Below, in pieces: positions 1 through 64,000 of a stretch of DNA of 64,000 bases. Both the position numbers and the translations under genes were made by a program. Origin of the DNA: Diphasiastrum complanatum (Eukaryota; Streptophyta; Lycopodiopsida; Lycopodiales; Lycopodiaceae); contig CM055102.1 in the NCBI GenBank assembly GCA_029204225.1, positions 8,877,456-8,941,455 on the forward strand. The letters are read 5' to 3'. Positions within the stretch are counted from its first letter, which is position 1. Every line of letters starts with the position of its first letter. Under the pieces are notes generated by a model that had not been told where the DNA came from, searched no databases, and was given only the letters and a program-made list of their open reading frames with translations.

Positions 1-491
1 ACCATGCCAGGGAGTGTATATGCGCCATGGTGAGGATTGCACCATTGCACTCCCTCACATGGTGCACCGGGTGCATGGAGTGCATCATGGAGTCTACATT
101 AAATGTAGTCTCTAGATGATTGAGACTCAAGAGGGAGCATTAATAGAATATGTATTATGTAATAGAGGGAGAGAGCCTAGGTATTGCAAACAAACCAATC
201 CAAGGTGCTAGGCCGCCCTTGGCAGCTGGCTACCCCTGCCCTGACGGTTGCTGGCAGCTGCTCCTGCTAGCGAGCGTGCACTTGTGCCTTGGACAAACGC
301 TTTCACGCTGGAGTCTGGGAAGCCTTACAACTTACTACTCCCAAAAAAGCTCATATCTCTAGAGTCTGTAATATGATTGATTATGTATGTCTCTCTTTGG
401 CTGGGCCCTGTACTATGTAGTATGCATACTACGGTCTACCTAAAGAACGCCCACCTTTTTGCATTTATAGATCCATCCACCAACTTTTGCT
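1..491. other. No gene recognised
   Basis: No conserved protein domain is visible on either strand. The first 100 bases repeat short words such as TGCACC, TGGTGCA and GTGCATGG. A 16-base perfect palindrome, GTAGTATGCATACTAC, lies at 417-432. A purine-rich stretch (AAGAGGGAG) near 130 resembles a polypurine tract, but no matching LTR was found beside it. The 70-codon ORF at 150-362 shows no recognisable motif. Confidence 0.4.
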
Positions 492-914
492 TTGGAGTTG
501 GAAATTGCTATTCAAATACAAGATTACAAGACACTAGTGGCATTAGTGGGCGATGAACCCACCTCCACTCCACTGCAAATGCAGCTAATAATTATATGCT
601 GGTATGCTGTCCCTTTTCTTGAGGCTCGTGGACAGCAGATTGGAACTGCGATGGAGTTGGCGTCAGACAAGTGTGGAGAATTGTTGACCATGTCCATGCG
701 GATTGGTTTCGTTCTGGTATTGATCAACCTGCATTGCAGCAGCCTGCTGCAGATCAGATTTTCCTCTTTATTTTATTTTGACTTTTACCGGACTGGTAGG
801 CTGCAGGTGCTCCTACTCAGGAGTTTCCGGATGGCTAGTTCAGCTTGTTACTACGGTATGACATCAATAAACTTGCAACGGACTTTCCAAAAGAGACCTA
901 CCGAGGATCCTTGA
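492..914 (+). CDS. Unidentified 140-codon ORF
   Basis: This is the longest open frame in the first 4 kb. The product begins MELEIAIQIQDYKTLVALVG and has a hydrophobic middle part with no charge pattern, repeat or catalytic motif that I recognise. No TATA box or splice junction fixes its start, and the opposite strand is also open at 524-727, which suggests chance openness. It could be one exon of a host gene or noise. I cannot assign a function. Confidence 0.15.
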   Translation: MELEIAIQIQDYKTLVALVGDEPTSTPLQMQLIIICWYAVPFLEARGQQIGTAMELASDKCGELLTMSMRIGFVLVLINLHCSSLLQIRFSSLFYFDFYRTGRLQVLLLRSFRMASSACYYGMTSINLQRTFQKRPTEDP

Positions 915-1911
915 GCACATATGATCCAGTTTAGTACAAGTTTTCCTAGGGTTGCTATTTTTTAGTGGATTTTGAATTAGTTTGCAACAATTGAATTTGG
1001 CATTTCACCAGTTAGTTTCCAAGTTTTTAGGTGTTGAGCTAAAAATCCCACTTAAAAAATATAAAATCTATAGGTTTCATAGCGTTGTGTTACCAATTTC
1101 AATGATGTGTTTGAAAGTTTATCTTTAAAAGTGATTAAGAGCACTGGATTAGAGGTAAAGCAGCCATTTGATCTTGTAAACGTTGGAGCCTACAGTAATC
1201 CAAAGGCACCGGCAAAAGATGTTAAGGAAGTATTTGTTGAGCTTTGCATATGAAGTCAAGTGCATGTCACGAGTTCTCACGACTGGCGATCACTAGTCTC
1301 GCTCTAGTTGAAGTCACGCATCCACTGAATCGGTATTTTCGTAACAATTTAGTGATAACAAATGAAGTGCTCTTGAAAATTTGCAAAAATATTCTCTACT
1401 GCTGCTGTATGGTTAATTGAGAGAGTATGGCCTTTCTTGTTAATCGTACAAGTACCATGTCTAAAATGAAAGATCGGCCGTGCGTCAGAACTTATAATAT
1501 ACCACGGATCCTAAGCGCTGGGCCCATCCACGTGGTCTGAAAACCCCAGGGGCCAGGAGACAAGAACTGCCAGAACTTAGAAGAGAGGTGGATTTTGTAC
1601 TCAATGATCCAATCTATTCAATCTATTCGTTTACAGTATATTACTGTATATACATTGGCCGGTTTTAGTTGTCATTTACTTGTAGAGCGATTAGAGACTG
1701 CAGGGAAGTGCTTTTTGCAATTCGTTCCCAGGATTGTCCTTAACAAAGCTAATTTCTCTAACTAGCTGGGAATACTAAGCGAAATAGTTTCTGTTGCTTA
1801 CAATTAGGGTATGTGATCAGTTAAAAACGTTCAAAGTTCAAACCAGTGCTCTGACGAAATAGTTCGGCCTTAGTTAAACATGCTTTAAAGTTTGCACGTT
1901 GCACTAGACAT
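915..1911. other. No gene recognised
   Basis: AT-rich sequence with stops in all frames. I see no repeats of note, no transposon domain and no RNA gene. Confidence 0.4.
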
Positions 1912-2184
1912 TCACTCAGAATCCATTTGGCAACGCATTGATTTCGCTTGTACTTCCCAGATGAGAATGATACCTTTCGCACATAGTACCTCGCCTATCG
2001 GTTCATACAACATTGTAAGCCCACTGTAAGCAAGGCTTCTTCGACGAAGTTCGACCTCCTTCGGGGCTCCAGATTTCTTTGTATAAATGGGACCAATACG
2101 CATATTGCAACTTGTGCACCATCTCCCTCCCACATGTTGCTCTTCTCCTTTTGCTTTTGCCATTTCTTTTACAGTGAGATTCAA
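1912..2184 (-). CDS. Unidentified 90-codon ORF
   Basis: A short basic ORF with one CxxC pair (WCTSCNMRIG, about residues 22-31) and an arginine-rich patch. One CxxC is not enough for a zinc-binding domain. No family is recognised. The plus strand across 2140-2172 reads like a pyrimidine tract ending TTTTACAG, a possible splice acceptor in the other direction, so this ORF may be a shadow. Chance is the default reading. Confidence 0.12.
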   Translation of the reverse strand: MNLTVKEMAKAKGEEQHVGGRWCTSCNMRIGPIYTKKSGAPKEVELRRRSLAYSGLTMLYEPIGEVLCAKGIILIWEVQAKSMRCQMDSE

Positions 2185-4939
2185 TTTTCAAGTGTCTGTG
2201 ACAGCTCTAATTCAGGGGGTATGCTGCCAATGCAGTCACAAAGAGTGATATTGTACATAGCATATCCTAATCTAATATTCTAGAAAAATGATAATCTCAG
2301 ACAGATATTAATCAGTCACAAGCTACAACTTTGTTATCTTAGGTAAACATTCTTAGTATTAACTCTTAACACCGGATAATCCCATAAAAATGGAGGTTAT
2401 CTGCAACAGCCTCATGAGGTTGACTTGGAAGCATACCTCCTAGAATTAGGACTGCTGAAGAACTTCCGTCGGAGAGCACAGAGTTGGCGCGCATCTTAGT
2501 GCAACTGCCTATTATGAGTCAATATTAAGGTATCATTCTTAAGGTTACGTAGCTTAAGGATTCTTTAACTTTTCGTTCCTTCTGTCTTTCTATGGATGTG
2601 ACGCATTATATGGCCGAATGAGAAAGTTTAGAAACTGAAGCATTCGGCTATAAAGGATGTGCACAGACTTGCTAACCATATTTTTTTGATCAATTTCCAC
2701 TTTGATATAGAAGAAATGATAGCTGCAAATATGATCTTAAAAAAGGAAGGAAGGAATGTGAAAGATTAGCTGGTACGTCTCCCCAAGGGGCTCTATGCAG
2801 ATGATGATGGACAGCGATCTGGAATCCCACAAAAAGTTCTTGAGAGCATTTGGAGGCGACACTTTTGCTCCTTATTGCAGATTCGAGCATCCTGTCTCAA
2901 GACGCTGGAAGCTCAGAAAGTTGACAATCCTAACTCAGGTGGTATGCTCCCAGTCGAGATCAGTCACGCAAAAGTCCATATTCAGCGTCCATAGTTCTTC
3001 GGGTAGACGCAGATGTCCATATTCAGCCTCCAGTGTGCTTCAGATAGCTTAATCCACTGATAGACTAGAGATGCCAGGCTTTTTACATCCTCCAAAGCAT
3101 TTACTACTCAGGTATTTTGTGTGCTTTTGAGATACTTGACTTACATCGCCCTTAAATTTTAGTACATCTTTCATGAATGTACCAAAAGATTGACCAAAGG
3201 CAATGGGAGTAACGTCTTACAAAAATCTTTCCGTTTCTCGATGCATGAATGATCAGAGGCGATAAACAAAGTCTATGAATGATGAGTGTATATATTATAT
3301 ATTATAGATTGCATTGATGACGAGAGGCAGTAATCGGGATGTTATCATTAGAGTGACCACACCACACCGTAAGGCTTGCGGTCGATATTTTGATACGTCT
3401 TGGCTGGGAACCTACCACTGAGTCAGGCCTGTCAACTGTTTGCTAAACATAGAAATCGCATATGGCAGAAGGTCGAGGCTGAAGGCTTGCATCTTCACGA
3501 GAGCAGGAAGCTGTGGCAGCTTGCTGTTTTGGGCTCCTTTTCATCTACTTCAATTCAACTTTGGCATGCATGGACATGCAAGATATCTATGGCTACTCAC
3601 AAATACAAATTTTTTTGTGAGACACTCAGAATCTCAGATGTTTATTTTCACTAGCTGCATCAGTATATTGAAGTTTTTGTAGGGAGCGATTCAACCATCA
3701 TCACATATATCTTGTCTCAATGTTCTTCTAGACTCGTTGATTATTAAAATAAAAACTACTATATTATCATCTTGTGTCACCTAAGAATCTTACGTTTAGA
3801 GATTAAGTATGTTTGCAAGCGTGATTGAGATGCTGCTGCTATCACTTTACTTTTAGTTTTCAAGTTGAATATGCATGATCCAGTTCGATGGCTTTCTTAC
3901 CTTGAGAATCCTTTCAATATTGTATCATGGTAGTCTAGTTATGATTATTCTATCTTTTGCACTCACACTTGCAAATATTATGTAGTATGTAGTAACAAAC
4001 TAAAATGGTACCGATGTAATTGAGATGTCTAGCTATTGAATGTTGTTAATGCTCACTACTTTAGATTTCCTACATTACCTATTGGTGACACCATTCTAGT
4101 TAGTGATTTACATCAAGCAGTTGGTTTTGAGTAGCTAATTTACTATTTTAAATTTTATGAAGTTTTCCAGCATGATTGATTTCTGTGGTTTGCATTTTAT
4201 ATACTTTCATCTTTTTGTAAGTTGATGGGTTTTCCCATCATTTATTAATATAAGCACGGATTTTCTCTTGTTGGAATTTTTCCCTCACAATCAAGTGTAA
4301 AATGATTAATATCAACCTTAAGTAATATGTTGAAATTGACTAAATGTGCCAATGGCATTATAGACTTTATACTACCTCATTACAAGCAAAACCTGCTAAT
4401 GCAAATAAAAAGGCCTATTGATTAAACTAACACATTGGCACATAATAGAATATCATGTTCCATCGACACATAAGTGTGTCATATCAGGTATATCTTTTTA
4501 GATCAATTCACTTATAATATGTGTACAAACCTAGATTCTCCTTATGAAGTATTTGATCTATCGATATCATCACCTAAAAAAGGCCACTGTATCAATTTAG
4601 ATCATTATATCACTAAAATCAAGTCATTTATTTGGATTAACATTACATAGTATGGTGGTTCATGTATGTGCAAGGCTAATAAACTTATCGTCCAACAACA
4701 CTTATGTCACTTCTTCCTAGGTCCCTTTAAAGGCACGTATGTTTTGTCTCAAGACAAAAGCATGTTGTGTTTTTCATGGCAAGACGAACAACTACTACAA
4801 CTGCATATAACACCTATGACATGGAAACCGATCATTCTATGAATAGAGCATGCTACAATCAACGTAAAACAAGTTATGATGTTTTATACACAGTGTATTG
4901 TGTGAAAGATTTCAGATCAATAAAGATTTTAAGTCCATA
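2185..4939. other. No gene recognised
   Basis: About 2.7 kb of AT-rich DNA holding only short ORFs (for example 2795-3052 and 3400-3654 on plus) without recognisable motifs. No LTR, TIR or transposase domain was found. It may be host intergenic DNA or very old repeat sequence. Confidence 0.35.
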
Positions 4940-5535
4940 TGATCTTGGGTTAGAAAGACAACATATCACCAATCTTGCCAATGTAGAAAAATTAGCATCT
5001 ACTCTAAGAATGAGATGCAAAATCTAATAGATCTTGATCAAACATGAACCAAAACATAAAATAATGTTGTTGTCCGCACAATTATAGTAAGCTATTGTAT
5101 TTCACACGTGTGAATCTGAAAATAGCAATCAATGATCATTCTACACAACAAGATATCACAAGTATAGTGTACCAATAAGTAGGAGAACCCAAGAGAACTA
5201 TGTATAAGCATGAATGAAATAATAGAGAGAGAGTGATTCCACTTCCCACGAGTTACATCATTTTATAACAGGTCTAAAACCTAAATTGCCACTTAATTTC
5301 CCTCCATAATGAAAACCTTACTATCTTGGGACTAGATTCAATGTACCCAACATTCAAATTTGAATCTACTAAAACTCGACTTCTACATTTCCCACACTTT
5401 CAAAAAGTGTATTCTAATACTTTTAGACTAATATAACTTTGAAAAGTCAAACTCTAAGTCTATTATGAAAATTTGCCTCAATTTCCAAATATACAAATAT
5501 GACCAAAATAGACTAAACTAGTTGAATTTCTCACA
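4940..5535 (-). repeat. LTR of copia family H (copy H1)
   Basis: Read on the minus strand this 596-base block starts TGTGAGAAATTC right after a polypurine tract (GTTGAAGAGGGAG) and ends AAGATCA. It matches the plus-strand block at 26966-27574 along its length, with the same start, the same end, and shared interior words such as TTTGATCAAGATCT and TTTTCTACATTG. Neighbouring minus-strand pol remnants at 5536-6790 make this the 3' LTR. No matching 5' LTR was found to the right, so the element is truncated. Confidence 0.8.
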
Positions 5536-5770
5536 CTCCCTCTTCAACTAGTTTTAGCATAGACTTTGATAACACTCTAAGTGGAGTCCTATGCTTCATG
5601 AACAAGTCCTTTTCCAATGCTTTGGTGAAGATATCAGCCACACATTCCCTTGAGGACACATGTTGAAGCTCCACCTCCTTTGATATGACTTGCTCCCTCA
5701 CAAAACTCCCTCACAAAATGATATTGCACCTCAATATGCTTGCTCCTATCATGAAAGATAGGATTGGTTG
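5536..5770 (-). pseudogene. Copia H1 3' end: RNase H tail and polypurine tract
   Basis: Just upstream of the LTR the minus strand has the polypurine tract GAAGAGGGAG. Before that are degenerate codons for the usual copia C-terminus: a phrase like ADIFTKAL near 5600-5640, then VHEA. A duplicated GAGGGAGTTTTGTGAG-type stretch near 5700 breaks the frame. The same end sequence recurs on the plus strand at 30531-30612, where another H element lies. Confidence 0.65.
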
Positions 5771-6091
5771 TCAATCTTTGGGTGATTGATTGTCAGAAAA
5801 GATGATTGGGCTCTCTGAAAAATACAGCAAGTGAAGATCCTTGATCATCCTCTTGATCCAGACCATCTTCTTTGTGCAATATATAAGAGCTTTGTACTCA
5901 GTCTCACTAGATGACAATGAGATAGTGGCTTGTTTCTTCGCCATCCATGATATAGCTCCATCACCTATGAACATACAATGAGCACTAATGGAATTCCTAT
6001 CCATTTTATCTCTAACATAGTCCGTAGTATGAAAATCCAAACAAGCTAGATGATGATCCCTCATACAATATACCAAAATCTCGAGTTCCAA
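5771..6091 (-). pseudogene. Copia H1 RNase H fragment
   Basis: The frame encodes the C-terminal RNase H domain of a Ty1/copia polyprotein, which degrades the RNA of the RNA-DNA hybrid during reverse transcription. Family marks visible are DYVRDKMDRNSIS (the copia D...DRRSTSG region), SWMAKKQATISLSSSETEY and the SDNQ box. The stretch ends at a stop beside SDNQ, where intact elements continue to the conserved KHIEVRYHF region, which here lies in another frame. It is a decayed gene with no function. Confidence 0.85.
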
Positions 6092-6115
6092 TGATGTACC
6101 TCAAAACTCGTTTTC

Positions 6116-6367
6116 CTAGCTTCCAATGCTCCTCACTAAAATCTTGCATGAACTCAATCTTCTAACACAATAGCTTAGATTTGGTCTAGTAATGATTAGA
6201 TAGATGAGTGAACCAACTAGCTTCCTATAGAGAGTAATGTCCTTGAAGGACCTTTCACTACCTCTTATAGTTAGCTTTATATGAGACTCCATAGGTGTAT
6301 CACTAGCTTTTGCATCTACCATATGAAATCTTTCTACAATAGAATTAGCTTTGAATATGGATCCCAC
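6116..6367 (-). pseudogene. Copia H1 reverse transcriptase C-terminal fragment
   Basis: The frame holds only the last part of a copia RT: VERFHMVDAKASDTPM, then YRKLVGSLIYLIITRPNLSY, a typical thumb/connection signature. The fingers and palm, including the YVDD catalytic box, are missing. On the minus strand, integrase sequence (6334-6639) runs almost directly into this piece, so a deletion removed the integrase C-terminus and most of RT. Confidence 0.85.
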
Positions 6368-6639
6368 TTGGTACTATCATCAAGAGTAATATTGACATAG
6401 CATGTGCATCCAAAAGTTCTTAGAAAGTTGACACTTGGCCTCCTCTTGAATATCATCTCAAAAGGTGTCCTTCCATCCAAAATAGCACTCTGCCACCTAT
6501 TGCACAATAAATTGGCACACAACAAAGCTTGATCCCAAAACGGTTTATCAAGATTAGCACTTAACCTCATGGCTTTGGCACTTTCACATAAAGTCCTTCT
6601 AGCCATTACCTCCAATGACTTGAAGTTGAGGTGTCTCAT
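6334..6639 (-). pseudogene. Copia H1 integrase fragment
   Basis: The frame contains MRHLNFKSLEVMAR (the end of the pre-integrase module) joined directly to CESAKAMRLSANLDKPFWDQ, ANLLCNR, TPFEMIF and LRTFGCTCYVNI, the distal integrase region of copia elements. The HHCC zinc region and the DDE catalytic core between them are absent, so an internal deletion is evident. Codons upstream to about 6775 (LFKLDACVIANQ, then a WHKR-like phrase) belong to the pre-integrase domain in a neighbouring frame. Confidence 0.85.
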
Positions 6640-6790
6640 CCTTTTATGCCAAACCTCTTGAATAGGTATTTGCTCTCTTGCAACACATCCAACTTGGTTA
6701 GCAATAACACAAGCATCTAATTTGAACAGCTTCCCTTGCCTTTTACCTTGAAAAATATTGAAAAATGAAAAGCTGTCATATTGAATGGCG
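6640..6790 (-). pseudogene. Copia H1 pre-integrase remnant
   Basis: The minus-strand codons read GKRQGKLFKLDACVIANQ followed by EVWHKR, the GAG-pre-integrase motif of Ty1/copia polyproteins that normally precedes the HHCC zinc finger. Homology to the element stops near 6790, which marks the 5' truncation point of H1. Confidence 0.6.
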
Positions 6791-7870
6791 GTTTTACATC
6801 AACCTCTATAAAAGAGGAGAGACGGACAATGTGAAGAGAGAGTGGAGATATGTTGGAGTGTCACGTGGGAGTGGTCTATGTGTCTGCGACCGTTAGAAGA
6901 GCAATCAATCTGTGGAGAGTGAGGTCATGATGCTGCTAATTAGGGAGCTTTTTGTTGGGTGAGCTTTTTGAGTGTAATCAGAGAGCGTTCGGTTTGTATC
7001 AGATATCATGCCATTACTGGACTGAGTTCTGATTGTTGTCATTGTCGGTATGAGAGGTGATAGCCTCGTGATCCGTTGCTAAATATATTGGAACGTTCCC
7101 GCTCTACAGCATAACGATGGTTGGAGTTCCAAAATCGCTACATCCATACTTTGAACACTAGCGCTGGAGAGACCAGTGTTGATGAGCATGCTCTCTTGAG
7201 CGATTGATGTCACATTATTAGATTGTTGATGTCGTAATGTAGAGGTTGTTATCATGTTTTTAAGATTGTCATGCGTTATCGAAAATGTTATGCTAAGTTC
7301 TGATAACTGAGAGCAGCATTGCTATATACGTGTCTAAGCCTGAAAATTGATTAGCATTAGGGGAGAAGCTGTCATACCCAATCGTTATCACGTTGGAAAT
7401 GTGTTGTACCCGTGCTGTTATAATATGACGTTGATCATCCGTTGAAATGGAATAGCCAGAGAGCGGCCAGTGGGCGCTGCCAGTCCGTTGAGTAGAAGTA
7501 TACTATACATGCATACGTTCTAGAAAAACCATTAGCGATGGTGATCAGAAACGTAGCCAGCCAGGAAAACAGTCTGTAGACGAACCTCATGAGCAGTAAA
7601 CGTGCGCATGAGCCGTTGATGATTAGACCTGCAGATGAGTGGACACTACAAAAGCAATGGATCTGACTTGCTGTCCGACTGTCTGTTATATAAAGTAAGC
7701 ATTGTCGAGTGAGTGGTATGCGTGAGCCTCTGAATCCAGAGAGAGAAGTGTTGTCAGAAAACGTCTGTAGCTATGCACGTTTGAGAAGAACTTGTTTGAG
7801 AGAGAGGAAGAAAGAGAGGCGCCCTTCTCTTGTGAAAAACCTGCATGCAAATGATACAACTGTGCCAGAA
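6791..7870. other. No gene recognised; two TATA-like sites
   Basis: This block is less AT-rich than its surroundings and has no long frame or known domain. TATA-like strings lie at 6807-6814 (TATAAAAG) and 7687-7695 (TATATAAAG), both on plus. Either could be a promoter of a lost element or a truncated LTR, but I found no second copy in the window. The 62-codon ORF at 7709-7897 is Arg/Glu-rich low-complexity sequence. Confidence 0.3.
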
Positions 7871-8125
7871 TCAGAGATGGCCGCTAGTGTGGAGTGATGA
7901 AGGGAAGTAACATGTTGTTTCAAAAGCTAATGGCGACGGTGACAACGAGTGAGATCGAGAAGGTGTGTTGTGTGTCATCGATCCATCCGATGATGATGCA
8001 TCACGCTTAACATCATCATTAGCTTGTAAAGCTTGCACATGATCATCCTTCAAAAATGTGTCATCGAATCCATCATCACGATCTTGTTCATGAGGTGCAT
8101 CAGTTGGTAGCGCCATGTCCTCCAC
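7871..8125 (-). pseudogene. CACTA copy A: acidic C-terminal tail of transposase
   Basis: A Ser/Asp-rich open stretch (PHEQDRDDGFDDTFL, then DASSSDGS) lies directly downstream of a DUF4216 exon on the minus strand. Copy B has an acidic tail in the same place (17001-17255). I infer it is the last exon of a TNP2-type transposase polyprotein. There is no domain signature of its own. Confidence 0.5.
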
Positions 8126-8270
8126 GACATCTCTATCTTTAAAAATTCTTTTACTTCAAGGAACGACTTGAATCACGTACCACCATCTGGGATCTAAACG
8201 ATCGGAGTGAAAGACTGCTTGTAATTGATCAATGTTACCATAAACGTTGACTCGTAGTTAGTATCCATAG

Positions 8271-8600
8271 CTATGTTACAATTGCTTGGGTATACATGAC
8301 ACAATATGATTTTTTTGTAGTATACTGAAAATCGATTGATTGACAACAAAAGAGCATAGACATCATAGATATCTTGAAGACATAGAAGAAATGTACTTGC
8401 TCACATTGTTGAGGACAAACAAATGTATCACTTTGATCCGCCGTCCAAAGCTTGGTAGAGTCAATGGCAAAATAACCACTCTCATCTTTCCTGACAGTTG
8501 CATTGGGACCATTGCAAATAACTTTGAACCATTTGACATCAAATATGAAAAAGTTGAATTGCCTAAATCCAACTTTGAGGATGCATTGATTGTCCCACAA
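8271..8600 (-). pseudogene. CACTA copy A: DUF4216 exon
   Basis: The translated stretch contains FFIFDVKWFKVICNGPNATV, then DESGYFAIDSTKLW and DTFVCPQQCEQVHF. This pattern (FKCDWV..., VNF..L, DPFILASQAEQVFY) belongs to DUF4216, a domain near the C-terminus of plant CACTA TNP2 proteins. Copy B carries the equivalent at 17482-17808 with about half its residues identical. The open frame runs on past the exon into intron-like sequence after HFFYV. Confidence 0.8.
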
Positions 8601-8999
8601 TAATCAAGTTGAGAAGAGAGTAAATTGGTGTCCGCCGTTTGTCAATGTGCCTCATACAAAAGTGTTGTCAATGCTTCCACATTGCATTGTATTTTTTTGT
8701 AGTGAACGAAATAGAACTAAATGTGTTAGGGATACAACAAACATGTACAAAATTGCATTCACAAATGGTTTAATTAACATGTGAATTATGATCATGCACC
8801 CCCTTGCATATTCTCGCTCTCTCTCTGTTATTTTTTGGTTGTTTGCCGAGGCTTCTTCAAGGGCATCATGTAGCTAATCAAGTGTCATGTCCTTGGGTAG
8901 AAGGGCGAGGTCAGGAGGATATGCATATGGTTGTCTTCTATGCGCTCTTCTGAAAGTGGCTCGAGTTGTTTGTCTACGAGCCTTGGCCTCTTCGTATAG
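8601..8999 (-). pseudogene. CACTA copy A: intron and linker between DUF4218 and DUF4216
   Basis: The interval between the two recognised exons is AT-rich and mostly intron-like. Around 8890-9000 the minus strand is open and encodes basic residues, comparable with the helical region after DUF4218 in copy B (17999-18235). Exact splice sites were not resolved. Confidence 0.35.
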
Positions 9000-9300
9000 C
9001 GAAATTCACTTTTGCATTTTCTTGCTATTAAGAATGCAAAACTTATTTACTTTCTCCCTGAAGGACTCATTCATTCTCATGATCGATCCTTTTCGTTGAG
9101 GAACTTCCCCAACAACACGCTCATCATCTTTCTTATCCCAAAGATGAGGAATAAAAGGATTGCTATGAGCAAGGAACTTCGTGATGTAAACCATGGACTC
9201 TTGCACTAGCCTTCCTTCCGCCATGTTGTCTTACAAAGCCTTTCAATGTTTTCATGAATCGTTCCAAGAAAAACATCCAACGGCTATGGACAGTGCATGA
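9000..9300 (-). pseudogene. CACTA copy A: end of DUF4218
   Basis: The minus strand reads SRWMFFLERFMKTLKGFVRQ, then MAEGRLVQESMVYITKFL and SFREKVNKFCILN. This is the end of DUF4218 in TNP2-type transposases (family pattern RWMYPFERYMK.LKGYVRN, AEGYLAEECL.FCSRYL). Upstream of about 9300 the homology ends next to an unrelated gypsy integrase fragment, so copy A has lost its N-terminal catalytic half and cannot be active. Confidence 0.8.
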
Positions 9301-9340
9301 ATTAAAAATATGGATCAATGCTAGTGAGAGAACATGGAGA

Positions 9341-9615
9341 TTACCAGAATAGCAATAGTCTGGGATGGACTAAGAATAGGCAATTGATGCAAGTAGACTG
9401 TTCCAACAAGAACTGGGTGGTCTCCTTGGCATTATGGCCACATCTCATGCCTTGGACCACTTGGTAAAATAATCCATGAACACAATTATATAACGCTTTC
9501 TGTTGAAGGAGGCTGGGTGTATGGGCCCTACAAAATCGATACCTCATTTTTCAAATGAAAGAGAGTATTGTATTGGAACTAGCAAAAACATCCTATTGTC
9601 TTTCATGTCTACTTG
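9341..9615 (-). pseudogene. Ty3/gypsy integrase core fragment
   Basis: In the frame passing through 9370-9545 the minus strand reads GIDFVGPIHPASFNRKRYII then VFMDYFTKWSKA. This is the start of the gypsy integrase catalytic core, whose first acidic residue is the D of DFVGP. The phrase LSFEK just before it matches the usual PFEKWG lead-in. After WSKA a stop and frameshift follow. It probably belongs with the gag fragments at 10040-12110 on the same strand, separated by an inserted LTR. Confidence 0.8.
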
Positions 9616-9639
9616 TTGATGTTTTAGGCGGGACGCGAA

Positions 9640-10030
9640 CGGAGGAAAAGAGAAGAAAATAGTTGTGGAATAACTCTCTCGTTATTATGGGTTGCTATAA
9701 GCAAGAACAATCTAAAAGAATGTAAATGCAGAAATATAATCACAGCTCAAGCATTCTCAACAACATAATCTTAAAAGATAATTCATACTCAAATAAATAT
9801 GAGTACAGTTTGCCGAAGATATTAGATAAGATATGGTATTACTGCTGATTAGTTTTACTAATAAGTTCAATTCAAATCTTTTTAAAGTGATGGTGTAGTA
9901 TGATAATGTGGTTCCTCAGGTGTCAAAGACAACTGTCGTCTGATCAGATTCTAAGGAGTCGTAGACGTCCATGATCTGATTAGAGTGAGTGAATTAGTGT
10001 GAATAAGCAGTAGAAAGTGTAATCAAATCA
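9640..10030 (-). repeat. Copia LTR fragment, family F
   Basis: Reverse-complemented, this block aligns with the copia F LTR at 23563-24099. Shared phrases are GATTACACTTTC, GACTCCTTAG-type words, the ATCTTATCTAAT segment, and TACTCAT followed by a GAGTA word. Divergence is clearly higher than between the two F LTRs. No primer site or internal copia sequence follows, so it is a solo or truncated LTR lying inside a gypsy remnant. Confidence 0.65.
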
Positions 10031-11450
10031 CAACATGTTACTTTCTTCAGCTCTTCAATAGGCTTCTGCCTTGTTGAATTTGCTAATTTGATTTTTCTTT
10101 GTGTCAACTTGATATATATTAGTCCGAGTGCATGTTCAGTTTCTTCTATCATAATATTGACATTGGACTTGGAATTGATAGGAACAAATCAAATAGTCAT
10201 GCCGATTTTTGGCAAGGTCTACTACTAACAAAGATATCTCTGATAATTTAACTTTTAGTTTGCTCTTTGTCTAAGAAAGACTTTTCGATTGCTTTCAATA
10301 ATAATTGTTATTGGACAATAATTGCTTGAAAGTAGTATTAGGTTTTAAAGATCCGATACCAAAAACAATATAATAGTCATTCTTTTTTCTTTTCAATGAT
10401 CTATCCACTTTCACATTAGAAAACTTACAAGAAGATGGCAAATTATCATCTCCCTCCTAGAATGTGACTTTCTTAGAGAGGTTGTTTTTCAACTCCGAAT
10501 GAAACAACATCTGAGCTTCTTCATACGTCCTTTCTGAATAACTTATCTTCATTCTGGTCATAATCTAAATTGTTCTTCAAGTCTATTTGTGCTAACAATT
10601 ATTTACTTTTGAATGGTTCTTCGGATGCATTTGCATATTCTTCCAAGTTTTAACAGCATATTCCTTAGATTTTTTAGAAGAACTTCGAGTCGGTACTTTA
10701 TTTACTTTATTGATATCACTCGATCATGATGTATCAGTCGATAGAACATTTTATTCTTCTTGAAATTTGACTCGTTGCACAATGACATCAGCTTGCTTAG
10801 ATATTGCTTTTATATATGTTGTTGCAGGAGTTTCGGCATATCTTTGTAGAATTTTCTGTACCAGACATCTCAAACAGTCAGCATTTGTATGTCCTTCTTT
10901 AGAATAGTTTGAACAAAGTGGAATATATCCAATTGCTCTACGAGGTTCAGGCTACTCTGGTGAATAATGGCCTGGTGTGCCACTATTATAACATATGCCC
11001 AAAATTCACTTTAGAGGGTTGGTTGTCACATAGACAGTCTTTGATGATACTGTTTGTGTAGGAAGGTATCTCTTTGATGCAAACTTAGGCTTCGATAGTG
11101 CGACTAAATTTAAATGGTGCTCCTTGAAGATAATGACAAAGGTCCTCAAGTTCAGCCTCATTTGAATCTAAGACTTCTCTTGAGGAGCTTTCCACATGAG
11201 ATAGTTGTTGTACATTACATTCATTGTTAGAATGACCGAGTACACTACATTTCAGATAACATATACTTTTATTTGAAGATGGAGCTTTTTGGCATTTATT
11301 AAAAAATTTAGATGATTCATTTGCTTTGTAAGTTCATGAATGTTCTTTTTCCAAACCTTCTCCATCTTAGGCTGCTTCTTATGATTTTGAATTTCTTCTT
11401 CAAAATCTTTTCTCTTCTGTTATCCTGCTCATCAATAGAAGAATCAAAGA
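10031..11450 (-). pseudogene. Ty3/gypsy gag C-terminal region with decayed zinc knuckles
   Basis: Minus-strand translation with many stops shows two knuckle remnants. One near 11230-11280 reads CYLKCSVLGHSNNEC, and one near 10870-10920 reads LCSNYSKEGHTNADC, in which the second cysteine has become tyrosine. Zinc knuckles of this CxxC-H-C type bind RNA in retroelement Gag. The flanking regions are lysine- and serine-rich. No protease or RT motif could be read between here and the LTR fragment at 9640-10030. Confidence 0.55.
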
Positions 11451-11459
11451 TCTCGATAT

Positions 11460-12110
11460 CTAACCCTCACTAGAAGAACTAGAACTTGAATCTGATGATG
11501 ATATGTTGTTTGAGTCAGATAGTTTAGCTACTTTCGAAGCTTTCTTTTTTGACTTGTGGTTGGATCTTCTTTTCCTTGCGAACTTCGAAGTCTCATAGTT
11601 CTCTACAATTGCAATAACTTCCTCCAGTGTGTTCATAGGTCTTTGTTTGCAATAGCGATCAATCCTCATTGGAAGTCCTACAAGAAAAACTACTCAATCT
11701 ACATGTTGCAACTAGATAGATGCCCACTAGCTTTTTGATAAGGTTTTTCACTTTTCTGGTGTATGGCCTCAATGATTCTTTGTCTTTCTTCTACACAGAA
11801 TTCAGTCTAGCCAACACCCTTGTAAAATATCCGATCTCTCGAAATTGATTTAGGAATGCCTCCTTGAGTTGATGCCATGTAGTAATGGTTGTTCGAGCCA
11901 TCTGGCTATACCATATGAGTGCTTGTTTCTGCAACAAACTTGGAAATATGTGAAGCTTGTCTACAATGGTCCCTTCAGTGCTAGATACAACAATTGATTT
12001 GAACTATGATATGCAACTATCAAAATAATCAAAAGAGGTGCCTTTAAAATAATCATATTTGTTTTAGAACTAGAAGAAAAACGTTGAGCAGGCACTTCCA
12101 TTTTTGGTTG
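11460..12110 (-). pseudogene. Ty3/gypsy gag capsid region
   Basis: Minus-strand codons across about 11670-12000 give LQKQALIWYSQMARTTITTW, then HQLKEAFLNQFREIGYF and ESLRPYTRKVKNLI. This is the Retrotrans_gag pattern (A..W......I.TW..LK..F...F). The frame then shifts into 11460-11669, RIDRYCKQRPMNTLEEVIAI followed by Lys- and Ser-rich linker ending in a serine run. It has stops and frameshifts and is not functional. The primer site at 12337-12353 fits as its 5' start. Confidence 0.75.
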
Positions 12111-12336
12111 ATTATTAATAATAAAAGGATTGAAAATTTGTTCAAATCCTCTCAGATGTCTAAAATGTGCTTGATGATGTTTGGTACCTCAAAAATGAAT
12201 CTTGAAGTCACTTAAAAAAGTATTTTCTTTTTTTTTGAAAGTGCTCCAATCATTTGCCTCTTTATCAGTTTCTACTGATTGCATCTAACATTCATCATCA
12301 CAAATATCACCAACTACAACTATGAAAATTTGTTAA

Positions 12337-12353
12337 CCTCGACAATGGCACCA
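12337..12353 (-). other. Gypsy primer-binding site
   Basis: On the minus strand TGGTGCCATTGTCGAGG resembles the TGGCGCCGTTGCCGGGG-type primer sites of plant Ty3/gypsy elements. It lies upstream of the gag remnant on the same strand, as expected for the junction of 5' LTR and leader. Confidence 0.55.
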
Positions 12354-12945
12354 AAAAGAAAGGCATATGTTGTAGTGTGCTTTTGCTCAAGTTGATAGAT
12401 TGTATAGTATACATGGTTATTGTTCCCCAAAGAGATAGCTTTTCTAAATAATTGTAAGTTAATAATGCATTGTATGTGCTTTGGTTAAGAAACCTGGTTG
12501 TTAAAAAATATTAACTTCAGAATTGGCGACTATTATCACCAATGTAGATGATGTTTCCTTTAATAAGCTGTTTCGAATGATTGATTTGACAAATTCTAAT
12601 CAATCATATTCATTCTGTAATCGTGATACTATGGACTTGTGTGTCGATTCAAATAGGTTCAAATCGATATCATAATTATGTGTTTTAGACAAGATATATG
12701 ATTACTCTATCGAACAAGAAATAGAACGTTATTTTTTTAACAATTCTGAGAACAACCAAGTGGCTTCAACATTCTCTTATCGAGTCTAGTGCTTTGTCCT
12801 CATCAACAGAACAAGTACCTTGCTAGCTAATAGTTCTTTCAAATCCTCTTACGATTAAGTATTCGATACTTTAGGATATGAAGTAAGCATTTCAAGTTTT
12901 AGAATGAATAGTGATTCCATAACTCTAATCACAATGTACAAAAAT
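12354..12945 (-). repeat. Probable 5' LTR of the gypsy remnant
   Basis: This stretch of about 590 bases lies where the 5' LTR of the minus-strand gypsy element should be, between its primer site and the next element. It has no coding content. No second copy was found, so the LTR call rests on position only. The right edge abuts the copia G LTR. Confidence 0.35.
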
Positions 12946-13102
12946 TGTTGGAGTTAATCTTCACTCCTACTCACCTATATCCATTTCCTGAGTCCAAGTA
13001 TACTATGTAAATATTTTATCTTTACAAAAGCAAGCAGTCTTACTTGCATAACAGTCTGTGCAATACATCGACTCTGTATTATTTACAAAGAACCCAATAG
13101 AG
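12946..13102 (+). repeat. 5' LTR of copia G
   Basis: It begins TGTTGGAGTTAATC and is followed by a primer-site-like sequence. Its first 98 bases match the block at 23459-23558 with only about five differences. Past that point the 3' copy switches to another sequence, so only the 5' copy shows the distal part. At about 157 bases it is a short LTR. Confidence 0.75.
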
Positions 13103-13115
13103 TGGCATTAGGGCC
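13103..13115 (+). other. Copia G primer-binding site (decayed)
   Basis: TGGCATTAGGGCC is a three-change version of the initiator-Met tRNA primer site TGGTATCAGAGCC seen intact beside copia A and A2. Position directly after the LTR supports it. Confidence 0.6.
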
Positions 13116-13178
13116 ATAGGTCCAAATTGTTATTAGTATGGCAAGACTATTTTACATTTTCTTAGATTATTCATCATG

Positions 13179-13990
13179 AAAGGTACATCTTAAAAAATCC
13201 GCTTGATCAATAAGTTCAATGAAGATGATTTTCACATGTGGAAATTCAAAATAAAGGGTGATACTCACTGATAAAGAACTTTGGGGATACATCAACAACT
13301 CAATAGCAAAGCCGTCTGAATCTGACATGCTGACTGCCTAGGAAGCTAAGGATGGCAAAGCTCTTGCCATTATATCTCTTAGTCTTAAAAATTCACAAAT
13401 AGCTAATGTATCAAATATTTCTAGTTCCAAAGAAGCATGGGACATTATTTCTGGTCTATATGAAACAACAGATGTATCGACTCATCTCTTTTTGAGAAAA
13501 AAGTTCTTGTCGCTCAACATGAGTGAAAGGACCTCAGTCACTGATTATTTGAATGAATTTAAATAGCTGATTAATCAACTAGTTGTAATAGGTTCACCAA
13601 TATCGGATGAAGATGCTAACATGTCTCTTCTGTCTAGTCTTCCTCCCTCTTACAAGAACTTAGTATTGCTACTGAGAAATGCTCCTAACTTGTCTCTACA
13701 AAGTTGACAGAATGCAGGAAGAAGTAAGAAGAAAAAACTTATCTACATCGAATACAATGGCAGTTGCCCTCTATTTGAATAAGCAATAGTCCCATAAGAA
13801 GAAATCTTTGAAGGATAAGAAGACAAAAGTTGAGCAAACTAATTTAGACCAACAATCACAACAACACAATCGACAAATTCAAAGACCAAAGACCAAACTC
13901 TTCTACAAGTACTGCAAGAGAACCAATCATGACATCAAGGATTGTCGAGTTCTCAAGCACAATGAAGCAAAGAAGAAGATGTAGTAGGAT
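13179..13990 (+). pseudogene. Copia G gag with zinc knuckle
   Basis: The plus strand reads LINKFNEDDFHMWKFKIK, KELWGYINNS, SKEAWDIISGLYETT and LLSSLPPSYKNL, the UBN2/DUF4219 gag signature of Ty1/copia elements. A zinc-knuckle region near 13893-13985 reads FYKYCKRTNHDIKDC, with a Cys missing from the first pair. Several stops and at least two frameshifts break it. Copia F gag (24160-24988) is a close relative with the same phrases. Confidence 0.8.
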
Positions 13991-14329
13991 GGAGGATCTG
14001 ATTTTGCAAGAATCTCTTAGACCCAACACTACTGCTAATGATACAAGATCAAGATAGTAGAGATGCCCTTCTATGGTATCTCGATTTCAGTGCTTCTTAG
14101 GACATGACTCCATGTAAGTTCCTATTTGAAGAACTGATCACACTTGCAGATTCAAAGTATGTTTACTTCGGTGACACTACAGATTGGAGGCCAAGGATCC
14201 ATACGCCTTCGTCCAAAGGTCTACTCGACATCACATGAGCCTAATCATTATACCCCTTAGGCATTCATCAATTATGATGAACCTGCCTAGTAGCAGAAGC
14301 ACTGCCAAGTTTGAATGCAGACAATTGGT
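13991..14329 (+). pseudogene. Copia G collapsed middle (protease/integrase deleted)
   Basis: Between the gag knuckle and the RT there are only about 340 bases, where an intact element needs roughly 2 kb for protease and integrase. I could not read DSGA, HHCC or DDE motifs here. A large internal deletion is the simple reading. Confidence 0.55.
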
Positions 14330-14861
14330 GTACTACCATGAATGTTGAGTAGAATTCAATGATGAAGAACAAGACCTAGCGTCTTGTCAAGGCTCCTCTT
14401 GATGCAAAGATCATTGACACTAAGTTGATCTTCAAGTTGAAGCTCAATCCAGATGGTTCGACAACCAAATAGAAAGCTCGCTTAGTCATCAAAGGATATG
14501 AATAGATCTATGAGATTCACTATACTGAGACCTTCAATCCAGTCATAAGACTTCAGTCAATTTGATCTTTACTCGCTATCACAACTGCCGAAGACCTGAA
14601 AGTTCACCAGATGGATGTTCAAACAACATTTTTGAATGGATATATACAATAAGATATCTATATCTATCAACTTAACGGTTACGTCCTTCAAGGCCAAGAA
14701 CACAAAGTATGTAAGCTATTGAAAGCTCTTTATGGCCTAAAGCAAGCTCCAAGGGCCTGGTTCAATAGAATCAATCAATTCTTGTTGCAGCACGACTTCA
14801 TTCCTAACTCTGTTGACTCTAATGTTTATCTCAAACATAGAGGCCCAAGCTATGTAATAAT
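14330..14861 (+). pseudogene. Copia G reverse transcriptase, first part
   Basis: Codons show WCTTMNVE, IDTKLIFKLKLNPDGS, ARLVIKGYE, LAITTAEDLKVHQMDVQTTF and LKALYGLKQAPRAWFNRI, the fingers/palm of a copia RT. Three stops are present. The open part (14719 onward) runs to PSYVII, where CACTA element B interrupts it. The gene resumes at 22612 in the same reading frame with the YIDD catalytic box. Confidence 0.88.
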
Positions 14862-15185
14862 CACAATAACATATCGAGCGAATTCCGTTGTGGGCATCCG
14901 ACGTCTAGGGAAACAATCCAAAATGAGAGTCCGGTGATCAGAAAATTGTGGTGACAACCAATTTTTGAAGTGCACGTTGGAATCCGACATTCCGATGTGG
15001 ATATGGCATGGCATTGTTTTTATAAAATAAAAATTATGTGTCATCCAACATGGACATCGAAATCCGACGGATGTCAGAATCCGACGTCCACGTCAATCCA
15101 AAAACCTGTCCACGACATTTGCAATCTGGTGTCTGGGCCTGAACCAACACAGACGTTGGAATTCGACGTGTTTAAAAGATGTTGG
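14862..15185. repeat. Left subterminal repeats of CACTA B
   Basis: After the terminus, words of the type GGAATCCGAC, CATCCGACGTC and TCCGACGTCCACGTC recur in both orientations at irregular spacing to about 15180. The right end (22305-22530) has the same words. In En/Spm such arrays are bound by the accessory TNPA-type protein. Binding here is inferred. Confidence 0.7.
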
Positions 15186-15433
15186 AAGGCGACATATGTT
15201 TCATTTTCCAAATTCGTGTGATCCAGTGCCTTCTTTCTCACTTTCTTTTGTGCAAGTTGGAGCGTCTTTGGAGCGATTGAGGGCAATTGATTGCGATTAT
15301 TGACCAGCCGCTTGAAGATCAATGCTTGAGGTTGGTGCTTGAAGATATTGAAAGCTTTTGAACTTTTTGTTTTTGTTTTTGTTTGTTCTGCTTATTGTGT
15401 AGTGTTTTTGTTTGAATAGATATTGTTAAGTGT

Positions 15434-15586
15434 TTGAGAGAGAGAGAGAGAGAGATAGAGAGAGACAGAGAGAGAGAGAATGTGTTTTCGAATTTTGCAT
15501 TGATTTAGAATGGCTTTGAATATTGTTCTTCTTGTAATAGATTGTTAGTTTTATAATAGTGTTTGGTGATATATTATTAGATTTGT

Positions 15587-15684
<98 letters not shown>

Positions 15685-15763
15685 TGGAGTGTAGATATAT
15701 GCTTGAATATATTGAAAGCTTTTGGAGTTTATGTTTTGTTCTTTTTTTGAAAAATAAAGTTTT

Positions 15764-15814
<51 letters not shown>

Positions 15815-15956
15815 AATTTTGCATTGATTTAGAATAGTGTTTATAATATATTGTTAAAATTATTTAGAATAGTGTATGTGTGTGTTTGAGAGGAGGTGTA
15901 TGTGTTTTGAATTTTGCATTGATCTATAATTTAGGTTAATAGACAAATAGATAGAT

Positions 15957-16041
<85 letters not shown>

Positions 16042-16173
16042 TTTGGCATTTTGCATTGATTTAAAATTTAAGATTATTTATAAATATATAGTCTATGGTA
16101 GTAATAGATAGAAAGAGGGGGGGGGGGGGGGGGGGGAAGGGTGTATGTGTTGTGTTTTGCATTTTGAATTTAA

Positions 16174-16246
<73 letters not shown>

Positions 16247-16308
16247 ATTAAGATTTAGGGTAGTAGATGGATAGATAATGTTTGATGGCAATTGTATGTT
16301 AGATTTGT

Positions 16309-16382
<74 letters not shown>
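15434..16382 (+). repeat. Cluster of six GA microsatellites and one G20 run
   Basis: GA arrays lie at about 15435-15479, 15592-15680, 15763-15810, 15960-16031, 16177-16241 and 16314-16382. Unique spacers between them share the phrase TTTTGCATTGATTTA, so the cluster looks like an amplified unit of spacer plus GA tract. A run of 20 G lies at 16117-16136. The long Ser/Leu ORF on minus (16061-16291) is only a translation of the GA repeat. Confidence 0.9.
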
Positions 16383-16390
<8 letters not shown>

Positions 16391-17000
16391 GGCATAAAAT
16401 GAGAGAGTATTTGAAGTAGATTAGAATAATTTGCCTATAATAATGGTTCAATTGTGTAGTATAGTGTTATTTTTTAATTGTTTGTGCATGTGACAAAAAT
16501 ATTCAAAAAAGAAAGAAAGAGAGCAAGCATTGAAAGAGCGAGCAATTGCACGTTTGCACTTAAGCTTCGAGTGAGTTTATCGGCGAGTTTGTGTTGTTTC
16601 AATTTTTTTTATTATTCAAATACGTTATCCAACATAGTAAGAAATCAAATGTAATTCGTCACTTTCATTTTGTTCAAAGCAATGTCGTATTTTACCGCAT
16701 ACACTAGCAATTAGTTAATATGCAAGAGTGAAATGTAGATAATTAAAATTCCCAATCCTAGGAAGGTGTGTAGCCCATACTGAGCTTTTCTTCCGTTAAA
16801 GGCGAGGTTCTAATCTTTCCAGCTTGCATGGAAAAACCTACATGCCGCAGGGAGAGAATATGTTGTGAGATTCTGAATAGGGCATAACCGCAAGGTTTGG
16901 GTATTATAATTATCACAGTCAACTCTAACTATAAAAGTATACATAAAGTATTGCGATGAATACAAAAAAAATGAGTGCAAGTGAATTTAAGTATTAATAA
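16383..17000. other. Non-coding part of CACTA B
   Basis: AT-rich, no domain. It lies between the GA cluster and the last exon of the minus-strand transposase and probably includes its 3' untranslated region. Confidence 0.4.
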
Positions 17001-17255
17001 TCATAGATCATTCTCATCATTTACGTCATTCTCGTCATCACACAAGTCTTGACACTCATCTGAATCTAGGTCTAGGTATAATCGTAGATTTATCGTGTCT
17101 CTTTGATGATGTGAGCTACCCTCATATTCAATCTCCTCTTCTTTTAATTCTCTCTCATCCAAATGTGAGGGCCTCAAATTACCCCCAATCTGCTCTTGTA
17201 TGATTGTAGGAATCTCATCATTTCCATTTGTACCTTGTTCTCTCATCATTTCCAC
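17001..17255 (-). pseudogene. CACTA B: acidic C-terminal tail exon
   Basis: The open stretch is dominated by Glu and Asp and ends DECQDLCDDENDVNDENDL. It sits downstream of DUF4216, like the tail of copy A at 7871-8125. It has no known domain. Confidence 0.5.
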
Positions 17256-17481
17256 ATTTCTTCCAAAGTGTCCTCAAAAATGGGTAGTGGTTCATCGTGT
17301 GTATCCAATTCAATAATATTTTTTCCTTCAAACACATGTCATTTTCTTGCATCACATACCACCATCTTGGGTCTATTTGATTTGGGTGGAATATAATTTG
17401 TCAAGAATTAAAAAAGTTAAGTTAGTTTTATAAGATTGATACATAAATAATTGGATTGCAAATATTAATGACATTAGAATT

Positions 17482-17808
17482 TTAGAGTCTCACATGTTCG
17501 CAATGTCGTGGCAATACTAAAGTTTCATGAGAGTCCATCGATATACATTTTGTTGAGTCGATTTGAAAAAACTTTGAGTTATCATTTCTAATCGTGGCGT
17601 TGCTTCCATGATAGATGACCTTAAACCATTTTACGTCAAAAATAAAGTATTTGCTGTTAGTCTCGTAATTGACTTCATAAATATATTGCAATGTGCCGAC
17701 ATAGCCTAGGTCACCCGAAATGACATTAGGGTCCCTCGCACTAGAATGACACTCATATATATGTACGTCGCTTGTTGTCAACTCTCTCAACACGATAATG
17801 GTGTCCAT
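17482..17808 (-). pseudogene. CACTA B: DUF4216 exon
   Basis: Reads GDLGYVGTLQYIYEVNYE, FIFDVKWFKVIYHGSNATI, FQIDSTKCIS and ETLVLPRHCEHVRL. The GYVG start, the FDVKW core and the terminal C-E-x-V are DUF4216 marks. The same layout occurs in copy A at 8271-8600. Confidence 0.85.
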
Positions 17809-17998
17809 ATGCCCACATGGTCGTGTATGATGTATACTAAAACATTAAAAAAACAAATGTTTGTAATTAAAAATATTGTTTGTATATTGAGTAGTATTAA
17901 AATAAAACTTCACAGAAATAATACTACACTAACCTTCCATCTACATCTATGAACAAATTCCCATTATAATTTGATCACTTATTCGTTTTCGGATGCTT

Positions 17999-18480
17999 TT
18001 AGCATTGTATCAAAAACCCATTCACGAGAGCATTTTGAAGGTAAAGGCTCCAAAGGTTCGTCATTCTCCAACGCTCTCCTTCTTCTTCGATCGATATTTT
18101 TTTTCGTTTCAATATTATGTTTCTTTCCTTTTTGGCTTCTTCATACTTTGAAATCCACTTTTCCATTTGTCCATAGTTATATAACATGAATGTGTCAATT
18201 TTCTCTTTTAATTGAGGTGAAAGTCTCTTTTGCACACCATTTCCTTGTGGTACTTCACCCTTAACACATTCATCTTCTTCTTCACTTCACATTTTTGGAC
18301 TTGCAGGATGCAATTGTGAGATTATTTCGGTGATATAAAACAAAGATTCCGATACAAGCCAACTTTCTGCAATGCTATCTTTGGCCTTGCCTTTTGTCTC
18401 ACAAAGCCCTTCAAATAAAGCGCTCAAGGTAAAACATCTATCTCGTGTGCACAGGTCCTGCAATTGATACTTTTTTGACC
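17999..18480 (-). pseudogene. CACTA B: DUF4218 end and helical linker
   Basis: Codons give KGFVRQKARP, ESWLVSESLFYITEI, then LSPQLKEKIDTFMLYNYGQM and a basic helix EEAKKERNII. The first phrases match the end of DUF4218 (LKGYVRN..RPEG.I.E...EE). The following helix corresponds to the linker before DUF4216 in TNP2 proteins. Frames alternate, so exon limits or frameshifts are unresolved. Confidence 0.65.
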
Positions 18481-18499
18481 AAATGCACTAGAAGATGAA

Positions 18500-18975
18500 C
18501 TTGTATATCAAAAAAGGAAGTTGGAAAATCTCTTTCCAACAAACATACCATTTCGATCATTTGGATTTTCATAGAATCCAATTCACTATTTTTTATTTCT
18601 TTTGAGAAAATCCACCTGCAAGATTGATAGTACATTAGGTTGTTTAACACATAAAAATATTGAAATAACACATATTTATACAAGTGCTTAAGAAAATATA
18701 CAAACCTAATAATTGATGACAAATTGTAAAGCATATTTTGTACATCATCGTTGAAGAGACCTCAAATAGAAAGTGGAAGTATGAATTGCAACATTTTATG
18801 CCAATCATGCAATTTCAATCCACTTAATTTACCATCTTTGGTAAATGATTTGCATAAAGAATCTGCATAGCCTGTTGGAGTTCTCATTTGTTTTATGACA
18901 TGTTTAACATATGAGAGTTGCTCTTTTGTAAGAATCAACGACACGCTAAGTAGAATCTCATCTCCACCTTTGGTG
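18500..18975 (-). pseudogene. CACTA B: DUF4218 middle
   Basis: Two pieces are visible. At 18762-18944: LTKEQLSYVKHVIKQMRTPT, then SLCKSFTKDGKLSGLK and HDWHKMLQFILP (family pattern LK.HDCH.LMQ..LP). At 18500-18610: KIQMIEMVCLLERDFPTSFF followed by DIQVHLLVHLV (family pattern IC.LE..FPPSFFDIM.HL..HL). An intron with GT-AG-like ends separates them near 18620-18740. Confidence 0.85.
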
Positions 18976-18983
18976 TATTGACT

Positions 18984-19440
18984 CTAATAGGGTCTTTTCA
19001 CATCGGCCGCTTGTAGATCTTTATGAGCTACAAAGTTGTCTTTTATGCCAATGATGTGGTTCCATAAGGATTCACCAACCTTTTTGAATATGTGCATAGG
19101 ACACAATAGATGGTTTATGAATAAATTCCTCCAATAGGATAATTTATGAAAAATAGACAACTGTTTCATACCATCAATGGATTCATTCCATGAAGAATTA
19201 GCGTCATGATGTTTAGGCCATTCACCATGCCATTCTGCTACTCCCATGCGTGGGGCTGGTGGTGTAGTTAGAGGATTATCTCCTCGTCCTCCAAAAAATT
19301 GCCTATTCAACCTTCGAAAAAGATGACCAAGCGGCAAATATTTGTGATGATTTTTGTACACCACTTTTTCAACATATTTGTGCTATGTCAACCCTCCAAA
19401 AGTGGTCCACAAATATAACATGCATTGTAACCCGATGTGG
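18984..19440 (-). pseudogene. CACTA B: Transposase_21 end and DUF4218 start
   Basis: The exon begins near 19440 with TTSGYNACYICGPLLEG, the CPVC-type region of TNP2. It then has a stop and frameshift. Next come MGVAEWHGEWPKHHDANSSW and YWRNLFINHLLCPMHIFKKV, GESLWNHIIG (family pattern YW..LL.RHNLDVMHIEKNV). Fragment E at 37963-38380 repeats this exon and the intron before it almost word for word. Confidence 0.85.
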
Positions 19441-19564
19441 TTAAACCTACATAGTTCATAAACCAAATTGAACATAAGCTTAGTTAAATATACTCAAATG
19501 CTAAACCCTAAAACGAGTTAGATTAATTATATAGATACATGAACATTCGATTAAACTGGAGTAG

Positions 19565-19860
19565 TCATGCATCCTCCATATTAGAATTCCACGAACAATG
19601 ATTGTACTTTCTTGGAATCAATAAAGCCAATAACAAGTGTCCCGTTTTTATACTCAACCATGGAGGCATGTTATAACTAACGAGCACAACTAGCCATGTG
19701 GACCAAGTTGACGCTTGAACTCTAAAATGATTTACGCCATCCATAGCAAGACCAAATCTCAAATTACGAGGTTCATTTTTAAACTCGGGCCATTGGCCTT
19801 CAATATGTTTCCATGCAGGTGAGTCACTTGGTACTCGCATCACATCATTCGTAGATCAAT
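19565..19860 (-). pseudogene. CACTA B: Transposase_21 core exon
   Basis: Reads DSPAWKHIEGQWPEFKNEPR, NLRFGLAMDGVNHFRVQAST and WLVVLVSYNMPPWL, then LLLALLIP. These match the TNP2 core (AWKHFD...FA.DPRNVRLGLA.DGFNPF, YNLPPWMC, LLIPGP). After LLIP the homology stops abruptly, which marks the internal deletion. Confidence 0.9.
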
Positions 19861-19877
19861 TTTTTACATGCAATCCA

Positions 19878-20165
19878 TTAGTTGTGCCAAATATTTATAT
19901 CAAAAACATTGCAATCGTGGGATAATTGAAAAAAATCATAACACTTTTTGTGGCACTTTATCCCCTTGTACGTAATCTCGAAAACGTGAAGCATTATACA
20001 TTGGACATTGAAGCTTTTCTGAATGCTCACCTCTATATAGAACATGGTCTTCTGGACATGCATGTATTGTGTCATAATCCATTCCAAGCACGGTCATCAT
20101 CTTTCGTGCTTCTTTTCGTGTTTTAGGTATCACATTTTTTTTCAAAAGTATTTGATGCAACAACC
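19878..20165 (-). pseudogene. CACTA B: Transposase_21 N-terminal exon
   Basis: Reads LHQILLKKNVIPKTRKEARK, then MDYDTIHACPEDHVLYRGEH and LQCPMYNASRFRDY. This is the start of Transposase_21 (P.....AKK.L..LGL.YE.IH.C..DC.LFW....NL..CP.C...R). The exon follows an AG acceptor near 20163. A frame change occurs near KVPQKV/CYDFF. Confidence 0.85.
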
Positions 20166-20249
20166 TAAAAAAAGAGCAATGTGAGTTGTTAGAAAAGAAA
20201 AAAAATCAAATTAATGTAAATATGCTATAAAGTACAATAGTTGTGTTAT

Positions 20250-20709
20250 GTGTTAAGTACCCAAATAATGATGTCACGCTACGGTCACTCCATTTGTATG
20301 TTGCTTGAAGGTTTAGAATAAGAATTGACGTAGCTAGTCTCAAAATGGATGCTCCAAGATACAAAGGAGTGTCTGCCTCCTTGCGCAATAGAATCTCGTC
20401 TTCATCCATCTCAAATTGTTCGTGATCTCTGTTTTCATTAGAAGATGCGTGCATAACATCATTCTCATGTGTTTCAAAGTAGGATTCAAACATGCTATGC
20501 ATTGCTTCATCGTGTTGCACCTTATCATCATCATCATTAGAATCAAGTTGATTACTCTTTTTCCCAATTGTGTTTGTCTTTTGAATTTGTTTCGTTCTTT
20601 GTTCTCTCATGTCTATCAAAACTTGACGTTGATTATAACTAAACACGGATGAATCAACTCTGTGGAATGGCATTCGATTTATTGGATACACACATGAAAT
20701 AAATTTCAT
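20250..20709 (-). pseudogene. CACTA B: acidic linker exon
   Basis: Encodes MPFHRVDSSVFSYNQRQVLI followed by acidic and Asp-rich sequence, then ASILRLATSILILNLQATYK and WSDRSVTSL, the usual lead-in to Transposase_21 (A...LL.LK..N..S...F). Fragment D has the counterpart at 34376-34680. Confidence 0.7.
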
Positions 20710-20774
20710 AAATGACGTATATAGATTGACAAATTTTATAATAAAAAACTATCATATATAGTTAACAAACCTCA

Positions 20775-20890
20775 ACGTCTTCCAAATTCGATGGTTGACC
20801 TTCTTCTTTTCGTCCAAATTTCCACAAATGATTTTCAACAATGCGCCTTTCATGCATATTTTGTCCATCACACTTGACGCATGTGCACTA
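20775..20890 (-). pseudogene. CACTA B: Transpos_assoc zinc exon
   Basis: In one frame the minus strand reads CTCVKCDGQNMHERRIVENH followed by LWKFGRKEEG. This fits the transposase-associated domain of TNP2 proteins (CPC.KC.N......T...HL...GF), with the cysteine pair and histidine kept. It is the first recognisable exon of the transposase. The start codon was not located. Confidence 0.7.
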
Positions 20891-20963
20891 TATTTTATTT
20901 TGAAAATAATTTTTCTACGAGAAATAAAAATCAAGTACATGTCACTTTAGCACTTATTATGAC

Positions 20964-21640
20964 ATGGATCCTGAAGGTAACATAATTGCCAACAAGAAAG
21001 GGAAGGTGGTTTTGGACCGACTCTATTCTTTATGCCAACGCCATTTTGGCAACAAATTGTTTAATAAATGGTCCAAACAATCTACTGATCTTAAACAACA
21101 GGTTGTTGGTACCCTTCGTGATGAATTCCAGCAAGAAGAGGAGTTCGACAAGAAGGAAATTCATAATCATATGAGCTTATAAATTAGGCATCATCGTGAT
21201 ATGGCACGACAAGCTTATAGGGATGGGCAATCCAAGCCCTCCTACTGTTCATGATTGGAACTGTGTAAAAGTGGATGAATGAATACCAGATAAATACAAG
21301 ATTCAGAAAGATGTCGCGGCCGCTAGGATGCATAGGATAGGCAATCCTAGGTCAGGCTCGAGCGGAAAGATGAGATTGCAAGCAAGTATGGTATTTGAAC
21401 CTAAACTGCTATTATAGTTTATCTTTGATTTCATATGCTTTTATTTTTTAATATGCATTATGACTAGCTGCTCCAACTTAGCCCTAAATTAATTTCAACT
21501 TAAAATGAGTGCATGGATAGTTGGCGGACTATGGACGTCTGTCAACTAAGGAGAAGTACGACTTTGCCTTCAAGGAGTCATACGAGGCATTAGTCGACAA
21601 ATAAAGAGCGAGGTTCATCCGCCAAATGTAAGTACTAGTT
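20964..21640 (+). pseudogene. Transposase_24/TNPA-like ORF of CACTA B
   Basis: On plus, 20964-21182 encodes LDRLYSLCQRHFGNKLFNKW and LKQQVVGTLRDEFQ. After a stop the frame continues IRHHRDMARQAYRDGQSKPS and a basic stretch ending near a GTATGG donor at about 21390. A second exon near 21525-21630 gives GRLSTKEKYDFAFKESYEAL. The layout resembles the Ptta/En/Spm (Transposase_24) accessory ORF that binds subterminal repeats. It is transcribed away from the TNP2 gene, with about 75 bases between their first exons. It has stops and is not intact. Confidence 0.55.
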
Positions 21641-21644
21641 TTTG

Positions 21645-22270
21645 TATTCATACTAATGTGGTTTGTATTCATACTAATTATATTCAGTTTAGTACGATCG
21701 AGCATTTAATATTAATGTAGTTTGTTTGCTTGTGTTCATGCAAACTGGACGTCATGACGATGACGAGTAGATTAGGTTTATAAGTTTTAGTTGATGTTAG
21801 ATCCAGAGACTTATGCGAAATTAAAGCTCCAATTTTGTAATACATTGACTGATATTATGAATATATTATTATTGCAAATGATCGTGCTATATTGCCATTG
21901 CTTTTATATGTGCAATATTCTTTTTTCAAAATTTGCAATGTCAAATTTCAAGATGTGGATTGACGTATAACTAACTAAGAATACAAGACCATTTCAAAAC
22001 AAGAATCAATATCATATATAGAAATTTCAATGAAATTTATGATGTGCATAAAGCAATGCAATAAATTATTGTCATTCAAAATGCACATGAAGTAGTGCAA
22101 TAAAATATAGGAATGAAAAGTAATATATGTGCATTAAGTAATTTAGAAATGAAAAGTATCTCATGCTTAGCTTGTTATTTGATCCAAATGTTGAATGCAA
22201 CTCAAAAATATTGTTTCAAAAACAATCCATGAACATCGCTTCTCCAAAAACACCACTCCAAGAACAGCTC
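21645..22270. other. Non-coding part of CACTA B
   Basis: AT-rich, without domains. It contains two near copies of the phrase TTTGTATTCATACTAAT around 21640-21680. It leads into the right subterminal repeats. Confidence 0.4.
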
Positions 22271-22611
22271 AATAAAAATGTGTGCACTGTTTTTTATGCA
22301 TTTTTCATCGTCGAAATTCGACATCCACGTCGGATTGGATGTCACATCTTTGGACGTAGTATTCTGACGTCCATGTCAAATGTCGGATTCCAATGTCCAT
22401 GTAGGATGTTGGAATCTAACGTCCACGTCGGACCTAACGTCTGGGAAGCCGACAACTTATGTATGTTGAACTTCGACGTGTTTTATATTTGTCGGATTCC
22501 GACGACCTCATTGTCATGTGTTTTTTCGACGTCCGTGACGAATTTAAAAAAAAATGAAGCTCGTGATTCACATCACAAAACACGTCACAAATCATGGCGG
22601 GTGTTGTAGTG
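22270..22611. repeat. Right subterminal repeats and terminus of CACTA B
   Basis: GTCGGATTCC, CGACGTCCAC and their complements recur about ten times from 22305 to 22530. The element ends GGGTGTTGTAGTG at 22611, directly followed by AAT. A 149-codon plus ORF (22163-22609) runs through the repeats and is not a gene. Confidence 0.8.
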
Positions 22612-23458
22612 AATAGCTCTATACATTGATGACTCCTTAAATATCATCAATAATTCGAATCAGTTGCTTAATGAGACAAAATTTCTATTGTGGAAGGAAT
22701 TCGAAATGATTGATTCAGGCCTAGTGCATTACCTTCACAAGATCGAGATAACTAGAGACAGAGCTAATAGAAGGATTGTGATATAAGGCCAAGAAAGGTA
22801 TCTAACCAATGTACTCTATAGGTATGGCATGGAAGACTGCAAGTCAACAAACACCCCTATGGATACAGGATTCAAATTGTCGAAGGACAGGTGCCCGAAG
22901 ACTGAAGCAGAGAAGAAGGGGATGTGCAAATACCCCTATCAGTCTATAAGTGTTGGATCGATCATGTATGCCATGGTTTGAACATGACTTGATCTATCCT
23001 ATATAGTCAACACACTGTCACAACTCCTGTCAATCCCGGCCTACCTCACTAGAAAGTTCTGCTTAGAGCATTAAGATACATTCAGGCACTATAATCTGTG
23101 TTATAATGGAAATACAGAGAGGACACTCTAACATTACCTGTTGATTCCGCTCTGGGCTCAGAAGATTGCTCCATGACCTTTTGAGCTCTCAATTCATACC
23201 AACTACAATCTATTCTGACAATCAGAGCTACATTGCTCTATCTCTAAACCCATGAATTCACCTTAGAGCTAAACACATTGAAGTTCAATTTCATTTTCTT
23301 AGAGAGAAAGTTCTAAACAAGATTGTGGAATTAAGTTACTGTCATATTGATAGTATGTTGGTTGATATTTCGACTAAACTCTATCAAGGGATAAGCATGT
23401 TACTTTATGCAACTTATTAAGTTTCATTCAAGATCCTAGGAATTAAGCTTAAGGGAGA
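22612..23458 (+). pseudogene. Copia G reverse transcriptase second part and RNase H
   Basis: It resumes after CACTA B with ALYIDDSLNIINN (the YIDD catalytic box), FEMIDSGLVHYLHKIEI, VLYRYGMEDCKSTNTPMDTG and QSISVGSIMYAMV. RNase H follows with YSDNQSYIALSLNP and LRAKHIEVQFHFLREKV. Stops occur at several places. A polypurine tract (GCTTAAGGGAGAG) at about 23449-23461 precedes the 3' LTR. Confidence 0.88.
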
Positions 23459-23558
23459 GTGTTGAAGTTAATCTTCACTCCTACTCACCTATATCCATTT
23501 CCTGAGTCCAAGTATACTATGTAAATATTTTCTCTCTATAAAAGCATGCAGTCTTATT
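23459..23558 (+). repeat. 3' LTR of copia G, truncated
   Basis: It starts TGTTGAAGTTAATC after the polypurine tract and matches 12946-13045 with few differences. After GCAGTCTTA the match ends and copia F LTR sequence begins. The LTR lost its distal part when F sequence was joined here. Confidence 0.8.
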
Positions 23559-24099
23559 CGATAAGTCGATGCTGGTTTTAAATATACCTCCAGCTCGCAT
23601 CAATCGATGATGCTCCACGATGCAAACTAATTCGTCAGAGCTGAAAATATTTAGCATCCAAGTTATGCCTCCATTCTGGTTATAACAATTTGTGTTGTTC
23701 AAGATTTCTGTGTAATATACAAGCAACATGTTCTTTCTATCTATGTCTAATGTAGAGATTTGTGTTGTGATCTGATTACACTTTCCTACTGCTAGCTCAC
23801 ACTCGTTCATTCACTATGATCAAAATACGGATGTCTATGACTCCTCAGTTTTTGATCAGACAATAGCTGTCTATGATGCCTAAGGCATCAGCATTATCAA
23901 ACTACATTATCGTTCTAAAATTGTAAATTAAACTTCATAACTAGAACTATTTTACAATGATTCCACATCTTATCTAATTTCTTCAGTGGACTGTACTCAT
24001 GTTTGTCTGAGTACGAACTATTTCCTTGGTCCTGTTGCGAGCGTGAGCTATTTCGCACTATATATATATATATATATCTCTCTCGTTTCATCTCCATCA
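23559..24099 (+). repeat. 5' LTR of copia F (5'-truncated)
   Basis: It matches 25990-26538 (GATGATGCTCCACGATGC, CATCCAAGTTATGCC, TATCTAAT, GTTTGTCTGAGTACGAACTA) and ends CTCCATCA two bases before an exact primer site. The 5' end is missing or fused to the copia G LTR. A TA run of about 20 bases lies near 24057-24077. Confidence 0.8.
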
Positions 24100-24101
24100 G
24101 G

Positions 24102-24113
24102 TGGTATCAGAGC
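24102..24113 (+). other. Copia F primer-binding site
   Basis: TGGTATCAGAGC is the canonical initiator-Met tRNA primer site of plant copia elements, placed directly after the LTR. Confidence 0.9.
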
Positions 24114-24159
24114 ATCAGCTCAATAAACCAAAAGATTATCTATTTGAATTATTGTCAGT

Positions 24160-24988
24160 ATGTCTCTTATGGGTAACTCCTCATCTTCTCCATCCAACGA
24201 AGTTAGGATCATTGACAAATTCAATGGGTCTAACTTTTATATCTGGAAGTTAAAACTCCGGATGATACTTATAGATAGAGATCTTTGGGAAGTTGTAGGC
24301 GGGTTAGTCTCGAAACTAGATGACGATGATCATGAGATAGCAAGGCATAGAAGATCAAAGATCAGAAGGCCCTAGCATCGATCACGTTGAATATGTCCGA
24401 CTCCCAAATATCTCACATCACCACATGCAATTCCTTTAAGGATGCATTAGATTTGTTATCAAATCTCTATGAGACTCAAGAATTGACCACACGGTTACAC
24501 CTTAATACACTTAGAATGTCTGATTCTACAACCATCACTTCTGACATCAACAGCTTCAAATCTTTATTAGATCAATTTTCAGTTGTAGGATGTGCTATTC
24601 AAGATGATAATGCTATTATGACCTTGCTTTCTTTTTTACCAAAGTCCTATGGGCACTTTTTCATGATGATCTCCACTCAACCTGACCCGACTCCTCAAAA
24701 GGTCATCGACCATCTTCTTCAAGAAGAATGCAGAGAAAGATCAGTGATCTGTCTGTCAAAGACAAGTCCCCAGTCCTATACACCAAGAAGAGAGACTATT
24801 CCAAGGGCAAGAATCAAGTGCAGCAACAGCAACAACAGAACCCTCACCCTCAATCAGAGACCAGTGGATCATGGAAAAAGCTCTCTTGTAGATACTATAA
24901 GAGGGCTAACCATGACATCAAGGAGTGTCGTATCTGCATCTACAACGAGGTAAAGAAGATCAAATCTAATGGTTCCATTGAAAAATGA
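24160..24988 (+). pseudogene. Copia F gag
   Basis: The ATG at 24160 opens a gag with IIDKFNGSNFYIWKLKLRMI and RDLWEVVGG (DUF4219/UBN2 start). It breaks near 24375 and continues at 24387 with MSDSQISHITTCNSFKDAL and LLSFLPKSYGHFF. It then shifts frame at about 24730 to a basic tail with CRYYKRANHDIKEC, a zinc knuckle with one cysteine lost. Gag packages element RNA. Two frameshifts make it non-functional. Copia G gag (13179-13990) is a relative. Confidence 0.85.
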
Positions 24989-25029
24989 AAAGCATTGTTG
25001 TTGACTAAAGTTTCACTCAAATCCAAGGA

Positions 25030-25279
25030 GTGGACTATCAAGAAATTTTTAGTCATGTTGTCAAAATGCAGTCAATCAGGACTCTGATTGCATTAGCGGT
25101 AGTGGAAGACCTCAAAATTCATCAAATGGATGTGAAGACAACATTTCTCAATGGCTACGTTGAAGAGGAGCTATACATCTTCCAACTAGAAGGATTCAAA
25201 GTCAAAGACCAAGAGCACAAAGTGTGCAAGCTGCACAAAGAGATCTATGGCTTGAAACAAGCCGCAAGGGCTTGGTTCG
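25030..25279 (+). pseudogene. Copia F reverse transcriptase fragment
   Basis: The frame has LIALAVVEDLKIHQMDVKTT, FLNGYVEEELYIFQLEGF and IYGLKQAARAWFE, the fingers and palm start of a copia RT. It ends near 25279 before the YVDD box. The end of gag lies only about 40 bases upstream, so protease and integrase are deleted. After 25279 the sequence is unrelated. Confidence 0.85.
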
Positions 25280-25989
25280 AAACCGAATTACATGGTAATC
25301 ATTCATGTTTTGATTTACATTCGAATGTCAAGTTATGTGAAGAACATTGAAGATTTGGCCATCTTCAACAACTCCAACAAGTCACTATATCCAAGCAGTC
25401 TACACAAAAACACTATCTTCGCAACAATCTACAAAAATAAACTGATTGTGGCACAGTTCACATTTTTTGCAAACTCCCAAAAAATGTGACAATTTTCCGA
25501 TAGTGACTTCTTTTCAAATGATTAAAGAAGTAAATTATTTGTCGACTTTTTTGCATTTTCCTGAAAAATGCAACAATCCAGTCTACTTCAGCAAATGAAC
25601 TAATTGTCAGCTTTTTCACAATTTCCTAAAATGTGACAGTTCAGCCTATTTCAACAAATGAGCTATTTGTCTTCTTTTTTGCATTTTTCCAAAATGCGAC
25701 AATTCAGTCTAATTAAACGATCGACAATGTTTACTACTTCGGCCAAATGCGAAGTATGCGACAATAGGTTTTGCTTCAAAGTTCGATTATTCCAGTCACT
25801 TTCAAAAAACCCAAAAAATGCGAAGTGAGAGACTGAAGTGAGAGAAGAAATGTGACAATCTTCCTATTTCACTGACTTTAAGTTATAGTTTGATTTTTTC
25901 TTGTACAGGTGTCATTGTACTTTAAATATTTCTCAAGTACAACAAAGTACATAGTTAATGATAAACTAGTCTTATAAATATAAGATTAG
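25280..25989. repeat. Repeat-containing insert in copia F (about 77-base tandem units)
   Basis: Between the broken RT and the 3' LTR lies non-coding sequence. From about 25470 to 25720 a unit of roughly 77 bases recurs three to four times: AATGTGACAATT or AATGCGACAATT, a Cag/TCTA phrase, CAAATGA..TATTTGTC, then a T-run with GCATTTT. An isolated version follows to about 25860. It may be part of a different, non-autonomous element. Confidence 0.6.
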
Positions 25990-26538
25990 TTAGACATTTC
26001 TTGTAATCGTAGGCATGCTGGTTATAAATACACCTCCAACTCACATCAATCGATGATGCTCCACGATGCAAACTAATTCGTCAGAGCAAAAAATATTTAG
26101 CATCCAAGTTATGCCTCCATTCTGGCTGTAACAATCTGTGTTGTTCAAGATTTATGTGTAATATACAAGCAACACGTTCTTTCTATCTATTTCTAATGTA
26201 GAGATTTATGTTAGATCTGATCACACTTTCCTACTACTAGCCCACACTTGTTCGCTCACTCTGATCAGAACACGGATGTCTACGACTCCTTAGTTTCTGA
26301 TTAGACGACGGTTTTCTATGATACTTGAGGAACCAGAATTATCAGACTGCATTATTGTTCTAAAATCTTGAACTGAACTTCATAACTGAAACTATTTTAT
26401 AGTGATTCCACACCTTATCTAATCTCTTCAGTGGACTGTATTCATGTTTGTCTGAGTACGAACTATTTCATTGGTCTTGCTGCGAACAGGAGTTGTTCCA
26501 CACTATATTTCTCTCTCTCTCCCACTTCGTCTCCATCA
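25990..26538 (+). repeat. 3' LTR of copia F
   Basis: It matches 23559-24099 along its length and ends CTCCATCA. The start is approximate. Sequence TATAAATATAAG near 25973 may be the LTR promoter if the LTR begins earlier. Confidence 0.8.
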
Positions 26539-26965
26539 ATTATGTCACTCATTCATGGCCAAGTCATCAAGTGTTGATGATATCTTTTGGCAAGATGGAG
26601 ATGGATGCTCAATCATGGAGTTTTATGATGGACACATATCAAGAAAAGACAAAGATGGAGAAGACAAGCAAGCAATTGGTCATCACTCACATTTATTGTT
26701 TGGTTGTTGCTACTTTCCAAAGAGTTCAGAATTGGAAGCATGGTGGAATTATTTCATTTACATTCTATTTGGTTCTTCACATTCTAGTTATATCTTGATG
26801 TGTAAAATTGATGTAAGAGATAGTGAAACATCCAATTTGGACACTATTCTCTATATCAAATAAGAAAAACTTTAGAAAGGAGATCTATACTTAGGATGGA
26901 GATCATTCTAAACTTGGATCAAAGTTCTATGGTTAAAACTATGTCAAAACTAGTTGAAGAGGGAG
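26539..26965 (+). other. Internal 3' remnant of a copia H element (H2)
   Basis: The stretch ends with the H-family polypurine tract AGTTGAAGAGGGAG at 26952-26965. Upstream, two overlapping frames (26448-26798 and 26471-26863) are open but show no copia domain. The one with MAKSSSVDDIFWQDGDGCS has no family I recognise. It may be captured or badly frameshifted sequence. Confidence 0.4.
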
Positions 26966-27574
26966 TGTGAGAAATATCAACTAGTTTACTCATTTTTTGG
27001 TTAATTGGCAATTTAGGCCAATTTGAATTTCAGACTTAGAAATAGACATTAAAGTTATTTTAGTCTAAATGTTTTTGAATTACCACTTTTAAAAAGTGAG
27101 GAAAAGTAAGTAGACGAGTTTGGACCCATTCAAATTTGAATGATTGGTACACTGAATCTAGTCGATATTATGAGTAGGGTTTTGAGTCTAGAAGATTCGA
27201 TGGAGGGAAACCACATTCAAAATAGGGCATAGACCTGTTGCAAATAGTGTACAAGTGTGGGAGAACATGATTCTCTCTCTCTTATCTCATTTCATACTTA
27301 TACATGAGTTCTCTTGGGTTCATCTATCCATTGGTGCACTATAGTGATGATATCTTGCAATCTTGTGTGTATAATGCTTTGTTTTGTTGTGAGTTGGATC
27401 CACACATGTGAAACCTATTAGAGAATTGTTATTGTATGGACAACAACTTCATTATGTCATATATTTGATGTTTGATCAAGATCTTGTTGAGTTTGCATCT
27501 CTTTCATCAAGTAGATGTTGATTTTCTACATTGCCAATGGTGCTAATTGTATTGTCTTCCATAACCAAAGATCA
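26966..27574 (+). repeat. LTR of copia family H (copy H2)
   Basis: It begins TGTGAGAAATATC right after a polypurine tract and ends CAAAGATCA, matching H1 (4940-5535, minus). It is a 3' LTR by position. The helicase remnant on the opposite strand ends just beyond it. Confidence 0.8.
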
Positions 27575-27589
27575 AGAGATGATTTTGGA

Positions 27590-28191
27590 TCTTAGTGATT
27601 AACAAAGTCTTCACACTTTTGACATAAATCATGGAATGAGTCAATTGCTTGTAAGATAGATTCTGTTTCAGTTGATTTTGGTAAGGCATCATTGTTGTGC
27701 TTAGCTTTGTCAAAGCTGTATAAAATAGGTGTGGAAATGTGTGATCGAACGGAAGTTTAAAATGACACAGTTTGTATAAGAAATGTATGTCAGAAGTCAT
27801 GTGTTCACATTGTCGTATTCTGTTATATATGGATATGAAATTATGATGGCAATTTCGCCCAATATGAAGATCCGAATAATTGTAATGAATTTGTGATTTT
27901 TTTAAATACCCATTCATCTAAAACTGGTCCATCTCGATACAAATCACCGAATGTAATTACGTCCCAATCCTCTGAAGTGTTGAGAAGGTAGTGTTTGATT
28001 GCTTGTAGTCTTTGATCTTGCAAAATCCTCTTTCCAATGAGTGAAATTTCTCCAAAAACTACTAGTTGTAACTGTGAATAGAATGTTGATAATATGTCCA
28101 ACTTATCTGATGACAATGATGTCAGTGTTTTTGTGTTGATTGACGATCCGTATTCACAATATGCACGTATCTCATAATATATGTTTTTCAT
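27590..28191 (-). pseudogene. PIF1-like helicase remnant
   Basis: The minus frame 27841-28191 reads TLTSLSSDKLDILSTFYSQL, LVVFGEISLIGKRILQDQRL and VITFGDLYRDGPVLDEWVF. This matches helicase motifs II and III of the PIF1 family (VIDEISMVG..ML..I..RLQ, FGDLFQL.PV.DGW.F) with D of DEIS changed to G. Past YWAKLP a frame break leads to a decayed RQ-x-D region and a tail ending EDFVNH. PIF1 enzymes unwind DNA. Plant genomes carry them as host genes and in Helitron transposons. The P-loop exon was not found, so function is unlikely. Confidence 0.7.
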
Positions 28192-28329
28192 TATTCACAA
28201 TTTTACATCAGTATTCACGATTTGTATTCAAAATGTTCACGATCAGTATTCACGATATTCACAATCACTATTCAAAACATTCACAATGAAAATCTCAGAA
28301 TCTCCGTTTCTCAGTATTCGCAGTTTGAA

Positions 28330-28430
28330 ATGATCACAAACCATCAATAAAGTAGTCTTCGGGACGAATCTCTAAAAATTTGATAATTTCTCCATCCAAT
28401 ATGTTAGACATTGTCTATATGTCCTGCAAA
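28330..28430 (-). pseudogene. Possible exon before the PIF1 remnant
   Basis: After a good acceptor (TTTTGTTTTGCAG) the minus strand holds ATG TCT AAC and encodes MSNILDGEIIKFLEIRPEDY then FIDG. The phrase is protein-like but unknown to me, and its frame does not join the upstream exon at 28647-28747 without a shift. It may be a real coding exon with a frameshift or a new start. Confidence 0.35.
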
Positions 28431-28646
28431 ACAAAACACAATCGCAAAATTATAATCTGATAGATCAGGTGTTATTGGTGAAAACTTATTGATGAATTAT
28501 ATCTATCACAAAAGATATAATAACTATAATTTCATACCTCAAGTAAAAACAAAACACAATATATGAGCTTTGACCATATTTGATACTATTTGCTAATGAC
28601 ACAATCAAGTTGCTAGGAGATGCATGAAAGATAAAGTTCAACTTAC

Positions 28647-28747
28647 TGAAAATTTTTCACTATAAATTTTGAATTGAAAAGTGGCCTTTTTTTTTGTTCG
28701 TCAATCGCTTTGTCTATCTCGAATGCAAAATCTATGGAATGAAAAAT
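28647..28747 (-). CDS. Unidentified exon 2 of a minus-strand gene
   Basis: Bounded by an acceptor ATGCAG and a consensus donor CA/GTAAGT. It encodes IFHSIDFAFEIDKAIDEQKK then RPLFNSKFIVKNF with no stop. Its phase fits exon 1 exactly. I do not recognise the protein. It may be the upstream part of the PIF1-like gene or a separate host gene. Confidence 0.45.
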
Positions 28748-28941
28748 CTGCATACAAACAATTTCTAAAATCAAAGGTCCTTCTAGGTTTCGCACTCTCA
28801 GACTTTACCTTGGAAAAAAGCTTAATACAAGAAATAAACTCCATTACGTATAAATATTAAAAAAAATTCATAACGTCCAAAATTAACCCTGCCAAAACTT
28901 AATTGCAAGAAAATAACGCAAATAAAGGTTATTGGCCTTAC

Positions 28942-29044
28942 AATAAAGCTTTCATCTTTATAATTTAAGACCAGAACCACATAATATTCTTTAACGTTGT
29001 CTTTGTTACAAACTCCATTGACCAACCTCATGACATAGTATTGC
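28942..29044 (-). CDS. Unidentified exon 1 of a minus-strand gene
   Basis: From an AAAG acceptor at about 29045 to a GTAAGG donor, the minus strand encodes QYYVMRLVNGVCNKDNVKEY then YVVLVLNYKDESFI in one open frame. It joins exon 2 in phase 0. The composition looks like real protein, but no family is recognised. No start codon or further upstream exon was found. Confidence 0.45.
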
Positions 29045-30530
29045 CTTTGCAAGCAGGGCCAAAAATAGAAACTTAAATTTGTTATCAAGCGAAAATTTAA
29101 ACTAAAATTGTATTATCATCAACCTAATAGATCAAATCAAGTTCAAGGTAAAAGTGAAAGACAATTTAAGACAAAATGTAAGCAATGTTTAGCTAAAAGT
29201 GCATGTTTAAATAAAGGCATATTAGCCTGATTGAATAAAAATCATTTTCCAAAAACTTCAGTGATTTTACATCTTTAGAAGAAAAAAAGTGATTGCAGTT
29301 GAAAAGCATATAGATGTTGTATGATATGGGTAATAGAATTCAGTCTCTTGCATGCATAAAGTAAACTTCATAAACGAATAGCTATATTCAAAGAGGCAAG
29401 TCACAGTGAGATAAGATAGATTATGAAAAAATATGGGCTACACTGGTTGTCCCAAAAGGTAATAGCAACGACGTTCGTCCTTAGGGCAATGGAATATGTA
29501 GTCCCATTACTACCAATAAATTAAGTAAAAGAATACAATATTTCTAAAAGGCTATGCTTCTTTTTTTTCTTACTTGTTGCAGCCAGCCTTTCAAGAAAAA
29601 TACAAATACAATAAATAAGTAAAGAATATGTTTCTCCTCTTCTCTCTTGCAGACACTCTTTTATGATTAAGATTGGTTTGTGCATACCAAGAATAGGAGG
29701 TGTTTGCTATTAAAAGAGATCACATATTCTAAGCAATATGAAAAACAAGTAACTGAATACATTTTTTCTCCTCTTCTTCACAGACAGTCTTTTATAATTA
29801 AGCATAGCCTATGCATGCCAAGAAATACATGCACTTCATTGATGTAGGATATGTGTATAGGTAACATCATAACATCACACTAACCCACCTTGTTTGCTAG
29901 TTTTCTTACACTAACAATTGTAGCAGCTGCTTATTAGTGTTAATTTTGGGTTGTTTACTATAGGTATATTTCATAATTAGAAATTATGGAAACTACGCCA
30001 GTATAATACATCATCAGATCTTCAGATGCAATCTGGATTTTTGGAAAAATTGTGATCCGGAACAACAAAATCATGACAACATAATATCTTGATTATGCAA
30101 CATTTTAGATAAAATATGTACTGAAGAAAAAAGTATTGACACGATTACCAATACCCACTACATTTCATATATACAGGTTAGCAAAAACAAACATAGAGCT
30201 ATCAACAACATGCATTTTTGTCAGGGGGGATAATTAATATTCTGCTTGCTGGAGACACGTGGACTGGGCACTTCAGAACCTCGAGAAAACGGTAAGATCT
30301 GAACTCTAGTAGCCACAACAAACAGCCTACTACAGCTACTTTTTCACACTCGATAGTGTTGCTTGATCTCACCCTCTCCTATGCATCAGATAGAGATCAA
30401 CACTCCATTCTCTAATGCCTCCTTGGGGATTGATTCTACTCTCACAAATCCCTAAGCAAGCTTATCTTTGGCTTTCCATGTCTGGGTCGTCTCGAGGCCT
30501 CTCTCCTTTTTTAATTAATGTTCTTGTCTT
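29045..30530. other. No gene recognised; diverged direct repeat
   Basis: AT-rich, intron- or intergenic-like. Blocks at 29634-29692 and 29769-29824 are diverged copies (CTCCTCTTCT, AGACACTCTTTTAT / AGACAGTCTTTTAT, TGCATACCAAGA / TGCATGCCAAGA). One exon-like piece at about 30223-30290 on plus lies between TTTTTGTCAG and GTAAGA and encodes GIINILLAGDTWTGHFRTSR. It is too short to identify. Confidence 0.35.
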
Positions 30531-30612
30531 ATGAAGAGAGTGTGTGGTTGATATCTTCACCAAAGCATTGAGAAAATACTTCTTTATGAAACATAGAACC
30601 TCACATGGACTT
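30531..30612 (+). pseudogene. Copia H3 RNase H tail
   Basis: Codons VVDIFTKALRKYFFMKHRTS match the copia C-terminus and the H1 sequence at 5580-5630 (minus). It stops at the LTR of copia I, which inserted here. The rest of this H element (polypurine tract and LTR start) is found in inverted orientation at 33106-33356. Confidence 0.75.
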
Positions 30613-30617
30613 CTATC
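30613..30617 (+). other. Target duplication CTATC (left copy)
   Basis: The five bases before the copia I LTR are CTATC. The five bases flanking the outer end of the opposite-facing I LTR are GATAG (33357-33361), its reverse complement. Five bases is the normal copia target size. Confidence 0.7.
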
Positions 30618-30891
30618 TGTTAGAAATCAATGATAAACTTCATTGTTACACTTCTTAGTTATTGTTCATGATGTAGTTTATTGTTGATAACTATTACTAG
30701 CTGTAACTAGCTGTAGGCTAGTCTATTAGTCTACTCCTAGGTTTTCTCTCTCTATCAAGGTTCAAGGTTTATTTGTACATTTTACATTCAATATGCAATA
30801 GAGTGATAGAGTGATAGTGTATGTTCTTCTTCCGCCTTCTTCGGTGATTGCTTATGGTGAATGCTTGATGTTGCTTATATGATTATTGACA
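30618..30891 (+). repeat. LTR of copia I, plus copy
   Basis: It begins TGTTAGAAATCAATG, ends GATTATTGACA and is followed by a primer site. It matches the minus-strand block 33362-33615 almost throughout. A microsatellite-like TAGAGTGATAGAGTGATAG lies near its end. Confidence 0.9.
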
Positions 30892-30903
30892 TGGTATTAG
30901 AGC
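30892..30903 (+). other. Copia I primer-binding site
   Basis: TGGTATTAGAGC is one base from the canonical Met-tRNA primer site and directly follows the LTR, so the plus-strand LTR is the 5' one. Confidence 0.85.
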
Positions 30904-31239
30904 ATGACGATAGTCCTGCGTGCCTGATCAATGGATACAACTTGTCACAGGCTCCGCAATGAAGTGAGAAAGTCCTTCACAGGAAATGAAAGCTTGGAGA
31001 GACCAAAATGGCTGGAAAAAATCCTTCTTGGTGTATTTTGCAGGTTTTGGAGCTCAGAATCATTAGTGGGAATGAAGACACAGTCCCAGAGGCATCAGAA
31101 AGCCAGGACAACATCAGACAAATTAAAAATCTATTGAGTGGGGAGAGTTTTACAATAATTTCTAATTTTTGTGAAAAGTACCATTTGTGAGAGTTGTGCC
31201 AAGAAATCTCTCATTTGTTTGTTTGGAAAACTGTAAATC
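30904..31239 (+). pseudogene. Copia I 5' internal region (gag not readable)
   Basis: The ORF 30931-31137 and its overlap 31008-31190 lie where gag should start, but I could not read UBN2 or zinc-knuckle motifs. Only about 340 bases separate the primer site from integrase sequence, so most of gag, protease and the integrase N-terminus must be deleted. Confidence 0.4.
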
Positions 31240-31700
31240 ACACTCACCGAAGAAAAACAGAGTCGTAGAACGAAAGAACAGATCTATTTTTGAGATGGCA
31301 AGGGCGATGCTCAAAAGCAAGGGTTTGCGCAGAAGTCTGTAGCACAGCTATGCACATCTAGAATTGGTGTTCTACAAAGTATGTGGAAGGTAAGACATCT
31401 CATGAAGCTTTTACTGGAAAGAAACCTAATATTTCTCATTTGAGCGTATTTGGTTGTGATACTTATGCTCATATTCCTAATGAGAAATGAAGGAAATTGG
31501 ATGCAAAAGCTATCAGTTGTATTTTCTTTGGATATGATGAGAAGGCCAAGGCATACATAATGTACGATATGAATGCACAGAAGCTTGTGATTTCTAGAGA
31601 TGTTACATTTGATGAGATGGGTCGAGATGAACAAATTGAAACAATCATAAAATCTTTTGATGAGCGAGCGAAAGTACAGATCAAGAAAGTACACTACATG
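31240..31700 (+). pseudogene. Copia I integrase C-terminal region
   Basis: Reads RVVERKNRSIFEMARAMLKS, then (frameshifted) FTGKKPNISHLSVFGCDTYA, and in 31497-31709 DAKAISCIFFGYDEKAKAYI and VISRDVTFDE. These are the distal integrase motifs of copia elements. At about 31690 the sequence jumps, through the shared word ACACTACATGCC, into TNP2 transposase sequence. Confidence 0.85.
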
Positions 31701-31755
31701 CCATTGTAATGTGGCCAATGCATGACTATCCAGGATTAAGTGAATGCTCAGGTAA
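31690..31755 (+). pseudogene. Displaced TNP2 exon piece (fragment C)
   Basis: Read in the right frame this gives LHAIVMWPMHDYPGLSEC, the same protein piece that occurs in its normal place at 32480-32535. Here it precedes intron 1 of the transposase, so it has been copied or moved upstream. It is the junction between copia I and fragment C. Confidence 0.7.
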
Positions 31756-33105
31756 TTCATCTACTTGTCATATTTACTTTGAAACAAACTTCACAATTTG
31801 AACATTTAATGATATTTTTTTAATAGGATTTTTTTTTGCCATATACAGACAATGAAAAACAAAATTCTTCCAAAAGGGAATGTCATGCCTGAGACAAGAG
31901 ATGAGGCACTGAAAATGTTCACTAACATCGGGATGGACTACAAGCAATATCATGCATGTCCAAAGGATTGCATTTTATATCGAGGAAGGTACCAATCACT
32001 CAAGAGATATCCCATATAGAGATGATTTGCAAGGGGCAACCATTCCATGCAAAATTTTACGACATTTTTCAATAATTCCACGATTGCAATGTTATCTCAT
32101 TGTAAATCTCTTACACAACTTATGGACTGGCATGCACACCATACCTTTAGATTCACCTACATGGAAACACATCAGCAAAGAGTATTCAAGCTTTGCCAAT
32201 GAGTCAAGAAATGTGAGATTTGGTCTTGCAATAGATGGTGTGAACCCCTTTGGTATACGAGCAACTACGTGGTCCATTTGGCATGTTTTCTTGGTAAATT
32301 ATAATATTCCTCCTTGGTTGAGTACAAAAAAGGGACACATTATGTTGGCACTTCTAATTCCTGGCCAACGCAAGGTTAAGAACATGGATGTGTATCTTGA
32401 GCTACTTATTGACGAGTTGGAAGATGAAGGGGATAAAAGCATATGACATTTTGCGCCCCTTACATGAGAGGGAGCTTACACTACATGCCATTGTAATGTG
32501 GACAATGCATGACTATCTAGGATTAAGTGAATGCTTAGGTAATAATTCAAACAATGTCTATCTTGTGTACATAGGAGTTTGTTTACAGTTACATAGAACT
32601 AGTTTTTGGCATTTATATGATATACTACAATGGCACAAATTATTCTTTGACATATACTTTTTTTTAATAGTGATTGGTAATACCCATTTGTTGGGTAGGC
32701 TTTCAAACGGCTGGAAAAAATGCTTGTTTTTTGTGTGGGCCAAATCTTGTGGGAAGATGCTCTCATAGTCTCAAAAATGTTGTTTATGAAAGTCATCGTA
32801 AAGACTTGCATGAAGGCCATCCATTCAGAGACACTCATAGAAGAGGTTTTGGAAGAAGAGTTGAGAGAGAGATGCCTTCAAAGAGGATGTCTGTGGAAGA
32901 TTGGCGAAAACTATGGGAGGAATCTCAAGCAAAGCCAATCGATGGTATGAAAAAATTATTTATATTTCATCATTTGGAATATTGGAATAATCTTTTGATT
33001 AATCACCTACTTGATCCCATGCACATATCTAAAAATGTGGGTGAATCTATATGGAAACACTTGATTGGTTGTATGCTAGAATTGCATAAATCACTAAGTT
33101 CTTAA
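31756..33105 (+). pseudogene. CACTA TNP2 transposase, fragment C
   Basis: Exon order is normal after an AT-rich intron. VMPETRDEALKMFTNIGMDY and CPKDCILYRGRYQSL (Transposase_21 start) come first. DSPTWKHISKEYSSFANESR, NVRFGLAIDGVNPFGIRATT, NIPPWLSTKKGH, LLIPGQ and DVYLELLIDELE form the core. LHAIVMWTMHDYLGLSEC, ACFLCGPNLVGRCSHSL and EYWNNLLINHLLDPMHISKN (start of DUF4218) follow. Stops and frameshifts are present. Unlike copy B it retains the DVYL region. It ends near 33105 next to an H LTR. Confidence 0.88.
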
Positions 33106-33324
33106 TACTTCATCATAAAATCTAGAAAGTCTAGATGTAATGTATCAAATTTAGCCAATTAGAATGGGTCCAAATCTGACCTCATCTAGTTATCTACTTG
33201 CCAAAAATAGTGAAAACACTATTTAGGACTTTAGTGACAAATATGAACCTATCTTTAAGTTGGGATTTCATCTAGGCCTTTAAATTGCCAAATAAAAAAT
33301 CAAACTAGTTGACAATTTATCACA
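33106..33324 (-). repeat. Copia H LTR start (fragment of H3)
   Basis: On minus it starts TGTGATAAATTGTC after the polypurine tract GTTGAAGAGGGAG (33325-33340). It matches the first 200 or so bases of the H1 and H2 LTRs (CAACTAGTTT, GGCAATTTA, TTTGGACCCATTC). The rest is lost at the junction with fragment C. Confidence 0.75.
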
Positions 33325-33356
33325 CTCCCTCTTCAACTAGTTTTAGCATAGATTTA

Positions 33357-33361
33357 GATAG
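33357..33361 (-). other. Target duplication, inverted copy (GATAG)
   Basis: Reverse complement of the CTATC at 30613-30617. Together they bracket the outer edges of two oppositely oriented copia I LTRs. Confidence 0.7.
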
Positions 33362-33615
33362 TGTCAATAATCATATAAGCAACATCAAGCATTCACCATA
33401 AGCAATCACCAAAGAAGGCGGAAGAAGAATGCACACTATCACTCATCACTCTATTGCATACTGAATGTAAAATATACAAATAAACCCTGAACCCTGATAG
33501 AGAGAGAAAACCTAGGAGTAGACTAATAGACTAGCCTATGACTAGTTACAACTGGTAACAGCTGAGAATAGTAACTAAAAAGTGTAACAATGAAGTTTAT
33601 CATTGATTTCTAACA
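33362..33615 (-). repeat. LTR of copia I, minus copy
   Basis: On minus it starts TGTTAGAAATC after a polypurine tract (CATTGAGGGAGAG) and ends TATTGACA. It is about 20 bases shorter than the plus copy. Position makes it the 3' LTR of an element that should run in the same direction as the 5' LTR but is inverted. Confidence 0.9.
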
Positions 33616-33905
33616 CTCTCCCTCAATGATAAAATTACATTCTTCTATTCCTAGTAGAGTACGAAACTTTTCAAATTTACATCTGCCTAATGACTTGGTA
33701 AAAATATTTGTCACTTGATCTTCAGATTTACAAAAAACAAGATCAATGGCTCCATCAAGGATTTTCTCTCGAACAAAATGATAACGTATATCGATGTGCT
33801 TGGTTCACACATGTAGAACTGGATTTTTGGGAAGGTGAATGCACCTTTGATTGTCGCAAGATATAGTAGTCACACGTGGGTGACCTAAATCCACAACCAA
33901 TCTTT
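33616..33905 (-). pseudogene. Copia I RNase H C-terminus
   Basis: Minus-strand codons read TTISCDNQRCIHLPKNPVLH, then (after a stop) TKHIDIRYHFVREKILDG and IFTKSLGRCKFEKFR. These are the end of the copia RNase H domain. Upstream, at 33905, the sequence switches to TNP2 fragment D through the word GCAAGGGGC. Confidence 0.85.
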
Positions 33906-34680
33906 GCCCCTTGCAAATCATCTCTATATCAAGGAGTATCACAGATGGGACATCTCTCGAGTGATCGGTATCTTCCTCGATATAAAATGGAATCCTTTGG
34001 ACATGCATGATATTGCTTAGTCCATCCCGATGTTAGTCAACATTTTTTGTGCCTCATCTCTTGTCTCTGGCATGACATTCCTTTCTAGAAGAAATTTGTT
34101 TTTCAATAGTGTACACATAGCTAAAAAAATCCTATTAAAAAACTATCATTAAATGTTCAAATTGTGAAGTTTTTTTTAGAGTAAATATGACAAGTAGAGG
34201 AAAACAAATACTCAAATAATGATGTGAGGATTTGGTCACTCCATCTATATTTGGCTTGAAGATTCAATAGAAGTAGAGAAGTCGCCAAAAGAGATGTCTT
34301 TGCTCCAGAGTACAATGTTGTCTTTGATTCTTCTCAGAAATTCTTTTCTTCTTTAGAAAAATGTGCCTCCTCATCTTATTCATTATGTCTAGCTGCACTA
34401 TTATTCTCGTACATAGCATCCAACATGTCTCCCATGGCTTCAAATTCTTCATTCATTGGAAGCTCATTTTCATTGGTGGAACTTGTTTGCGAAGAGGTAG
34501 ATGAGCTAGATTCAAATGCATTAGTCTCTTGATTAATGCGCTCATCAATTTCCATCATCTCTATTAAGCCTTGACGTTGACGACAAGTTAATTGCTTTAT
34601 ATGAGGACTGTTGTATGACATTCATCGTCTACGTCGACCAATACAAGGACTATTGTCTCCAACGCTAAATGAGGATGAAG
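33906..34680 (-). pseudogene. CACTA TNP2 transposase, fragment D (N-terminal part)
   Basis: From right to left the fragment holds three parts. An acidic, Ser-rich linker exon comes first (QLTCRQRQGLIEMMEIDERI at 34376-34621, like QRQVLIDMREQR in copy B). An intron near 34110-34200 follows. The start of Transposase_21 comes last (MPETRDEAQKMLTNIGMD at 33960-34090). The last part is nearly identical to 31860-32040 of fragment C, in inverted orientation. Confidence 0.8.
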
Positions 34681-34689
34681 AATCCTATA

Positions 34690-34797
34690 TACCAAAACAA
34701 CAAGAAGTAGGCTGAAACTATGCTTGATAAACATTTCCTCCCAATAATTGATAGATCTAAATGTTACATGAATATCAATTACCTCTTTGTTAAACAA
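34690..34797 (-). pseudogene. Second, shorter SET-like tail copy
   Basis: The minus strand reads VTFRSINYWEEMFIKHSF, a diverged copy of NRSINVGEELFIKYTF at 35090-35170. The flanking DNA (CTTGATAAACATTTCCTCCC / CTTGATGAACAATTCCTCCC on plus) also aligns. It lies directly upstream of fragment D's first exon. Confidence 0.6.
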
Positions 34798-35003
34798 GTA
34801 TGAGCATACCAGTGTATCTATTAGACCATTCTTTTTTCCAACTTGTTAACATTCAATGAACTCAAAGAATTGCATGATTCTACATATTTACATATTTATT
34901 AATTTCACATACATTAAAATACACTTATTATCTTATGTAAACATCTAGGAAAATGACAATTGAGATTATAATTGACGAATAATGCTCCTAACATTTGACA
35001 TAT

Positions 35004-35441
35004 TTAATGACACAAACCAAATACAATGAAGAATACATGGATTATACACCTTTGTATATCAACAAAATTTAAATATTCACATTTGACTTCTTGTCTTTTG
35101 CAACATTTGGGTAGAGAACGGTTGAAAGTATACTTGATGAACAATTCCTCCCCAACATTGATAGATCTATTGGCACAGACCATTACATAAGTGCCCTTTA
35201 CATTGCTAGTAAAATATTCTTCGTTTCCATTGGTGCATTCTTCAAACTCACAATTCGTCAGTAAAGGGTGGCCAATGGAACTATTTAGATATGCAGCAAT
35301 GTTTACATGCACATCTAGACGTCCATCAATGTATGTACGATTTTCCCTTGAGATGTTGCATCCTTGCATGTGTTGCTCCTCTAAAGAACAAGCATTTGAA
35401 TTTAAGTCATATACTTGCATCCTCCATTGATGATGACACAA
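35004..35441 (-). pseudogene. SET-domain-like gene fragment
   Basis: The minus frame encodes NRTYIDGRL, NIAAYLNSSIGHPLLTNCEF and VMVCANRSINVGEELFIKYT. This fits the C-terminal half of a SET lysine-methyltransferase domain (R.INHS..PNCE, V.A.RDI..GEEL..DY). The usual N-H-S is changed to N-S-S and the final D-Y to K-Y. The frame is open for 145 codons. The cofactor-binding N-terminal half is not readable upstream. It is probably a captured gene piece carried with the neighbouring CACTA sequence. A fragment of a resident gene is the alternative. Confidence 0.55.
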
Positions 35442-35503
35442 AGCATGCTAATCACCCCAATTGTATTGAGGTCCTGCATATGGCATTAATGTCACAACAC
35501 TAT

Positions 35504-35803
35504 CTAGAGGGACTGCAATACTACCCAATGGCAAAAGGCCCAAACTAGCTCAGGAAAATGTTCACTAGGCATGATCATGTACATTCGACCCCAATATGTA
35601 AATGGTGTTCCATTTAATGTTAATGCAGATTGGACTGGCCAACACAAATATCTACTTCTAATGAAACTTCTTACTAATGGTTGCAAGCTAGGTGGAAGAG
35701 GAAGGTCAAAATAAAGAACTTGCAATTTGAATATGCTAGTATTGTAAGCCAAACTTCTTGACAATCTTGTTAGTTTTATTTCATCCACGTAGATAGTGAG
35801 CAA
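35504..35803 (-). CDS. Unidentified ORF upstream of the SET-like fragment
   Basis: A 99-codon open frame (MLTIYVDEIKLTRLSRSLAY ... GRMYMIMPSEHFPELVWAF). It lies on the same strand as the SET-like piece and may be an earlier exon of the same source gene. No domain is recognised. Confidence 0.3.
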   Translation of the reverse strand: MLTIYVDEIKLTRLSRSLAYNTSIFKLQVLYFDLPLPPSLQPLVRSFIRSRYLCWPVQSALTLNGTPFTYWGRMYMIMPSEHFPELVWAFCHWVVLQSL

Positions 35804-36177
35804 AGGCCTATTTTAACTAATTTAAAGACCACATAGTAGTCAATGTTCGAAGCTTTCAGTTTGAACTCTTGATGATCTCACTCAGTCTTTCTTTCAAGAT
35901 GGAATGATCAAAATCAAACAATCAGTCATATACTCAATTGATTGATTGCCCACTCAATCACTCATTTGATTAATTCATAAGTAGATCGAGTTAGTTAGTG
36001 ATAAATCTCATTGGATTGGCCTAGTGTGCCATGGTATCTCACGACGAGCAATCAAAATGAGATTCATACTGACAAATGTTAGGTGTCTCGATGTCTAGAT
36101 GCAGAGTAACTCTAATTTCAATCTGTTATTTGTGACAAGGTCAGTTGCAATCTTGCAATATACTTTGGGAGTTCGGA
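35804..36177. other. No gene recognised
   Basis: AT-rich with dense short palindromic words around TGATTGATCAATC-like and ATCGAG motifs (35930-36010). No domain. Confidence 0.35.
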
Positions 36178-36402
36178 TTAGACAATTATGTGTGTCATTA
36201 TATGGCCAACTTGTTTGATACTTCCAGTCTTAGGACAACCACGATCAACATATTCTACTTCTACATTTGATTCTGAAGGGTATGTCTCATTTGTGAATCC
36301 TAGTATGTGGATGGTTCCTATGGTCACAATTCTATCATAGTCATTGTTGGCATTCTCATGATGAAGTAGAAATACATTCTCATTACCAAAGATATGTTGC
36401 AT
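36178..36402 (-). CDS. Unidentified 74-codon ORF
   Basis: Encodes MQHIFGNENVFLLHHENAN, YDRIVTIGTIHILGF and NVEVEYVDRGCPKTG. The residue mix looks coding-like, but I recognise no family. It shares strand with the SET-like fragment about 700 bases away. Confidence 0.25.
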   Translation of the reverse strand: MQHIFGNENVFLLHHENANNDYDRIVTIGTIHILGFTNETYPSESNVEVEYVDRGCPKTGSIKQVGHIMTHIIV

Positions 36403-36837
36403 GGGTGTTCCACCCCACTCTCTACAATTAGTCTCTTCAGGGTCCTTAATTTTTGGCTTAAGTTATTTGAGTGTGATTCAAGGGTGGGTAATTAAGATGG
36501 TTGTGAAATCAGATTGGTCTCCCTTGAAATATGCATTTGCCCTTTCTATCTATGGTTGCTTTGTATGCAAGATGATGTTCCTCATCCAATTCCACTCATT
36601 TAGCTATGCAACTGACGCTTGGATACACTCACAATTGTATGAGAAAAGTCTAGGTCCATTCTCATTCATATGACTATCTCAGTTGATTAATACCCGGAGC
36701 AAATCTACAGTATTATCGATCATAGAGTCAATCACTTGATATAATATTCAACTATTCGATTAATTGATAGATTATCGAGTAGGGGATGATTATATGTATG
36801 ATCGAGTGATTGCTCAATAAAATGATCAAAATAATGT
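36403..36837. other. No gene recognised
   Basis: AT-rich. The plus ORF 36401-36673 has no motif. ATCGAGTGATTG-type words recur at 36700-36810. Confidence 0.3.
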
Positions 36838-37672
36838 TAGTCAATCATATTCTCGACGACCATTAATCACATCTTTATTACAATTGTAAATAATATTTCA
36901 ATTAATTAGTATGACTTTATATAAGGTTATATAGGTCACACACCAACAACTAGAAAAAATATCATATAGGTCACATATCACTAAGGTCTTTAATATATCA
37001 TAAATGCTATTGATCATGGATCCTATGCAACCACCATTTAGGAGGTCACATGACAAAAAATCATGTTTTCACTTTGACCCTATAATGACGTCATGAAATC
37101 AAATCAAATATATGACACCTAGATTTTTAACACATAGCTTCACTTCTAATTAGATAATCCTTAACCAAACTGTTGTAGAAGCTTAGATGTATCTCTTTTT
37201 TGTAAGGTGTCTTGCTTGCAGAATCGACATTCCACAAATCAATCATGCACCTTCCATAGTATTTGTATGGCTAGCCATGATCGAGATAGCTACTGATTGG
37301 ATCGAGTGAATAATCAAATTGAACAATAGCAAATCAAATCGAACAACCGAGCAATTGGAAAATGTCAATCAATGATATACTAGCACACCATTGATCAACA
37401 TCTTTATTACAATGGTAAATGATATTTTAACTAGTTACTATGATTTCATATAAGGTTATATAGGTCACATACCAACAATTAAAAAGATATATCATATAGG
37501 TCACATATCACTAAGGTCTTCAATATAACATAAATGCTTTTGATCGTGAATCTAAATGACCCCATGCAACCATTTAAGAGGTCACATGACAAAAACAAAA
37601 TTTTTCACTTTGACCATATAATTATGTCATGAAATTATATCAAATTATGACACCTAGATTATTAACAAATTA
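36838..37672. repeat. Pair of about 300-base direct repeats
   Basis: 36838-37137 and 37366-37672 align with many small changes: CATCTTTATTACAAT, ATAAGGTTATATAGGTCACA, CATATCACTAAGGTCTT, AGGTCACATGACAAAAA, TATGACACCTAGATT. Spacing is about 530 bases. No TIR, LTR or coding content is evident. The spacer holds no gene. Confidence 0.8.
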
Positions 37673-37840
37673 AATTTTTTATGACATCATTGATTTGACA
37701 TAATATTATGTCATAAAATCCTAAAAAACTTGTCAAATTACTTGTTTAATAACAATATGTACATCTCATGATTTTGTCTTGTATGTCAAATTTAAAATAA
37801 AATAAAATTTATAACAATATAAAACTAGTTTTAACAATTA

Positions 37841-38380
37841 CGAATGTTCAAGTATGTATAAAATCATACGAATCCATTTTAGGGTTTAGCGTTTGAGTAC
37901 ATTTGACTAAGTTTATCTCACATTTGGTTTATGCATTATGCAGGTTTAACCACATCGGGTAACAATGCATGTTACATTTGTGGACCACTTTTGGAGGGTA
38001 GACATAGCACAAATATGTTGAAAAACGTGATCTACAAAAACCAACGCAAATACTTGCCACTTGATCATCCTTTTTGAAGGTTGAGAATAGGCCATTTTTT
38101 GGGGGCTACACCACCACCCTCACGCATGGGAGTAGCGGAATGGCATGGTGAATGGCTTAAACATCATAATGTTAATTCTTCATGGAATGAATCCATTGAT
38201 GGTATGAAACGGTTGTCTAATTCTCATAAATTATCCTATTTGAGGAATTTATTAATATATCATCTACGGAATCCTATGCACATATTAAAAAAACGTCGGT
38301 GAATCACTGTAGAACCACATCATTGGCATAAAAGACAACTCCGCAGTTCGTAAAGATCTACAAGCAGCCGACATGGAAAG
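37841..38380 (+). pseudogene. CACTA TNP2 transposase, fragment E (left part)
   Basis: It starts inside the intron that precedes the ACYICG exon of copy B (shared TTTTAGGGTTTAGC). The exon follows: TTSGNNACYICGPLLEGRHS, NMLKNVIYKN, MGVAEWHGEWLKHHNVNSSW, NESIDGMKRL and RNLLIYHLRNPMHILKK. A stop lies in the GESL-NHIIG region. Copia A interrupts it at 38381, and it resumes at 44347. Confidence 0.88.
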
Positions 38381-39068
38381 TGTTGAAAGTACAGTACGAA
38401 GGATCATAAATGGATCTTTGAATGATCCACAAGGTTGATTGTGTGCTTGATTAATAATCTATCAGATACTAGTCAACAAATCAAGATCTAGTTTAGCAGC
38501 TTGATAGAAAACAAGTAGAGACAATCAAAGCATTGATTAAAAACTTTATCCTTAGTTCACACGTGTGAAAAGCAAGCTGCTATATGGCCTGTAGACAGAG
38601 TTTGAAGTGTGCCAAAGCTGGGTTTCATTGGAATTAGTCACTATCATTATACAAAGAGGAAAATCCGAGTTTCTCCTTAAGGTTCCAGAAAGTTTCTATC
38701 TTCTCACTATGGAGAATGGAAATACATAGTAAAAGACACTTTCTTTGCAAAGTTAGGTGAAAATCCAACATGTAATAAGGAAGTAGACTCAACTTTCTTG
38801 CCCTAAAGTAAAAACCCTAGCCTAGATCCTAGAGTCATGCTTGGTAGGTGCATGGTAGGTACAAATCTCATCATGAATCAAGGTCTAGATCCTACAAAGT
38901 AGGAATCACTACCAAATGGACACAACCACTCCTCTTGACTCATGGTAACCTACATTAGGTGTAGATTGCCATGTGGCACTTTGGCCATACAAGTGACTAA
39001 CAAGAAATATTGACAATATGTACAATATTCTACATGACTAGATTTGCCAATGTAGGCAATTTTTCACA
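38381..39068 (-). repeat. 3' LTR of copia A
   Basis: 688 bases. The plus strand reads TGTTGAAAGTACAG to AATTTTTCACA. It is followed on plus by CTCCTCCTCAAATC, the complement of the polypurine tract. It differs from the 43671 copy by small changes, including an extra AAGTAAAAACCCTAG-type segment. Confidence 0.92.
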
Positions 39069-39302
39069 CTCCTCCTCAAATCTAGCCTTGGAAACAACAA
39101 TACTTTTATCAATCACTCTAATTCAAGATCTAAGCTTGACAAATGAATCTTTAGGTAAAAAATTAGTAAACAAATCGGCCAAGCAACTTGATGATGGCAC
39201 ATGTTGGAGCTTGATCTCTTTGGCTTGCACTTTCCTCACGAAATGATGAGCAATCTCAATGTGTTTGCTCCTTGCATGGAATGTAGGATTAGTTGCAAGT
39301 GA

Positions 39303-39641
39303 TTAGGCTGATTGGTTGTCACAATCGATGATTGGGATCTCATCCTCCGGGACATGAAGCTCCACCAATAGCCTTTTGAGCCACAAGACCTCCTTGCATG
39401 TTGATGTTAGGGCCTTGTACTCAGATTTCGTGGAAGATAAAGAGATGGTATCTTGCTTTTTGGAAAGCCATGATACTACTCCATCACATAAAAAAGTGGC
39501 AGAAGCACTTGTTGACCTTCTATCCACTTTGTCACCTACAAAATCCGAGTCACTATAGGCTCTTAAGCCAAGATTAGTCCCTCTATACAAAATGCCAAAA
39601 TTCTTAGTAGATGAAATGTATCTAAGAACTCTTTTGGCCAT
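39303..39641 (-). pseudogene. Copia A RNase H
   Basis: The frame reads KRVLRYISSTKNFGILYRGT, DSDFVGDKVDRRSTSASATF, SWLSKKQDTISLSSTKSEYK and DCDNQSA, the full core of copia RNase H. A stop after DNQSA separates it from the KHIEIAHHFVR tail (39250-39300), which ends in LADLFTNFL. The usual E of SSxEAEY is K here (STKSEY), likely damaging. Confidence 0.9.
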
Positions 39642-39644
39642 CTT

Positions 39645-40346
39645 TCAATGTGAAACTAGAGGACTTTGCATGAATTGGCTTAGCTTTCCAATACTATAAC
39701 TAAGATCAGGTTTAGTTATAGTTAAATAAATCAAGGAGCCTATAAGCCTTTTATATAATGTGATGTCTTCAAATGATGCTTCATCACCATCAATAGATGC
39801 TTTTACATGTTTCTCCACTGGTGTCTCAATGTCTTTACAATTCTTCATTCCAAATCTATCTAGGATGGATGTAGCATACTTAGCTTGACAAATAAAGCTA
39901 AAATCACATCCTCTAATAACCTCTATTCTTAGAATGAAACTTAATAGACCGAGATCTACCATTTTAAACTCTTTTGCCAAAGCAATTTTTACATCTCTAA
40001 TTCCATCTAGATCATTACCACTCAAGATAATGTCTTCTATATACAAAACAAGAATAATGATCTTGCCATCGTGAAATCTTAAGTACAATGATGGATCATA
40101 AGCACTCATTACAAAATTGATGGAAATGAGAAAAGAGTTTAGCCTAGAGTACCATGCTCTAGGTGCTTGCTTGATCCCATAAAGGCTCTTCTTCCAAAAA
40201 CACACCTTTTCTTCATGCTTTGCCTTGATGAAGCCCTCGGGTTGCCTCATGTAGATCTCTTCCTCCAAATAACCATTGAGGAATGCATTTGTGAAATCAA
40301 GTTGGAATAGCTCCCAATTGAAGGTTGTAGCAAGACTAATGATCAA
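39645..40346 (-). pseudogene. Copia A reverse transcriptase
   Basis: A 233-codon open frame with FQLDFTNAFLNGYLEEEIYM, SLYGIKQAPRAWYSRLNSFL, LYLRFHDGKIIILVLYIED, YATSILDRFGMKNCKDIETP and YKRLIGSLIYLTITKPDLSY. The catalytic YVDD box is YIED, so one of the paired aspartates is changed and the enzyme should be dead. The N-terminal part lies in another frame to about 40480 (FGPEAKLVTIR-type codons). Confidence 0.92.
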
Positions 40347-40484
40347 CCTGATAGTAACAAGCTTAGCCTCAGGACCAAAAGTCTCATCATAATCAATGCC
40401 TTTGGTCTGTTAAAAACCTTTGGCTACAAGCCTAGCTTTATGCTTACTTATTGATCTATCTTGATTATACTTCAATCTCAACAC

Positions 40485-41237
40485 CTACTTGCAATCAAGT
40501 GGTTTATTCCCTTGAGGAAGATTCACAAGATCCCAAGTATGATTCTCAATGAGAGCATCATACTCTACTTTCATAGCATCCATCCAACTCTTGGATCTAC
40601 AAACATCTTCATAGCATGTTGGCTCATCTAACATTGAAGCAAGAAAGGTGTAAGATGTGAAAGATGACGAGCCTTCTCTTTGATCACCTTGACCATCATA
40701 GATGAGCCTCAATGGCTTGGTCCTTGCCCTTGTAGATCTTCTTAGAGTTCTTGCATCTTGATGTGGATCCTCAAGTTCTTCTTCACTTGGAAGCTCCTCC
40801 TCCATCCTAGCATGATCCTTGGCATCAAGATGATTAGTAGCATTATCATCCAAATCACAAGCAATTCCTTCATAAAAAATAACATCCCTACTCACTATCA
40901 CCTTGCCAGTGATGGGATTGAAGACTCTATATCCTTTGTTATTCTCACCATATCCCACAAAGATGCCTTTGATGGAGGTTGCATCATCCTTCTTCCTTGT
41001 ATCCAAGAATTGGTCTACATAACAAGTGGATCCAAAAACTTTGAGATCCTTGAAATTGGGCTTCTCTCCAAATAGAGCTTCAAATGGTGTGATTCCTCCA
41101 ATGTCTTGGTTAGGCAATCTATTGCACAAATAATTAGCACAAGTAATTGCCTCACTCCAAAATGGTTTGGATAGAGAAGCATCTAGCCTTAAGGCCTTAG
41201 CATGCTCACAAATAGATCTATTTCTTCTCTCACTCAC
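40485..41237 (-). pseudogene. Copia A integrase C-terminal half and linker
   Basis: A 250-codon open frame: SERRNRSICEHAKALRLDAS, KPFWSEAITCANYLCNRLPN, TPFEALFGEKPNFKDLKVFG, GIFVGYGENNKGYRVFNP and VIVSRDVIFYE. An acidic linker and the RT start (KSWMDAMKVEYDALIENHTW) follow. It breaks near 41237, where the preceding catalytic E region is shifted to a neighbouring frame. Confidence 0.9.
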
Positions 41238-41338
41238 TCCATTTTGCTGAGGGGTGCCATAGACATGACAACTCTCTCTTTATGCCATTAGAACTACAAA
41301 AGTCAATCAACTTATTGGAGATATATTCACCTCTGTTA

Positions 41339-41677
41339 TCACTCCTTAATATCATAAATCTTGGTACTAAGTTGATTTTCTACCAAAGTCTCAAACTTTA
41401 CAAAAGAATCAAACACCATAGATTTTCTAGACAAGAGGTACATCCAACAATATCTAGAATAGTCATCAATGAAGGTTACATAATATTTGGCACAACCATT
41501 AGACTCATGTGAAAAGCTATGAACATCCGAATGGATGAGTTCAAGAGGAGAGCTTGATCTTGATGTAGATTTTGAGAAGGGTAGTTTGTGAGCATTTGAG
41601 AGGCTACATGCTTCACATATCTTCTCACACTTTGACAAATGCTTGGGGAGGCCGAATGCAAGCTCCTTTGCACACAT
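41339..41677 (-). pseudogene. Copia A integrase N-terminal half
   Basis: Reads KHLSKCEKICEACSLSNAHK (second half of the HHCC zinc finger), LELIHSDVHSF (first catalytic D), YYVTFIDDYSRYCWMYLLS and KFETLVENQLSTKI. The histidine half of the zinc finger is at the end of the 41681-42385 frame (WHKRLGHPNFKAM). A stop separates the two, and a frameshift follows near YDIKE. Confidence 0.9.
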
Positions 41678-41680
41678 AGA

Positions 41681-42385
41681 TTACATGGCTTTGAAGTTGG
41701 GGTGGCCCAACCTTTTGTGCCATAGTTCCACCTTTTGTATCTCCACCTTTACCAAGGCAAAACTCTCCACTACAATATCAAGATCAATCTTAAACAATCT
41801 ACCTTGCTTAAAGCCTTTAGCTATACATTCATCATTTCTAAAAATGGAACAAACTCCATGCTTAAATTGTACATCAAGGCCTTTATCCATTACTTGGCCA
41901 ACACTAAGCAGATTCTTAGTTAACTTAGGAACATGAAGAACATTCTCAAGATTCGTCCTTTTGGATGATCCAACATACAATGGAATGGTTCCTATTCCAC
42001 TTATCTTACATTCTTGACTACTTGAAGTAAAGATTGATCTATGTACATCACTGTAAGAAAGTAAAGTGAAAAAAATGTTCTTTTGATATGTCATGTGGGA
42101 GCTAGCCCGACTATCATTCCACCCAGAATCATTGGTGTTGCCCTTGGATGATGGAGGTTTGTTGGAAACCATCAAAGAAGACTCTTCTTCATCATCCTCC
42201 TCCTCCTGATGTGCAATGTTGCTTTGTTTGCTCTCTTGTGCCTTATTTTTCTTGAGACATTCTGATGCAAAATGTCCTTTCTTTTCACAGAAAAAACATT
42301 TGACTTGGACTTTCTTTGATCTTGCCCTTTGAGCTTGAAGCATCATCCTCTTCCTTGGTCTCCTTGAAGTGCTTCTTCTTTCCAT
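41681..42385 (-). pseudogene. Copia A zinc knuckle, protease and pre-integrase
   Basis: The zinc knuckle CFFCEKKGHFASEC is intact at 42257-42298. The retropepsin site reads WNDSRASSHMT, where the catalytic DSGA has become DSRA. A2 still has DSGA. SSQECKISGIGTIPLYVGSS, LENVLHVPKLTKNLLSVGQV and KVELWHKRLGHPNFKAM complete protease and pre-integrase. The changed glycine next to the catalytic Asp likely inactivates it. Confidence 0.92.
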
Positions 42386-42433
42386 TGTCTTCTTCTTGCC
42401 TTTGAATGAGAAATTTTCTTTCTCATCACCATC

Positions 42434-43036
42434 TTACAGAGACATAGAATTCATTCTTGCATTGGTGTGCATCATCCTACACTCTTCAACCACGAATACA
42501 CTATGAAGTTTTTTTGTAGTGGGCAAAGTGTCTTGGATTGCAAAGCTTTGGACCAAATTAGAAAACCCTAGATCATTAAGGACAATCTGAACACACTCTC
42601 CATCTTGAATTTTCTCTCCAATGGAAGCTAACTCCCTTTTTAGAGATTTGATTCTGAGCACATAAGCCTGTGCACTCTCATCACTCCTCTTCATGCTTTG
42701 TAGAATCTGATTCCTAAGCATGAGAACCCTCGAAGTGTTACTAGAATTATAGATTGATTTTAAAGATTTCCAAGCCTCTTTAGCACTTTTACATGATGAC
42801 ACTTCCCTTAGAAGATCATTGCTCACATTCATTTTCACACAACAAAGTGCTAGCCTAGATCTCTTCTTGTATCTCACTAATTCCTGTGCACCTAGAGGTT
42901 CATCTTCATCATCAATTAGAAACTCATAAAGATCCTAGAGCACCATGAGTGACTCCATCATAACTTTCCAGATAGCATAATTGGTAGAGTTTAATCTCTC
43001 ACTAGCTTCTAGAAGGTATGCTCCAACTGATCCCAT
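42434..43036 (-). pseudogene. Copia A gag
   Basis: The start ATG at 43036 gives MGSVGAYLLEASERLNSTNY then AIWKV, matching A2 from its ATG at 50700. An in-frame TAG lies after SLMVL where A2 has CAG. The open part 42434-42877 has KKSRLALCCVKMN-like codons, SSCKSAKEAWKSLKSIYNSS and AYVLRIKSLKRELASIGEKI, the UBN2 gag fold. Gag coats the RNA particle in the cytoplasm. Confidence 0.9.
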
Positions 43037-43657
43037 CTTACTAGTGAAATTCTACACACAAGGTATATACTTGATTGAGCTTGAAACTCACAAAGGTTTC
43101 TAACTTGCAGTGTTCCACTTAAATTTGATTTATAATCCAACAGATGGACTTGTAATCATAATTCTATCACTCCCTCACAAGGTTGGAATGAAGATAAGAT
43201 GAAGTGAACACTACTCTCAAGCAAATCTTGCCAATCTTGGCTAGTTTTGGACAATAGAATGACTCTATCTCTCTCTATATCACTTTGATGTACTTTCAAG
43301 AGCTATTTTTCACTTTAAGAGGGCTTGAATTCAGCCTAGATTAATTAGTTATCACGAATTAAATCCAAAACTAATTAATATCAAGTGATCTTGGTAGATT
43401 ATCTTAGGATTTGCACCAAAAATTACTCACACTGACTCCAGATGAAATTACAGTGATCCAATGAATATAGGGATTTAAATGCTGGTTTAGAATTGCCCAC
43501 GTGTGTGAACAGTACAGATTTTGATCCAAAAATTATTTGGCATCAAATTCCCTCATCAAAACTTGGATACTAGCTCGCCCTTCCAATACTAGCTTTTTGC
43601 AACAAAAACCTACTAAAACTGGATTAGTCTTAAACACTGATCAATAGCCTTGTACTT

Positions 43658-43670
43658 GGCTCTGATACCA
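43658..43670 (-). other. Copia A primer-binding site
   Basis: On minus TGGTATCAGAGCC directly follows the LTR end CAACA. It is the canonical initiator-Met tRNA site. Confidence 0.95.
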
Positions 43671-44346
43671 TGTTGAAAGTACAGTACTAAGGACCATAAA
43701 TGGATCTTTGAATGATCCACAAGGTTGATTGTGTGCTTGATTAACAATCTATCAGATACTAGTCAACAAATCAAGATCTAGTTTAGCAACTCAACAGAAA
43801 ACAAGTAGAGACAATCAAAGCACTGATTAAAAACTTAATCCTTAGTTCACACATGTGAAAAGCAAGCTGTTGTATGGACTATAGACAGAGTTTGAAGTGT
43901 GCCAAAACTAGGTTTCATTGGAATCAATCACTATCATCATACAGAGAGAGAAAATTCGAGTTTCTCCTTGAGGCTCCAAAAAGTTTCTATCTTCTCACTA
44001 TGGAGAATGGAAATACATAGTAAAAGACACTTCCTTTGCAAAGTTAGATGAAAATCCAACATGTAATAAGAAAGTAGACTCAACTTTCTTGCCCCTAGCC
44101 TTGATCCTAGAGTCATGCTTGGTAGGTGCATGGTAGGTACGAATCTCATCATAAATCAAGGTCTAGATCCTACAAAGTAGAAATCACTACCAAATGGACA
44201 CAACCACTCCTCTTGACTCATGGTAACCTACATTAGGTGTATATTGCCATGTGGCACTTTGGCCATACAAGTGACTAACAAGAAATATTGACAATATGTA
44301 CAATATTCTACATGGCTAGATTTGCCAATGTAGGCAATTTTTCACA
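43671..44346 (-). repeat. 5' LTR of copia A
   Basis: 676 bases matching 38381-39068. The plus strand reads TGTTGAAAGTACAG to AATTTTTCACA. TSD side: AAAGACCC of fragment E follows. Confidence 0.92.
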
Positions 44347-44563
44347 AAAGACCCTATTAAATTCAATACATTGAAGGTGGAGATGAGATTCTATCTAACG
44401 TGCCATGGATTCTTACAAAAAAACAACTCTCACATGTTAAACATGTCATAAAACAAATTAGAACTCCAACATGCTATGCACATTCTTTATGCAAATCATT
44501 TACCAAAGATGGTAAATTAAGTGGATTTAAATCGCATGATTGGCATAAGATGTTGCAATTCAT
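44347..44563 (+). pseudogene. CACTA fragment E, right part (DUF4218)
   Basis: It continues from 38380 with KDPIKFNT-type codons and, in 44400-44560, PWILTKKQLSHVKHVIKQIR, SLCKSFTKDGKLSGFK and HDWHKMLQFI. This parallels copy B 18762-18944. The match ends at AATTCAT, where a new CACTA terminus begins. Confidence 0.88.
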
Positions 44564-44579
44564 CACTACAAGAAAAGTG

Positions 44580-44980
44580 CATAGAAAGGGTGGCCAAAAA
44601 CCTCCATTTAGATCAGTTTAAAGGGCGGTTTTTGGTATCTGCCCTTTAATCCATTGGCCGCCTTTCCAACGTTGCCCTTTAAACCATTGCTTTAAGGGCG
44701 GCTTTTGGTTGCGCTATAATTTTTCTTAAAAGGCGGCTTGTAGCCACCTTATATGCATAGTTTTAAGGGGGGAAAAGATAATCAAAGGGCGATTTTTGGC
44801 CCCCCTATAAACTTGCTTAAAGGGTGGCTTTTAGCCACATTTTATGAACATTACTAACAACTAAAATAAGGTTAAAGGGCGGCTTTTGGCCGCCCTTTAT
44901 TCACTCACACAAGCTAAAAAAAAATAGAGCCGCCCTTTAAACCAAATTTAATGGTGGTTTAAAGGGCGGTCTATACTTGT
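44580..44980. repeat. Subterminal palindromic repeats of J
   Basis: The motif AAAGGGCGGCTTTTGGCC and its complement GGCCGCCCTTT recur at least ten times with small changes. They form imperfect palindromes every 30-60 bases. Such arrays next to a CACTA end are the expected accessory-protein binding region. Confidence 0.85.
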
Positions 44981-45816
44981 CATTGTGCCTTTTTGTCAAA
45001 AAAAAGAAATTGGGCTGACTTTTATGCACATTTTTTAGTTATTAAAAAAAGAATAAAAGTGTCACTTTTTTACACTCTACAAACATGTTAGTTAAAAAGC
45101 GATTTTGGCCACCCGTTAATAAGACAGTTTATGCTTCTCATTTTGTCTCTTTGTAAGAACATCCAAACATCACCCCTACACTACCATTATTAATGCCCTT
45201 TTAAATAAGGTTTGCAAAAATAATCGAGTGACTAAGAACTCCTTTGTGGATTGACAATAAAAAAAGATTGGCAATTATTTGTTGCCCTTTTGTGTGGTGT
45301 ACAAAACCAAGAGAAAAACAAAAACCATTGCCTATACCATTCATAATTTTTATTTAAAGATAACAACACTTTTGTGATGAGATGCATAAGAGTAAAAGAG
45401 TGGCCAATTGTGATTCTCTCTCTATGCCAACATTCAATCATTGTTCAAAAGACAATTTTTGGCCTTTTTTCAAACATTTAAATATTATAGAGTGATTTTC
45501 TTATCTATTTCCCTTAAAAGAAGTTCAATGTATTGTTTCAAAGTACTCTTTCTATGATGTATGCAAGAATGTTAAATGGGTGGACAAAGCCATCATTTGA
45601 ACCTATAATAAATATCGTTAGCCATAACATATGAAAACAACAACGAAGATAATCACTTTCGCATCCAACTTAGAAATTATTTAAAATGAAATTTTTTTTT
45701 TACTCTCTTTATGATTGTCATTATTTACACACTTTATGTCAACATCATAGAAATATTTTAACATGTTAATTAATGAATAACATTGAGATACAATACGTCA
45801 TTTCAAATCGTTACAA

Positions 45817-46015
45817 TTAAACACTCGATTTTAAAAGCCATGTCTTAGGCCATGGAACAAATAAGCCACAAGCATACTCTAATGTAGTACACTCTTCATT
45901 ATATTTTGGGAGTCCTTTCGGTTCAAATACTTCATCAACCTTGATTAAATAATAGCCCTTTCCACTAGGCCTACAATTCCATGTTGTTTTTGGGACCTTT
46001 ACTTTCTAGTGTGCC
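45817..46015 (-). pseudogene. Transposase_24 (Ptta/En/Spm) exon, element J
   Basis: The minus strand encodes KVPKTTWNCRPSGKGYYLIK, VDEVFEPKGLPKYNEECTTL and FVPWPKTWLLKS before a stop at 45817. This resembles the C-terminal part of plant CACTA accessory proteins (V.VDEV......P.P.......G.F..WP..LV). It is transcribed toward the J terminus at 44564, making that terminus the 3' end. Confidence 0.55.
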
Positions 46016-46249
46016 TCGTGCAACCAATTTTTTTTTTTTTCTGATATTAAGTACATTGACCATAGCATTCAAGTGAAGAGCCTATTTCATGCGAAATAAC
46101 AAATGAGAATAATGACAAATCTATTTCCAAATATAGGATTATAAAATATACTTAGAAAAATTAGGAAAATAAGAACTTGATCATTACTTATTTTTTTCAT
46201 GATTATTTCCACTTTTAATCTATAATTTGATTCAACATAGGTTATAAAA

Positions 46250-46285
<36 letters not shown>

Positions 46286-46680
46286 ATATATATACGTTTA
46301 ATAAGTGACATGTTGTAAAGGATTTTTTCTCGTCGTAATCATGCTACACTAAAAACTTAGAAGCAATATTTACCCCTTTATTTATTCCATTTGCTTGGAT
46401 GAGTAATTTTTTTTTCACTCTAATCACATCTCCTTTGTTTTGAGCATGTCCCAAAATCTTCTCCTGAAAAAAATTCATTAAATATACATATCAATAGAAA
46501 TTTGTATATGCAATATACAGTTTACACATATGTTTTAATACTAACTTCAACACTAAGTTGATGATTTTTACAAAACTACTTGATGAATATCTAAGTTGTA
46601 AATCAATTCATTTTAAATTTAAAATATTGTGTTTTACATATATTGATACACCATTATTTATTTACATGTATTTGAGAAGA

Positions 46681-46722
<42 letters not shown>

Positions 46723-47418
46723 ATGTGCGTGCGTGCATGCGCGCATGTGTGTGTGTGTGTGTGATAATATTTAAAAATGATATAAAATGTTCATATGATT
46801 GAAACATATCTCTGTAGTAGTTTTGAATTTTCTCTTTTTGAAAAAATTGCTTGATATTAATGGTTGTGATATACACATAAAGTGTCATATATTTAATATT
46901 AAGAAATATAATATCTACCTCATTTTTTACTCTTATTTTTATAAAATAAATATAATACTAATAATATTGTCATAAGGTATGCAATATCAAGCAAACATCA
47001 TTTCTAATCACACAATTGGCAAAATTTTCTTCTCCATAGAAAACATACCTTATTTGATTCCAATGCACATGCACTCCTAGACATAGGGCTAGGTGACATG
47101 AGTGACATTGCAGGATAATCCTAAACATGAATTTTTTTTTTTCGGATAACGTATATTGATATACTTAGTGATTCAATGATGACAATAGTAATGTCAACAA
47201 GTCCATCATCTAAAAAAAAACCATTTTAAAACGTAATAATCATTTGTACATACATTTTTTGGCACTTTGTGAGTATTAGGACTATAGTATAAACAATAGA
47301 GCTTGTTCCTAGAGCCTACCAATAAAATACTAATTTTTATTTGTTTGTTGATTTTCATAAATGACATAATATGAATAATGCAAGAGCATTGAAATTTAAC
47401 AAGATACATCCAATATGC

Positions 47419-47510
<92 letters not shown>

Positions 47511-48160
47511 TGCATACCTAATTTATTGACTTGTCATGCACATTTTTGTGAGTACCAGGGCTACTAGACACAATAGAATTTGTGGTATGAATCTAAAAGC
47601 TCAAAGTCCCATTCTAAGAACAACTTATAATATTTGAGCACATGTCATTGCACGTACAATCTTGCAAGCATCTAAATTACTAGATTATTTGACATGAGTC
47701 TAAAAAGTACAAAAAACAATTGTTGATTTGCAATATAATAGTTTTTTCTTCTTCTCTACATACTATATTAAGGGCTTTATTTTTGGCAATACATATTACA
47801 AATACCTTGTTTGATGGATTTTGTAATGTTTCATTTTGAAAAGAAACACCAAATAATGTTTTAGTTGGATAAAAAATACCATCTGGTGTTTTTTCTTCTC
47901 CAACTTTTGTCTCTCTACAAAAGAACAATTTTCTTAGTGTTCATATATAAAATGTTAATCATAATATGTTTATTTATCTAGTTTTTAGTTTTATTTAAAA
48001 CATTTTTAGATTTTCACCAAACGTGAGATTGTGAAGATTTCTGCGCACAAGACAACTCATCAATCACCTTGCAAAATATGACACATAACTTTTTGGATTC
48101 AATAATTATAATGTCATATGATATGACCATCATGTCATTTGCCTGATTAAAAAAATTACA
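46016..48160. other. Intron-like interior of J with microsatellites
   Basis: AT-rich, no recognised exon. Microsatellites: GT at 46253-46282, 46683-46722 and 46747-46763, and GA at 47420-47507. The ORFs at 46558-46764 and 46658-46888 only translate the GT arrays. Confidence 0.6.
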
Positions 48161-48490
48161 AACCTATTTGCATATGTGGTGAGCTCTCCTTCTTTTATCT
48201 TTCCATAACCTTTAGATGTTTGTGCTTTATAAAAAACCTCTATAGCTCTTGGCTCTCGTTCAAGATCTTTTTTTCTAAAAGACACGTAAGAAAACATTAC
48301 TTAATGACTTATAAACATAGAATTTATTAGTTAGATTTATTAAAACATTAAAGCATGAATAACAACCAAACATGAAAACAGTGAGGTTTATATTATCAAT
48401 TCTTCTCTTACACCCGTATATCCAAGATGTTCCACATGTGTAAGATTATTTTGTTTGGAATGATTATTTATGTTCCTTTCTTTCATGACC
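48160..48490 (-). pseudogene. Transposase_24-like exons, element J
   Basis: Two short exon-like pieces on minus. About 48380-48480 encodes NNHSKQNNLTHVEHLGYTGV then REELI (family pattern N..NRSK....H..G..SY). About 48180-48290 encodes RKKDLEREPRAIEVFYKAQT then SKGYGKIKEGEL (pattern .....G..P....F...H....G.....A). Separations and phases suggest introns. Weak but ordered as expected for one gene with 45817-46015. Confidence 0.45.
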
Positions 48491-49206
48491 TGTGATAAGT
48501 TTAACATACATAACTACATATGACATCTCTATCCAAATTTAAGCCAAATTATAATTTGCAACATACTATCTATTAACATAGTAAAAAAAAAATCAAAACT
48601 ATACCAATTCCTTCTTTTTTAATATTTTTTTTATTGAGCACAATAATATGCTTGTAAAATTATATTAAGTCTCAATTCAAGATTTGCACCTCAATGCTTC
48701 AAATTGAATTTTAGGACACATGCTTGTCTATCTAAGGTGGAAAAAATCAAATGCTTGTTTGTCTAAGAAATTACTTCAAATGCTTGCATAAAGATATTAC
48801 CTCTTAGGAAGAAAATCAAAAATATGTTTGTAATATGGTACCTCTCTCTCAAATATATCTGTAATAATATTTTATTTTGGCTCTTTTTTTTAGCACCCTT
48901 AATAACTTCAACATAATTCTAAGCATCGAACCTATTTTTCAATTGTGACCATTAGTGCCACATCTACGAGGTTTTGTGTAGTCCAGGATGAAGATTACCT
49001 AAAAGGTCTAATACGTATTTCTTTCCAAGTAGATCGTATACATCCTTCCAAATTTTGGTGGTTTTTAGTAATGGATAGGATACAATTGAAGATGTTGATG
49101 CGTAAGACCAAGCAAAAAAGTGTTGGTAAGATCCAAATCGTGAAAGAAGAAAAAAATGTCTGTATGCTAAATTTGAAACTTCCTCCATAAGAAAATACTA
49201 GGCCAA
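48491..49206. other. Unassigned sequence of J
   Basis: AT-rich. 48945-49190 is open on both strands (plus: SFQVDRIHPSKFWWFLVMDR). Neither frame has a known motif. It may be the 5' exon region of the minus-strand ORF. Confidence 0.3.
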
Positions 49207-49418
49207 ACTAGGAGAAAAATGACGGCCAAAAATTGTCACTTAAACTGATTTTAATGACAATTTTGAGGGTCGTCATTCAATCCATGTCATTAAAACCAAT
49301 GGTTTGAAATGACGGCCAAAAACCGTCATTTATGTTATCTTAAATGACGGCCAATAAAGCCATCATTTATTTATTTTAAATCTAATAGAAATGATGACCA
49401 AAAACCCTCATTTAAACC
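49207..49418. mobile_element. CACTA terminus K with subterminal repeats
   Basis: CTAGGAGAAAAATGACGG resembles a CACTA end (compare CACTACAAGAAAAG of J), preceded by CAAA instead of CA. Six copies of AAATGACGGCCAAAAACCGT-type words in both orientations follow. The array is cut by copia A2 at 49419. The repeat word differs from that of J, so it is probably a different CACTA family. Confidence 0.6.
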
Positions 49419-50076
49419 TGTGAAAAATTGCCTGCATTGGCAAATCTAGCCATGTAGAATATTGTATATTTTGTCAATATTTTTTGTTAGACACCTGAAT
49501 GGCCAAAGTGCCACTTGTCAATCCACACCTAATGTAGGTTACCATGAGATTCCTACTTTGTAGGATCTAGACCATGATTTATGATGAGATTTGTACCTAC
49601 CATGCACCTACCAAGCATGACTCTTGGATCTAGGCTAGGGTTTTCACATTAGGACAAGAAAGTTGAGTCTACTTCCATATTACATGCTGGATTTTCACCT
49701 AACTTTGCAAAGGAAGTGTCTTTTACTATGTATTCCCATTCTCCATAATGAGAAGATAGAAACTTTTTGGAGCCTCAAGGAGAAACTCGGATTTTCTCTC
49801 TCTATATGGTGATTGTGATTGATTCCAATGCAACTAAGCCTTTGGACACTTTAAACTCTATCTATAGGCCATACTATAGCCTCATTTACACACGTGTGAA
49901 ATCGGATTTTAGTTTATGATCAATGATCTGATTGTCTCTACTTGTTTTCTATCAAGCTGCTAAACTAGATCTTGTTTTCTGATTACTAGTATCTGATAGA
50001 TTGTTTAACAAACACACAATCAACCTTGTGGATCATTCAAACTCCATTTATGGTCCTTAGTACTATACTTTTTACA
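49419..50076 (+). repeat. 5' LTR of copia A2
   Basis: 658 bases, TGTGAAAAATTGCC to CTTTTTACA. It corresponds to the A LTRs in reverse orientation with scattered changes. Confidence 0.92.
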
Positions 50077-50089
50077 TGGTATCAGAGCC
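50077..50089 (+). other. Copia A2 primer-binding site
   Basis: TGGTATCAGAGCC, identical to that of copia A and directly after the LTR. Confidence 0.95.
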
Positions 50090-50699
50090 AAGTACAAGGC
50101 TATTGATCAATGTTTGAAACTAATCCAGTTTTAGCAAGTTTTCGGTGCAAAAAGCTAGTATTGGAAGGGTGAGCTGGTATCCTGGGGATTTGATCCCAAA
50201 CTTTTTGTGGATCAAAATCCATACTGTTCACACATGTGGGCAACTATGAACTAGCATTTAAACCCCCATATTCATTGGACCACTGTAATTTAATCTAGTG
50301 TCAGTTTGATGTAATTTTTTGTGCAAATCCTAGGATAGGTTATCAAGATCACTTGCCATTAATTAGTTTTGGATTTAATTCATGATAACTAATTAATCTA
50401 GGCTGATTTCAGACCTTCTTAAAGTGGAAACTAGGTCTAGAAAGTACATCAAAGTGAAAGAGAGAGATAGAGTCATTCTATTGTCCAAAAATAGCCAAGA
50501 TTGGCAAGATTTGCTTGAGAGTAGTTTTCATTTCATCTTATCTTCATTCCAGCTTTGTGAGGGAGTGCTAGAACTGTGATTACAAGTCCATCTGTTGGAT
50601 TAGAAGTCAATATTTGAGTGAAACACTGCAAGTTAGAAACCTTTGTGAGGTTCAAGCTCAACCAAATCTATATCTTGTGTGTAGAATCTCACTAGTAAG

Positions 50700-51535
50700 A
50701 TGGGATCAATGGGAGCCTACCTTCTAAAAGCTAGTGAGAGGTTAAATTCTACCAATTATGCTATTTGGAAAGTGAGGATGGAGTCACTCATGGTGGTCCA
50801 AGATCTGAATGAGTTTCTAATAGATGATGAAGATGAACCTCTAGGTGCACAGGAATTAGTGAGATACAAGAAGAGGTCTAGGCTTGCACTTCACTGTATT
50901 AAGATGAATGTAAGCAATGATCTTTTGAGGGAAGTATCATCATGTAAAAGTGCTAAAGAGACTTCGAAATCTTTAAAATCTATCTACGAGTCTAGTATCG
51001 CTTTGAGGGTTCTCATGCTTAGGAATCAGATTCTACAAAGCATGAAGAGGAGTGATGAGAGTGCATAGAATTATGTGCTCAGAATCAAGTCTCTCAATAG
51101 GGAGTTAGCTTCCATTGGAGAGAAGATTCAAGATGGTGAGCTTGTTCAGATTGTCTTTAATGGTCTAGGGAGTGACTTTTTAAATTTGGTCCAAAGCTTT
51201 GCAATCCAAGACACTTTGCCCACTATAGAAAAGCTTCATAGTGTATTAGTGGCTGAAGAGTGTAGGATGATGCATACCAATGCAAGAATGAATGTCATTT
51301 CTCTGCAGGATGGTGATGAGAAAGCTAATTTCTCATTCAAAAGAGAAGACCAATGGCAAGAAGAAGCACTTCAAGGAGACCAAGGAGGAGGATGAGGCTT
51401 CAAGCTCAAAGGGCAAGATCAAAGACAAGTCCAAGTACAAATTTTTTTTCTATGGCAAGAAAAGACATTTTGAATCAAAATATCTCAAGAAGACAAAGGC
51501 ACAAGAGAGCAAACAAGGCAAAATCGCACATTAGG
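50700..51535 (+). pseudogene. Copia A2 gag
   Basis: Open from the ATG at 50700 (MGSMGAYLLKASERLNSTNY) to 51068, then a stop (TAG in SDESA-NYV) and a continuation 51075-51395 (RIKSLNRELASIGEKIQDGE). A frameshift leads into the basic tail. The zinc knuckle has lost its cysteines: FFFYGKKRHFESKYLKK replaces the CFFC...H...C of A. RNA binding by this motif is therefore gone. Confidence 0.9.
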
Positions 51536-51936
51536 AGGAGGAGGAGGATGAAGAGTCATCCTTAATGGTTTCCAACAAACCACCATCATCCAAGAGCAAC
51601 ACCAATGATTCTGGGTGGACTGATAGTGGGGCTACTTCCCACATGACATATCAAAGGGACATTTTCTCCACTTTACTTTATTACAAGGATTTACATAGAT
51701 CAATCTATGCTGCAAGTAGTCAAGAATGTAAGATAAGTGGAATAGGAACCATTCCATTGTATGTTGGATCATCCAAAAGAATGAATCTTGAGAATGTTCT
51801 TTATGTTCCTAAGAACCAAGAATCTGCTTAGTGTCGGCCAATTAATGGATAATGGCCTTGATGTACAATTTAAGCATGGAGTTTGTTCCATCCTTAGAAT
51901 GATGAATGTATAGCCAAAGGCTTCAAGCAAGGTATA
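51536..51936 (+). pseudogene. Copia A2 protease
   Basis: Frame 51565-51831 has SGWTDSGATSHMTYQRDIF with the retropepsin DSGA intact, then SSQECKISGIGTIPLYVGSS and NLENVLYVP. A frameshift near NQESA disrupts the following LLSVGQL-type region. Confidence 0.9.
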
Positions 51937-53030
51937 TTGTTTAAGCTTGATGCTAATATTGTAGTGGAGAGTGCTAACTTGGCAAAGGTGGAGCTATGGC
52001 ACAAGAGGTTGGGCCACCCCAACTTCAAAGCCATGGAATCTATGGTTGCAAAGGAGCTTGCAGTTGGACTCCCCAAGCATTTGTCAAAGTGTGGGAAGAG
52101 ATGTGAAGCATGCATCCTCTCAAAGGCTCACAAAATACCCTTCTCAAGATCTACGTCAAGATCAAACTCTCCTCTTGAACTCATCCATTCGGATGTTCAT
52201 AGCTTTTCACATTGGTGGTGCCAAATATTATGTAATCTTCATTGATGACTATTCTAGATATTGTTGGATGTACCTCTTGTCTAGAAAATGAATGGTGTTT
52301 GATTATTTTGTAAAGTTCAAGACTTTGGTAGAAAATCAACTTAGTACCAAGATTAAGGTATTAAGGAGTGATAATGGAGGGAAATATATCTCCAATAAGT
52401 TGATTGACTTTTGTAGTTCTAATGGCATAAAGAGGGAGTTGTCATGTCCGTACACCCCTCAACAAAATGGAGTGAGTGAGAGAAGAAATAGATCTCTTTG
52501 TGAGTGTGCTAAGGCCTTAAGGCTAGATGCTTCTCTATCCAAACCATTTTGGGGTGAAGCAATAACTTGTGCTAATTATTTGTGCAATAAATTGCCAAAC
52601 CAAGCCATTGGAGGAATCACACCATTTGAAGCTCTATTTGGAGAGAAGCCTAATCTCCTTGGATAAGAGGAAGAAGGATGATTCAACATCCATCAACGGC
52701 ATCTTTGTGGGATATGGTGAGAATAACAAAGGATATAGAGTCTTCAATCCCATCACTAGCAAGGTGATAGTGAGTAGGGATGTTATTTTTTATGAAGGAC
52801 ATGCTTGTGATTTGGATGATAATGCTACTAATCATCTTGATGCCAAGGAGCATGCTAGGATGGAGGAGGAGCTTCCAAGTGAAGAAGATCCACCTCAAGA
52901 TGCAAGAACTCCAAGAACTCCAAGAAGATCTACAAGGGCAAGGACCGAGCCATTGAGGCTCACCTATGATGGTCAAGGTGATCAAAGGGAAGGCTCATCA
53001 TCTTTCACATATAATTTCTTACTTCAATGA
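51937..53030 (+). pseudogene. Copia A2 pre-integrase and integrase
   Basis: KVELWHKRLGHPNFKAMESM and KCGKRCEACILSKAHKIPFS give the HHCC finger. HSDVHSF is followed by a frameshift, then FIDDYSRYCWMYLLSRK in the second frame. 52292-52666 has KVLRSDNGGKYISNKLIDFC and YTPQQNGVSERRNRSLCECA (catalytic D and E). A small deletion after GEKPNL shifts the frame into KKDDSTSINGIFVGYGENNK and VIVSRDVIFYEGHAC. Three frame breaks. Confidence 0.92.
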
Positions 53031-53139
53031 TTGATGAACCATTTTGCTATGAGATCTACATGAGGCAAACCGAGGTATGCTATGAGAACTACATGAGGCA
53101 ACTTGAGGGCTTCATCAAGAAGGAAGTTGAGGATAAGAT
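53031..53139 (+). pseudogene. Copia A2 deletion junction and RT scrap
   Basis: DEPFCYE of the linker runs straight into IYMRQ and, after a short internal duplication (CYE-YMRQ occurs twice), QLEGFIKKEVEDK of the RT. In copia A these two places are about 800 bases apart. Hence the RT N-terminus is deleted. The RT match ends at about 53139. Confidence 0.8.
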
Positions 53140-53780
53140 GTGTAATGACTCATTTGAGAACAAGTTTTTATGTCTTAGTGATCTAAAATTTGCTATAAAC
53201 CAATTAAGAGTAAATTGGTTGTTTGATCAAATGAGTGCTCGCGGATTTTGGAAGAGTAAGAATGAGTTAATCACTCATTGTTTTGAAAAATGTGTTTTTT
53301 TCTTTTGGAGAGGCAAATTGTAAGCTTCTTATGAGAATAAGTGAAACATCCTTGAAGGACACTTATATCCATAAGCAAGTATGCAGCCTCATGAAGTTCA
53401 AGATCGCTTGTAATTACAAGATTAGGAAAATCATGCTTACATTTTATGGTTTGTGGACTAGTCATTTTAGCATCATAAATCTTGGTAATAGTGGCAAGTA
53501 CCTGTTTTGTGATCTTGATCAATGTGATTTTCACAAGACATGGAGACATCAGATTTCCTTCAAAGAGAAGCATCAAGATCAAGGAGGAGCAAGTTTCAAG
53601 TTCATGCATCTTCACGGAAGAAATCAAGTGCAAAGGTGCAAGGAAGAATCAAGACTCTTCAATTCATCTTGGAGGAGATCAAGATCAAAGAAGCTCTATC
53701 TTGGATATGGTGATAGGTCATGTCATCATCTTTGGGGGCTCATTAGTCATCTTCTAAACCTAAATATGATTTATTTCTGA
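53140..53780 (+). other. Foreign 640-base segment inside copia A2
   Basis: Copia A has RT palm, thumb and RNase H here, but A2 shows none of it. The frame 53027-53323 continues CNDSFENKFLCLSDLKFAIN then QLRVNWLFDQMSARGFWK. 53283-53780 is open on plus for 165 codons, becoming Gln/Arg/Ser-rich. I recognise no family. Homology to A returns at about 53780 (the TATTGTTTCCAAGG end). Candidate for captured sequence. Confidence 0.55.
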
Positions 53781-53848
53781 TGTCAAGATCAGGTCTTAGA
53801 ATTGTAGATAGATACATTATTGTTTCCAAGGCTAGATTTGAGGAGGAG

Positions 53849-54042
53849 TGTGAAAAATTGCCTACATTGGCAAATGTAGAATATTGTATATTTTGTCAAT
53901 ATTTTTTGTTAGACACTTGAATGGCCAAAGTGCCACTTGTCAATCCACACCTAATGTAGGTTACCATCAGTCAAGAGGAGCGGTTGTGTCCATTTGGTAG
54001 TGATTCCTACTTTGTAGGATCTAGACCATGATATATGACGAG
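53849..54042 (+). repeat. 3' LTR of copia A2, truncated
   Basis: It starts TGTGAAAAATTGCC after GGAGGAG and follows the 5' LTR, with one 30-base difference near 53970 where it keeps the longer form seen in A (CAGTCAAGAGGAGC). It stops at ATGACGAG. Confidence 0.88.
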
Positions 54043-55399
54043 TCATCCTGGAGAGTCTATAGCTTTGTCTAGATTCTTCAGAAATAAGAATTCCTTGGAG
54101 AGTTTCTAGATTAGTTAACCGAAGCAGATAGAGAGAGAGAGAGAGACATCTCGACCGAAAGATGCGTGAACTCTCAACCGAAGAAGAAACGCGTGAGGTC
54201 TCGACCGAGCCGGGTGTGAAGTAAAATGGGATTGTTGTCTTCACTAGATTGCAATGGTCGTGTTGCGGAGGAAGTGAAGATGGCAAACTCGCTAACCCTC
54301 TGCTAGGCCGCTGGATGAACCATCTTGAATCTACGATGCAAATGTGAGTCCAATCTGAGCCTGTTGGAGCTCGCTGAGTCAATCGGATCTACAGTTGTGC
54401 ATATGAATCCCTTCTGAGCTCGCTGAATCTGAGCTAGCTAAACGAACTTGAGGTTGGAGCTCGCTGACCCTCTACGTCTGAAGATCTCCTGAGTTCGCTC
54501 AATCTGAGTGCTGGTCTATCGAAATCAACCCATACGTTCTGAGAGCGATGGCCCACAAGTATTCCAACCTATCAGTGCTCTTCCATCATCATCTCAGCTC
54601 TTGAGAATGAGCCGGTTCTATCACTGCTGCAGCTAACTGGGCCATCGCTACCTACTGTGGAGTGCCTATATTGCTACCTGCCCACATCAGACCTGCGTTG
54701 GATCTGTAAATCCATGTGTAACCTGCGTGAACGAAGTTGGAATTCCTACAACCAGTTTCAGACCCATCCTTGCTAGCTCATTAAATCTCTATTGGAGTTT
54801 GCTTAATCTCGGCTAACTTGCTAGAGCGCTGTAAGGCATACTGAACCCAGGCTTGCTGTCTGGAATCTGCTGTATCCTTACTAAAGTCTAATGAGTCCCT
54901 GTGGGAATTTTACTAACTCGATTAGAGCTCTGTCAAGCTTGGATTACCGCTTGAAACTCTTCGGGAACCCACAGATTCATTGCTAAAGCTCTATGAGCTC
55001 AGTACCTGCTAGCTCGACGCATCTGGACACGCCCACCTGAAGCATAACTGTAGATCGACCAGTAGCTACGACATCTCAAAGTCACGCGACCTCCAGAGAG
55101 GTTAGAAGGAACGATCAATGAGGCCAAGATGAGCTAAGAATACCACCATCCAAAAGACCAATGAACCTCGCACCAAGGCTTATGGCATCAATCGGAAATG
55201 GCGTGAACTCATGATTTGGGGGAGTCCAAGGGCACTCCGGTCTCCTTTTTCCACATAAGGTATAATTTTCAGTTCCTTGTTAAAGCATGTATCTTTCCAT
55301 TAGTAAGTTCATATGTTGTGAAATATGATGTCCTCTTTGGAGTTTCCTGAGCATTGCTTAGCACAACTTGGATTTGGCGTGGTCCTCTTGCTTGACTTC
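54043..55399. other. Unassigned, less AT-rich block with a repeated GAGCTCGCTGA word
   Basis: No domain found. GAGCTCGCTGA or one-base variants occur near 54369, 54417, 54458 and 54491. Related words (TGAGCTCG, AGCTCTATGAGCTC) recur to 55000. It may be the 5' part of a gypsy LTR ending at 56457, but no second LTR copy is in view. Confidence 0.35.
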
Positions 55400-55535
55400 T
55401 ACTTTTAATTGTGATCTTGGTATGGGCTTGCCTAATGATGATCAAATTAGATAGCATGCTAGTCTACTTTTAATTAGTATTGTGATCTTGGTATGGGCTT
55501 GCCTAATGATGATCAAATTAGATAGCATGCTAGTC
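55400..55535 (+). repeat. Adjacent tandem duplication of about 65 bases
   Basis: Copy one is 55400-55464 and copy two 55465-55535. They are identical except for six extra bases (AGTATT-like) in the second. Near-identity points to a recent event. Confidence 0.9.
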
Positions 55536-55790
55536 ATGTCTCCTCAGAGTATACTCACAATCATCGAAAGTTAAAATCTCTACACACATTATGCTTAGCT
55601 TATAAAACTCAGTTTGATGTTGTATTTAAAAATGAGATGTTTTGTGTGTACTTAAGTCACTAGCCCGACCTCTTTGAAATAGAAGAGTGGGTCATCCACC
55701 GTATGTGGTTGAAACACACCACCTCGGTTAGGGGTCATCATAGTCACCTCCACCGTTGGAACTGCCTAGTGAAATACCTAGGCCTGACGA

Positions 55791-56222
55791 TTGGCAAAAT
55801 ACCACTGCCTACCAAACAAGGTGGCGCGTATAATGGATGAGAATCAGTCCCACCCTACATTAGGGGATGTCTGCCAATTAATCCGAGAAGGAGCCACACA
55901 CTACTATTTCTATACTCCAACACTCCACCCTCACCTACGGGCGAGAGATACTATATTTAGAATACAACATTGCGGGGGTCATAGCTACTTCGAAACATGT
56001 GAGTTCATTATTGATGGGTTCTGGCATCTAACTTATGCCGTTTCCACCAACTATACGAGACTCACCCAGCCTTTCATACCATTGGGATCGCCAGTGCAGT
56101 CACCCGGACCAGCTGGCAGTACTAACAGACCCCCAGAATTAGATCGACCAGAAACAGAGAGAGATGAAACCAGTGGTGATGACCCCTCTGCGGACTTCTA
56201 TATAGAGGGGTGGATGATCTAG
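55791..56222 (+). CDS. Unidentified 143-codon ORF in a gypsy-like LTR region
   Basis: Encodes MAKYHCLPNKVARIMDENQS, LIREGATHYYFYTPTLHPHL, CEFIIDGFWHLTYAVSTNYT and a Pro-rich, acidic tail. It lies upstream of a gypsy-type primer site, thus inside the presumed LTR, where long ORFs are unusual. Upstream codons in another frame (LFEIEEWVIHRMWLKHT) may belong to it. No family recognised. Confidence 0.3.
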   Translation: MAKYHCLPNKVARIMDENQSHPTLGDVCQLIREGATHYYFYTPTLHPHLRARDTIFRIQHCGGHSYFETCEFIIDGFWHLTYAVSTNYTRLTQPFIPLGSPVQSPGPAGSTNRPPELDRPETERDETSGDDPSADFYIEGWMI

Positions 56223-56399
56223 ATAACGAAAAGTCTATCATCAAGACCGATAGGACTGAGATTGCATTTACACCTCCTTGCAGTCGTGCCTCTGGGGGCC
56301 TGGAAAACCCTCATTAACTGGGGAGCACGGGGTGATTGAGACGGCCCTCGGGATTGGAAGCGGCATCCCTCAATCACTCGCATAAGGGCAGTGTGGTCC

Positions 56400-56478
56400 C
56401 TTCCCCTGTAGGGCTTCCTGGCGAGACCAATCCCCCGTCGAGAATTTTCCCCTATCATTGGTGCGTCTGCTGGGAGAT
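56400..56478 (+). other. End of gypsy LTR and primer-binding site, element M
   Basis: Sequence ending CCCCTATCA at 56457 is followed by TTGGTGCGTCTGCTGGGAGA (56458-56477). This resembles the TTGGCGCCGTCTGTGGGAA-type primer sites of plant Tat-lineage gypsy elements. It makes 56457 the probable 3' edge of a 5' LTR on plus. Confidence 0.5.
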
Positions 56479-56618
56479 CTTTGAAGGTAGCCATCCATAA
56501 TATTGACTACATTACTTGTTGACCCATTGACGAGAGCTTACTCATTTTCCTAATTTTGACGAAGTCAATTAGTTAGCATCGCATCATCTAAGGCCGAACC
56601 ACATTAGCATCCCAGAAG

Positions 56619-57182
56619 AATGGAATCCAGTACGAACCTCATAAAGACCATGCAAGAGAATGAAGGGTTTGGGATCGAACAGACTAGTGACCAAGTGGAA
56701 CTAGTTCGGAAAGACATAGCAGAAAGCTGGATGACTTATGGAATGACTTGGGAGGGTCATGAGACCCACATACCACACCAATTGATGGCTATTTGTCGGA
56801 AGACAAGGTATTCCCCTAGGTAAGACAAGATAGGGTTACCACGGAAACCTAGAGAAAAGGGAACACCCCCCAGAGAGACATCAGAACCTAGGAAAAGATG
56901 ACTAGGAGTTAGGAGGAGTAGTCGGGGTGTCCAATCCCCACTGCTTGGAGAACCTGATGGTGAGCCAAGCAACCTATGATGAATCCTAATGACCCACCAG
57001 AAAATATTACAGAGATACTACTTGAACCAGTAGAAGAAATCAATGCACCATTAGACGATATCGCACCCACTGTTGTAGGAATGGCAAGACGTCCGACCGA
57101 ACTGGCAAGGAGGGTCTTCCATAAGTATCCACTAACTTATGGGACTAATCGATTTCTAGCCTTTCTAGAACTTCTAGTTTAG
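56619..57182 (+). pseudogene. Leader and possible gag start of element M
   Basis: After the primer site two short frames are open: 56620-56823 (MESSTNLIKTMQENEGFGIE ...) and 56976-57182 (MMNPNDPPENITEILLEPVE ... LARRVFHKYPLTYG). The place fits gag, but neither shows the Retrotrans_gag pattern. Homology to anything else in the window was not seen. Confidence 0.3.
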
Positions 57183-57450
57183 GATTAAGGACTTCAAAGT
57201 TTCTTAACTTAGGCAAACTTAAGATAAAATATTTCTAATCTTAAGTCTCCTAAGTCTAAGTTCTAATCTAAGTTTAAGCTATTTTATTCTTTTTTAAGGT
57301 TCTACTCATGGGCTTACAAACACATGCCATGGCGGAAGTTTATTAACAAACACTCGCACGTGGTCTTACAAAACACATGCCATGGAGTTTTATTTTTTTA
57401 TTTTTATATTTTCTTCTATGTTAGCACATATGCTAAGATTATCCCCCTCC
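57183..57450. other. Spacer with short repeats
   Basis: CTAAGT/CTTAAG words recur at 57200-57290. The phrase TTACAAA(A)CACATGCCATGG occurs twice (about 57314 and 57365). On minus AAGGAGGGGGA near 57445 could be the polypurine tract of element L. Confidence 0.4.
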
Positions 57451-59050
57451 TTATTGGATTGGTGGTCCCACACCAATCGAAGCCTTTTCTTCCTGGATCT
57501 TTTGTGCTTCATGGAGGCGAGACTGTTGCTGTCGGGAGTGGTAGATTGTAGTGTCGATGCCCTCCATCATTTGCCACCGAAGTTTGTTCAGGAAGGGCAT
57601 GAGTTTGTAATAATGGAGCATACCCTGTAGAAAGTTATGGATTTTCCATAGCTCCACCATATCAACGTGCAGGGCAAAAGTTAGTGCAGTGTGATAATAG
57701 AGCCTTGCTATGCTGATATGGTTGTCTTGCGTTCGCAGTGGTTTACTGATATCAAGGGCGATTGGGGGTAGCCCTCAATCCCAAAAGCCCTTGAGTTCTG
57801 CCAAAAATGCTATCAGGTTGCAATTATCCACAAAATATCTAACGTCGCAATCAGGATTGCCATGGTGCTTCAGGTAGAATACTCAACAGTTGGTGACCAT
57901 GTCTTTGGCTAAGTTGCCGGTATCGACGCCTGTGAGCTTGGGCCAAAATATCCTATTCTTAACCTTGGTGGCAAGAAATGGTTCTTGCCTCACTATTGGA
58001 TAGTAATAAGGATTCGTGCGCATGTAGGAGGGAGCTGCGATATATCGTGCCATCGAGGTCTTACTTTGTAGGAAGAGCTGATGGCACTAGAGAGGTTGTG
58101 AATCCAGGAGTTTGACTGTTTTTTTATGTGCTTCACTCTGGTCCAAATTTGGCAATATGTAGCCACCTCTCTTGTTTGTCGTTGGATATTTCTTGGCAAA
58201 CTCCTGAGAGACGCGCAACTCCTTGCTTGGTTCTATGGGCATGATTCTGTGCCGGATGGTTGGTGCTTCAAAGGCAATCTCATGTTGAATTTGGGGATCA
58301 GGTTCAGGAGAGAGAGGAGGCGAGGGGTTAGCTTCAACAATTCTTTGTGACTCATGAGAAAATTGTCGTGCAATAAATGGGGGGTTAGTGGTGCCGAGAG
58401 GGTTAGAAGCGTTGGAAGGAAAAAGATAATGTTGGGAGCTGGTACCCCCAAAGCCTCATGGATTGGTTTGTGCTTGAGCTCCTTGCCTTAGGGGTTGGCC
58501 TTGAAATGATGAGCTTTGAGTAGCTGGAGGAGGCTACGCGAATCTTGCTCCATCTCCAACATCTGGTCCATCAAAGTGGTGCCCTGAATCATGGAATCGG
58601 ACTTGCTCTGCATGAACAAACGATGTCAATTGGATAGTTGTCTTTAAGCGTTCTTCCAGGGTGGCAATGTGCTAGTTCAAAGCCTCGATGAAAGCAAGGT
58701 ATGATTGTTATAATTTTGTGTGCTGCTCCATCGTGGCTTTCAACTTTTGGGCCAACGTTTAATAGGCCACCACTGGAATGGCAGTTCCTTCAAGAATAGC
58801 TGGTGATGCGAAGTTGTTGAAGCTCACCAATTCCAACTATTCCTTCATAGCGGAACGTGCGGCTTGTGCATTTGCTACAGCCTCATCCCTTTCGGATTTG
58901 AGCTTATCGATGGTATGCTGCATGTTGGGTACCTTTAGCTGGAGCTAGTTCTGGAGGTGGAGTAACATCTGCTGCTATTGTTGATTATAATTGGTGAGGT
59001 TCTAAATCTGTAGTGGTTGTTGTTTGTTTTCCTCCTCCGGCCTTGTTTTT
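57451..59050 (-). pseudogene. Unidentified ORF region downstream of protease, element L (part 2)
   Basis: A decayed long frame on minus. It includes NRIFWPKLTGVDTGNLAKDM, YFVDNCNLIAFLAELKGFWD, IALDISKPLRTQDNHISIAR, LYYHTALTFALHVDMVELWK and RWQMMEGIDTTIYHSRQQQS, ending KIQEEKAS. I count three stops within about 220 codons of this part. It precedes a purine-rich tract that could mark the 3' LTR. No RT, RNase H or integrase motif is visible, and the fold is unknown to me. Higher-order repeats or membrane segments are not apparent. Confidence 0.5.
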
Positions 59051-59055
59051 TCTTT

Positions 59056-59613
59056 CTAAAGATCCACCATAGCACCATCGTCAAATTGCCGCATAGTATA
59101 TTGTCTCCCTAGTGTGCCAAATAGATTGTATTGGAGCTCATTCACCAACCATACCGCTTTTTGGGCTGCAATGGGTAATTGCTCCCAAGGACCAATGTCA
59201 GGGAGGGTGCGTGTATAGTTAGGATATGACATTGGGTTAAAGGGTAGAAAATCAGGAGCAGGGTTAGATGGAGATGGATGAAAGGCAGGTGGAGATGATC
59301 GAGGAATGATGGGTGAAAGAGGTGGGGAGATACTGCGTGGTGGAGATGTGTTGATTGGGTTAGTGGTGACGGTGGTTGATGGAAGTCCGGTTAGTAATTG
59401 TAATGCAAAATCATCTACGTTGACTGTAGAGTCAAGTAGGATGGAGATTTGTACAGGTGAGGGCTTTTGTGGAAGTGTGGAATCGAAGTCCGTGTTGAGA
59501 GTTAGTGATGGTGTGGAGGTGGCAGTAAATGGTGGGGTTGGTGGTGGGAGTGTGAGAGCAAGTGAGGGAGATGGGGTTATGGAAGTTGCATGTGTGGATA
59601 GAACCATGCCCAT
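59056..59613 (-). pseudogene. Pro/Ser/Thr-rich linker of element L
   Basis: An open 185-codon frame, strongly Pro/Ser/Thr-rich (ALTLPPPTPPFTATSTPSLT, SPPRSISPPLSPIIPRSSPP), then WEQLPIAAQKAVWLVNELQY. It joins the protease-side frame and the downstream unknown domain. Low complexity makes any homology call unsafe. Confidence 0.45.
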
Positions 59614-59709
59614 AGGATCAGAACCAGAAGTGTTTGCCGCTACTGAGCTACCTGCTGTTGTCGCTACTACTTGTCTGCATTATTGGGCCTGGTGGAGTAA
59701 GGTTGCCTG

Positions 59710-60501
59710 CTACTCTAGGACTTCCTTTGGGACCTGAGAGGGTTTAAGGCTTCCTCCCGATTCAGCATACTCAGACCCGATGTCGCTAGATAGAATGTCG
59801 TGAGGGACATCGGCTTCTGTGCTGACCGCCTTCATCTTCTCTTTCATAGTATGGCCACATGGTTGAGGCTTGGGTTGTGGAGAGGTGTGTGTAGGAGGGA
59901 CTGCTGGTACGTCATGAAGGATCTCGTCATCAATTTGAAAGATGGTCTCCTCCTCGCAGAGATCCCATGGATAGTGTGGGCGTTTGGCACGATAGAATTT
60001 TGTCTCAGGCTTTTCAACTATAACCTTGGCAGCTGGTTCCACCTTGGAAGCATGTTGCGGATAGGCCCGAAGTGGAAGTGCCTCCATGTAATTAAGGATC
60101 TGAATATCAGAAATGTCTAAATCTTTTGGGCCATTCTGAATTCGTAAGACATTCTCATCATCGACGAATAAATCTTTAGATTCATTAGTAGGTAGCCATG
60201 CAACATTTAGTAACTCATCATTGTGTGGAAGGATATTAATAAAATTGATATTGATGATAGGTGTATCAAGATTAGGTAATTGGTTGTGATCGATCGGGAG
60301 TGGAGAGGTACAATTATCCTGATGCTGAGCATAGTAATCGGCATTCACACAATCAATGGTAGCTAGACTGTGACTCCAGTCTATGATATCAATAGATTTA
60401 ACATAATGACCTTTTTTGTGGCTGGACTGGTATGGTTCAAATACTGAGTTGGTGGTCGAGGACCCTTCATCATGGATACATGCAGGTTTGAGCTTACCCA
60501 T
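59710..60501 (-). pseudogene. Acidic ORF after protease, element L (part 1)
   Basis: A 263-codon open frame following the protease in another frame: SIDIIDWSHSLATIDCVNAD, PLPIDHNQLPNLDTPIININ, DLFVDDENVLRIQNGP and ETKFYRAKRPHYPWDLC. In ordinary gypsy elements the RT begins here, but none of its blocks (LDLRSGYHQI, YxDD) can be read. It may be a lineage-specific protease-RT spacer, with RT deleted. Confidence 0.5.
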
Positions 60502-60968
60502 TGAATCACTGGTGCAGAACTGTCACGATTTCCAAAAGTGACTGGACCTTTGCTCCAGTCATGAATGACTCGTGCATTGGTGAGCCACGGACGACCAAGT
60601 AGTAATTCATAAGAATAGGCATTATTGGGAATATCAAGTATTACGAGATCAACAGAAAACTTGAAACCTCCTAGTTTGATCAGCACGTGTGGAAGGAAAC
60701 CGGTAGGTTGGGCCACACTTTGATCAACCATCCGAGGCTGACAAGTGGGTTTGGCTAGCTTGTCTCTCAGATTCCATTCTATCATGAGGGACGTGGAAAT
60801 GATATTGACACTAGAGCCACCATCGAGTACTGCTAAAACTTCACAAGAATGATAATGGGTAGCTGGAATTTTGATGTTGCCTCGTTCGTTGAGAGGATTG
60901 ATTAGATGTAAGGGCATTTCGGGCAACTCGTCAGTACCAGTGGTGTTATTGAATTGGATGAGTTTCAA
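60381..60968 (-). pseudogene. Ty3/gypsy retropepsin, element L
   Basis: An open 195-codon frame with the aspartic protease core: EVLAVLDGGSSVNIISTSLM (catalytic D at residue 49 in a D-G-G-S setting), GFLPHVLIKLGGFKFSVDLV and LLLGRPWLTNARVIHDW, the flap/third-motif region of plant gypsy retropepsins. It would cut the element polyprotein. The DGGSS form replaces the usual D-T/S-G and may be a variant of this lineage rather than damage. Confidence 0.75.
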
Positions 60969-60989
60969 TGGGTAAGGTTTCTACTTGCA

Positions 60990-61629
60990 CTGAACAGACA
61001 GGAGCAGCAGACTTAGATCGGGATGGGCAGTCTTTTATGTGATGTTCAATACCACAATTTTCACAAGTTGGATTTTAACAGAGTTTATCTAGGCAGCGAA
61101 TACTAGGATGTCTACCTGCACAGATAAAACATCCTCATATTGTGGGCAGTTGATGTGCAACAAAGACAGCTTGGTTTGAATTATAAGCTTGGGCATTGGG
61201 ATCCACTGTTTGAGCATTAGAATCATAGGTATAATAAACAACCGTTTTAGTAGAGTATTGCGGTTGAGTATTGTCTTCCACATAGTAGGTTGCCAGATCG
61301 ATGGTATTCGGATCAAGATAATGGACAGCGTTTTGTGGGGCAGGTTGGTTAACGACAAACTGTTGACGTGGTGATGGGTATTGATTTGGTGCAGTTGGTC
61401 ATGGTTGGTAGACCCCTGGTCGTGGCACAGGCTATTGTGGAGGGTAAGGGCAGTATGCTCGATAAAGGGTCGGTCTAGTGGCTGCTGGGAAATGGTTTCG
61501 CAGTTGAGGGCATTCATTAGCAGTGTGATGTTGTGAGCAGATTGGACACCATACATTTTCTCTTGTTGGAAAAGATTTCTCAGCAATCTGTTTCATGGCG
61601 GTTTGGAAATCGGCAATGAGTTTATCCAT
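60990..61629 (-). pseudogene. Gag zinc knuckles of element L
   Basis: Three CxxCxxxHxxxxC knuckles are intact: CPICSQHHTANEC (61510-61548), CFICAGRHPSIRC (61093-61131) and CENCGIEHHIKDC (61027-61065). They lie in a Gln/Pro/Tyr-rich stretch. Knuckles of this kind bind nucleic acid in Gag. Three is more than the one or two usual for plant gypsy Gag. Frames shift between the first and the others, and stops are present. Confidence 0.75.
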
Positions 61630-61962
61630 ATGAGATTGTTGAGCTTTTTGCTAGGTTTCGATTTGATGTAAAAGTTCTGAAGATTGGGCAATATTGTCAG
61701 ACTTCGGGTGATTAGGATGGTCCGGATTCTTAGATTTCTTTTCACGATGGTCAAAGTCATCATCGGAACCTTCGTCTTTCTCATGGATAACATTGGTCAT
61801 CACATCTTTAATTTGATCATAAAGGTCAAGTGGTTTGAGTTCACGGCGGATGTTTTTAGGCAATCCAACTAAGAACAATTTTATGGCCATACGTTCGGTG
61901 ATTTTTTCATCAACACATTCTACTTTGAGACGTTTAAAATCTCTAAGATAGAATAATACCAC
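61630..61962 (-). pseudogene. Gag capsid end of element L
   Basis: Frame 61651-61962: FYLRDFKRLKVECVDEKITE, RMAIKLFLVGLPKNIRRELK and a basic/acidic linker (DEGSDDDFDHREKKSK). It resembles the C-terminal part of Retrotrans_gag (F..GL.......I). Its N-terminal partner is found on the opposite strand at 62010-62160, because the strand switches at the palindrome 61936-62002. Confidence 0.7.
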
Positions 61963-62002
61963 TGGTACTGACCAGTGGTGTTATTGAATTCTATCTTAGA
62001 GA
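61936..62002. repeat. 67-base imperfect palindrome
   Basis: AATCTCTAAGATAGAAT... and ...ATTCTATCTTAGAGATT mirror each other around 61966, with arms of about 30 bases and a few mismatches. The right arm includes CCAGTGGTGTTATTGAATT, which also occurs at 60937-60958 next to the protease start. The palindrome is the point where gag coding changes strand. Confidence 0.85.
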
Positions 62003-62165
62003 TTTTGATTATCTGAATCTCGAAGCTCTTGATCTTGCTTCTTGGACCACCCTCAAGGATGCTCTCCTCAAGCGTTTCAAACCATCCAAACTGACTCAGA
62101 GCCCATTCATTCAAATTATCCATATCAAGATGCATCACGAAGAGTCTGTTCGAAACTAAGATAGA
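62003..62165 (+). pseudogene. Gag N-terminal piece on plus strand (inverted part of L)
   Basis: Plus codons give YLRDFDYLNLEALDLASWTT then LKDALLKRFKPSKLTQSPFI, a Retrotrans_gag pattern (W..LK.AL..RF.PS). It belongs upstream of the minus-strand gag at 61651-61962 but is inverted. Confidence 0.65.
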
Positions 62166-62580
62166 ATTCGCGAAACTGCTGGAGGACTGATCTTGATGAG
62201 ATCTAGCCTCAGTGAAGCGATGAATTCTAGGACAAAGATTTGTATATCAAGCTGTTTTCTCAGAATCTGATTGTGGTCAGAATTCGTAGAGGTAATAAAA
62301 TGAAAAATCAGGGTCAGTTAGGGCTACAGACAGACTGATGAATTCTGATATACCTAGTTGGTTCAAAAAAAGGGCACTTGGGTCACTTCTTTTCAAAGAA
62401 AATGCCCAGGTTGACTCTTTTGTTGCTTCCTCCCGGCTTCATAAGTTGCTCCGCAGCTCATGTAGAACCTAGAGAGAAGACTCGTGCTATTGTTGGAAGG
62501 TAGAAGACAGGCAAACAAGCAACACACAACACGGAAGTGAGAAACAAAATGAAAAGAAGCTAGGTAAAAAATACTTAAAA
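62166..62580. other. Leader region of element L, no domain
   Basis: Lies between the gag pieces and the primer site. Short frames only. I see nothing conserved. Confidence 0.4.
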
Positions 62581-62597
62581 AGCGGCAACGACGCCAA
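62581..62597 (-). other. Primer-binding site of element L
   Basis: On minus TTGGCGTCGTTGCCGCT is close to the TTGGCGCCGTTGCCGGG primer site of plant Athila/Tat gypsy elements. It directly follows CTTCCAACA, which would be the LTR end. Confidence 0.65.
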
Positions 62598-62836
62598 TGT
62601 TGGAAGTAAATCTGATTTGTCAATGTTTGGCTCGATCTACTCACGATGTGGTGTAGTATAGAGATGATCATCCACTTTCTAAGTTTCTACAACAAGCTTC
62701 AACGGAAATACGGAAATAATCAACAAATATGAGAGCACTAAGGCTTACCCAACTAGTGCCTGAAATGAAAATAAAGCTAATTAGAAACAACAATAAAAAG
62801 CCTTTCTGAGACAAACCCAACTAGCAAGGTTGCTAA
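62598..62836 (-). repeat. 5' LTR of element L, probably truncated
   Basis: On plus it starts TGTTGGAAG at 62598 (LTR end on minus). Its outer limit is not visible because copia integrase sequence begins near 62838. No matching 3' LTR was found near 57.3 kb. Confidence 0.45.
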
Positions 62837-63480
62837 ACTAAGATTTAAATGAATTGATGGTGGTGGCGAATACCTCTCTAATGAGATGCCCAACTACTTG
62901 GCTAGACATGGCATTCAAAGACATTTTACAACTTCCTATTCCCCTCAACAGAATGGAATTGTAAATTGAATGCTTTTTAACTCAACCAGATCAATGCTAC
63001 ACCAATCGTGCCTACTTGCGAAGTTTTGGGCAGAAGCTACTACCACAACCTGTTATGTATAGAATAGATCCAGCATTAAAGCCATCAACAACAAAACTCC
63101 TCATAAAATATGGCATGGACACAAGCCTAATTAAAAATATTTGATTGTATATGTTTCATCATGTTCCTAAATAGCTTAGAAAGAAACTGGATCATAGAAC
63201 AGATAAATGTATTTTCATTGGCTATCCTGATGAACAAATAGCTTCTAAAGTTTATGATCCATCCACCAATGTAACATTTGTTTCTAGGGATGTGATATTC
63301 AAATAAGATACCTTCTATGATTTCAAACAACCATCGATAAATGATGCTATGTCATTTCATCCTATTTTACACAGCATAGAATCTTCCAATGATGATGTTT
63401 CTTCTATAGAACTTGCAACTACAGCTACATATCCAAATCTAGAGAGATTGTTGTTCTTATGTCCATGTCCTGTATAAGGG
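62837..63480 (+). pseudogene. Copia integrase remnant
   Basis: Reads DGGGEYLSNEMPNYLARHGI, HFTTSYSPQQNGIVN and FWAEATTTTCYV. After frameshifts it reads KLDHRTDKCIFIGYPDEQIA, SKVYDPSTNVTFVSRDVIF. These are the second half of the integrase core (D in DGGGEY region, E lost at the stop after NGIVN) and the distal GKKP/VSRDV region. Several stops. Confidence 0.85.
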
Positions 63481-63499
63481 AATCGAAATAATTTATGAT

Positions 63500-63943
63500 G
63501 TAGATAGCCGGTCACTCTAGTTGTATGTGGTTATTAGTTATGCTACGTCATTCCAGATGTGGTCGTTTCAAGTAATTAATAATCATATGAGGGCCTAGAC
63601 CTGTAATTGGACATAGGAGCACATGCATGGTGAATGACTGCTTTAATGCAAGAATAGGAGGTCAATAGCTTAATATAGGTTGCATGGGAATCCTAAGGGA
63701 AATATTCTCTCCTCTTGGAGAGAATATATCCTATGGAAACTCGCCCATCTCCCTATTGGGAATTCAATTTTTTGAGTCAGTTTCTCCTCTCCTCTCTTGT
63801 GTTCTTCACTGTGGCTTGGGGGTGGAATGGTTAGGGTATTGACTAGCCTCTCCATATTGGTTGGGTGGTTCATGCTTCATAGGTGTCCTTTTGGTTTGTA
63901 TGTTGAATCTTTCTTGAAGACCTTCACTTGGCGATCGTTATAG
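63500..63943 (+). repeat. 5' LTR of a copia element entering the window end
   Basis: Ends right before an exact primer site. Its start is uncertain (a TG near 63498-63520). The block contains TCCTCTTGGAGAGAATATAT and a CT-rich stretch typical of LTR leader regions. The element continues beyond the window. Confidence 0.6.
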
Positions 63944-63955
63944 TGGTATCAGAGC
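63944..63955 (+). other. Copia primer-binding site at window end
   Basis: TGGTATCAGAGC, canonical Met-tRNA site, followed by AAGGTTCAC. Internal sequence of the element starts here and leaves the window after 45 bases. Confidence 0.9.
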
Positions 63956-64000
63956 AAGGTTCACATCAACCAGGAGGTGGGGCTTGAGGATCTTGGATTT

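Follow-up and report, generated by a model that had tools for sequence, protein, structure and literature searches.

Within a 64,000-nt stretch of Diphasiastrum complanatum DNA (the window), a copia-type reverse transcriptase (RT) is interrupted by a long segment flanked on either side by the trinucleotide AAT. The locus raises the question of whether this segment (element B) is a single CACTA (En/Spm) DNA transposon that entered an older resident retroelement (copia G), and whether its boundaries can be read to the base. The features on which the answer rests are collected in Table 1.

Table 1 Features of element B and of its copia G host, in window coordinates
Feature	Position	Strand	Basis or remark
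copia G 5′ LTR	12946..13042	+	gap-free stretch alignable to the 3′ LTR
Host copia G RT, 5′ part	14566..14861	+	one in-frame stop, 14650-14652
Target-site duplication, left copy AAT	14859..14861	.	sequence read and exact cut
Element B, decayed CACTA (En/Spm) transposon, 7,750 bp	14862..22611	-	ends, transposase, subterminal motif, host RT
Left terminal inverted repeat	14862..14871	+	CACAATAACA, 8/10 against CACTACAACA
Left subterminal repeat zone	14886..15193	.	TCCGACGTCCA-like units, both orientations
Six GA microsatellite tracts	15436..16383	.	left part of B; interspersed with TTTGCATTGATTTAGAAT-like units
Transposase C-terminal piece, weak DUF4216	17485..17844	-	Pfam scan, E=0.0032, below curated cut-off
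Transposase piece, DUF4218	18441..18761	-	Pfam scan, E=1.2e-14
Transposase piece, weak Transposase_21	18987..19382	-	E=0.011, below cut-off; profile 163-192 of 213
Transposase piece, Transposase_21 / tnp2	19568..19855	-	E=1.3e-26; profile 2-81 of 213
N-terminal transposase pieces (20209-20748 and 19939-20205)	19939..20748	-	without Pfam match above cut-off
Second open frame, divergent from transposase	20928..21179	+	no significant Pfam family
Right subterminal repeat zone	22306..22537	.	TCCGACGTCCA-like units
Right terminal inverted repeat	22602..22611	-	exact CACTACAACA in reverse complement
Target-site duplication, right copy AAT	22612..22614	.	sequence read and exact cut
Host copia G RT and following open frame, 3′ part	22615..22978	+	one in-frame stop, 22784-22786
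copia G 3′ LTR	23460..23556	+	alignable stretch

The host reading frame across the insertion site

An exact cut of the window sequence gives B a length of 7,750 bp between its two AAT copies, so that both the size and the flanks named in the original prediction hold to the base. To read the host across this site, 300 bases of each flank were joined with one AAT removed. Once B and one AAT are taken out, a single frame reads PSYVIIALYIDDS over the junction and the copia RT across the reconstructed empty site is PSYVIIALYIDD; AAT/AAT is accordingly found as a 3-bp target-site duplication of which removing one copy restores the host frame.

The RVT_2 positions agree with this reading. Three pieces match RVT_2 in order (67–92, 96–160 and 165–216), the piece at 14653–14859 lying above the cut-off and the other two below it. 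Within the former, residues 2–66 of 69 match positions 96–160, with three residues over that would by extension occupy 161–163; one codon is split by B between the two RT pieces, and the first residue of the right piece (22616–22783) falls on position 165. Taken alone, this right piece gives a weak RVT_2 match (E=0.02, below cut-off), placed where it is expected. The RVT_2 pieces thus adjoin at the site, in keeping with the predicted insertion between the PSYVII and YIDD regions of the RT, and junction read and RVT_2 positions together confirm that the host frame is in register after removal of one AAT. The predicted copia protein therefore fixes the breakpoint independently of the termini of B.

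Sequence between the two flanks in a relative of copia G had been named in the original prediction as evidence against an insertion. Among the copia relatives in the window, only copia F (minus strand, 40343–39789) spans the site, and it aligns across it with neither insert nor gap (37% identity, E=6.6e-41), the nearest gap being one of three residues a few residues downstream of the site. Another copia stretch at 25081–25281, 63% identical to copia G, was considered as an empty-site control and set aside, since its match ends at residue 68 and the site is residue 100 of the joined query.

Transposase remains inside the element

Coding remains of a tnp2-type transposase lie on the minus strand of B, which makes the right side the 5′ end of the element. 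Transposase_21 and DUF4218 exceed the curated cut-off in a Pfam scan of ten stop-free pieces (nine minus, one plus; two of the ten above cut-off), DUF4216 falls below it, and the coding sequence is broken. Read from right to left, the minus-strand order is Transposase_21, DUF4218, DUF4216, the same order as in the account of CACTA elements in PMC8978399. Both N-terminal pieces have tblastn matches to other CACTA remnants at 31.8–34.6 kb in the window. Frame shifts and stops occur between the pieces, and in the Transposase_21 region B is some 102 nt shorter than the CACTA remnant at 32 kb, with 29 nt at 19625–19597 of B standing against 131 nt at 32350–32480 in that sister remnant. Because its transposase is broken by stops, frame changes and the loss of ~100 bp, B is most likely unable to move by itself now.

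Termini and subterminal repeats

On the plus strand, B starts with CACAATAACA and ends with TGTTGTAGTG, the reverse complement of CACTACAACA; the longer right terminus, again in reverse complement, is CACTACAACACCCGCC. The CACTA terminus is thus exact at the right end, while the left end reads CACAA rather than CACTA, with 8 of the 10 terminal-repeat bases in agreement, and beyond the outer 10 bp the extreme ends show little identity by eye. When both strands of the window are searched, the exact 10-mer CACTACAACA is found at two sites, 12368–12377 and the right end of B. Matches of at least 8/10 occur at 40 of 63,991 plus-strand positions, the left end of B among them, and 6 of these 40 are directly preceded by AAT. 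Such a terminal match would by itself be poor evidence that B ends here on the left; it carries more weight given that the predicted copia protein places the breakpoint independently. Furthermore, when the neighbouring three bases of ten CACTA-like ends in the window (four starts, six ends) were compared, the only start–end pair with identical adjoining bases was that of B. We take the left end to be a putatively decayed CACTA terminus, given the agreement among transposase, duplication, frame and subterminal repeats.

Subterminal repeats of 10–20 bp, in both orientations, are present at both ends of B. With at most two mismatches, 13 of the 17 occurrences of the TCCGACGTCCA-like motif in the window lie within the outer 350 bp at the ends of B (4 on the left, 14862–15211; 9 on the right, 22262–22611), with 1 in the middle of the element and 3 in the 56,250 bases outside it. 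At most three mismatches give a less clean distribution (9 left, 12 right, 9 middle, 69 outside). Inverted alignment of the two ends scores 46, the best of 500 dinucleotide shuffles reaching 35, whereas the direct alignment, at 32, falls within what shuffling gives (up to 34 in 500). Among 500 random pairs of window segments from outside the B region, a null that contains genuine repeats of the window, 5 reach the inverted score and 1 the direct score. The two ends also share a 27-nt inverted match that is 89% complementary. By analogy with TNPA and TNP1, these repeats are candidate sites that most likely bind an accessory DNA-binding protein encoded by the element, a binding-site role that the account in PMC2613891 proposes for CACTA subterminal repeats.

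Membership of B in the CACTA group therefore rests on transposase homology, the duplication, the right end and the subterminal repeats, the left end being regarded as a decayed one; these features, like the ends and the restored frame, are read directly from the DNA. The original prediction, which had given B a CACTA-type right terminus and a decayed left one, is upheld in the CACTA identity of the element by the 10/10 and 8/10 terminal matches, the two domains above cut-off and the motif shared by both ends.

A composite origin, in which B takes its right and left ends from two different CACTA elements that a deletion or later insertions brought together, and in which the two AAT copies agree by chance, would account for the degenerate left terminus and the smaller number of subterminal units on the left (4 against 9), and many broken, nested repeats do occur in this window. 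We nevertheless consider it very improbable, given that a rare subterminal motif is common to both ends, that the ends share the 27-nt inverted match, and that taking out B with one AAT restores the copia frame exactly.

Host age and order of events

After subtraction of B and one AAT, copia G extends over ~2.9 kb from 12946 to ~23567 and is decayed and shortened. Its two alignable LTR stretches are 97 bp long and 95% identical, the 3′ copy being incomplete: similarity to the 5′ LTR stops at 23564, and a different LTR-like repeat (23569–24099) starts right after. Judged by eye, a degenerate primer-binding-like site lies near 13103, and the 5′ LTR may reach ~13096, short of that site. It is hardly credible that no insertion occurred and that the copia halves are two separate fragments lying side by side by chance, for which the decay and shortening of copia G might speak, but against which stand the adjoining RVT_2 positions with their one split codon and the LTR-like ends flanking both halves.

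The LTR stretches differ at 5 of 97 sites (95% interval 1.7–11.6%). Under assumed substitution rates of 6.5e-9 and 1.3e-8 per site per year, this corresponds to an age of ~4.1 or 2.1 million years, with limits of 0.7 to 9.7. An absolute age obtained in this way is weak, 97 sites being too few to lean on, and it bounds the insertion of B from above only if a single insertion event produced both LTR stretches. The relative order is secure: copia G came first and B followed, as had been claimed, B interrupting the copia G RT with an AAT duplication.

We therefore favor, at a probability of roughly 95%, the reading that B is a dead CACTA (En/Spm) DNA transposon of the cut-and-paste type, inserted by a CACTA transposase into the RT of the older copia G. 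The transposase, which may have been B's own or that of a relative, would have placed the element in the RT gene of the resident copia, and a 3-bp staggered cut at the target would then have been filled in to leave AAT/AAT. The enzymology of the staggered cut is established for the CACTA superfamily; that a transposase acted on B itself, and which one, we infer. At the time of insertion B may have been intact or already defective. Because its transposase is heavily broken and one of its ends is degenerate, B may be an old insertion that has become fixed, and its use as an insertion-polymorphism marker is doubtful.

A divergent second open frame

The only odd trait of B is an open frame that diverges from the transposase (Table 1). 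Neither this frame nor the pieces downstream of it gave a significant family in the Pfam scan, and no TNP1 or Transposase_24 match to the frame was found in Pfam; its sole match, to THAP (E=0.05, below cut-off), was disregarded. All three frames are broken in the sequence 3′ of it. The plus-strand frame may be captured sequence or may have arisen by chance. Capture is a live alternative because two Cactavine-5 copies of grapevine are described as carrying a captured gene fragment in the orientation opposite to the transposase (PMC2528002). It is unlikely, in our estimate, that the lineage of B possessed a second gene that was transcribed away from the transposase instead of following it in the same direction, with a shared central promoter near 20.75–20.95 kb and a predicted DNA-binding product unrelated to TNPA, TNP1 and Transposase_24. 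Searches of open-licence papers for such a gene order, together with the text available to us of PMC8978399, PMC2528002 and PMC2613891, showed no CACTA element with its own second gene divergent from the transposase, which is no proof of absence.

Comparison with known elements

In the available description of Tgmt* of soybean (PMC2613891), B finds a counterpart in its CACTA-type termini, imperfect inverted repeats, tnp2 transposase, 3-bp target duplication (ATA in Tgmt*, AAT in B) and asymmetric subterminal repeats, both direct and inverted. B is shorter (7.75 kb against 20.5 kb), has a broken transposase and a degenerate left end, and differs further in that its second open frame is divergent and lacks a TNP1 or Transposase_24 match in Pfam.

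The features of CACTA elements set out in PMC8978399, namely terminal repeats, subterminal repeats, a transposase with the domains found here and a 3-bp duplication, are all present in B, except that CACTA is intact at one end only. With Jozin of Chenopodium, as described there, B shares Transposase_21, DUF4218 and DUF4216 as well as subterminal units of 10–20 bp in both orientations; the Jozin set was restricted to elements with CACTA intact at both ends, whereas B has it at one end only. With Cactavine of grapevine, B shares its defective state, most elements of those families being defective and few having intact transposase open frames, and, where these are given for Cactavine, 3-bp duplications; Cactavine elements, at 10 to 25 kb, are longer than B (PMC2528002).

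The host, in turn, resembles Ty1/copia elements in its RVT_2 reverse transcriptase and LTR-like ends, and departs from them in an apparent internal shortening, in-frame stops and an incomplete 3′ LTR. Nested elements are commonplace in plant genomes, and B is ordinary nested mobile DNA, well preserved, which leaves the knowledge of CACTA elements unchanged. Its value lies in an empty site that is base-exact through the protein frame, so that the two elements can be ordered in time with confidence and B annotated at a clean length.

CACTA-related sequences within and beyond element B

A partial second copy of the transposase region of B, the decayed CACTA transposon, is present in the window as two pieces (see table), which are split by a copia element whose LTRs lie at 38381-39068 and 43671-44346 and whose flanks, GAAAG and AAAGA, come near to a 5-bp duplication. 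Homology of this second copy to the B family ends at 44563, immediately before the start of CACTACAAGA at 44564, which is possibly the end of a further CACTA-type element inserted in the copy.

Pieces of the second transposase copy and their matches in element B
Piece	Matching positions in B	Identity
37841-38380	18994-19549	83%
44347-44563	18781-18998	91%

Another decayed CACTA transposase occupies 31690-34264, with a Transposase_21 match at 31952-32443 (E=5.3e-35) and internal duplications that are both direct (31690-31756/32477-32543) and inverted (31756-32039/34202-33904). On the minus strand, 8388-9134 is one more CACTA remnant, akin to the C-terminal pieces of the B transposase (tblastn, E=2e-17 and 2e-9).

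Within B itself, six long GA tracts fall in less than 1 kb (15436-16383), and a TTTGCATTGATTTAGAAT-like unit recurs among them; duplication of a unit that contained GA may explain the tracts.

Other copia elements

A short copia-like element (23569-26538) either adjoins the 3′ LTR of copia G, the older retrotransposon that hosts B, or interrupts it. The LTR-like repeats of this short element (23569-24099 and 26015-26538) are 85% identical, and it also contains a fragment of gag (Retrotran_gag_2, E=5.2e-20). Elsewhere, two copia copies in opposite orientation (40609-44346 and 49419-53052) are 87% identical across 3.7 kb.
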